In this document: one piece after another, positions 1 to 37,885 of the stretch
Numbering within the stretch: the stretch's first letter is position 1
How the letters are laid out: each line of letters opens with the position of its first letter
Source of the DNA: an uncultured SAR86 cluster bacterium
GTDB lineage: Bacteria > Pseudomonadota > Gammaproteobacteria > Magnimaribacterales > D2472
Reading direction: 5' to 3'
NCBI GenBank assembly: GCA_902594005.1
Contig: CACJKN010000012.1
Location: forward strand, 1-37,885
DNA length: 37,885 bases
The notes under the pieces: generated by a model
Databases searched by the model: none
Seen by the model: the letters and a program-made list of their open reading frames with translations, nothing else
Told to the model about the DNA's origin: nothing
Program-made: the position numbers and the translations under genes

Positions 1-391
1 TGATGACTCTTCAACAACTTATGGATCTAATAATCTTGTTTATCCAGGTGTAAATATGCCTAATATTTTGGCACCAATTCAAGGTAATCAAAAACTTGGT
101 TGCAAAGAAGTACCTGTTTTAGCAAAGAATGGCGGTGAAAAGAGAGATGAATTTGGAAACACTATCACTAAAGAAAAATGTGGCTACCTCAAGCATCAAG
201 ATGGTTCAGGGTTGTTAAATGTTGAAGAGTTTGATGAATTTATATATGATCTCACAAATTTTTTGACATATGTAGGTGAGCCCAGTAGGGCGGAAAGGGA
301 AAGAATGGGAGTATATGCGATAATATTCTTTATTATATTTACATTTCTTTCTGCGCTTCTCTACAGAGAATATCAAAAAGACTATCACTAG
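1..391 (+). CDS. petC: Cytochrome c1 subunit of the bc1 complex, C-terminal part
   Basis: This is the C-terminal part of the membrane-anchored c-type cytochrome that passes electrons from the Rieske protein to soluble cytochrome c in respiratory complex III. The reading frame is open from base 2, so the gene starts outside the window; the ATG at 56 is internal. The Asn-Met-Pro at bases 53-61 fits the NMP segment that carries the axial methionine haem ligand. Near the end (about bases 304-360) a hydrophobic helix, followed by the basic tail YREYQKDYH, forms the usual single C-terminal membrane anchor. The CXXCH haem site lies upstream and cannot be seen. petC followed 12 bases later by sspA is the standard gammaproteobacterial petABC-sspA order. 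Confidence 0.9.
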   Translation, partial: DDSSTTYGSNNLVYPGVNMPNILAPIQGNQKLGCKEVPVLAKNGGEKRDEFGNTITKEKCGYLKHQDGSGLLNVEEFDEFIYDLTNFLTYVGEPSRAERERMGVYAIIFFIIFTFLSALLYREYQKDYH

Positions 392-403
392 GAGAAGTTC
401 AAC

Positions 404-1015
404 ATGATTTTATATTCAGAGCGAGATAATCACTACAGCCACAGAGTAAGAATAGTTTTAGCTGAGAAAGATATAGCATGCGAAATAAGAGAATTCGATA
501 TTGAAGAAGCTCCTGATGATATTCTTTCTGTCAGTCCTTACCATAAATTACCAATTCTGGTTGATAGAGATTTAGCTCTTTACGATACATCAGTAATGAT
601 GGAATATCTAGACGAGAGATTTCCACATCCTCCATTATTACCAGTCTACCCGGTTGCAAGAGCTAACTGCCGAGAGTTAATGCTTAGAATAGATAGAGAA
701 TGGTGTCCATTAGTAGATTCAATAATTTCAGGAAAGCTTAAAAAAGCAAATGAAAAAAAGACAAAAGAAGAACTTATTCAAGAGCTCGCGACCATCTCAC
801 CAATTTTCAAGGAATTTCCATTTTTTATGAATGAAGATTTCACTCTTGTAGACTGTTATTTAGCACCAATTATGTGGAGGTTAACATCCATAGGTATAAA
901 TCTTCCATATAATAAACAGTTAAAGCCTCTTTTAGATTATCAAAATAAGATTTTTGAAAGACCAGGCTTCATTGATAGTTTAACAACAATAGAAAAAGAT
1001 CTTAGAGTCGACTAA
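404..1015 (+). CDS. sspA: Stringent starvation protein A, GST-fold RNA polymerase-associated regulator
   Basis: SspA is a glutathione-S-transferase-fold protein without GST activity that binds RNA polymerase and helps cells through stationary phase and acid stress. At 203 aa it has normal length. The N-terminal thioredoxin-like half carries the YSHRVRIVLAEK segment. The conserved surface patch YLDERFPHPPLLPVYPVAR (about residues 63-82) is nearly identical to the E. coli protein and contains the Pro-His-Pro pocket needed for function. The C-terminal helical half has the family segment LVDCYLAPIMWRL. An AGGAG ribosome site precedes the ATG. sspB, the usual downstream partner and ClpXP adaptor, is absent: the gene runs 14 bases into the end of a convergent lipoprotein gene. 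Confidence 0.93.
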   Translation: MILYSERDNHYSHRVRIVLAEKDIACEIREFDIEEAPDDILSVSPYHKLPILVDRDLALYDTSVMMEYLDERFPHPPLLPVYPVARANCRELMLRIDREWCPLVDSIISGKLKKANEKKTKEELIQELATISPIFKEFPFFMNEDFTLVDCYLAPIMWRLTSIGINLPYNKQLKPLLDYQNKIFERPGFIDSLTTIEKDLRVD

Positions 1016-1970
1016 ATCTTCCTAGATCATTAATCTGAACAAGATTTGCTTGCATATCAGAGCAAGTATTTTGTGAAAAGCGAATATTTGCAAACTGTCC
1101 AGCAATCATCTGAGAGTTACCATTATTTTTTTTGATTGCAGAAATAAGAATTAAATCTTGCAAAAACGATAACTTTGAGAGTTCATCAAGATTTAGTGAC
1201 TCATCTTTTCTTAAGAAAGAGTTAGGAACTGCGAGAATAACTTTAGAAAAGTCTAACAACTTTTTTCTATTTTCAATTCTTGTTACCGATTGTGAAGATA
1301 CATAAATTTCTTTATCTAAAATGTAGTTAAACCTTAATGAAGGAATAAAATTTTTAGATTGATCATAGTTAGCAATAATATAGATTTTTTCAAAATCATC
1401 TCTAGGCCTTGGAACAAAACTTATATCTTCCTCTTGAACCAATCTGTTTATTAAATCTCCTCTGCCATTACTTCCAGATAATTCAAACACTCTCTTTATA
1501 AGATCATCATAATCTCCCTCCAGTTTAAAGATTCTTACGCTAGGATAACGATTCTTTATAACCTCAGCTCGAGATTTAAAACTTTCACTATAAAAAATAA
1601 AAACCTCTTCATTTTTCTGAAAATCAAACAAATACTGCTCTGTGACTTCCGCAAGATAATCATTTGCAGTTCTGCAGAAATAAGGGAACTCTTGATTTAG
1701 GAAATTCTTTGAAATTGTAATAACTTCATTATCAATTTTATTTACAAAATTTATCTTTATATCAGAATCAAGAGAAACTATTGATTTAATAATAAGCTTT
1801 TTTACTTCTTCATTAGCGCTAATTTTTAACTCTACTTGCCCAATATTATTAAGTAAATCATCAAGCTGATCATCCTTTGAAATATCAACTAATTGTGTTG
1901 AAGAACAACCAAGAAAAAAAAAGCAAATAAAGCTTATAATTAGTAGATTGTTGAAATTTATAGTCTTCAC
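1002..1970 (-). CDS. lpoA: LpoA/LppC-like outer-membrane lipoprotein lacking the N-terminal TPR domain
   Basis: This is a probable outer-membrane lipoprotein activator of the peptidoglycan synthase PBP1A. The start is GTG and a short hydrophobic signal leads to the lipobox FLGC (Cys at about residue 22). The rest has a periplasmic-binding-protein look; the segment FVPRPRDDFEKIYIIAN followed by a beta-rich YVSSQSV stretch matches the C-terminal domain of LppC/LpoA. E. coli LpoA is about 678 aa with an N-terminal helical TPR domain; at 322 aa this protein has room only for the C-terminal domain. Its divergent position next to rsmI is the same as lpoA/rsmI (yraM/yraL) in other gammaproteobacteria. 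The two divergent start codons are only 2 bases apart. The family call rests on weak similarity plus context. Confidence 0.72.
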   Translation of the reverse strand: MKTINFNNLLIISFICFFFLGCSSTQLVDISKDDQLDDLLNNIGQVELKISANEEVKKLIIKSIVSLDSDIKINFVNKIDNEVITISKNFLNQEFPYFCRTANDYLAEVTEQYLFDFQKNEEVFIFYSESFKSRAEVIKNRYPSVRIFKLEGDYDDLIKRVFELSGSNGRGDLINRLVQEEDISFVPRPRDDFEKIYIIANYDQSKNFIPSLRFNYILDKEIYVSSQSVTRIENRKKLLDFSKVILAVPNSFLRKDESLNLDELSKLSFLQDLILISAIKKNNGNSQMIAGQFANIRFSQNTCSDMQANLVQINDLGRFSRL

Positions 1971-1972
1971 TT

Positions 1973-2788
1973 ATGATTTATTTAATTTGCACTCCAATAG
2001 GTAATTTAAATGATATTTCTCTAAGGTCAATAGAAATACTTAATAGTAGCGACCTTATATATGCTGAGGATACTCGTAAAGCTCAAAAAATTTTTGATAA
2101 GTATAAAATTGATAAAAAAAGTTTTTCTTTTAATGATCATAACGAGAGAAGTAAGACAAAAAATATAATTAAAGAGGCTAAAGCAGGAAAAACGATATCA
2201 TTAATTTCAGATGCTGGTGCTCCTCTGATATCTGATCCAGGATACATATTGGTTAATGAGTGCATTAGAGAAAATATTGATTACTCAGTAATTCCTGGAC
2301 CTTCTTCGATAATAAACTCTTTACTATTATCTGGATTTCCTATTAATAAATTTATGTTTTTGGGGTTTTTACCTAGAAAAGATTCTGAGAGAAAAAAAGT
2401 TTTTGAAAATAATATAAAAAATGATGCAACATTAGTTTTTTTTGAATCACCAAAAAGATTAGTCAAGACGCTATTAGTGATGCAAAAGATTTATCCATCA
2501 CATAGACGAGCTGTTATTTGCAGAGAAATGACAAAAAAACATGAAGAAGTAATAAGAGGATCTATCTCTGAGGTTCTTACGAAGGTATCATCAAGAGATC
2601 TAAAAGGAGAGATATGCCTACTTATTGAGGGAGATAAAGATTTGATAGAACCATCAATAGACTTAAATAATGACATTAAAGATCTTGTATTGAGGAAAAT
2701 GTCTCCAAGCGAAGCCGCAAAGCTTTTAAGTTTTATAACTCAACAAAATAAAAGGGATCTCTATAAGTGGCTAACTAAAAAAAGTTGA
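1973..2788 (+). CDS. rsmI: 16S rRNA (cytidine-1402 2'-O)-methyltransferase
   Basis: RsmI is the SAM-dependent enzyme that 2'-O-methylates C1402 in the decoding centre of 16S rRNA, in partnership with RsmH (also in this window), which N4-methylates the same base. At 271 aa it is close to the usual 280-290 aa. Tetrapyrrole-methylase-fold motifs appear in order: CTPIGNLNDISLR at the N-terminus, AEDTR, SDAGAPLISDPG, then GPSSIINSLLLSG and GFLPRK. The ATG gives the family-typical N-terminus directly before the TPIGNL motif. There is no separate promoter region: the start lies 2 bases from the divergent lipoprotein start. The TGA stop overlaps the candidate -35 box of the RNase P RNA gene. Confidence 0.95.
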   Translation: MIYLICTPIGNLNDISLRSIEILNSSDLIYAEDTRKAQKIFDKYKIDKKSFSFNDHNERSKTKNIIKEAKAGKTISLISDAGAPLISDPGYILVNECIRENIDYSVIPGPSSIINSLLLSGFPINKFMFLGFLPRKDSERKKVFENNIKNDATLVFFESPKRLVKTLLVMQKIYPSHRRAVICREMTKKHEEVIRGSISEVLTKVSSRDLKGEICLLIEGDKDLIEPSIDLNNDIKDLVLRKMSPSEAAKLLSFITQQNKRDLYKWLTKKS

Positions 2789-2812
2789 AGAAAAATTTTT
2801 TTTAAATAAAAT
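2785..2812 (+). promoter_or_regulatory. Sigma-70 promoter for the RNase P RNA gene
   Basis: TTGAAG at 2785-2790, a 16-base spacer and TAAAAT at 2807-2812 make a good sigma-70-type promoter. The expected start seven bases downstream is 2819, exactly where the first strand of the RNase P P1 helix begins. The -35 box includes the stop codon of rsmI. Confidence 0.6.
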
Positions 2813-2818
2813 GTAACC

Positions 2819-3140
2819 GAGTTGGTCGGATGATCGCTGGGTATCCAGAGGAAAGTCCGGACTTCATGAGCAAGGCGCCAGGTAACTCCTGGGAGACGTG
2901 AGTCTACGGAAAGTGCAGCAGAAAATATACCGCCTTAGGGTAAGGGTGAAAAGGTGAGGTAAGAGCTCACCGCATGAATGGTAACATTCTATGGCAGTGC
3001 AAACCCCGCTTGAAGCAAGACCAAATAGGAGCTCAACAGGAATGCTCATTCTGAGCTCGGGTAGGTCGCTAGAGTATTGTGGCAACATAATATCAAGATA
3101 GATGATCATCTTGAACAGAATCCGGCTTATAGACCAACTC
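2819..3140 (+). ncRNA. rnpB: RNase P RNA (M1 RNA), bacterial class A
   Basis: This is the catalytic RNA that trims the 5' leaders of tRNA precursors. The ends pair as the P1 helix: GAGTTGGTC at 2819-2827 with GACCAACTC at 3132-3140. The 5' conserved region contains GAGGAAAGTCCGGACTTCA (2850-2868) and the 3' conserved region contains ACAGAATCCGGCTTATAGA (about 3115-3133), the signature ACAGAA/GGCTTA core. At about 322 bases it is shorter than the 377-base E. coli RNA, so some peripheral helices are reduced. The position between rsmI and mraZ is shared with pseudomonads and relatives. No intrinsic terminator follows; transcription may continue into mraZ, with the 3' end made by processing (inference). 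Confidence 0.95.
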
Positions 3141-3153
3141 ATATATTTATAAA

Positions 3154-3192
3154 AAAGTGTTATAAAGTGCGTTAAAAGTATTGTAAAGTGCG
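3154..3192 (+). promoter_or_regulatory. MraZ operator: four AAAGTG-type direct repeats at about 10-bp period
   Basis: Four direct repeats lie just upstream of mraZ: AAAGTGT (3154-3160), AAAGTGC (3164-3170), AAAGTAT (3175-3181) and AAAGTGC (3185-3191). Their G positions fall at 3157, 3167, 3178 and 3188, one helical turn apart. Rings of MraZ are known to bind repeats of this kind in front of their own operon: TGGG-type in E. coli and AAAGTG[T/G] in Mollicutes. The last repeats overlap the candidate -35 region, consistent with autorepression. Binding itself is inferred. Confidence 0.75.
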
Positions 3193-3207
3193 TAAATACT
3201 TTATAAT
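3179..3207 (+). promoter_or_regulatory. Promoter of the dcw (division and cell wall) cluster
   Basis: A perfect -10 box TATAAT lies at 3202-3207. A weak -35 lies either at TATTGT (3179-3184, 17-base spacer) or TTGTAA (3181-3186, 15-base spacer), inside the MraZ repeats. The predicted start near 3214 leaves only about two bases before the mraZ ATG, so this transcript would be nearly leaderless. Confidence 0.55.
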
Positions 3208-3215
3208 ATGTACTG

Positions 3216-3683
3216 ATGTTTGGCTTTAATAACATTTCTATTGATAAAAAGAGCAGATTTTCATTCCCTGCTAAATATAGAGATGCCTTTATTAATTCAA
3301 ATGAAAATCAGATAGTTATTACTAAAGATCCTCAATATCCTGCATTAAAGGTTTATTTAGGTAGTGAATGGGATCAAATATCCAAAAAACTCTCTTCTCT
3401 TCAAGGTCTTGATCCGGTAGTTAGAAATCTTCAATGGACAATTCTGGGCAATGCGAGTGTTTGTGACTTTGAGCCTATTGGGAGAATGCAAGTTTTAATT
3501 TCTGCTGATCTTAAAAAATATGCACAAATAGTGGATGCGAACAGAATATGCTTAATCGGAATGGGTAATAAGTTTGAAATTTGGAATCAAGAAAATTGGG
3601 AGCAAAGACAGACTGGAGGAAGTCTTGCAACAGAGATCCTAGATATTGTTCTTCCAGAATCTATAAAAGATATGAGCTTTTAG
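3216..3683 (+). CDS. mraZ: MraZ, transcriptional repressor of the dcw cluster
   Basis: MraZ is an AbrB-fold (double SpoVT-AbrB) DNA-binding protein that assembles into rings and represses its own operon. At 155 aa it has normal length. Two repeat motifs are visible: DKKSRFSFPAKYRD (about residues 10-23; the family has DxKGR, so Gly is Ser here) and EPIGRMQVLISADLKKYA (about 88-105), followed by IGMGNKFEIWNQENW, which is typical of the family. The start MFGFNN aligns with the family start MFRG. No Shine-Dalgarno sequence precedes the ATG, in keeping with a very short leader. A four-repeat operator lies directly upstream. ftsZ follows after 10 bases, whereas most genomes have rsmH here. Confidence 0.93.
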   Translation: MFGFNNISIDKKSRFSFPAKYRDAFINSNENQIVITKDPQYPALKVYLGSEWDQISKKLSSLQGLDPVVRNLQWTILGNASVCDFEPIGRMQVLISADLKKYAQIVDANRICLIGMGNKFEIWNQENWEQRQTGGSLATEILDIVLPESIKDMSF

Positions 3684-3693
3684 GGGAGATGAA

Positions 3694-4815
3694 ATGAATT
3701 GGGAAGTTGTAAATGATATTGATCAAGCAAAAATAAAAGTTATTGGGGTGGGTGGTGCCGGAGGCAATGCTGTGATCCACATGATGAATCACAAAATCCA
3801 AGGTGTAGAATTTATATGCGCTAATACAGATTCACAAGCCTTAGAAAATGCTAAGGGCGCCACTATTTTAAAGCTTGGAGGCGGAATGACTAAAGGGCTT
3901 GGCGCTGGAGCAAATCCTGAAGTTGGAAGACAGGCTGCTGAAAGGGATAGAGAAGCAATTGAACAAATGCTTCATGGTTCAGATATGATCTTCATAACTG
4001 CAGGTATGGGTGGAGGAACCGGAACCGGAGCTGCACCAGTAATAGCATCAATTGCAAAAGAGCTCGGTGCTTTAACAGTTGCTGTTGTTACAAAACCATT
4101 TAAGTTTGAAGGTAAGCCAAGAATGAGTTCAGCTGAAAAGGGCCTTGCTGCTCTTGTAGAAGAAGTTGATAGCTTAATAACAATACCAAATCAGAAATTA
4201 ATAGATGTCCTTGGAGCAAACACACCAATTCCTGAAGCTTTTGCACAAGCAGATGATGTTTTAAAAGGAGCTGTTCAAGGAATTTCAGATATTATTATGA
4301 AACCAGGTCTAATAAACGTTGACTATGCTGATGTAAAAACGGTTATGTCAGAAAAAGGCATTGCAATGATGGGTACTGGAAGATCTAATACAAAAGACCG
4401 TGGAAGAGATGCAGCAGAATTGGCCGTTGGAAGTGAGCTTCTTGAAGATATAAATCTTAAGGATGCAAGAGGTGTTCTAGTAAATATTTCTGCAAAAGAT
4501 CCAACAATGGGAGATTTTACTGAGGTAAGTGAAGTTGTTGAGGAGTTTACTGCTGATGATGCGACATGCATCTATGGACTTGTAATTGATCCATCCCTGA
4601 AAGATCAGCTGATGGTTACGATTGTCGCAACAGGGGTTAACCAGAAATCTCCAAAGCTAGCCATCGATAACAAACAAAGAGCATCCATTAAGCTCTCTCC
4701 CGTTGGATTAGATAAAGATCTTACAAATAAAGAAGTTCAACAAGTTGGCGCATCGTCTGCAGAGGCAATTGATTTCCTCGATGTGCCAACTTTTATGAGA
4801 AAGCAAGTAGATTAA
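3694..4815 (+). CDS. ftsZ: FtsZ, tubulin-like division GTPase, in an unusual position
   Basis: FtsZ polymerises with GTP into the Z-ring at midcell and recruits the divisome. At 373 aa it is close to E. coli (383). Visible features: the nucleotide loop GVGGAGGNAV (18-27), the tubulin signature GGGTGTG (106-112), the T7-loop region NVDYADVKTVM, a short linker, and the intact C-terminal peptide DFLDVPTFMRKQVD (360-373) that binds FtsA and ZipA. A strong GGGGAG ribosome site sits before the ATG, better than most genes here, suiting an abundant protein. In nearly all dcw clusters ftsZ follows ftsA; here it is second, between mraZ and rsmH, and nothing FtsZ-like follows ftsA at 19289. It should therefore be the first strongly translated product under the MraZ-controlled promoter. 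Confidence 0.98.
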   Translation: MNWEVVNDIDQAKIKVIGVGGAGGNAVIHMMNHKIQGVEFICANTDSQALENAKGATILKLGGGMTKGLGAGANPEVGRQAAERDREAIEQMLHGSDMIFITAGMGGGTGTGAAPVIASIAKELGALTVAVVTKPFKFEGKPRMSSAEKGLAALVEEVDSLITIPNQKLIDVLGANTPIPEAFAQADDVLKGAVQGISDIIMKPGLINVDYADVKTVMSEKGIAMMGTGRSNTKDRGRDAAELAVGSELLEDINLKDARGVLVNISAKDPTMGDFTEVSEVVEEFTADDATCIYGLVIDPSLKDQLMVTIVATGVNQKSPKLAIDNKQRASIKLSPVGLDKDLTNKEVQQVGASSAEAIDFLDVPTFMRKQVD

Positions 4816-4818
4816 AAG

Positions 4819-5715
4819 ATGCTTCATTTTCCAGTATTGCTGGAAGAATCAATTGATTTTTTAATTACTAATCCTTCCGGCAAATATATTGATGCAACCT
4901 TTGGTAGAGGTGGACACTCTAGAAAGATATTAGATTCAATAACAAAAGATGGAGCTCTTTTAGCTTTAGATAAAGACATCGATGCGATTAGATTTGCAGA
5001 AGAAAACTTTAAAGACAAAAATTTTTCAATTAAACATACTGGCTTTGAGGACTTAGACTCAATAAATATAGCAAAACAGGCTGATGGTATATTATTTGAT
5101 TTTGGACTTTGTTCTACTCATTATGATGACCCACTAAGAGGCTTTAGTTTTAGTGAGGCTGGACCGCTCGATATGCGAATCGACAAAAGGCAAACTAAAA
5201 AACTTGAAGATTTACTTCAAACTATTGATCCTGAAACATTAGCAAACATTATTTACCAATATGGTGATGAGAAAGAGTCTAGAAAAATCTCGCAAGCCAT
5301 TATTAATTCTTATAAGGATGGCAGGATTTTAAATACTATTGATTTGGCTGAAGTAATAAAAAAATCAAAAACTAGGCTACCTAATAAAATACATCCTGCA
5401 ACACAAACTTTTCAAGCTCTAAGAATTTATTTAAATGATGAGATAAACAATCTAAGAGCAGGATTAAATAAATCAAAGGATTTGCTGAAAACTGGAGGAA
5501 GAATAGTTTGTATTTCTTTTCATTCCCTCGAGGACAGATCAGTTAAGCAATCTTTCGCTCCAAAAAGGATAAGTTATCCAAAAGAAATTCCACTGAATAA
5601 TGAAGTTGTTAAAGAATTTAAAGTAGTTGCTAAAAAAATTAAGCCGAGCGCTTCTGAGCTTCAAAGAAATAAGAGGTCAAGGAGTGCGATTATGAGAGTT
5701 TTTGAAAAGATATAA
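4819..5715 (+). CDS. rsmH: 16S rRNA (cytosine-1402 N4)-methyltransferase
   Basis: RsmH (MraW) is the SAM-dependent enzyme that N4-methylates C1402 of 16S rRNA. At 298 aa it is slightly shorter than E. coli (313). Motifs: the substrate-side start HFPVLLEESIDFL, the SAM loop DATFGRGGHSRKIL (about 26-39), FDFGLCSTHYDDPLRGFSF, and the C-terminal CISFHSLEDRSVKQSF and KPSASELQRNKRSRSAIMRV stretches. It follows ftsZ after 3 bases, and its TAA overlaps the ftsL ATG. Together with rsmI upstream, both enzymes that modify C1402 are encoded within 4 kb. Confidence 0.96.
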   Translation: MLHFPVLLEESIDFLITNPSGKYIDATFGRGGHSRKILDSITKDGALLALDKDIDAIRFAEENFKDKNFSIKHTGFEDLDSINIAKQADGILFDFGLCSTHYDDPLRGFSFSEAGPLDMRIDKRQTKKLEDLLQTIDPETLANIIYQYGDEKESRKISQAIINSYKDGRILNTIDLAEVIKKSKTRLPNKIHPATQTFQALRIYLNDEINNLRAGLNKSKDLLKTGGRIVCISFHSLEDRSVKQSFAPKRISYPKEIPLNNEVVKEFKVVAKKIKPSASELQRNKRSRSAIMRVFEKI

Positions 5716-5975
5716 TGAAAAATTTTTATCTTCCAATTATATTTCTCCAGCTAGTAATAATTACTTACTTATCTTTTATTATCGTTGATGTCAGGTGGGA
5801 AATAAGATCGGGTTTTAAGTCACAAGAAATACTAACTACTCAAAATGAAGAATTGGAAAATCTTTATTATCAGCTCTTAACAGAAGAATTCTTTCTTAAC
5901 TCTCCAGCAAGAATTGAGCAGAAAGCTAGAGAGGATCTTGGAATGGTAAAGGTCAGGCCAAGGAAGATTAAATGA
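5715..5975 (+). CDS. ftsL: FtsL, bitopic division protein
   Basis: FtsL is a small inner-membrane protein that forms the FtsQLB complex, which activates the FtsWI septal synthase. At 86 aa it is shorter than E. coli (121), mainly because it lacks a cytoplasmic N-terminal tail: the membrane helix starts at residue 3 and runs to about 25. A short coiled-coil-like helix follows (about 35-60), ending with ARIEQKAREDLGMVKVRPRK, which matches the family pattern IE..AR..LGM. The assignment also rests on position: it overlaps rsmH (TAATG) upstream and ftsI (ATGA) downstream. Confidence 0.87.
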   Translation: MKNFYLPIIFLQLVIITYLSFIIVDVRWEIRSGFKSQEILTTQNEELENLYYQLLTEEFFLNSPARIEQKAREDLGMVKVRPRKIK

Positions 5976-7585
5976 AGATTTATTATAAAAATTGGAGATT
6001 ATTTTTAATATTTTTATTTCTTTTTTTATCAATTGCAGCAATTGTTTCGAGAATGGTTTATGTTCAAGTTGAGCAGGGTAATTTTCTTCTACAAAAAGGT
6101 AATAATCAAAACACTTCAGAAAGGGTAATCAAATTCAAGCGCGGATCTATTTATGATAAAAATGGGATTCCTCTTGCAATAAGTATTACAGGTTTTGACT
6201 TATTTGCGTTGAGCGGTCTTAGGGAAGATGATTTCTTAAAAATTAAAAAAACTCTTAAACTCAATGATTTAGAATATAAACCCTTCAATAAAAAATCCTT
6301 AATAAAGAACTCATTATCTTTTGAAGAGATGCGTAAAATTAGGTCTCTAAGAATAGATAGGCTGGAGTTAGAGAAAACTTACAAACGTCACTATCCTCTT
6401 GGAGAGCAGGTTGCTCCACTGGTAGGTTTCTCTGGAAGGGATGGGTATGGTTTAGAAGGCCTAGAAAAAAGTTATAACTCAATTTTGACTGGAAAGCCTC
6501 TTAAAGAGAGAGTACTAAGAGATGGTGCGAGAAGCACAATACAGAGGCTTGAAGTGTTGGAGTTTGGCGAAAACTCAAAAGATATCTACCTCACCATTGA
6601 TAGCAATATTCAATATATTGCATATAAGTATCTTGTTGAAGCCATTAAAAATAATGATGGTACTGGTGGGACAGTTATTATTTTAGATAATTCAGCTAAG
6701 GAGGTTCTAGCCCTGGCTAGTTATCCTTCTTATAATCCAAATAATCCAATGAGAAGCATAAAAAAAAATAGAGCTTTTCTTGAAAGCTATGAGCCCGGAT
6801 CAATCGTTAAACCATTAGCTCTTGCCGGAGCTATTGAAAAAAATCTTATTGATATTGACACAGAATTGGAGCTTCCGATAAAGATCGAAGTTGATGGAAA
6901 CATTATTAATGATAGAAAAAAATATGGGCAACTTAAAGCATATGAGATTATTAAGGAATCAAGCCAGGTTGGCGCAACTCAGATCTCATTTCTCTTAGGA
7001 GCAGAGAGGCTAATTGATAATTATAAAAAATTTGGATTTTCAAAACCTGTAAATATTAATTTTCCTTCTACATCATTTGGTGAGATTAATTCTAGAGATG
7101 AAATTTCTGATATTGAAATAGCTACACTCGGATATGGTTATGGATTAACTGCGACACCTTTCCAAATTTCACAGGCATATGCAATCTTTGCAAATAAGGG
7201 TACCTATTATGATTTTAACATCATTAAAAATAATGAATCTCAAATTTTCTCAGAACAAATTATTAGCGAATCAACTGCTAATGATATTTTATTTTCAATG
7301 AGGAAAGTCGTAGAAGATGGAACAGGAGCTCTTGCAAAGTTAGAAAACTTTGATGTAAGCGGTAAAACAGGAACAACAGAAAAACTTAGAGACGGTAACT
7401 ATAAAAGTTCAACATATACAGCTTCTTTCATTGGAATTGGGCCTAATCCATCAAATGAGTTGACCATCTTTGTAAATATTGATGGCTTGGGATCTCAAAA
7501 ATATTCTGGAGGGTCTGTTGCAGCCCCACTTTTTAAAAAGATCTCAAATGATGTTTTTAGCTATATGGGATATTTTAATAAATGA
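5972..7585 (+). CDS. ftsI: FtsI (PBP3), septal peptidoglycan transpeptidase, with SSQ in place of SxN
   Basis: FtsI is the class B penicillin-binding protein that cross-links septal peptidoglycan with FtsW. At 537 aa it has one N-terminal membrane helix (about 10-30), then a dimerisation domain with KRGSIYDKNGIPLA (56-69) and RHYPLGEQ (139-146). The transpeptidase domain has SIVK with nucleophile Ser277 and Lys280, and KTG at 465-467. The third active-site motif, normally SxN, reads Ser330-Ser331-Gln332 in the context KESSQVGATQ. Its spacing from the nucleophile (53 residues) matches E. coli PBP3, so Gln really occupies the Asn position. It overlaps ftsL and murE by 4 bases each. Confidence 0.95.
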   Translation: MKIYYKNWRLFLIFLFLFLSIAAIVSRMVYVQVEQGNFLLQKGNNQNTSERVIKFKRGSIYDKNGIPLAISITGFDLFALSGLREDDFLKIKKTLKLNDLEYKPFNKKSLIKNSLSFEEMRKIRSLRIDRLELEKTYKRHYPLGEQVAPLVGFSGRDGYGLEGLEKSYNSILTGKPLKERVLRDGARSTIQRLEVLEFGENSKDIYLTIDSNIQYIAYKYLVEAIKNNDGTGGTVIILDNSAKEVLALASYPSYNPNNPMRSIKKNRAFLESYEPGSIVKPLALAGAIEKNLIDIDTELELPIKIEVDGNIINDRKKYGQLKAYEIIKESSQVGATQISFLLGAERLIDNYKKFGFSKPVNINFPSTSFGEINSRDEISDIEIATLGYGYGLTATPFQISQAYAIFANKGTYYDFNIIKNNESQIFSEQIISESTANDILFSMRKVVEDGTGALAKLENFDVSGKTGTTEKLRDGNYKSSTYTASFIGIGPNPSNELTIFVNIDGLGSQKYSGGSVAAPLFKKISNDVFSYMGYFNK

Positions 7586-9006
7586 AAGTTTTACGAGATC
7601 TAGGCTTAAATATTAATGAAGACATATTTATATCTGGATTGACAAGCTCATCTGGATTAATAGAAAAAGATCAATGTTTTATAGCTCTTCAAGGTTTAAG
7701 GTCTCACGGACTTGATTATATTGACGAAGCTATTGCTAATGGAGCCAGCTGTGTCTTACATGATAAAGAAAATTATAGTGAGCAACACAAGATACCATGT
7801 TTTTTTATAGAAGATTTATTTAAGAGACAAAAAGAAATTTGTCTTAATTTTTATAATATTCGTGAAAAAAACTTAAAGTTCCTTATTTTTACAGGGACTA
7901 ATGGAAAGACTTCGACCGCATTCTTTTCTTACCAAATGCTATTAAAAACAAACAAAGACGCTTTACTAGCAGGGACCTTAGGACTTGAAAGTAAAACAAG
8001 ATTTAAGGAAACAAGTAATACAACTCCAAATCTTTTTGAACTTTTTGAATTTATATCTGGAGAAAAATATGAAGATGACCTATTTGTTTGTATTGAAGCT
8101 TCTTCTCATGGTTTAGAGCAGAATAGACTTATAGGAATAGATGCTGAAACTAGGGCAATTTTGAATATCGAGCAAGATCATCTAGATTTTCACAAAAATA
8201 TTCAAAATTATATTGACTCAAAGCTGAAGATATTAAATTTCTCTTCTCATAATAAGATTATCTTAAATGGGGACTGTGAAACTTCTGCTTCGCTTATAGG
8301 TAAAGAATTAGCAGAATATGAAAAATGCATAGTGAGTAGTTCCAATAAAAAAGCAGATTACTTTTTTTCGATAGATAAAACTAATAAAAATGGCTGTAAT
8401 TTTAGATTAATCTCGAATGATAGATGTGTTGATTTAAAAGTAAGATTTTTTCAAAAACATAATATTTATAATTTAGTTTTTGCAATAGCATGCCTTGATC
8501 AAATAGAAAAAAATATTTTTTTTGACAAGGAGCTTATTAAGTCAATAGATCTTCCTTCCGGTAGGGCAAAAATAATATCTAAAAATAATAAAAATATTTT
8601 AATTGACTATGCACATAATTTTGGGGGCATCAAAGCTATAGTTAATTCTGTCTCAAATATTTATCATGATTTAATTATTGTTTATGGATGTGGAGGAGAG
8701 CGAGATAGTTCTGAAAGAGGAAAAATCATGAAATTTACATGCGCTAATTCACGAAAAGTCATTTTTACTTCTGACAATTGTAGAAATGAAAGTTTCCAGT
8801 CAATTTTGGATGATTCTAGAAAAGATCAGGAGTATAGTAACTTAATTGTTGAACCAGATAGGAAACAAGCAATAAAGAATGGTATAGATGCCTTAAAAGA
8901 AGATGATATTTTATTGATTCTTGGGAAAGGGCATGAAGAATTTCAAGAAATAAAAGGAACTAAGATACCATTTAACGATCAAAGGGTTGTGGAGGAAATA
9001 TTATGA
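7582..9006 (+). CDS. murE: UDP-MurNAc-tripeptide ligase MurE (meso-diaminopimelate adding)
   Basis: MurE is the cytoplasmic ATP-dependent ligase that adds the third amino acid to UDP-MurNAc-L-Ala-D-Glu. At 474 aa it is slightly shorter than E. coli (495). Mur ligase motifs: P-loop FTGTNGKTSTAFF (about 103-115), SNTTPNLFELF, EASSHGLEQNRL, the DHLDFH segment, and the C-terminal DNCRNE, which corresponds to the DNPR motif of enzymes specific for meso-diaminopimelate. GKGHEEFQEI near the end is also typical. ATGA overlaps link it to ftsI and to an unidentified exported protein downstream, where murF would normally follow directly. Confidence 0.95.
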   Translation: MKVLRDLGLNINEDIFISGLTSSSGLIEKDQCFIALQGLRSHGLDYIDEAIANGASCVLHDKENYSEQHKIPCFFIEDLFKRQKEICLNFYNIREKNLKFLIFTGTNGKTSTAFFSYQMLLKTNKDALLAGTLGLESKTRFKETSNTTPNLFELFEFISGEKYEDDLFVCIEASSHGLEQNRLIGIDAETRAILNIEQDHLDFHKNIQNYIDSKLKILNFSSHNKIILNGDCETSASLIGKELAEYEKCIVSSSNKKADYFFSIDKTNKNGCNFRLISNDRCVDLKVRFFQKHNIYNLVFAIACLDQIEKNIFFDKELIKSIDLPSGRAKIISKNNKNILIDYAHNFGGIKAIVNSVSNIYHDLIIVYGCGGERDSSERGKIMKFTCANSRKVIFTSDNCRNESFQSILDDSRKDQEYSNLIVEPDRKQAIKNGIDALKEDDILLILGKGHEEFQEIKGTKIPFNDQRVVEEIL

Positions 9007-9590
9007 AATATATCACTCTTATAATGTTAATCTTTTCAACATTCTCTTTCTCAGAAAAAAAAGAAATAATCTGTGAGCTTGAAGGGTCATTTTCTGTAAC
9101 CTATAGAGATCTTTCCAAAACAGTAATATCGGAAGGCTTAGACTTTTTTAAAAACTTGGCAACTCAGACGCAACAGTCTATTTTTCTTATCAATAAAGCA
9201 AAAACAAATTTTGACAAAGACGATTGGCAAAAAGAATCTTTGCAGGTTGTTCAGTATTGGGAAATTGATGAAAGCGATAACCTTATTAAACTTAATTATA
9301 CATTTGACCCTTCACCAATTTGGGTAAATCCTAAAGCGAATTGGAGCAAAAAGATAAGTGAAAATGGCATAGAAGTAATATCATCAATGACTTTGGGAGA
9401 AGATCATCCACTTTTTGATAATTATAGTGTCGAATATTATGGAATCTCAAACTCTATCAACTGGTATACGGGCAAAGGGAGAATTTTTGGCGATATCTGG
9501 CTGAAAAGTAAAGATGGTGGCAAAAATAAGAATCCTAAGTTAGAACTCTTAGCAAAAGGAAATTGCACAAAAAAAGAAAGAAAATTTTAA
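9003..9590 (+). CDS. Unrecognised exported protein between murE and murF
   Basis: I do not recognise a family. The 195-aa protein starts with a short signal peptide (Lys at position 2, hydrophobic to about residue 16, likely cleavage after Ser-Phe-Ser), so it is probably periplasmic. There is no lipobox. The mature part is rich in aromatic and polar residues in alternating runs (QVVQYWEIDESDNLIKLNY, WYTGKGRIFGDIWLK), suggesting a beta-rich, lipocalin-like fold, but this is only an impression. Two cysteines (about residues 22 and 188) could form one disulphide joining the ends. It overlaps murE by 4 bases (ATGA) and its TAA overlaps the murF ATG, so it is translationally coupled within the peptidoglycan operon. 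A role in the envelope is inferred from context alone. Confidence 0.85.
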   Translation: MKYITLIMLIFSTFSFSEKKEIICELEGSFSVTYRDLSKTVISEGLDFFKNLATQTQQSIFLINKAKTNFDKDDWQKESLQVVQYWEIDESDNLIKLNYTFDPSPIWVNPKANWSKKISENGIEVISSMTLGEDHPLFDNYSVEYYGISNSINWYTGKGRIFGDIWLKSKDGGKNKNPKLELLAKGNCTKKERKF

Positions 9591-10921
9591 TGAAATTCAT
9601 TTCTAGCACAAACGATATTAGAAAGTATCTTGGTTTAAAGCCAAAAAAAGATATTAAATTTAAAAATATTTCAATTGATACAAGAACTATCAAAAAAGAC
9701 TCACTTTTTATTGCTTTGAAGGGAGAAAATTTCAATGGAAATAAATTTATCGAAAAAGCTTTCTCATCTGGAGCAATTGCAGTTTTATGCTCTGATAAAT
9801 CTTATATTAAAAAAAATAATGTCATCTATGTTCCTAGTGTTAGGAAAGCACTTTCAAAAATATCATCGGAGATTGCGTCTGATTTTAAAGGAAAGAAAAT
9901 ATTAATTACTGGGAGTAATGGAAAAACATCAACAACAAATATCATCTCAAAATCACTCCCTAAGTGTTCGTCTACAATTAAAAATTTTAATAACGAAATT
10001 GGCCTTCCTATTAGCATTATGTCGTCAAAAAAGGATAGTAAATATATGGTTTTTGAAGCTGGTGCAGCAAAAAAAGGAGATATCGAATATTTATCAAAGA
10101 TAGTTAAGCCTGATATAGGAATAATTACAAATATCGGAAACTCGCATCTAGAAAAACTTATAAATATTGAAGGTGTTTTCAAGGTTAAGTCTGAGCTTAT
10201 AAAAAATATCCGTAAAGGAGGAACTTTGATAGTACCAAATGATATGAACTATCTTCAAAGATGGAAAAATATGGCAAAAGGCATCAATGTAATCCCTGTC
10301 CCTAAAAAATTTATTGCGAAGAATGAGAAAATCTCAAAAGATAAAAAAGTAATGACTTTTGATATTATCAAGAGATGTAATGATGATAAAAAATCTAAAG
10401 CTATTTCTATTTCTTCATCACTTCTAGGAAAGCATAATGTTCAAAATATTTTGGTATGTCACACATGTCTTAATGTCTTAGGTGAGAGCAACTCAAAGAT
10501 GCTTAAATCTCTAAAAAATATATCAAGTTCTATTTCAAGACAAAGAATTCTTTCTTGGAGAAATAAATCCACATTGATTGATGATACTTATAATGCAAAC
10601 CCCGAATCAGTCAAGAGAAGTATAGATGTACTATCAGAATTTTCAGGCAGAAAGATTTTTATTTTCGGAGATATGTTTGAGTTAGGAAGATTTAGAAAAA
10701 AACTTCATATTGATATAGGCTCTTATGCAAAAAATTCCAAGATTGATATTCTCATAACTTTTGGAGAGCTTTCAAAATTTGCTTCTAGTGGATTTCAAAA
10801 AAAATCTTATAATTTTTATAATGAAGAACAACTCAAAGCATTTATTGCAGACTTTATTAAAAAGAATGATATTGTTTTAATAAAAGGATCTAGAGGAATG
10901 AAAATGGAGAGATTTATTTAA
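9590..10921 (+). CDS. murF: UDP-MurNAc-pentapeptide synthetase MurF
   Basis: MurF is the ATP-dependent ligase that adds D-Ala-D-Ala to UDP-MurNAc-tripeptide, the last cytoplasmic precursor step. From the ATG at 9590, which overlaps the upstream TAA, it is 443 aa (E. coli 452). A TTG further upstream at 9563 would add nine residues but does not fit the overlap pattern. Motifs: the N-terminal SIDTRTIKKDSLFIALKGENFNG, the P-loop LITGSNGKTSTTN, NNEIGLPISIM, FEAGAAKKGDI, NIGNSHLEKL, and the C-terminal DDTYNANPESVKRSID and FIFGDMFELGRF. Its TAA overlaps the mraY ATG. Confidence 0.95.
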   Translation: MKFISSTNDIRKYLGLKPKKDIKFKNISIDTRTIKKDSLFIALKGENFNGNKFIEKAFSSGAIAVLCSDKSYIKKNNVIYVPSVRKALSKISSEIASDFKGKKILITGSNGKTSTTNIISKSLPKCSSTIKNFNNEIGLPISIMSSKKDSKYMVFEAGAAKKGDIEYLSKIVKPDIGIITNIGNSHLEKLINIEGVFKVKSELIKNIRKGGTLIVPNDMNYLQRWKNMAKGINVIPVPKKFIAKNEKISKDKKVMTFDIIKRCNDDKKSKAISISSSLLGKHNVQNILVCHTCLNVLGESNSKMLKSLKNISSSISRQRILSWRNKSTLIDDTYNANPESVKRSIDVLSEFSGRKIFIFGDMFELGRFRKKLHIDIGSYAKNSKIDILITFGELSKFASSGFQKKSYNFYNEEQLKAFIADFIKKNDIVLIKGSRGMKMERFI

Positions 10922-12006
10922 TGTTTGAATACTTAGGCACCATTCTTGTAGATATTGATCCTGGCTTCGATGTTCTCAGATATCTTACTGTGAGAACAAT
11001 TGGAGGAACAATAACAGCGTTATTGCTGACAATATTTTTGGGCCCTAAGCTAATAAGCTGGCTTCAAAGGATGCAATTTAAACAATATGGAGTCGAGAGA
11101 GGTCCAGATTCCCACAAACAAAAGTCTGGTACCCCAACCATGGGAGGATTACTAATAATCTCCTCATTGCTAATATCTACTTTATTGTGGGCAGATTTAG
11201 GCAATAGATATATTTGGGTTTGCCTTTTTATTACATCGGGTTTCACCATCATAGGTTTTCTTGATGATTTCTATAAAATTAAATATAAGGACTCAAAAGG
11301 AATATCCGGAAGGCTTAAACTATTGTCTCAAACTATAGTCTCAATTATTGCAGTAAGCTTTTTATACTTCTCTGCCAAAGATTCAGCAGAAATATCATTA
11401 ATACTCCTTTTTAACAAAGATTGGATCTTTGAAATGAGCATGCTTTCATTTATTCTGTTTGGCTCATTTGTAATTGTTGGCTCATCAAATGCAGTAAATC
11501 TTACAGATGGCCTTGATGGGTTAGCAATATTGCCAACTATTTTAATTGGTGGAGGCTTAGGATTAATAGCATATGCAATGGGTAACCAGTTAATTGCAGA
11601 ATATTTATTTATACCTCATCTTCAAATTGCAGGTGAGCTAATTGTATTTTGCGGAGCGCTTATAGGGTCCGGAATTGGCTTCTTATGGTACAACTCATAT
11701 CCTGCAGAAGTTTTTATGGGAGATGTTGGCTCTCTTACTCTTGGTGCAATTCTTGGAGTCCTTGCTGTAATTCTGAGACATGAAATAGTTTATGCAATTA
11801 TGGCAGGAGTTTTCATAGCTGAAACTCTAAGCGTCATGATTCAAGTCACTTCTTACAGATTTAGGCAAAAAAGAGTTTTTTTAATGGCACCAATTCACCA
11901 TCACTTTGAGCTAAAAGGGTGGCCAGAGCCAAAAATTATTGTTAGATTCTGGATTATCACCCTTGTTCTAATTTTAGTTGCCCTTGCAACACTCAAATTA
12001 AGGTAA
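10921..12006 (+). CDS. mraY: Phospho-MurNAc-pentapeptide translocase MraY
   Basis: MraY is the integral membrane enzyme that transfers phospho-MurNAc-pentapeptide to undecaprenyl phosphate, making lipid I. At 361 aa it matches the family length (E. coli 360), with about ten membrane helices. The active-site aspartates are in place: IIGFLDDFYKI with Asp115-Asp116, and NLTDGLDGLAILP (about 192-204). HKQKSGTPTMGGLL (about 65-78), FMGDVGSLTLG and the cytoplasmic histidine loop APIHHHFELKGWPEPK are also intact. It overlaps murF by one base; murD starts 3 bases after its stop. Confidence 0.98.
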   Translation: MFEYLGTILVDIDPGFDVLRYLTVRTIGGTITALLLTIFLGPKLISWLQRMQFKQYGVERGPDSHKQKSGTPTMGGLLIISSLLISTLLWADLGNRYIWVCLFITSGFTIIGFLDDFYKIKYKDSKGISGRLKLLSQTIVSIIAVSFLYFSAKDSAEISLILLFNKDWIFEMSMLSFILFGSFVIVGSSNAVNLTDGLDGLAILPTILIGGGLGLIAYAMGNQLIAEYLFIPHLQIAGELIVFCGALIGSGIGFLWYNSYPAEVFMGDVGSLTLGAILGVLAVILRHEIVYAIMAGVFIAETLSVMIQVTSYRFRQKRVFLMAPIHHHFELKGWPEPKIIVRFWIITLVLILVALATLKLR

Positions 12007-12009
12007 TCC

Positions 12010-13044
12010 ATGCCGTCTTTGATATATGGCTTCGGTGTTACTGGAAAGTCATTCCAAAGATATCTTGACATCAAAGGCGAAGAGTTTGAAATATATGACA
12101 CTTTGCACAGTGATTCATTAAAAATTGCTTCAAAGATTGAGGATGGTTTTTATAAAAATATCTATGTAAGTCCTTCAGTGCCTAAAGAGAAGTTTAAAAA
12201 CTTAAAGAAATATTCAACAGTTTTTACTGATATGGATATTTTTTTCAATGAAGATGACTCTATAAAAATAGGAATAACCGGTACAAATAAAAAAAGCACC
12301 ACCTGCTATCATTTAATGCAACTATTAGAAGAAAAATACTCTACAAACTTAGTTGGAAATATTGGTAAGCCAGTCCTAGATGTTTTGAATAATGGAAAAA
12401 AATATTCAATTATTGAACTTTCTAGTTTCCAATTAGATAAGGTTTCAGATATTGATCTTGATTATGGGATACTTCTCAATATAGAAAGTGATCATCTTGA
12501 TTATCACGAAAATATTGAAGACTATGTTCAATCAAAAAAAAGAATATTGGAGGCTAAAAAGAGTATTCAGAGTGATGATATAAAGACTATATATAAATTT
12601 ATTACTGGATCTATGCCTCCGAAGAAAGAACTAAAAGATCTCCCGTTTAGGTTTCAAAAAATAAATCAAAATACAATCAATGACTCTAAATCTACTAACT
12701 CTCATTCCTTAAAATTTGCAATATGTGAAGCAAGTAAGATATTTAACGATTTTGCTTTGATCCTAATAGGTAATCCTGAAAAAGAAGGATATAAAGAAGT
12801 TGAGATTTCAAATCCATCATTAGTAGTTATATGCGGTAAACATGCAAATGAAATCTTCTCATGTGTAAAACATGAGAATAAAGTTTTATGTGAAAATCTA
12901 AATTTAGCAGTCAAAGAGATTGAAAAAGCTAATATTAAAAATATTCTCTTTTCCCCAGGGTATCCCAGTGGCGATGACTATATTAATTTTGAAGAAAGGG
13001 GGAAGGCATTCAATAAACTAATAGAGGAAAATAGTGGAACTTAA
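12010..13044 (+). CDS. murD: UDP-MurNAc-L-Ala:D-Glu ligase MurD, shortened and with an altered P-loop
   Basis: MurD adds D-glutamate to UDP-MurNAc-L-Ala. This copy is 344 aa against about 438 in E. coli. Retained: a small N-terminal nucleotide-sugar domain, ELSSFQL (136-142), DHLDYH (161-166), the carbamylated-Lys position (Lys176 in QSKKR), NDSKSTN (224-230), and the C-terminal FSPGYPSGDDYINFEERG. Two things are odd. The ATP loop reads Gly-Thr-Asn-Lys-Lys-Ser-Thr (91-97) where the family has GTNGKST. About 80-90 residues of the central domain between residues 188 and 211 are missing, including the LxGxHNxxNALAA segment whose His and Asn contact ATP. The frame is intact and overlaps ftsW by 11 bases. 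Whether it is a full MurD is uncertain. Confidence 0.85.
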   Translation: MPSLIYGFGVTGKSFQRYLDIKGEEFEIYDTLHSDSLKIASKIEDGFYKNIYVSPSVPKEKFKNLKKYSTVFTDMDIFFNEDDSIKIGITGTNKKSTTCYHLMQLLEEKYSTNLVGNIGKPVLDVLNNGKKYSIIELSSFQLDKVSDIDLDYGILLNIESDHLDYHENIEDYVQSKKRILEAKKSIQSDDIKTIYKFITGSMPPKKELKDLPFRFQKINQNTINDSKSTNSHSLKFAICEASKIFNDFALILIGNPEKEGYKEVEISNPSLVVICGKHANEIFSCVKHENKVLCENLNLAVKEIEKANIKNILFSPGYPSGDDYINFEERGKAFNKLIEENSGT

Positions 13045-14140
13045 AAGCAATAATTTTCAAATTCTTTTTACTTTTGTCCTCTTACTAATCTTTGGAGAGA
13101 TTATGGTCCTCTCCTCGAGTATGGTCAGGGCTGAATCAATTTATGATAATCCTTTTTTCTTTGCATCAAGACAAGCCATTTTTATTTCGATTGGCTTTAT
13201 TATTTTTTGTTTTTTTCTTCTTATTCCATCAGATTTTTTAAGAAAATTTGACTGGTTATTATTAATACTATCTCTTATCTTGCTAGTCGCATTATTTTTT
13301 CCGGGAGTTGGTACTGAGGTCAACGGAAGCATGAGATGGATAAGGTTTGGACCAATCAATATCCAGCCATCTGAAGTTGCCAAGTTCTGTATGCTTATTT
13401 ATATTTCTGGATATTGCGTAAGGAGGCTTGAAGAAATATCATCAACATCTGGTTTTTTAAGACCTCTTTTCGTTTTAACCCTTTTTGCTTCTCTAATATT
13501 AATTCAACCAGATTATGGATCTACGGCCATACTTTGCTTAATCGTAATGGTTTTACTTTTCTTTGCTGGCATTTCTTTTTACCAATTTTTAATTTTAATA
13601 ACGCTCTTTTTAATACTAGGAGCAATTGCAATATTTTTAGAACCATACAGACTGATAAGATTATTAAGTTTTATTGATCCTTTTGAGGATATTCAAGATA
13701 GTGGTTGGCAGCTAGCTCAATCCTTAATAAGTTTAGGTCAGGGAGGATGGTTTGGATTGGGATTAGGAAATAGCATTCAAAAGAATCTTTTTTTACCCGA
13801 GGCACATACAGATTTTATCTTTGCAATATTAGTTGAGGAACTAGGAATAATAGGAGGTGTATGCCTAATTTTGATTTATGTATTCTTATTAAGTAGCATT
13901 TTTAAAGTTTCTTTTGAATCATTTAATAAAATTAGACCATTCCAGGGTTACCTTTGTTTTGGAATAGGATTTTTAATATCACTTCAAGTAATCTTAAATA
14001 TAGGAGTTAACATTGGACTGCTTCCTACAAAGGGACTAACTCTTCCGTTCATTAGTTACGGAGGTACTAGTTTACTTGTAATGATGAGCCTAATAGCTAT
14101 AGTTGTAAGAATTAATAACGAAAATAAGTTCTATAAATGA
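13034..14140 (+). CDS. ftsW: FtsW, SEDS-family septal peptidoglycan glycosyltransferase
   Basis: FtsW polymerises lipid II into septal glycan strands in complex with FtsI. At 368 aa it is shorter than E. coli (414), mostly at the cytoplasmic ends. About ten membrane helices are visible. Family segments: VNGSMRWIRFGPINIQPSEVAKF, GLGLGNSIQKNLFLPEAHTDFIFAILVEELG, which carries the catalytic extracellular Asp (HTD), and the C-terminal GLLPTKGLTLPFISYGGTSLL. The start is GTG, preceded by AGAGGAAA and inside the last 11 bases of murD. Its end overlaps murG (ATGA). Confidence 0.95.
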   Translation: MELKSNNFQILFTFVLLLIFGEIMVLSSSMVRAESIYDNPFFFASRQAIFISIGFIIFCFFLLIPSDFLRKFDWLLLILSLILLVALFFPGVGTEVNGSMRWIRFGPINIQPSEVAKFCMLIYISGYCVRRLEEISSTSGFLRPLFVLTLFASLILIQPDYGSTAILCLIVMVLLFFAGISFYQFLILITLFLILGAIAIFLEPYRLIRLLSFIDPFEDIQDSGWQLAQSLISLGQGGWFGLGLGNSIQKNLFLPEAHTDFIFAILVEELGIIGGVCLILIYVFLLSSIFKVSFESFNKIRPFQGYLCFGIGFLISLQVILNIGVNIGLLPTKGLTLPFISYGGTSLLVMMSLIAIVVRINNENKFYK

Positions 14141-15180
14141 AAAATATAATCATTTGCGCTGCTAAAACAGGCGGACATATTTTTCCAGCACTTGGTTTTG
14201 CTAAGGAGGCTCTTAAAAATGATTATAAAATTACTTTCTTAGGCACCAATACTGATCTTGAAAAAAAGATTTTTCAGCAAAATGAGAATATAGATTTTAT
14301 AAAATTTGAATTGGATGGCTTCAGGGGAAAAAGCATCACTCAAAAATTAATCTTTTTAATTAAGTTACCTCTGATTTTTTTTCAAGTCATATCAATTATT
14401 ATTTCAAGAAAAATATCTTCAGTGGTTTGTTTTGGTGGATTTATAACAGTCCCAGTAGGTTTTGCCAGTATCATTAGCTTAAGGAAACTATATTTGCATG
14501 AGCAGAACTCAGTTGTAGGATCTTCAAATAGACTTCTTTCATTATTTGCAGAAAAGATGTTCACCGCATTTCCAATTAGGAAAAACAAAAAATACTTTTT
14601 TATTGGAAATCCATCATATATACAAAATAAAAAAGCTATAGATATTGATCAAAATGATAATTTAAATATTTTAGTTACAGGCGGGAGCCAAGGAGCGGAT
14701 TTTATTAATAAAAATATTCCCACTACTCTAAATACTTTAAATACAAAATTAAATGTAATCCATCAATGCGGTTTGGGGAAGATTCAAAATGTTTCAAAAT
14801 ACAATCAAGAAGTTAATGCATCAATCTTAGAATTTATAGATAATTTAGATGAATATATTGAGTGGTGTGACTTTGCTATTTGCAGATGTGGGGCAGGCAC
14901 TCTTAGTGAGATTTCTCAAAAAAAGAGAGGGATGATCATGATTCCTCTTCCTGAATCAATTGATAATCATCAATACTTTAATGCAGTATTTTATGAGGAA
15001 AATAATCAAGGTAAGATTTTTCAAGAAAAAGACTCACTAGATAGTCTCTCTTATCTTCTTAGAAAAACAATTCATGAAAAAATTTATCAGAATTGGAAAA
15101 AGAAAGAGCCGCCTATTGATCACTCAAGAGCAGCTTCTTTAATGTTGGGTGAAATTCATAAAGATAATGCAGCAATTTAA
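14137..15180 (+). CDS. murG: MurG, lipid II-forming GlcNAc transferase
   Basis: MurG is the peripheral inner-membrane GT28 enzyme that transfers GlcNAc from UDP-GlcNAc to lipid I. At 347 aa it is near E. coli (355). The acceptor loop near the N-terminus reads AAKTGGHIFPAL, where the family has GGTGGHVFP, so the first two glycines are Ala and Lys while the TGGH part is kept. Other motifs: HEQNSVVGSSNRLLS (E. coli HEQNGIAG...), TGGSQGADFIN and CRCGAGTLSEIS, followed by IPLPESIDNHQYFNA, the donor-binding region. It overlaps ftsW by 4 bases and murC by 14. Confidence 0.94.
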   Translation: MKNIIICAAKTGGHIFPALGFAKEALKNDYKITFLGTNTDLEKKIFQQNENIDFIKFELDGFRGKSITQKLIFLIKLPLIFFQVISIIISRKISSVVCFGGFITVPVGFASIISLRKLYLHEQNSVVGSSNRLLSLFAEKMFTAFPIRKNKKYFFIGNPSYIQNKKAIDIDQNDNLNILVTGGSQGADFINKNIPTTLNTLNTKLNVIHQCGLGKIQNVSKYNQEVNASILEFIDNLDEYIEWCDFAICRCGAGTLSEISQKKRGMIMIPLPESIDNHQYFNAVFYEENNQGKIFQEKDSLDSLSYLLRKTIHEKIYQNWKKKEPPIDHSRAASLMLGEIHKDNAAI

Positions 15181-16561
15181 GAAAATAAGAAATATTCATT
15201 TTATAGGTATTGGTGGGTCTGGAATGATAGGAATTGCAACAATTCTTCACAAGAAAGGATATAACATTTCGGGTTCAGATATCTCCAAAACAAAAGATCT
15301 GGATGAGTTAGCAAAGTCAGGCGTTGACGTAACTTACTCGCACAAAAGCAAGAACATAAACAATAAAGACTTAATTGTTTTATCCTCCGCAATTGATTCT
15401 TCAAATGTAGAGGTATCTTCTGCAAAAAAGAAAAATATACCAATTATTCCTAGGGCTGAAATGCTTAGTGGTATTTCCAGAGGATACCAAGGAATAGCAG
15501 TTGCTGGCAGCCATGGAAAAACAACCACAACAAGCTTAATTGCTCATATCTTTAATCAAGCTTTATTAAGTCCAACTTATGTAATTGGGGGAAAAATACT
15601 TAGTTCAGATGGTAACTCACGTCTTGGTGATGGGAATTTTTTCATATTTGAGGCAGATGAAAGTGATAAGTCTTTTTTAAGTTTTTATCCTGATTCCGCT
15701 GTTATAACAAATATAGATGATGATCATCTCGAGGCTTATGAGGGCAATATTAACAACTTGAAAAAATCTTTTTTAGATTTTTCAGATAATATTCCTTTTT
15801 TTGGATATGTCATTGCTAATTATGATGATAAAAATACCAGGGATATATTAAAAAAAATAAAAAGACGGGTAATCACATTTGGATTAAATAAAAAAAGTGA
15901 CATTACAGTTAGTGAAATCAATTACTTCTTTGATTATGTTGATTTTAAAATTTATATTAAAGACACAAATAAAAAACATAAATTCAGGTTATCACTCCAG
16001 GGGAAATACAATATTTATAATGCTGTTGCTGCTATAGCAGTTGCTATAGAGGAGGGAATTAGTATTCAGACAATCAGGGCTGCATTGAAATCTTTTTCTG
16101 GCGTTGAAAGGAGACTAGAGAGATTTAAGCTAATAATTAAAAATAAGCAAGTTACTCATATTGATGATTATGGACATCATCCTAAAGAAATAGAGCAAGT
16201 AATAGTTTCTTTAAGAAGGCACTTTAAGAAAAAGAAAGTTCTCATGATTTTTCAACCTCATAGATTTTCAAGAACAAAAATGCTTTTTAAGGATTTTATT
16301 TCAACATTAAGCAAAGTTGATAAGGTATTTTTATTACCAATTTATTCTGCAAGTGAAAAAGAAATTAAAGGAGTCTCTTCAAAAAATATGGCACAAAAAT
16401 TAAATACAATAAATGGAAAAGACTTTTGCAGTCTCGTAAAACATGAAAATGTAAATGATATGGTTGAGCAATGTATAGATAAATATGATGTTGTAATAAC
16501 TCAAGGAGCAGGAAATGTTTCTATGGTTTCAAAGGGTTTAATCAAGAAATGGAAGATATGA
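15167..16561 (+). CDS. murC: UDP-MurNAc:L-alanine ligase MurC
   Basis: MurC is the first ligase of stem-peptide synthesis, adding L-Ala to UDP-MurNAc. From the ATG at 15167 it is 464 aa (E. coli 491). A GTG at 15149 would add six residues; the ATG is preferred because it lies eight residues before the conserved NIHFIGIGGSGM nucleotide-sugar loop. Other motifs: the P-loop VAGSHGKTTTTSL, FEADESDKSFL, NIDDDHLEAY, GKYNIYNAVAAIAVA (the HN-type segment, here YN), DDYGHHPKEI and IFQPHRFSRTKML. All catalytic regions look intact, in contrast to murD. It overlaps murG and ddlB. Confidence 0.94.
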   Translation: MQQFKKIRNIHFIGIGGSGMIGIATILHKKGYNISGSDISKTKDLDELAKSGVDVTYSHKSKNINNKDLIVLSSAIDSSNVEVSSAKKKNIPIIPRAEMLSGISRGYQGIAVAGSHGKTTTTSLIAHIFNQALLSPTYVIGGKILSSDGNSRLGDGNFFIFEADESDKSFLSFYPDSAVITNIDDDHLEAYEGNINNLKKSFLDFSDNIPFFGYVIANYDDKNTRDILKKIKRRVITFGLNKKSDITVSEINYFFDYVDFKIYIKDTNKKHKFRLSLQGKYNIYNAVAAIAVAIEEGISIQTIRAALKSFSGVERRLERFKLIIKNKQVTHIDDYGHHPKEIEQVIVSLRRHFKKKKVLMIFQPHRFSRTKMLFKDFISTLSKVDKVFLLPIYSASEKEIKGVSSKNMAQKLNTINGKDFCSLVKHENVNDMVEQCIDKYDVVITQGAGNVSMVSKGLIKKWKI

Positions 16562-17457
16562 AAGAAGTCTGTGTACTCTATGGAGGTAATTCCTCCGAAA
16601 GAGAGGTTTCACTTAAAAGCGGTAAATTTATTCATAAATCTCTAGTAAAGAATGGATATAAATCTTACTTAATCGATTATGCAGATCTGACTGAACTGGA
16701 AAAGCTAAAAGATTTTAATCTTGTTTTTATTGCATTGCATGGCGAAGAGGGCGAAAGTGGTATTCTTCAATCCAAAATGGATAAAGCAGGAATAGACTAT
16801 ACCGGCTCTGGATTTGAAGCTTGCAAGAATAGTTGGGACAAAGAAATTTGTAAAAATATATTAAGACAGAACAATCTTCCTACTCCCGATTTTTCTGTGT
16901 ATAAGACATTTCAAGAAATAATTGAGTCTAAAAATAAAATAGAAGAGCAGTTTCAAGAAGGTGTATTTATAAAACCCTGCAAAGAAGGCTCTAGTATAGA
17001 TATTATTAAGGTAACAGATTTCTCAAAATCTGATCTAGAGAAGATAAAAGTAGATTTAGTTGACAGAGAAAGAAAATTTTTAGTCGAAAGATTTATTGAG
17101 GGTAGGGAGTTTACCGTCGGTTTTTTAAATGACCATATTCTTGAACCCTTAGAAATAATTACTAAAAGAGAATTCTATGATTATGAAGCTAAATATGATG
17201 ATGATGAAACTCAGATTATTAAAGCTGATTTGGATGAAAATGACTTGGATACTTTAAAAGAAATAGCTAAAAGTTGTTTCAATGTATTTGGGCTTTCAAG
17301 ATGGGGCAGAGTGGATATTCTGCAAGATCAAAAAGGAAATTTTTTTGTATTAGAACTTAATACTGTTCCAGGTATGACTGATCATAGTCTTTTTCCTTAT
17401 GCTGCAAGCTTAAAGGGATTTAGTTTTGATGAGCTAGTGAATGAAATTACAAAGTAA
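16558..17457 (+). CDS. ddlB: D-alanine--D-alanine ligase
   Basis: Ddl is the ATP-grasp enzyme that makes the D-Ala-D-Ala dipeptide used by MurF; its substrate comes from Alr, also in this window. From the ATG at 16558, which overlaps the murC stop (ATGA), it is 299 aa and aligns end to end with E. coli DdlB. An ATG three codons upstream (16549) is also possible. Motifs: LYGGNSSEREVSLKSG, ALHGEEGESGILQ, IKPCKEGSSIDI, FLVERFIEGREFTVGFL, FYDYEAKYDDDETQ (the Tyr of the omega loop typical of D-Ala rather than D-lactate ligases), and the metal site LELNTVPGMTDHSLFP. Confidence 0.95.
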   Translation: MKEVCVLYGGNSSEREVSLKSGKFIHKSLVKNGYKSYLIDYADLTELEKLKDFNLVFIALHGEEGESGILQSKMDKAGIDYTGSGFEACKNSWDKEICKNILRQNNLPTPDFSVYKTFQEIIESKNKIEEQFQEGVFIKPCKEGSSIDIIKVTDFSKSDLEKIKVDLVDRERKFLVERFIEGREFTVGFLNDHILEPLEIITKREFYDYEAKYDDDETQIIKADLDENDLDTLKEIAKSCFNVFGLSRWGRVDILQDQKGNFFVLELNTVPGMTDHSLFPYAASLKGFSFDELVNEITK

Positions 17458-18070
17458 GAAAAGAACTTTGTTAGCAAGTTTTTTAATCCTATTCTTAATT
17501 CCTTCGCACTCTGCCGAATTTGAAATTAATTTTATTGAAACCTTTGATGAAAATTACATGCTTGAGGTTATACAAGAATTAAAATATGAAAAAAATATTA
17601 AAAGAATTAAAACTTTCTTAGATCAAAAGCACTGGATTGAAAGATATGAAATCAAAAGAAACTTTTCCAAACCCTCATCTATAAACATCTATTCAAGAAA
17701 ACCTATTTTTGTTTGGAACAATGATAGTTTTGTAGACAAAGATTTAGTTATTTTCCCCAAAAATGAGAATTCCTTGTCTAACAAAATTCTTATGATTAAT
17801 TGTCCAGAGCCATTACTTTATGAGGTTTTTGACTGGATAAAGTATCCGATTGACTTAGCTGAAAACAAACTAATTTCTATAAACTACAACTCAGTCGAGG
17901 GATGGATATTCAAATTTGAAGATTTTGAAGCAAAATTGGGTAAAAGTTTAGACAGCTACAAGTTTGAAAATCTTTTAAAAACTATAGAATACTTATACGC
18001 AAAAAGAAAAAATGTAAGTATAGTAGACTTAAGAAGTAATGCAGGAATTTCTCTGAAATATGACAAATAA
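17441..18070 (+). CDS. ftsQ: FtsQ, bitopic divisome protein, short form
   Basis: FtsQ is the scaffold of the FtsQLB subcomplex: a short cytoplasmic tail, one membrane helix (about 9-24) and a periplasmic POTRA plus beta domain. At 209 aa it is clearly shorter than E. coli (276). The assignment rests on position between ddlB and ftsA and on family-like segments: WIERYEIKRNFSKPSSINIYSRKPIFVW (cf. W...V.R.WP..L.I.I.E..P.A.W), followed by FVDKDLVIFP, and the C-terminal VDLRSNAGISLKY (cf. VDLRY..GFAV). The helix ends in Ser-His-Ser-Ala, so signal peptidase cleavage cannot be ruled out by eye. It overlaps ddlB by 17 bases and ftsA by 11. Confidence 0.85.
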   Translation: MKLQSKKRTLLASFLILFLIPSHSAEFEINFIETFDENYMLEVIQELKYEKNIKRIKTFLDQKHWIERYEIKRNFSKPSSINIYSRKPIFVWNNDSFVDKDLVIFPKNENSLSNKILMINCPEPLLYEVFDWIKYPIDLAENKLISINYNSVEGWIFKFEDFEAKLGKSLDSYKFENLLKTIEYLYAKRKNVSIVDLRSNAGISLKYDK

Positions 18071-19289
18071 TCAATTAAAAAATAAAGATCTTATTGTTGG
18101 TTTAGACATTGGTACTTCAAAAGTTGTTTGTTTAGTTGGAAGGTATGACTCATCTGATAATCTAGAAATACTTTCGTTAGGAACATATCCTTCAAGCGGC
18201 CTTAAAAAAGGTGTCGTTGTCAATATCGATGCAACAACAGATGCAATAGAGAAAGCTGTTGAACAGGCTCAATCTTTAATAGATGAAAAAATTAGAAATA
18301 TTTTTGTAGGAATAGCTGGAAATCATGTTAAAAGCCTAAACTCAGAAGGCGTAGTTGGTATAAAAGACAAAGAAGTAAAACAATCTGATGTGGATGCAGT
18401 TATAGAATCTGCAAGAGCAGTTGCTGTTCCATCAGATCAGACAATGCTTCATGTTATACCTCAGGAATATACTATTGATGAACAAGACTCAATAAAGGAA
18501 CCTATCGGCATGACTGGTGTCAGACTGAAATCTAGTGTTCACCTAGTAACATGTGCATCAAATGCTATTTCAAATATTGAGAAATGTATTAGTTCTTGTG
18601 ATTTGAATGCAAATGCATTTGTGCTTGAGCAACTTGCAAGCTCATATTCAATTCTAACAGAGGATGAAAAAGATTTAGGAGTTTGTATTGTTGATATTGG
18701 AGGAGGCACTACAGATATTGCAATTCTTAATTCTGGATCAATTATTTTTACAGGTGTAATACCAATTGCAGGTGATCAAGTAACAAGCGATATTGCCGTT
18801 GCTTTAAGAACACCAACATCTCAAGCTGAAGAAATAAAACAAACATATGGATGTGCAGTTGCTGAATTTACAAATGACGAAGACATGATAGAGGTTCAGG
18901 GAGTTGGAGGAAGGCCTCCAAGAGAGTTAGCAAGAAGATCACTGGCAGAGATAATAGAGCCTAGATATGTTGAGCTATTTGAGCTAATAAGAGCTGAGAT
19001 TGAAAGAAATGGATTTGAACATAAGATTCCTGCTGGCATAGTTTTAACTGGCGGAACTTCAAAAATGGAGGGCGTAGTTGAATTAGCAGAATCAATCTTT
19101 CAGACAAGTGTTAGATTGGGAGTCCCAGAGAAGTTTTCAGGAATGGAAAATGTTCTGAGAAATCCAATATATGCAACTTCAATAGGTCTATTAGCGTACG
19201 GTAATGACAGAATTAAAAACGGACTTGTATCAAACTCAGGAGATAGCTTTGTATCCAAAGCTTGGAGTTGGCTTAAAAATAATTATTGA
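18060..19289 (+). CDS. ftsA: FtsA, actin-like membrane tether of the Z-ring
   Basis: FtsA is a peripheral membrane ATPase that anchors FtsZ to the inner membrane and recruits late division proteins. At 409 aa it is close to E. coli (420). Actin-fold motifs: IVGLDIGTSKVVCLVG (phosphate 1), VIPQEYTIDEQDSIKEPIGMTGVRL (1C domain), VCIVDIGGGTTDIAI (phosphate 2) and GIVLTGGTSKMEGV (adenosine). The C-terminal amphipathic helix, ending SKAWSWLKNNY, is the membrane-targeting sequence. This is the last gene of the dcw cluster here. ftsZ and lpxC, which normally follow, are missing from this position and a new promoter for rpsF begins right at the stop codon. Confidence 0.97.
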   Translation: MTNNQLKNKDLIVGLDIGTSKVVCLVGRYDSSDNLEILSLGTYPSSGLKKGVVVNIDATTDAIEKAVEQAQSLIDEKIRNIFVGIAGNHVKSLNSEGVVGIKDKEVKQSDVDAVIESARAVAVPSDQTMLHVIPQEYTIDEQDSIKEPIGMTGVRLKSSVHLVTCASNAISNIEKCISSCDLNANAFVLEQLASSYSILTEDEKDLGVCIVDIGGGTTDIAILNSGSIIFTGVIPIAGDQVTSDIAVALRTPTSQAEEIKQTYGCAVAEFTNDEDMIEVQGVGGRPPRELARRSLAEIIEPRYVELFELIRAEIERNGFEHKIPAGIVLTGGTSKMEGVVELAESIFQTSVRLGVPEKFSGMENVLRNPIYATSIGLLAYGNDRIKNGLVSNSGDSFVSKAWSWLKNNY

Positions 19290-19313
19290 TTAGAAACAAA
19301 TTTTATATATAAT
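19286..19313 (+). promoter_or_regulatory. Promoter of the rpsF ribosomal protein operon
   Basis: TTGATT (19286-19291), a 16-base spacer and a perfect TATAAT (19308-19313) form a strong sigma-70-type promoter. The -35 box overlaps the ftsA stop codon. The start would be near 19320, giving a leader of about 48 bases before rpsF. A weak stem with a bulged C (CACcTTG paired to CAAGTG, about 19317-19341) lies in the leader; it does not match the known S6:S18 leader motif well. Confidence 0.65.
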
Positions 19314-19367
19314 TCACTCACCTTGATTTAGCAAACAAGTGTTAAGTCTTATAACCATAGGGTAAAA

Positions 19368-19868
19368 ATGCAGAATTACGAAATAGCTTTAATAATTAAT
19401 CCTGATCTTTCAAAGGATATTGATAAGTTTTTTACTAGTTTTGAAAAACTATTATCAGATAATAATTTTTCCATATCTAGGTTAGAAGATGTGGGAAGAA
19501 GAAAGCTTGCATACTCAATAGATGACCATAACAAAGGCCACTACCTTTTCTATTATGTAGAAGGTACCCCAGAAAATGTTTCCGAAATTGAAAACAAGAT
19601 AAAGTTTAACGATATGATAATTAGACATTTATTCGTCAAAATTAATAATGTTCCAGACTTTGAATCTGATCTGAAAGAGGACTCTGCGAAAGAAGAGGAT
19701 AAACCCAAAAAAGCTCCAAAATCAGCTAACAAAAAAGAAGAAACAAAAAAAGATGATGACAAAAAATCAGATGATGCTAAGGAAACCGCAGACGAAGTGG
19801 GCGAAGAGGAAAAAGTAACTGAAGATAAACAAGCTGAGAATGAAAAAGAGGAGACTAAAGATGAGTAA
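19368..19868 (+). CDS. rpsF: 30S ribosomal protein S6 with a long charged C-terminal tail
   Basis: S6 binds 16S rRNA as a heterodimer with S18 on the platform of the small subunit. Residues 1-97 form the ordinary ferredoxin-like S6 fold: [11 protein letters not shown] at the start, [23 protein letters not shown], and [11 protein letters not shown] at the end. From about residue 100 to 166 there is a low-complexity tail made almost only of Lys, Glu, Asp and Ala, becoming net acidic towards the C-terminus. E. coli S6 is 131-135 aa and receives extra glutamates from RimK; here an acidic tail is encoded directly. The ribosome site is weak (AGGG, about 5 bases before the ATG). The tail-coding DNA overlaps the start of rpsR. 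Confidence 0.96.
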
Positions 19869-20052
19869 TCTCGATTCAAAATTTATAAATTATAAAAACA
19901 TTGATTTACTTAAGAGGTACATCACCGAAACTGGAAAAATCGTACCTGGAAGAGTTTCTGGAGTAACCTCTTCTCAGCAAAGAAAAATTACAAAAGCAAT
20001 TAAGGTTGCCAGATATATGGCTCTATTGCCATATACAGATTCACATAACTAA
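19861..20052 (+). CDS. rpsR: 30S ribosomal protein S18
   Basis: S18 is the partner of S6 on the 30S platform. From the ATG at 19861 it is 63 aa, matching E. coli from the segment [23 protein letters not shown] to the end [16 protein letters not shown]. This start has a perfect Shine-Dalgarno GAGGAG (19848-19853) seven bases upstream. It omits the basic N-terminal arm of typical S18 (RRRKFCRF). An in-frame ATG at 19840 would add Met-Lys-Lys-Arg-Arg-Leu-Lys, which resembles that arm but lacks a good ribosome site. Either start overlaps the rpsF tail (8 or 29 bases). I prefer 19861 on the ribosome site, with real doubt. Confidence 0.93.
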
Positions 20053-20054
20053 AT

Positions 20055-20501
20055 ATGAAAATTATATTGCTAGATAAAATTATTCGCCTTGGTGACATTG
20101 GTGATGTTGTTAATGTGAAGTCAGGGTTTGCAAGAAATTATTTAATACCTCAAAAAAAAGCAATGTTTGCTAATGAAGAGAATATAAAAATAGTTGAAGC
20201 AAAAAAAGCAGAATTAGCAGCAGAATCTGAAGATCTTAAAGTTCAAGCTCAAGCAGCCGCAGATGCCGTATCCGGAAAAGAAGTAGTAATCAAAGTTGCT
20301 GTTTCCGAAGAAGGCTCTATGTATGGCTCGATTGGGACTAGAGAAATAGAAGAAGCATGTCAGTCATCAGATATTCAAATTGATAAGAGCCAAGTTCAAC
20401 TTCCAGAGGGTCCAATTAAGGAAATAGGCGAGCATTCAGTAACAATATCCTTCCATCAAGAGGTTTCAACCGAAATCATAGTAAAAGTAGAATCAGAGTA
20501 G
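20055..20501 (+). CDS. rplI: 50S ribosomal protein L9
   Basis: L9 is an elongated protein anchored near the L1 stalk that helps maintain reading frame. At 148 aa it matches E. coli (149). The N-terminal rRNA-binding domain has the family signature ILLDKIIRLGDIGDVVNVKSGFARNYLIP, with GFARNYLIP especially diagnostic. A charged connecting helix with several Ala-Glu-Lys runs (about 50-75) leads to the C-terminal domain with VSEEGSMYGSIGTREI. It starts 2 bases after rpsR with no clear ribosome site, so translation is probably coupled. Confidence 0.97.
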   Translation: MKIILLDKIIRLGDIGDVVNVKSGFARNYLIPQKKAMFANEENIKIVEAKKAELAAESEDLKVQAQAAADAVSGKEVVIKVAVSEEGSMYGSIGTREIEEACQSSDIQIDKSQVQLPEGPIKEIGEHSVTISFHQEVSTEIIVKVESE

Positions 20502-20539
20502 TTGTTTATTTTTGAATATGATGTAAAAATCATAAACCC

Positions 20540-21931
20540 ATGTCAGAAATAACTAACAATTTTAATCAACAAGCAAGAGAGGCAGAGAAAGCCGTCCTAG
20601 GTGGACTAATGCTGGAAACTGAAAGATTTGATTCAGTTATCCTCAAAATTACTGATAAAGATTTCCATGGCAAAGATCATCAATTAATTTTTGAAAGCAT
20701 GGGAGAGCTTATTAATGAGAATAAGCCACTTGATCCACTTACAGTTTCTGAAAAGCTTGATAGTAAGAATCTTCTTAATAAAATTGGAGGTAAAGATTAT
20801 CTAATATCTTTAGCAACCGAGACCCCAACTGCAGCGAACCTCGAGGCATATGCCGAAATTATCAGGCAAAGGTCTGTAGCAAGACAACTTATGAAAGCAA
20901 ATTCTGAGATTGCTGAATTAATAAATAACCCTCAAGGAATGGATGGTTTTAGTCTTCTTGATGAAGCTGAAAGAAAAATATTTTCTTTAAATGATGAAGC
21001 TAACAGATCTCAGTCAAGCATTCTATCAATGAAGGAATTAATACCAAGATCGATTGATAGACTTCATCAATTGGCTGAAAGCGGCTCTCAACTCCTTGGA
21101 AGCTCAACTGGCTTTAAAGCAATAGATAATAAATTGCAGGGACTCCAAGATGGAGATCTAATTGTTGTAGCTGGAAGACCGAGCATGGGAAAAACTGCAT
21201 TTGCAATGAATATAGCTGAAAATGTTTTAGTAGATAACGATGAAAACACAGGAGCAGTGCTTGTATTTAGTCTTGAGATGCCTGCAGAATCATTGACCAC
21301 TAGATTACTTTCAGGAATGTCAAGACTTGACCAACAGGATGTTCGATCGGGAAAGCTTGATAATAAACAAGTAACTCAGGTTGTTGAGCAAAGCAAAAGG
21401 TTGCGTGAACTCCCTCTATACATTGATGATAGTTCTCTACTTTCACCTATGGAGCTGAGAGCCAGAGCAAGAAGAATAAATAGACAAGAGCCAAATGGGC
21501 TTTCACTAATTGTAGTAGATTATTTACAGTTAATGCAGGTTCCAGGGTCTCTCGAAAACCGTGTTAATCAGATTTCTGAGATCTCAAGATCTTTAAAGTC
21601 TTTGGCTAAAGAGTTAAATGTTCCTGTCATAGCACTATCTCAGCTAAACAGGGCAGTTGAACAAAGAACAGATAAAAGACCGATGATGGCTGATTTAAGA
21701 GATTCAGGAGCAATTGAGCAGGATGCAGATGTTATCTTATTTATTTATAGAGACGAAGTTTACAATGAAGATACTGATCAGGGTAACAAAGCTGAGATAA
21801 TTATTGGAAAACAAAGAAACGGCCCAATTGGAAAAACTTATCTAACTTTCTTGAAACAGTATGCAAGATTTGAAGACTTTGTTCCTGATGACAGGCTCCC
21901 AGAGGAGGGTCTTTACAGTAAGTTTGAATGA
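20540..21931 (+). CDS. dnaB: Replicative DNA helicase DnaB
   Basis: DnaB is the hexameric 5'-3' helicase that unwinds the replication fork. At 463 aa it has normal length (E. coli 471). The N-terminal primase-interacting domain begins AEKAVLGGLMLE; the RecA-like motor has Walker A GRPSMGKTAFA (212-222), FSLEMPAE, Walker B LSLIVVDYLQLMQ, PVIALSQLNRAVEQR and MADLRDSGAIEQDADVI, and ends with KQRNGPIGKTYL. No intein is present. The rpsF-rpsR-rplI-dnaB-alr order is common in gammaproteobacteria. The 38 bases upstream hold only a weak promoter-like pair (TTGTTT, TAAAAA) and a small AT-rich hairpin; cotranscription with rplI is likely. Its TGA overlaps the alr ATG. Confidence 0.98.
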   Translation: MSEITNNFNQQAREAEKAVLGGLMLETERFDSVILKITDKDFHGKDHQLIFESMGELINENKPLDPLTVSEKLDSKNLLNKIGGKDYLISLATETPTAANLEAYAEIIRQRSVARQLMKANSEIAELINNPQGMDGFSLLDEAERKIFSLNDEANRSQSSILSMKELIPRSIDRLHQLAESGSQLLGSSTGFKAIDNKLQGLQDGDLIVVAGRPSMGKTAFAMNIAENVLVDNDENTGAVLVFSLEMPAESLTTRLLSGMSRLDQQDVRSGKLDNKQVTQVVEQSKRLRELPLYIDDSSLLSPMELRARARRINRQEPNGLSLIVVDYLQLMQVPGSLENRVNQISEISRSLKSLAKELNVPVIALSQLNRAVEQRTDKRPMMADLRDSGAIEQDADVILFIYRDEVYNEDTDQGNKAEIIIGKQRNGPIGKTYLTFLKQYARFEDFVPDDRLPEEGLYSKFE

Positions 21932-22980
21932 CAACTCACTCAGCTGAGCTAATTGTTGATTGCTCTAAGATTATTAGCAATATTTCTCATCTAAAATCAC
22001 TTATAAGGACTGAATCAAAATTTATGTTCATTGTGAAAAGCAATGCATATGGACACAGCTTAAAAGAGATTGTAAAAAATCTTGAAAGCTATGTTGATGC
22101 TTTTGGTGTCGTTAGAATGGAAGAAGCTATTTTAGTTAGAAAAGCTACAAGTAAGCCTATTCTTCTTATGCAAGGTATTTATACAGAGAGTGAAATTAAA
22201 ACAGCTAAAGAAAATAATATACAAGTAGTTATCCATAAAATGAGCCAGTTTGAGTTAATTGGCAAGAATGATAGTGAGCTTGGTCTTTGGATAAAGATAA
22301 ATACTGGCATGAATAGATTAGGGCTTTCACAAGAAGAATTAAAATTAGTCTATAAAAAGGGGATTATAGGTTCAGATTCTGTGCTTATGACACATATGGC
22401 ATGTGGAGATGATCCGGATGATCCAATGAATAAGATGCAAATAAATAACTTTGAAAAAGCTTTTGACTTGGTTGAGAGGAAAACAAAAAGAAGTATTTGC
22501 AATAGCGCGTGCTTAATAAATTTTCCTGAACTTTCATTTGATTGGGTTAGGTCAGGTATAGCTGCTTATGGTGGAGAATTTAAAAATTTAAACCTTAAAA
22601 CAGCAATGACATTCAGAGCCCCAATAATTTCGATAAGAAACATAAGAAAAGGAGAAAGAGTTGGATATGGTGGAAGAATGAAAGCATCTGAGGATATGAG
22701 AATTGCGATAGTCTATGCCGGGTATGCTGACGGAATCCCGCAGACAACAACAGATGGGACTAAAGTGTTGGTAAATGACAGACAGGCCAAGATTTTTGGG
22801 AGAGTGAGTATGGATTTAGTATCAATAGATATCACAAATCTCCCTCAAGTCTCTGAAAATGATCTTGTTTCATTCTGGTCTGAAGAACTTCCAATCAATG
22901 AATTTTCAAACAATAATGGATTGATTTCATATGAGCTTATGACTAGAATCAGTAGCAGAGTAAAAGTAAAAGTAATTTAA
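21928..22980 (+). CDS. alr: Alanine racemase
   Basis: Alr is the PLP-dependent enzyme that converts L-Ala to D-Ala for Ddl and MurF. At 350 aa it is near the usual 355-370. The PLP lysine is Lys37 in FIVKSNAYGH (family VKANAYGH). The barrel segment IKINTGMNRLG is typical. GYGGRMKAS keeps the catalytic Tyr of the YG motif that completes the active site from the second subunit, followed by AIVYAGYADGIPQ. GRVSMDLVSIDITNLP and YELMTRISSRV complete the C-terminal beta domain. It overlaps dnaB by 4 bases and abuts the next gene without a gap. Confidence 0.96.
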   Translation: MTTHSAELIVDCSKIISNISHLKSLIRTESKFMFIVKSNAYGHSLKEIVKNLESYVDAFGVVRMEEAILVRKATSKPILLMQGIYTESEIKTAKENNIQVVIHKMSQFELIGKNDSELGLWIKINTGMNRLGLSQEELKLVYKKGIIGSDSVLMTHMACGDDPDDPMNKMQINNFEKAFDLVERKTKRSICNSACLINFPELSFDWVRSGIAAYGGEFKNLNLKTAMTFRAPIISIRNIRKGERVGYGGRMKASEDMRIAIVYAGYADGIPQTTTDGTKVLVNDRQAKIFGRVSMDLVSIDITNLPQVSENDLVSFWSEELPINEFSNNNGLISYELMTRISSRVKVKVI

Positions 22981-24072
22981 ATGAAAATTAATTATCTTAA
23001 TAATACACCCAGAAAGGTAATCGACTCAGACGACTTGCCTGACTATATGTCAGCGAATGATGTTACCGATGTTGTTGAAATTTTTAATACGCCTTTAACG
23101 GGATCATATAATTGGGACTATACAATTCAAGATAATAGAATAAAAAAGCTTTACGAGTTAGGGAAAGAGCTTAACTGGAATTCTAATATGGATATTAACT
23201 GGGATAGACCCGTGGTTCATTTAGATGAACCACCACCAATCTTTTGGGATGATTATGAGCCTTATATAAAGATGTCAGACAAAGAAAAATTGAGATTTCT
23301 TAGACATAGACAGGCATGGAGCATGAGTCAGTTCCTGCATGGTGAGCAGGGAGCTTTACTTGTGGCATCCCAGCTAACTAGCTGTGCACCAACTTATAAT
23401 GCAAAGCTTTATGCAGCTTCACAAACTTTTGATGAAGCTAGACATGTGGAAAGCTTTAATAGATATGTTCAATCGAGAATGGAGCTCATGTATCCAATAG
23501 GCAATGCTCTTAAATCAATTTTAGATAAGATCCTTACAGATCCAAGATGGGATCTTAAGTTCATTGGGATGCAATTAATTATTGAAGGACTGGCACTTGC
23601 AGCTTTTAGAACCTCAAGGGACTTAACACCAGATCCTGTTTTAAAAGATATGCTTGATTTAATAATCCGAGATGAAGCAAGACATGTTACTTTTGGCATT
23701 AATTATTTAGAAGAGTTTGTAACAACTTTATCCGAAAAAGAGATTGAAGAAAGAGCTCAGTTTGCCTATGAGGCATGCTACTTAAGTAAAGAAAGACTTG
23801 TTTCCATAGAAGTCTATGAACACTTTGGTTGGAACGTTGAAGATGCTAGACAATTTCAGCTAAGTTCTGAAATAATGCAAACATTCCAAAAACTTCTGTT
23901 TCAAAGGGTTATGCCAAATCTTAAGAGAATTGGACTACTAACTGATTCAATTAGACCAAAATTCGAGAAACTCGGTATTCTTGAGTATGAAGATGATGCA
24001 AGTGATGCTGATATTGATTGGGCTGATCTATCAAGACCATTATTCAAAGAAACTGCAGAGTTAGCACCATAA
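22981..24072 (+). CDS. Ferritin-like diiron oxidase (AurF/RNR-R2-like), function unknown
   Basis: A 363-aa soluble protein with a complete, symmetric diiron site: Glu122 (LHGEQG), Glu152 and His155 (DEARH), then Glu202 (IIEGLAL), Glu232 and His235 (DEARH). Both halves have the same spacing, Glu-x29-Glu-x2-His, the pattern of the ferritin-like superfamily that includes p-aminobenzoate N-oxygenase AurF and ribonucleotide reductase R2-like oxidases. The Trp-rich N-terminus (SYNWDYTI, WDRPVVHL) resembles no domain I can name. Its start directly follows the alr stop, so it is probably translated from the same transcript. It is not part of the usual gammaproteobacterial order here. Oxygen activation on a small substrate is likely; the substrate cannot be told from sequence. 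Confidence 0.85.
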   Translation: MKINYLNNTPRKVIDSDDLPDYMSANDVTDVVEIFNTPLTGSYNWDYTIQDNRIKKLYELGKELNWNSNMDINWDRPVVHLDEPPPIFWDDYEPYIKMSDKEKLRFLRHRQAWSMSQFLHGEQGALLVASQLTSCAPTYNAKLYAASQTFDEARHVESFNRYVQSRMELMYPIGNALKSILDKILTDPRWDLKFIGMQLIIEGLALAAFRTSRDLTPDPVLKDMLDLIIRDEARHVTFGINYLEEFVTTLSEKEIEERAQFAYEACYLSKERLVSIEVYEHFGWNVEDARQFQLSSEIMQTFQKLLFQRVMPNLKRIGLLTDSIRPKFEKLGILEYEDDASDADIDWADLSRPLFKETAELAP

Positions 24073-24111
24073 AACATTTATATAATCTTTAATATCTGTT
24101 ATTCTGTTATC

Positions 24112-26600
<2,489 letters not shown>

Positions 26601-26601
26601 A

Positions 26602-27873
26602 ATGCCCAAAATTGAAAATCTAACCTCCATTCAAGTTCTGGATTCAAGAGGACTTCCCACAATTTCTACTGAAATATTGTTAGATGATGGGACTAGATCA
26701 GTTGCAATGGTACCTAGCGGTGCTTCAACTGGCGAAAAAGAAGCTCTTGAACTTCGAGATGGAGGTCAAGCATTCCTTGGAAAAGGCGTAACAAAAGCCT
26801 TAGATAATGTTAATGATCGCATAAAGAATTCTCTTATAGGAGAGAATCCACTTGACCAAGATCATATCGATCAAATCTTAAATAACTTAGATGGTACAAG
26901 TGATAAATCTAATCTTGGAGCTAATGCAATTCTTTCTGTATCAATAGCTTCTGCAAAAGCATCATCTAAATCAGAGAATTTAGATTTACATAATTATTTT
27001 AACATTTTGCTTGGTAATAAAATGGGCAAAACAATTGATCAAGTTATTCCAATACCCATGTTAAATATTCTTAACGGTGGTGAGCATGCCGACAACAATA
27101 TCGATATACAAGAATTTATGATTATTCCAAAAGGAGCTGTTAATTTTTCGCAAGCCATGCAGTGGTCTTCTGAGATATATTGGAATCTTAAATCTATTCT
27201 TAAAGAAAAAGGCCTATCAACTGCAGTAGGTGATGAAGGTGGGTTTGCTCCAAATCTCAACACAAATAGAGAAGCTCTTGAGCTAATAGCAAGGGCGGTA
27301 GATAAAACTGATCTTAAGTTAGGTTCAGATATCTGTATATCCTTGGATTGTGCTGCAAGTGAATTTTATGAAAATGGCACTTATCATCTTAAGGGTGAAG
27401 ATAGAGAGCTTACTAGTTCAGAATTTGCTGAATATTTAGAGGGTTTGGCAAATGATTTCCCAATAATATCTATTGAAGATGGGATGGATGAAAATGATCT
27501 AGAGGGATGGAAACTGCTTACTAAACAAATTGGAGGGAAATGTCAGCTTGTTGGAGATGATCTTTTTGTTACAAATCCTGAAGTCCTCAAAAAAGGAATA
27601 AGTGATGAGATTGCTAATTCAGTTTTAATAAAATATAACCAAATTGGAACAATATCAGAAACACTTGAAACGATTTCTATTGCCTTAAATAACGACTATC
27701 AAAATATTATTTCGCACAGATCTGGAGAGACCGAGGACTCATCAATTTCTGATCTTGCAGTTGGAACAGGAGCCGGTCAAATTAAAACGGGAGCACCATG
27801 TAGATCTGAAAGGGTTGCAAAATATAATAGGCTTTATTGGATTGATAAGAAAAATACCTTTTCATATGGCTGA
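26602..27873 (+). CDS. eno: Enolase
   Basis: Enolase interconverts 2-phosphoglycerate and phosphoenolpyruvate in glycolysis and is a structural partner of the RNA degradosome in E. coli. At 423 aa it is near normal (432). Motifs: QVLDSRGLPTISTEI, VPSGASTGEKEALELRDG with the mobile active-site loop, ILNGGEHADNNIDIQEFMI, the catalytic VGDEGGFAPNL, ISIEDGMDENDLEGW and QLVGDDLFVTN with metal-binding acids, then LIKYNQIGTISET with the catalytic Lys and SHRSGETEDSSI. It starts one base after kdsA and its TGA overlaps the ftsB start. Confidence 0.98.
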   Translation: MPKIENLTSIQVLDSRGLPTISTEILLDDGTRSVAMVPSGASTGEKEALELRDGGQAFLGKGVTKALDNVNDRIKNSLIGENPLDQDHIDQILNNLDGTSDKSNLGANAILSVSIASAKASSKSENLDLHNYFNILLGNKMGKTIDQVIPIPMLNILNGGEHADNNIDIQEFMIIPKGAVNFSQAMQWSSEIYWNLKSILKEKGLSTAVGDEGGFAPNLNTNREALELIARAVDKTDLKLGSDICISLDCAASEFYENGTYHLKGEDRELTSSEFAEYLEGLANDFPIISIEDGMDENDLEGWKLLTKQIGGKCQLVGDDLFVTNPEVLKKGISDEIANSVLIKYNQIGTISETLETISIALNNDYQNIISHRSGETEDSSISDLAVGTGAGQIKTGAPCRSERVAKYNRLYWIDKKNTFSYG

Positions 27874-28172
27874 TGATGAGATTAGCGCCTTTAATTATTA
27901 TTTTATTTTTCCTTCTTATTGCAGCTCTTTTGTATTCATTATTTTTCAGTGAAAGCGGTATTAATGAGAGAAATATGATTGTTGAGAGCAACAAAGAGTT
28001 GCTAGAAGAAAATCAAAGACTAATGGATGAAAATAAAAAGTTATCTGAAAGTATTAAACAAGCTCAAGAAAACCCAAATATGCATATTGAAAACATTGCT
28101 CGTGAAAAATTTAACCTCACCATGCCTGATGAAGAGTTCATAGTTTTTGAAGAAGAGGATGAAAATGAATAA
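27873..28172 (+). CDS. ftsB: FtsB, bitopic divisome protein
   Basis: FtsB pairs with FtsL through a coiled coil and joins FtsQ to control septal synthesis. At 99 aa it is near E. coli (103). A membrane helix fills residues 4-24; a Glu/Lys/Leu/Asn coiled coil follows (about 38-68), then IENIAREKFNLTMPDEEFIVFEE, matching the family end IEE.AR..L.M...GE.F. Two adjacent ATG codons (27873 and 27876) are both possible. The assignment also rests on position between eno and ispD, its place in nearly all gammaproteobacteria. It completes the FtsQLB set of the window. Confidence 0.9.
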   Translation: MMRLAPLIIILFFLLIAALLYSLFFSESGINERNMIVESNKELLEENQRLMDENKKLSESIKQAQENPNMHIENIAREKFNLTMPDEEFIVFEEEDENE

Positions 28173-29298
28173 CAACCTTTTGGTAATTATCCCATGTGCT
28201 GGAATAGGTAATAGATTTTCGTCACAAATTGAAAAACAGCATGCTAGTTTGGGAGATTTATCAGTTATTGAGACAACTTTAGATACTTTTATGATGTTTA
28301 AGCCTGCTTCAAAGATTGTGGTTGTTGTAAAAGATCCAGAAAGTTTCCAAAAAAAAATAAGTATCAAACTAGATGAAAGATTCTCAATTGTAAGTGGAGG
28401 AAATTCTAGGTCAGAATCTGTACTAAACGGAATTAGAAATGAAAATATTGAAAAATATGACTATGTAATGACTCATGATGGAGTGAGACCATATATTGAC
28501 CTTGATTCTTTAGAAAAGATATATGCATCTATGTTGGAATCTGATTATGATTGTATTTTTTATGGGATAAAGCCAAAAGATTCAATTAAAAGATTAGAGG
28601 GAGGATCTTGTAAGGTTGAAGAAAGAGATAATTTTATTTTAGTTCAAACACCTCAAATCTGTGAATCTAAGAAATTAAAGAACGCTCTTGAAGTACTAAC
28701 TTCGAAAAATATTTATCCTACTGATGAGAGCTCAGCAATGGAGAACTCTGGATACAGTGTAAATTTTATTGAGGGGTCGCCAAAAAATATAAAAATTACT
28801 TTTCAAGAGGATTTAGTAAAAGAGGATATTCTTATTGGGAATGGGTTTGATTTACACAGATTTTGTGAGGGAAATTCAATAGTCTTTGGTGGAGTAAAAT
28901 TTCCATTCGAATTCGGAATTGAAGCAATATCCGATGGTGATGTAATTTTACATTCTTTAGCTGACTCAATTTTAGGTGCATTATCTGAAGGCGATATTGG
29001 AACTGCTTTTCCAGAAGATGACCCAAATAGTAAAGATTTAGATAGTCGAGAAATAATTACACACTGTTTGGGTTTGATGAAAAAGAGGGGATATCATCTA
29101 AATAATATAGATATCACAGTTATATCTGAGATCCCAAAAATTAGTCCAATTAGGAATCAGATCATAAAATCTTTATCTGAAATTTTTTCAATTGATTCAA
29201 GTAAAATAGGTTTGAAAGGCTCAACTATGGAAAAAATTGGAACAATTGGAAAAGAGCAGGCTCTTGCAGTAATGACATCTGTAACACTAAAGAGATAA
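28165..29298 (+). CDS. ispDF: Bifunctional IspD-IspF fusion of the MEP isoprenoid pathway
   Basis: One 377-aa polypeptide carries two MEP-pathway enzymes. Residues about 1-220 are IspD (MEP cytidylyltransferase): VIIPCAGIGNRF nucleotide loop, EKQH where many have PKQY, VSGGNSRSESVLNGI, THDGVRP and PKDSIKR. Residues about 224-377 are IspF (2-C-methylerythritol 2,4-cyclodiphosphate synthase): IGNGFDLHRF and AISDGDVILHSLADSILGAL with Zn ligands, GDIGTAFPEDDP and KGSTMEKIGTIGKEQAL. The ATG at 28165 has an AGAGGA ribosome site; a TTG at 28147 is less likely. Most gammaproteobacteria have separate ispD and ispF; fusions are best known in alpha- and epsilonproteobacteria. IspE is not in the window. 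Confidence 0.96.
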   Translation: MNNNLLVIIPCAGIGNRFSSQIEKQHASLGDLSVIETTLDTFMMFKPASKIVVVVKDPESFQKKISIKLDERFSIVSGGNSRSESVLNGIRNENIEKYDYVMTHDGVRPYIDLDSLEKIYASMLESDYDCIFYGIKPKDSIKRLEGGSCKVEERDNFILVQTPQICESKKLKNALEVLTSKNIYPTDESSAMENSGYSVNFIEGSPKNIKITFQEDLVKEDILIGNGFDLHRFCEGNSIVFGGVKFPFEFGIEAISDGDVILHSLADSILGALSEGDIGTAFPEDDPNSKDLDSREIITHCLGLMKKRGYHLNNIDITVISEIPKISPIRNQIIKSLSEIFSIDSSKIGLKGSTMEKIGTIGKEQALAVMTSVTLKR

Positions 29299-29300
29299 AA

Positions 29301-30053
29301 ATGAATATTCTTCTTACAAATGATGATGGTTTTGATGCTGATGGAATTAAGGCCATTAGAACTGCATTAGAAAAGAGTCATAATGTCTATGTTGTAGCTC
29401 CAGAAAAAAACTGCAGTGGACTTAGTGCATCTATCTCATACATGAAAGAAATTGAAATCAAGAAGGAATCAGAAAGACTTTACATTGTTAAAGGAACTCC
29501 AGCTGATTGCGCATATATTGGCTTATTAAATCTTCTAAATGATGAAATAGATGTGCTTGTATCAGGCATCAATCTTGGAGCAAATATTGGGAATGATGTT
29601 TTGTATTCTGGGACTGTAGGAGCTGCGCTTGGAGGAAGAAAGCTGAAGTATCCGCCAATTGCAATTTCTTCATGTGAGTACAAGCCTAAATCTCTTGAGT
29701 TTATAGCAAATAAGTCATGTGAATTAGTTGAACTAATAACTTCTTTTGAAAAACAGGAAATTTTAAATAAAGTTGTAAATATAAACTTTCCTGATATTGA
29801 TGAAAAATCTTACAAGGGCATTAAAGTGGTTCCAATTGCTAAAAGAGATGTTCCACCAACTCCTGATATTCTAAAAAATAATTCTGACATTCAATCATTT
29901 AGGTATGCGGCATCTGGAGCGCCAATAAAGGAAGATTTTCTTACCGATGCGGAGGCTGTGAAACTTGGTTATGTATCTATATCAATTTTAGATTATGAAT
30001 TACTAGATCCTAATTTTAATAGTCTTGAGTTTGAGAACTTCATAAATGAATAA
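29301..30053 (+). CDS. surE: 5'/3'-nucleotidase SurE
   Basis: SurE is a metal-dependent nucleoside monophosphate phosphatase linked to stationary-phase survival. At 250 aa it matches E. coli (253). Motifs: the N-terminal ILLTNDDGFDADGI with the paired metal-binding aspartates, VVAPEKNCSGLSASIS, VKGTPADCAYIGL, and VSGINLGANIGNDVLYSGTVGAALGG. It starts 2 bases after ispDF and overlaps pcm by 8 bases. truD, which commonly lies between ispF and surE, is missing. Confidence 0.97.
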   Translation: MNILLTNDDGFDADGIKAIRTALEKSHNVYVVAPEKNCSGLSASISYMKEIEIKKESERLYIVKGTPADCAYIGLLNLLNDEIDVLVSGINLGANIGNDVLYSGTVGAALGGRKLKYPPIAISSCEYKPKSLEFIANKSCELVELITSFEKQEILNKVVNINFPDIDEKSYKGIKVVPIAKRDVPPTPDILKNNSDIQSFRYAASGAPIKEDFLTDAEAVKLGYVSISILDYELLDPNFNSLEFENFINE

Positions 30054-30711
30054 CCCTAAAGCAATATATGAAAGACCGCTTGAAGAGATGATTGGAAAAT
30101 TGCTTGAAATGGGCATCAAAGACTTTAGTGTTTTGGATGCAATGAGAAGGGTGCCTAGACATATTTTTATTGATGAAGCCTTAAGGTCCAGAGCTTATGA
30201 AAATATGTCTTTACCTATTGGCTACAAACAAACCATATCGCAGCCATATATTGTTGCAAAAATGACAGAACTATTGGTTCGAAATTCAGCAAAACAAAAT
30301 GAGAAATTTGAAAAGATTCTTGAGATAGGGTCTGGTTGTGGATACCAATCTGCTGTTCTTTCTTACTTTGCTGACGAGGTGCATTCCGTGGAAAGAATTA
30401 AACAATTAGTTAGCAAGGCTCGTGAGAATCTATCAGATCTAAGAATTCATAATGTCCTAATTAAAAATAGAGATGGCTTTGAAGGTTGGGATGAAGAAAT
30501 TAAATATGATGGCATTCTTTGTGCAGCAGCACCCCCAGAAATACCCAAAAGCCTTTTAGCTTTTTTAAAGGTTGGATGTTGTCTTGTTCTTCCAGTGGGT
30601 GGAAGCAAATCTCAGAAATTAAAAATAGTTACTAAAACTAAAAAGGGTTTTGATGAACAAGAATGCGAAAACGTTTCGTTTGTTCCAATGCTAGGTGGTA
30701 CTTCAAAATGA
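30046..30711 (+). CDS. pcm: Protein-L-isoaspartate O-methyltransferase
   Basis: Pcm uses SAM to methylate L-isoaspartyl residues in aged proteins so they can revert to aspartate. At 221 aa it is slightly longer than E. coli (208). Motifs: VPRHIFIDEALRSRAYENMSLPIGYKQTISQPYIVAKMTELL (the family substrate segment, with Ser of QTISQP) and the SAM loop EIGSGCGYQSAVLSYFADEVHSVERI. CAAAPPEIPKSL and LVLPVGG close the Rossmann fold. It overlaps the next gene by 4 bases. surE-pcm adjacency is conserved in gammaproteobacteria. Confidence 0.97.
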   Translation: MNNPKAIYERPLEEMIGKLLEMGIKDFSVLDAMRRVPRHIFIDEALRSRAYENMSLPIGYKQTISQPYIVAKMTELLVRNSAKQNEKFEKILEIGSGCGYQSAVLSYFADEVHSVERIKQLVSKARENLSDLRIHNVLIKNRDGFEGWDEEIKYDGILCAAAPPEIPKSLLAFLKVGCCLVLPVGGSKSQKLKIVTKTKKGFDEQECENVSFVPMLGGTSK

Positions 30712-31394
30712 GTATTAAACTCAGATTTCTTTTGGCTGGTTTTTGTATAGGTCTTGCCGAGTTGCTCCCAGGGATTTCAGGGGCAACAGTAGCCCTGATG
30801 TTTGGCATATATAAAAAACTTATTGAATGTATTTCCAAACTAAAAGATCTAGATCTTCTTGTTCCATTGTTGCTTGGAATGGCTGTAAGTGTTTTTGGTT
30901 TTTCAAAACTGATAAATTTTTTATTTTTAAATTACACCAACTTATTCGAGTTTTTTATTGGAATTCTTATGATTTTCTATGGTGCTTATTTATTCTTAAG
31001 CAATATTCAGAAATCTAAAAGAAAAGAACTATTTTTCTTTTCTTTATTGTTTGTTATTTCAGTAGCTATTGGAGTCGCAATTGGAAATTTATCTGGTTTG
31101 GATGCATCTGTTGGCACCTTTCCTTTAGTTATATATGGATTTATTGCGTTTTCTTTTCTTTTGATACCAGGGATATCCGGGAGCGCTTTTCTGCTAGCAA
31201 TAGGGATTTATCCATTAATTATTGGATCAGTAGCAGACCTAAACTTATTAGTACTTCTTCCTTTTGCGACAGGAATGCTTTTTTCATTAATTACTATGCC
31301 AAAATTAATAGAAAAGCTTCTATCTAAATTTGATAAGAATATCTATATGATTTTCGCAGGTTTTATTCTTGGTGCTGGCTCTTCAATAATTTAA
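30708..31394 (+). CDS. DUF368 membrane protein, PopT-like undecaprenyl-phosphate transporter
   Basis: A 228-aa integral membrane protein with about seven or eight hydrophobic helices and two related re-entrant-type motifs: [18 protein letters not shown] (about 18-35) and [16 protein letters not shown] (about 154-169). These repeated PGISG segments define DUF368. Members of this family (PopT) have been shown to return the lipid carrier undecaprenyl phosphate across the membrane, alongside DedA-type UptA. It is shorter than many relatives. The ATG at 30708 overlaps the pcm stop; longer starts would read through pcm. The role fits the peptidoglycan genes nearby. Its end overlaps the convergent fdxA by 4 bases. 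Confidence 0.87.
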
Positions 31395-31714
31395 AAATCA
31401 AGAAGGTGTTTTTTTTCTTTAATGTTTTTCCATTCATCGGCATTAGGTAGAGGTTCTTTTGCCTCCGAAATATTTGGATAAACATCAGCTAATTTTGCAT
31501 TTATTTCTATAAAATCTATTTGATCTTCTGGTAGTTCATCTTCCGATAAGATTGCATCAATAGGGCACTCTGGCTCACACAAAGCACAGTCAATACATTC
31601 ATCCGGATGTATGACAAGAAATTCTGGTCCCTCGTAAAAGCAATCAACAGGACAAACTTCTACACAATCAGTGTATTTACACTTTATACAAGCTTCAGTA
31701 ACTACAAATGCCAT
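31391..31714 (-). CDS. fdxA: Seven-iron ferredoxin FdxA (3Fe-4S/4Fe-4S)
   Basis: A 107-aa low-potential electron carrier. The cysteine pattern is that of Azotobacter ferredoxin I: Cys9, Cys17 and Cys50 for the 3Fe-4S cluster, and Cys21, Cys40, Cys43 and Cys46 for the 4Fe-4S cluster, in [19 protein letters not shown] and [16 protein letters not shown]. Extra cysteines at 12 and 25 are also present. The C-terminal tail [18 protein letters not shown] is typical of the proteobacterial family. It points away from recA and converges with the DUF368 gene. In pseudomonads fdxA sits between rpoS and mutS, near recA; here both those genes are gone. Confidence 0.96.
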
Positions 31715-31773
31715 GATTACTTATTAGATAGGGTGATTCTAGCTAACAACAATGAAAAATTGTATATAAAGTC

Positions 31774-31802
31774 TTTAAATTTTTACATTTTTCTAATATA
31801 CT
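31774..31802 (+). promoter_or_regulatory. recA promoter
   Basis: TTTAAA (31774-31779), a 17-base spacer and TATACT (31797-31802) form a plausible sigma-70-type promoter whose -10 box runs into the LexA site, so LexA binding would block RNA polymerase. The AGGAG ribosome site of recA lies at 31818-31822. Confidence 0.55.
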
Positions 31803-31816
31803 GTACAAATATACAG
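31801..31816 (+). promoter_or_regulatory. LexA (SOS) box upstream of recA
   Basis: CTGTACAAATATACAG matches the gammaproteobacterial LexA consensus CTGT-N8-ACAG exactly in both half sites and continues one base each side as A...T. It lies 12 bases before the recA start and overlaps the -10 box, a standard position for SOS repression. It implies that the genome encodes a LexA of the gammaproteobacterial type. Confidence 0.9.
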
Positions 31817-31828
31817 TAGGAGTTAATT

Positions 31829-32833
31829 ATGGCAGAAGATAAATCAAAGCAACTTAACGAGACTTTAAGTCAGATTGAAAAACAATTTGGTAAGGGAACT
31901 GTGATGAGAATGGGCGATAGAGAAGTTGTCGATATTCCCTCTATCTCTACTGGATCTTTGGGATTAGATATCGCTCTTGGAATTGGGGGAGTTCCACAAG
32001 GTCGAGTTATTGAGATTTTCGGACCTGAATCATCTGGAAAAACAACACTTACTTTGCAAGTGATTGCAGAATGCCAAAAGGCAGGTGGGACAGCAGCTTT
32101 TATTGATGCAGAACATGCTTTAGACCCGCTTTATGCAAAAAAACTCGGAGTTAATGTTGATGAGCTTCTGCTCTCACAACCAGATACTGGCGAACAAGCT
32201 CTTGAAGTAGCTGATATGCTTGTTAAATCCAATAGTGTAGATCTGTTGGTGGTCGATTCAGTTGCAGCTTTAACGCCAAGAGCAGAAATTGAGGGCGAAA
32301 TGGGAGATCATCATGTTGGACTTCAAGCCAGACTAATGTCACAAGCTTTACGGAAAATTACTGGAAACATTCAAAGATCAAATGCCACTGTAATCTTTAT
32401 CAATCAAATAAGGATGAAAATAGGAGTTATGTTTGGTAATCCTGAAACTACCACAGGAGGTAATGCTCTTAAATTCTACTCGTCAGTCAGATTAGATATA
32501 CGAAGAATTGGTGCAGTAAAAGAAGGAGAAGAAGTCATAGGTAATGAGACGAGAGTAAAAGTTGTAAAAAATAAAGTCTCTCCACCATTTACAAAAGCAG
32601 AGTTCCAAATCTTATATGGAAAGGGAATTAATGTTGAAGGAGAAATTATCGACTTTGGACAAAAACTAGGTCTCATTGAGAAAGCAGGTTCTTGGTATAG
32701 CTACAATGATGAAAAAATTGGTCAGGGCAAAACTAATGCAAGCAATTTTTTAAGGGAAAATAAAAAAATACGAAATGCTCTCGTAAAACAAATAAAAGCA
32801 GCCCACATCAAATCAAAATCAAAGAAAAAATAA
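31829..32833 (+). CDS. recA: Recombinase A
   Basis: RecA forms filaments on single-stranded DNA for homologous recombination and triggers LexA self-cleavage. At 334 aa it is shorter than E. coli (353), with a short, basic C-terminus (HIKSKSKKK) instead of the usual acidic tail. Motifs: Walker [44 protein letters not shown] with Walker B and the L1 loop, and [30 protein letters not shown] with the L2 loop. It has its own SOS-regulated promoter, a good ribosome site and a terminator, so it is a single-gene unit. Confidence 0.98.
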
Positions 32834-32843
32834 TTTAATACAT

Positions 32844-32872
32844 TTGCCTGAAAAATGATTGAGTATTAGAAT
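32844..32872 (+). promoter_or_regulatory. Candidate thiolase promoter inside the recA terminator
   Basis: TTGCCT (32844-32849), a 17-base spacer and TAGAAT (32867-32872) make a reasonable promoter. The -10 box lies in the loop of the recA terminator hairpin. A start near 32879 would give a short leader with the GGAG ribosome site at 32894-32897. Confidence 0.4.
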
Positions 32873-32893
32873 TTACTCAGTCATTTTTTTTTT
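32851..32893 (+). terminator. Rho-independent terminator of recA
   Basis: A 12-bp stem (32854-32865 with 32874-32885, one G-T wobble) and an 8-base loop are followed by an unbroken T run to 32893. The stem is AT-rich but long. It ends only 9 bases before the next start codon. Confidence 0.85.
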
Positions 32894-32902
32894 GGAGTTT
32901 TT

Positions 32903-34084
32903 ATGGCAGAAAAAGCATTTATTGTAGAGGCAGTTAGGACTGCTGGTGGAAAAAGAGATGGAAGATTAAGTTTATGGCATCCTGCAGATTTAGGGGCAAA
33001 AGTACTTGATGAGATAGTCTCTAGACTGGATATGGATCCTGAGCTAGTAGATGATGTAATCTTTGGTTGTGTTGATCAAGTTGGAGCCCAGTCAGGAAAT
33101 ATTGCAAGGAATGCAGTTCTTTCTTCCTCTTTTCCTGAGTCTGTTCCTGGTACTTCTGTGGATAGACAATGCGGTTCTTCGCAACAAGCAATTCATTTTG
33201 CTATTCAAGCAGTAATGTCTGGTACACAGGATATCGTCATAGGTGGTGGTGTTGAAGTTATGTCAATGGTTCCAATTGGAGCCGCAGTAAAAGACGGTTT
33301 TGATGCAGGTCATGGACTCCCATTTGATTCAGAGGGAATGAAACATAGATATCCGGGGATATTCTTTTCACAATTTACTGGTGCTGAACTTGTTGCAGAT
33401 AAATGGAATCTTTCAAGAGAAGATCTTGATCAATTTGCCCTAGAAAGTCATCAAAAAGCAGCTAATGCAACAGAATCTAATTTTTTTGATCGTGAAATTC
33501 TTCCCGTTAAAGGCAAGAATGCTGAAGGCATTGAAGATATGGTAATCGCTGATGAGGGAATAAGATTTGATGCAAGCTTTGATAAATTGGCTGGCTTGAA
33601 GACTGTTACCGAAGGCGGGGTTATAACCGCTGGAAATGCAAGCCAAATAACTGATGGAGCTGCAGCAGTTTTAGTTTGTAATGAATCAGGCCTCAAGAAA
33701 ATTCAAGCAAACCCAAGAGCAGAAATAGTATCAATCTCTGTCGTAGGAGATGACCCAGTATTTATGCTGACTGGTCCAATTCCTGCTTCAAAAAAAGCAT
33801 TAGAAGCTGCAAATTTATCAATAGATGATATAGATCTTTATGAGGTCAATGAAGCATTTGCTCCTGTTCCTCTTGCATGGGCAGCTGAGCTACATGCTGA
33901 TAAGGAAAAGCTTAATGTAAATGGGGGCGCAATGGCTTTAGGTCATCCCCTAGGAGCTACGGGTGCAAAACTAATGACTACACTTCTTCATGAAATGGAG
34001 AGAAGAGAGTCAAAATATGGTCTCCAAGCAATTTGTGAAGGTGGCGGAACTGCAAATGCGACCATAATAAAAAGAGTAAGTTAA
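32903..34084 (+). CDS. Acetyl-CoA acyltransferase (thiolase)
   Basis: A thiolase-superfamily enzyme that cleaves or forms 3-ketoacyl-CoA. At 393 aa it has the usual length. The nucleophile Cys lies in SVDRQCGSSQQAI (about residue 88), the catalytic His in NGGAMALGHPLGATGA, and the second Cys in the C-terminal CEGGGTANATII; NEAFAPV is also typical. These segments favour a degradative or acetyl-CoA acetyltransferase type, but substrate chain length cannot be read from the sequence. No partner beta-oxidation gene (FadB-like) is adjacent. A GGAG ribosome site precedes the ATG. Confidence 0.94.
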   Translation: MAEKAFIVEAVRTAGGKRDGRLSLWHPADLGAKVLDEIVSRLDMDPELVDDVIFGCVDQVGAQSGNIARNAVLSSSFPESVPGTSVDRQCGSSQQAIHFAIQAVMSGTQDIVIGGGVEVMSMVPIGAAVKDGFDAGHGLPFDSEGMKHRYPGIFFSQFTGAELVADKWNLSREDLDQFALESHQKAANATESNFFDREILPVKGKNAEGIEDMVIADEGIRFDASFDKLAGLKTVTEGGVITAGNASQITDGAAAVLVCNESGLKKIQANPRAEIVSISVVGDDPVFMLTGPIPASKKALEAANLSIDDIDLYEVNEAFAPVPLAWAAELHADKEKLNVNGGAMALGHPLGATGAKLMTTLLHEMERRESKYGLQAICEGGGTANATIIKRVS

Positions 34085-34115
34085 AGAAATCCTAAGTAGA
34101 TACTCTTAAATTGTT

Positions 34116-35558
34116 ATGCAATCAGGCCTTAAGAATTCTTATGCCCAGGATTTGCCTGAGTTATCAAAGAAGTGTATTCCTTCCGGGTTCCAGAATTCTG
34201 AAATAATTCTTAAAAATTATGAACTTGGAGAAGAGCTTGGTTTTAGTAAAAAGTTCTTAGACTCTGATAAATGTCTGAATGTTTTCAGTGGTAATGCATT
34301 ACTTAGAGATTCAATACCTATTGCTCAAGCATACTCCGGACATCAATTTGGACAATTTAATCCAAATCTTGGTGATGGAAGAGCTATCTTGCTTGGAGAG
34401 ATTAACAATCTAGATATTCAATTAAAAGGTATTGGACAAACGCCTTTTTCTAGAAGGGGAGACGGAAAATCTGCTCTTAGTCCTGTATTAAGAGAATACA
34501 TAATAAGCGAATTCATGAATGCAGCTGGGATTCCAACAACTCGAGCACTACTTGCTTTAAAAACTAATGAAAGTGTTACTAGAGACACTGAGCTTCCTGG
34601 AGGTATTCTTGCAAGAGTTGCTAATAGTCATATAAGAATAGGTACATTCGAGTTTGCTGCTATGCAAGGCACTCATATATTAAAAAAGTTAGCGGATTAT
34701 TCTATTCTTAGACATTACCCTGAATTAAAAAATACCAATGAAAGATATATAAAGTTTTTTGCTGCTGTATGTGAAAGTCAGACAAGATTAGTTTCTAAGT
34801 GGATGAATATTGGCTTTATTCATGGCGTTATGAATACAGATAATATGACTGTTTCTGGAGAAACGATTGACTATGGACCATGCGCTTTTATGGATTATTA
34901 TGATCCAAAGACAGTTTTTAGCTCAATAGATGTTGCAGGAAGGTATTGTTACGGAAATCAACCTGCAATTCTTGTTTGGAATCTTTCTAAATTAGCTGAA
35001 GCTCTCATCCCCCTCATTGATGATAATGAGCAAAAATCAATTGAAAAATTAACTGAAGTTCTTCAAGTAGTAATGCCTTCCTTCGAAAAGTACTTTTACT
35101 CGGAAATGGGAGAAAAGCTAGGTATTGATTCGATAAATCAAAACAATATAAACCTTGTAAAAGATTATCTTAAAATATTAGATTCAAATTCAATTGATTT
35201 CACTCTGTCATTTAGAGACTTTTCAAAAATCCTCAACAAGACAAAGAGTATAAAGGATTCAGTTTTTAAAAATTCAGGTGATTTCAAGAAGTGGACTGAA
35301 GATTGGATGATAAAAATTATCACAGAAAAGACGAATATTAAAGATATTACAAAGAAAATGGATTTAACTAATCCATGTTATATCCCAAGGAATCATATTA
35401 TTGAGGACGCACTTGAAAATGCTGTAAATGGCGACATGAAACTTATCAATGAAATTCTTGAGCTATATAAAAATCCCTTTGATGAGAATAAATATACTGA
35501 AACTTTTAAGAAGCCCTCTGAAACAAATACACCATTTGTAACATTTTGTGGCACTTAA
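34116..35558 (+). CDS. selO: SelO-family protein adenylyltransferase (YdiU)
   Basis: SelO is a pseudokinase-fold enzyme that transfers AMP to Ser, Thr and Tyr of target proteins and affects redox stress responses. At 480 aa it matches E. coli YdiU (478). Motifs: AYSGHQFGQFNPNLGDGRAILLGE (glycine-rich segment), DIQLKGIGQTPFSRRGDGKSALSPVLREYI, PGGILARVANSHIRIGTFEF, and the catalytic-metal region FIHGVMNTDNMTVSGETIDYGPCAFMD. The C-terminus FVTFCGT carries the conserved Cys of the family. It is convergent with DUF1993, with only 10 bases between them and no clear terminator. Confidence 0.95.
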   Translation: MQSGLKNSYAQDLPELSKKCIPSGFQNSEIILKNYELGEELGFSKKFLDSDKCLNVFSGNALLRDSIPIAQAYSGHQFGQFNPNLGDGRAILLGEINNLDIQLKGIGQTPFSRRGDGKSALSPVLREYIISEFMNAAGIPTTRALLALKTNESVTRDTELPGGILARVANSHIRIGTFEFAAMQGTHILKKLADYSILRHYPELKNTNERYIKFFAAVCESQTRLVSKWMNIGFIHGVMNTDNMTVSGETIDYGPCAFMDYYDPKTVFSSIDVAGRYCYGNQPAILVWNLSKLAEALIPLIDDNEQKSIEKLTEVLQVVMPSFEKYFYSEMGEKLGIDSINQNNINLVKDYLKILDSNSIDFTLSFRDFSKILNKTKSIKDSVFKNSGDFKKWTEDWMIKIITEKTNIKDITKKMDLTNPCYIPRNHIIEDALENAVNGDMKLINEILELYKNPFDENKYTETFKKPSETNTPFVTFCGT

Positions 35559-35568
35559 GAGTATTAGT

Positions 35569-36090
35569 TTAGTTTTTTATTCTTAGTGTTCCAGCAAAAT
35601 CAAGTTTACCTATTTCAAGACCTTTAACTCTGAACAGATCATATAATGTTGTAACATGAAAATAGAAATTAGGAAGTGAGAAAGAAAGAATAAAGTCCTC
35701 TGCTGTAAAGGCCCATTCTATTTGCCCCATTCTAAACATTACTTCTTTCCCTGAAAGAGAGTTTATATCTTCATCAGAAAAAAGATTTAATTTTTCCTCA
35801 GCATTTTCAAGCATATCAATAAGATCATTGAAACTTAAATTCTCTGGCATTTTTGGAGGAGCGAATTCACCTGTTTTTAGTGCATCTATAGCACCTAAAG
35901 AATGATGTACGACACTGAAAACTTGGAAAGTTAATGGGGCCATGTCCTCTATCAATCTCATTTCAGCGAGATCATTTAAGTTTGCACCTTCATCAGTAAA
36001 ATATTTTTCAGCTTTCTTCATAATAGCTAAAGATGCAGGAAGAAGTTGTCTGTAAGTTTTAAGCGATGCATCGCTGAGCGAAATACTCAT
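35569..36090 (-). CDS. DUF1993 family protein
   Basis: A 173-aa cytoplasmic protein that looks like a DUF1993 member, a DinB-like four-helix bundle of unknown function. Support: the N-terminal SLSDASLKTYRQLLPASLAIMKKAEKYF, RLIEDMAPLTFQVFSVVHHSLGAIDAL and the C-terminal FSLPNFYFHVTTLYDLFRVKGLEIGKLDF, which recall family patterns (LRNM..ML.KA, L..DM.P...Q, P.FYFH...AY.ILR..G...GK.DF). There is a GGAG ribosome site. It follows proS by 13 bases on the same strand and is probably cotranscribed with it. Confidence 0.85.
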   Translation of the reverse strand: MSISLSDASLKTYRQLLPASLAIMKKAEKYFTDEGANLNDLAEMRLIEDMAPLTFQVFSVVHHSLGAIDALKTGEFAPPKMPENLSFNDLIDMLENAEEKLNLFSDEDINSLSGKEVMFRMGQIEWAFTAEDFILSFSLPNFYFHVTTLYDLFRVKGLEIGKLDFAGTLRIKN

Positions 36091-36103
36091 ATTTTTCTCC
36101 TAT

Positions 36104-37369
36104 TTAAATTATTTCCTCTACTTCATTCAAAGCAGAAGCCACTTTCTCTCCATTCCTGAAGATAATTTCAACCTTGTTATGATCCGTAAAATTTTTACCA
36201 AAAACGATCGATACAGGAACACCAATTAACTCAGAATCTTTAATCTTTTTTCCAAAACCATCATCTCGATCATCCAATATTACCTCGAACCCTTTCTGAG
36301 TGAGTTCTTTATAAAGTTTTCTGGATGATGCTTCAATATTTTTGTCTTTATCAGCCCTGATTGTAATTATATTTAAATCAAAAGGAGAAATAGATTTTGG
36401 CCAAATAATTCCCTTATCATCAAAATTTTGTTCTATTGCAGCCGCGACTATCCTTGAGATACCTATTCCATAACATCCCATGTGCATGTTTTTAGCTTTA
36501 CCAGAGTCATCTAAAACAGTCGCATTCATATTTTCGCTATACAGCTTGCCCAATTGGAATATATGTCCCACTTCAATACCTTTTGTAATTTCCAGCAATC
36601 CATTCCCATCAGGCGATTCTTGTCCAACTAGTGATTTTGAATCTTGACCATTTTCAAGCAAAAGCTCAGCATTAACTGCATAATCAGATTTATCAGATAC
36701 TGCAAGAGTATCTTCACCATTTTCTGCAAGTACATGAAATTCCTCAGATTTATCTCCACCAATTGCGCCTGAGTCTGCTTTTACTATTTTGAAATCTAGT
36801 CCTATTCTCTCAAAAATTTTTGAGTAGGCATTTCTCATTATTTGGTATGTTTCTTCCAAGCTTTCTTCAGAAAGATGAAAGCTGTAAGAATCTTTCATTA
36901 AGAATTCTCTACTCCTCATCACTCCATATCTTGGTCTTATTTCATCTCTAAATTTAGTTTGTATTTGATATATATTCAAAGGAAGCTCTTTATAACTTTT
37001 GACATTATTTTTAATTAAATCAGTTATTACTTCTTCATGAGTAGGGCCTAGGCAAAAATCTCTATCGTGACGATCTTTAAATCTAAGCAATTCTGGACCA
37101 AATTTGTCCCATCTCTTTGATTCATTCCATAAGTCCTTTGGTTGCACCATCGGCATTAGCACTTCATGTGCTCCTGCATTGTTCATCTCTTCTCTAACAA
37201 TATTTTCAACTTTATTTAAGACCCTTAAACCAAGTGGAAGCCATGTATAAATCCCAGAGGCATTTTTTCTTATCATGCCAGACTTAAGCATGAGGCTATT
37301 ACTTATAACTTGAGCATCCTCAGAAGCAGTATCTTTTAGTGTAGGAATGAAATAATTTGACCAAAACAT
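36104..37369 (-). CDS. proS: Prolyl-tRNA synthetase without the editing insertion domain
   Basis: ProRS is the class II synthetase that charges tRNA-Pro. At 421 aa it is far shorter than E. coli (572). The start [29 protein letters not shown], motif 2 ([29 protein letters not shown]) and motif 3 ([19 protein letters not shown]) are all prokaryote-type. Between [14 protein letters not shown] and [23 protein letters not shown], where bacterial enzymes carry an INS domain of about 180 residues that removes mischarged Ala, there is only a linker of about 30-40. The C-terminal anticodon domain ([20 protein letters not shown]) is present. This resembles the INS-less alphaproteobacterial and mitochondrial enzymes. 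Cis editing of Ala-tRNA-Pro should be lost. Confidence 0.96.
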
Positions 37370-37434
37370 ATCTATTTTATTTTTGCATATAAAAAATACT
37401 TATAGTTTATAATTTTATAGTTTTTTTTAGTTAT
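37370..37434. promoter_or_regulatory. Divergent promoter region between proS and the FmdB gene
   Basis: A 65-base, almost pure AT stretch separates the divergent genes. Reading rightwards, TATAAT at 37408-37413 is a good -10 for the zinc-ribbon/aspS unit, with TTGCAT at 37383-37388 as a -35 at a long 19-base spacing. The reverse strand has a TAAAAT-like -10 for proS very close to its ATG. No operator is visible. Confidence 0.4.
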
Positions 37435-37716
37435 ATGCCCATTTATGAATACAAATGCTCAAATTGTGGGCATCAATTTGAAAAAATACAGAAATTTTCG
37501 GATGATCCACTAAAAAAATGTCCAAATTGTGATAAAAATGCTTTAAATAAGTTAATATCCAGCCCATCATTTAGGCTTAAGGGCAGTGGATGGTATGAAA
37601 CTGACTTTAAAACAGGTAATAAAAAGAACATACTAAATAAAGAAAAAGATACCAAAGACTCCACAAAGTCTAAAAAAAAGAATAAGGATAGCGGAAAGGT
37701 AAGCAATGAGAACTGA
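37435..37716 (+). CDS. FmdB-family zinc-ribbon protein
   Basis: A 93-aa protein with the FmdB/CxxC_CxxC_SSSS signature: [25 protein letters not shown], then [32 protein letters not shown]. The two CxxC pairs (Cys8/Cys11 and Cys29/Cys32) should bind one zinc. The C-terminal third (about 60-93) is a low-complexity Lys/Asp/Ser/Asn tail. The biochemical role of the family is unclear. It lies upstream of aspS, as in many proteobacteria, and overlaps it by 11 bases. Confidence 0.92.
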
Positions 37717-37885
37717 ATACTGTGGGAATGTAACTAAAGAACATTTAGGAAAAGATGTTTCAATATGTGGTTGGGTCCATCGAAGGCGAGACCATGGCGG
37801 CGTTATTTTTCTTGATATAAGAGATCTTGAGGGTATTTGTCAGGCAGTTATCGATCCATCCAACGAAGAGGCATTTTCTCTTGCA
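37706..37885 (+). CDS. aspS: Aspartyl-tRNA synthetase, N-terminal 60 residues
   Basis: The first 60 codons of the class II aspartyl-tRNA synthetase; the gene runs off the window. The OB-fold anticodon-binding domain is recognisable: [19 protein letters not shown], then [20 protein letters not shown] and [11 protein letters not shown], nearly matching the E. coli start MRTEYCGQL...[20 protein letters not shown]. The ATG lies in the last codons of the FmdB-type gene, so translation is probably coupled. Whether the enzyme is discriminating or also charges tRNA-Asn cannot be decided from this part. Confidence 0.96.

Follow-up and report, generated by a model that had tools for sequence, protein, structure and literature searches.

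The canonical dcw cluster holds division and cell-wall genes contiguously on a single strand, beginning with mraZ and ending ftsQ-ftsA-ftsZ. MraZ of E. coli and of M. genitalium is described as a repressor, and the available text of the same report gives its site in Mollicutes as direct repeats of AAAGTG[T/G] (PMC8475190). In N. elongata an activating effect is described: deletion of mraZ lowers the five genes just past it and overexpression raises the first seven genes (PMC9395523). The sign of MraZ control varies among species in the published work, as far as the accessible parts of these reports go. In E. coli, long operons express their distal genes with a delay, and in the mraZ-ftsZ operon the expression of such genes falls once replication has passed; internal promoters have been suggested as a buffer against this delay and drop (PMC10081379, a preprint). 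The ftsZ gene of Burkholderia cenocepacia, at the far end of its cluster, relies on the mra promoter alone, and according to the available portion of that study fragments 5' of ftsQ, ftsA and ftsZ lack promoter activity (PMC7761207).

The DNA analysed here (termed the window) is a stretch of 37,885 bp that forms contig 12 of a 79% complete metagenome-assembled genome (988,607 bp in 30 contigs) of the marine SAR86 group. The closest named relatives, whose FtsZ is 97-99% identical, mostly bear the title uncultured SAR86 cluster bacterium. From the ORF list and Pfam/Rfam matches the 5' end of the cluster and its surroundings read rsmI, rnpB, mraZ, ftsZ, rsmH, ftsL, ftsI and the 3' end reads ddl, ftsQ, ftsA, rpsF, rplI, dnaB (Table 1). 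As in the canonical cluster, the division and cell-wall genes are contiguous on one strand with mraZ first; the cluster end, however, is not ftsQ-ftsA-ftsZ, rpsF following ftsA and ftsZ standing at 3694. The lpxC gene of this genome lies on a separate contig, and no Pfam match was obtained for the window ftsQ. Two side features of the operon may be recorded. An extra ORF without a Pfam match (orf195, 195 aa) separates murE from murF and is present in 6 of 80 named loci, every one a close relative, and the S6 protein encoded by rpsF extends past its S6 domain by some 75 residues rich in lysine and glutamate.

Table 1. Features of the window (coordinates in nucleotides of the 37,885 bp stretch)
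Feature	Position	Strand	Basis
rnpB (RNase P RNA), adjoining the operon on its 5' side	2818..3145	+	Rfam RF00010, 308.5 bits
Candidate operator for MraZ with repeats of GTG type at 3157, 3167, 3178 (degenerate, GTA) and 3188	3155..3192	+	Sequence
Putative -10 box TATAAT	3202..3207	+	Read in sequence; outside consensus-scan matches
mraZ	3216..3683	+	Pfam PF02381, 48.6 bits, two stretches
ftsZ Shine-Dalgarno GGGGAG	3683..3688	+	Anti-SD pairing -10.4 kcal/mol
ftsZ, second operon position	3694..4815	+	373 aa ORF and Pfam
FtsZ C-terminal peptide LDVPTFMRKQVD (putative FtsA/ZipA binding)	4777..4812	+	Translation
rsmH (mraW), 3 nt past ftsZ stop	4819..5715	+	PF01795, 303 bits
ftsL	5715..5975	+	PF04999
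ftsI-murE-orf195-murF-mraY-murD-ftsW-murG-murC-ddl, canonical relative order	5972..17457	+	ORFs, translations, similarity labels in relatives
orf195	9003..9590		ORF
ftsQ	17441..18070	+	Place before ftsA and weak similarity to reference FtsQ
ftsA	18060..19289	+	PF14450 and PF02491
Canonical ftsZ place, 3' of ftsA	19290..19367	+	Merely 78 nt, then rpsF (19368)
rpsF	19368..19868		ORF

The preliminary description of this DNA had placed an intact FtsZ, with GTP signature and C-terminal peptide, right after mraZ, had found none behind ftsA and had counted the ftsZ ribosome site among the best of the operon, and all three statements hold. The translation contains the signature GGGTGTGAAP, residues 13-173 match the Tubulin/FtsZ GTPase domain (PF00091, E 3e-48) and residues 222-315 match FtsZ_C (PF12327, E 6.1e-24); the C-terminal peptide, which resembles that of E. 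coli FtsZ, is identical in all 20 rows of SAR86 family f1 displayed in the alignment. By the ORF list and Pfam, the spot behind ftsA is occupied by rpsF. Judged from its sequence, the gene is an ordinary FtsZ at an unusual and deeply conserved position. Its ribosome site shows the strongest anti-SD pairing of the 18 predicted starts from mraZ to rplI (the next reaches -9.3 kcal/mol), and no ribosome site precedes the window mraZ (+0.8 kcal/mol). Median pairing in f1 was -7.8 kcal/mol for ftsZ (84 loci), -2.7 for rsmH (81), -1.1 for ftsI (73), -3.6 for murE (65), -0.9 for mraZ (83) and -7.0 for mraY (just 5 loci), the script-picked ORF starts being partly wrong, which affects single values in these as in the gap and repeat statistics below.

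Upstream of mraZ the window carries repeats of GTG type in tandem, spaced by roughly 10 nt, as expected 5' of the first gene of an MraZ-regulated operon, albeit in an imperfect copy: the exact 10-nt register holds for the repeats at 3157 and 3167 only, and one step measures 11 nt. Elsewhere in SAR86 the tandem GTG repeats 5' of mraZ proceed in 10-nt steps and often read AAAGTGTG. They exceeded mononucleotide shuffles in 82 of 83 f1 regions (two more regions had no recognisable rnpB end), where the exact-register run comprised two repeats in 50, three in one and four in 32 regions, and they exceeded dinucleotide shuffles in 5/5 regions of family f2 and 6/6 of family f3. The same was found for 11 of 12 canonical outgroup regions (p<=0.05, mononucleotide shuffles) and for two further gammaproteobacterial genomes discussed below (G108 and G094). 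The mononucleotide test found no repeats in any of six regions of family f4, where ftsZ nevertheless stands in front. A consensus promoter scan for sigma-70 elements with 16-18 nt spacing returned no match 5' of mraZ in the window. The view that ftsZ follows an MraZ-controlled promoter is partly supported, MraZ-type repeats lying 5' of mraZ. Eight nucleotides separate the TATAAT from the mraZ start codon, in front of which no ribosome site is seen, so the mraZ mRNA may be almost leaderless.

The arrangement proved to be ancestral to the family when related genomes were searched for the mraZ-ftsZ-rsmH adjacency, as the preliminary description had proposed. In the 80 named contigs, the majority but not all of which are titled SAR86, mraZ lies immediately 5' of ftsZ without exception and rsmH immediately 3' of it in 79, including the complete chromosome CP097973.1. 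Among whole genomes of the order an FtsZ match was found in 59 of 61, the misses being one genome each of f1 (G024) and f2 (G058). Within f1 the match is present in 36 of 37 genomes, and the mraZ and ftsZ coordinates, compared by eye, adjoin in 36/36; in G024 the contig stops within ftsI. Spacing is tight as well: the mraZ-ftsZ gap measures 8-18 nt in 81 of 83 f1 loci and the ftsZ-rsmH gap -1 to 4 nt in all 80, in a set that includes a few duplicate genomes. The latter distance makes translational coupling likely.

Three other SAR86 families show how the locus has varied. In f4, ftsZ precedes rsmH in 6/6 loci and lies directly 3' of rnpB (3'-end motif in 6/6), at a distance of about 20 nt where the RNA was delimited by Rfam (rnpB end to ftsZ start, 7981 to 8001 in L123 and 7972 to 7992 in L124). 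With the window MraZ as query, mraZ was not detected in any of eight f4 genomes, although a strongly diverged copy could escape such a search. In seven f4 genomes (L176, L180, L256-L260) ftsA is followed by rpsF, and in the loci examined from all four families the cluster end adjoins rpsF and rplI. Families f2 (5/5 loci examined) and f3 (6/6) share with f1 a forward ftsZ, membership of the same order and the MraZ-type repeats 5' of mraZ, but differ in that ftsA and ftsZ have shifted together (in f2 with ftsQ) to between rsmH/ftsL and ftsI, giving mraZ-rsmH-...-ftsA-ftsZ-ftsI-murE. Two small ORFs occupy the places of ftsL and ftsQ between rsmH and ftsA in the f2 loci and in five f3 loci, the only similarity match being that of the second small ORF of f2 to FtsQ (L113, L129); in the f3 locus L117 just about 200 nt separate rsmH from ftsA.

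Some peculiarities of the f4 proteins deserve mention. None of six FtsZ C-termini (L123-L128) fits the D-[IV]-P-x-F of f1, f2 and f3, in an alignment that is ambiguous here, and FtsA, itself intact, has a helix-like stretch at its end; an altered FtsZ-FtsA contact is possible. A disruption of ftsA, signalled by one TAA in two f4 genomes, was discarded, both FtsA frames being intact. The f4 genome G042 (1.07 Mb, one contig) has an extremely diverged FtsZ (L124, branch length 4.1 in a quick tree) and gave no LpxC match.

A backbone tree of six proteins and 33 rows joins f1 with f4 and f2 with f3 as sister pairs (support 100 each) and separates 11 outgroup rows (support 99). The FtsZ quick tree (74 rows), a check proposed earlier, shows vertical inheritance: it places the SAR86 sequences of all four families in one clade (support 96) against 36 gammaproteobacterial outgroup rows and leaves the families themselves unresolved. 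Given these pairs and this clade, the simplest history is one move per pair ancestor, namely a single forward move of ftsZ alone in the ancestor of f1 and f4 and a single move of a block carrying ftsA-ftsZ in the ancestor of f2 and f3.

In order to gauge how unusual these orders are, ftsZ and rsmH were compared across 114 genomes of the class, of which 106 gave an FtsZ match, 106 an RsmH match and 102 both, with both on one contig in 74. Canonical here means spacing on one contig, the gene-by-gene check covering some of the loci; by this measure ftsZ lies 12-21 kb downstream of rsmH in 67 of the 74 linked genomes. The seven exceptions are the window genome, a second SAR86 genome (G039), G146, G108, G094, and finally G096 and G159, in which ftsZ is more than 150 kb away from rsmH with ftsA-ftsZ kept. 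Where the two genes fall on different contigs (28 genomes), ftsA adjoins ftsZ in 23 by ORF call and in two more by coordinates (G115, G165); G172 has lpxC alone beside ftsZ, and G127 and G101 have neither, the latter at a contig end. In the 12 kb read around the G127 gene (L261), ftsZ is on its own, and within the class sample this was the sole clear case of an ftsZ that is detached and lies elsewhere than at the front of dcw. Of four genomes with FtsZ and no RsmH match, G097 and G144 read ftsA-ftsZ-lpxC and G093 reads ftsZ-lpxC. A phylum-wide census covered 132 of 160 genomes; both genes share a contig and a strand in 100 of them, are split between contigs in 31 and lie on opposite strands in one. 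Among the matches listed, 98 of the 100 linked same-strand pairs were canonical by spacing and none was forward, in a sample that leans on few families and with the best FtsZ match only where a genome has two.

G146, G108 and G094 fall outside SAR86 in the backbone tree and represent three further gammaproteobacterial lineages, with ftsZ at three additional slots within the first five genes. Like SAR86 they carry a forward ftsZ in operon orientation; unlike f1, the slot is before mraZ in family f90 (G146, rsmI-rnpB-ftsZ-mraZ-rsmH), between rsmH and ftsL in f52 (G108, mraZ-rsmH-ftsZ-ftsL) and between ftsI and murE in f38 (G094, ftsI-ftsZ-murE). The f90 order ftsZ-mraZ-rsmH recurs in 6/6 genomes of G146's order, all of a single genus, and the f52 order rsmH-ftsZ-ftsL in 25/25 loci retrieved out of 26 genomes searched; f38 is represented by one genome. 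In G146 (L162) four GTGG-type repeats lie 5' of ftsZ and none 5' of mraZ, the picture that an insertion of ftsZ next to the operator, on its mraZ side, would leave. Repeats 5' of ftsZ are clear in two of five f90 genomes, reduced to two repeats in another two and absent from one. An f90 genome also encodes a second, distant FtsZ-like protein of 33% identity (L228, G326:C28). The forward move in SAR86 is one among several such relocations and not unique. Each relocated order, that of SAR86 included, consists of two runs in canonical order, as would be expected if a block had moved, or if the cluster had been duplicated in tandem and its surplus copies lost. A small-genome link (Fisher p = 0.0007, 4 lineages; 9 of the 67 canonical genomes measure <=2.0 Mb) is weak because genome size reaches 3.1 Mb in f52 and 2.9 Mb in f90, and streamlining was dropped as a firm correlate.

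The occurrence of forward moves in several groups is a sign that it matters where in the operon ftsZ stands. We consider it probable that the sole detected ftsZ of the window genome moved from the distal end of the dcw cluster to just behind the operon promoter, where it would work via the mra promoter, and the recurrence is best read as repeated selection for a promoter-proximal ftsZ under that promoter. On this account ftsZ would have relocated once, in the common ancestor of f1 and f4, its f1 slot being that of gene two after mraZ, either by tandem cluster duplication with loss of extra copies or by excision and reinsertion. The mra promoter, overlapped by the MraZ-type GTG repeats, would transcribe both mraZ and ftsZ in its initial 1.6 kb. 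FtsZ would thus be made early and, given its strong ribosome site, abundantly, directly within the MraZ feedback loop, with ftsQ and ftsA, about 14-15 kb downstream, synthesized later and at a lower level. The front position would substitute for internal ftsZ promoters and spare ftsZ the delay and premature termination typical of distal genes in long operons; if the E. coli delay and drop apply, a promoter-proximal ftsZ would escape both. Co-transcription, MraZ binding and its sign, effects on dosage and timing, selection as the cause and the route taken are inferred. The preliminary description went further in proposing that FtsZ would be uncoupled from FtsA dosage and become the main direct target of MraZ; both may be so, but rsmH and later genes sit downstream of the same promoter too, and the B. 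cenocepacia ftsZ relies on the mra promoter alone from the far end of its cluster. MraZ control cannot be the sole reason for the position, for f4 has neither repeats nor a detected mraZ and its ftsZ is still forward. More tentatively, and with the odds somewhat against it, lineages that lost internal ftsZ promoters or came to depend on mra alone may repeatedly have pulled ftsZ frontward, by duplicating the cluster and then losing copies; the Z-ring protein would in this way be made first and escape replication-linked premature termination, and f4 would then have lost mraZ and the operator, leaving ftsZ about 20 nt past rnpB and maybe tied to the rnpB promoter.

The strongest competitor of promoter-proximal selection, although an unlikely one, is that a chance duplication-loss or transposition was fixed by drift in a streamlined ancestor, leaving a functional operon and bringing no regulatory gain. 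The few events overall, the canonical spacing kept in other small genomes (the 9 of 67) and the retention of the position in f4 without a detected mraZ all agree with neutrality. Against it, ftsZ lies before murE and in operon orientation in SAR86, f38, f52 and f90 alike, which seems non-random, a detached ftsZ elsewhere amounts to the one clear case of G127, and a strong ribosome site and tight spacing are conserved throughout f1. It is a good deal less probable that co-translational or assembly needs rather than transcription hold ftsZ in place, FtsZ being made beside RsmH, FtsL and FtsI by genomic channelling: the ftsZ-rsmH junction with its probable coupling in 80/80 f1 loci and the nearness of ftsZ to rsmH, ftsL or ftsI in the relocated lineages would suit this view, but FtsA, a direct partner of FtsZ, is encoded at a distance of about 13 kb in both the window and f4.

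A horizontally acquired ftsZ that displaced the native copy would account for a new position with the old one lost; we regard it as very improbable and rejected it on the FtsZ quick tree, since the SAR86 proteins form one clade (96) against the 36 outgroup rows and share descent while position differs. Least credible of all, to the point of being negligible, is an artefact of assembly or binning, or another ftsZ absent from the bin; misassembly and a second copy were what the preliminary description had named as fatal to its claim. The genome is only 79% complete, and the 80th named contig, from a single cell, appears chimeric just past ftsZ, but the recurrence of this order in 79 of the 80 named contigs, a complete genome among them, the FtsZ match in 33/33 genomes at least 90% complete (one apiece among the matches listed) and the single match each for FtsZ_C and Tubulin in a profile search of the window's own genome, 79% complete, refute both readings, which were dropped. 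In that 80th contig (L111, CABYCI010000022.1) mraZ is followed by a truncated ftsZ fused to inverted copies of upstream genes (cytochrome b-like, Rieske-like and S9/L13-like ORFs) and the contig runs 4.6 kb beyond ftsZ; the junction is most likely an amplification chimera.

A permuted ftsZ that recurs among lineages and has become fixed throughout one marine family amounts to a natural experiment on whether FtsA and FtsZ must be co-encoded, on the purpose of MraZ, and on whether the cell-cycle timing of a gene is set by where it stands in a long operon. The value of the finding lies in its recurrence and in the tests it makes possible. The relocation is relevant, too, where ftsZ transcripts serve to gauge the growth of SAR86 in the sea (PMC13349992). 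In the accessible portions of open-licence papers we found no report of a forward-ftsZ arrangement, and a prior mention elsewhere is possible, for instance in the 2022 survey in which Megrian and colleagues treat dcw evolution.

As far as the open-access literature goes, the SAR86 arrangement is a previously unreported variant of the known dcw cluster. With the canonical E. coli-type cluster it shares the strand, the relative order of the other genes, mraZ in first place, the MraZ-type repeats and a gene set complete except for murB and lpxC; it differs in that ftsZ is second and not last, lpxC is elsewhere and rpsF-rplI-dnaB follow ftsA. The Mycoplasma cluster mraZ-mraW-MG_223-ftsZ, as described in the available text of its report, resembles SAR86 in that ftsZ stands close behind an MraZ-controlled promoter and in its AAAGTG-type operator repeats (PMC8475190). 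That cluster, however, is short through gene loss with ftsZ still last, whereas SAR86 keeps the other genes and it is ftsZ itself that has moved.
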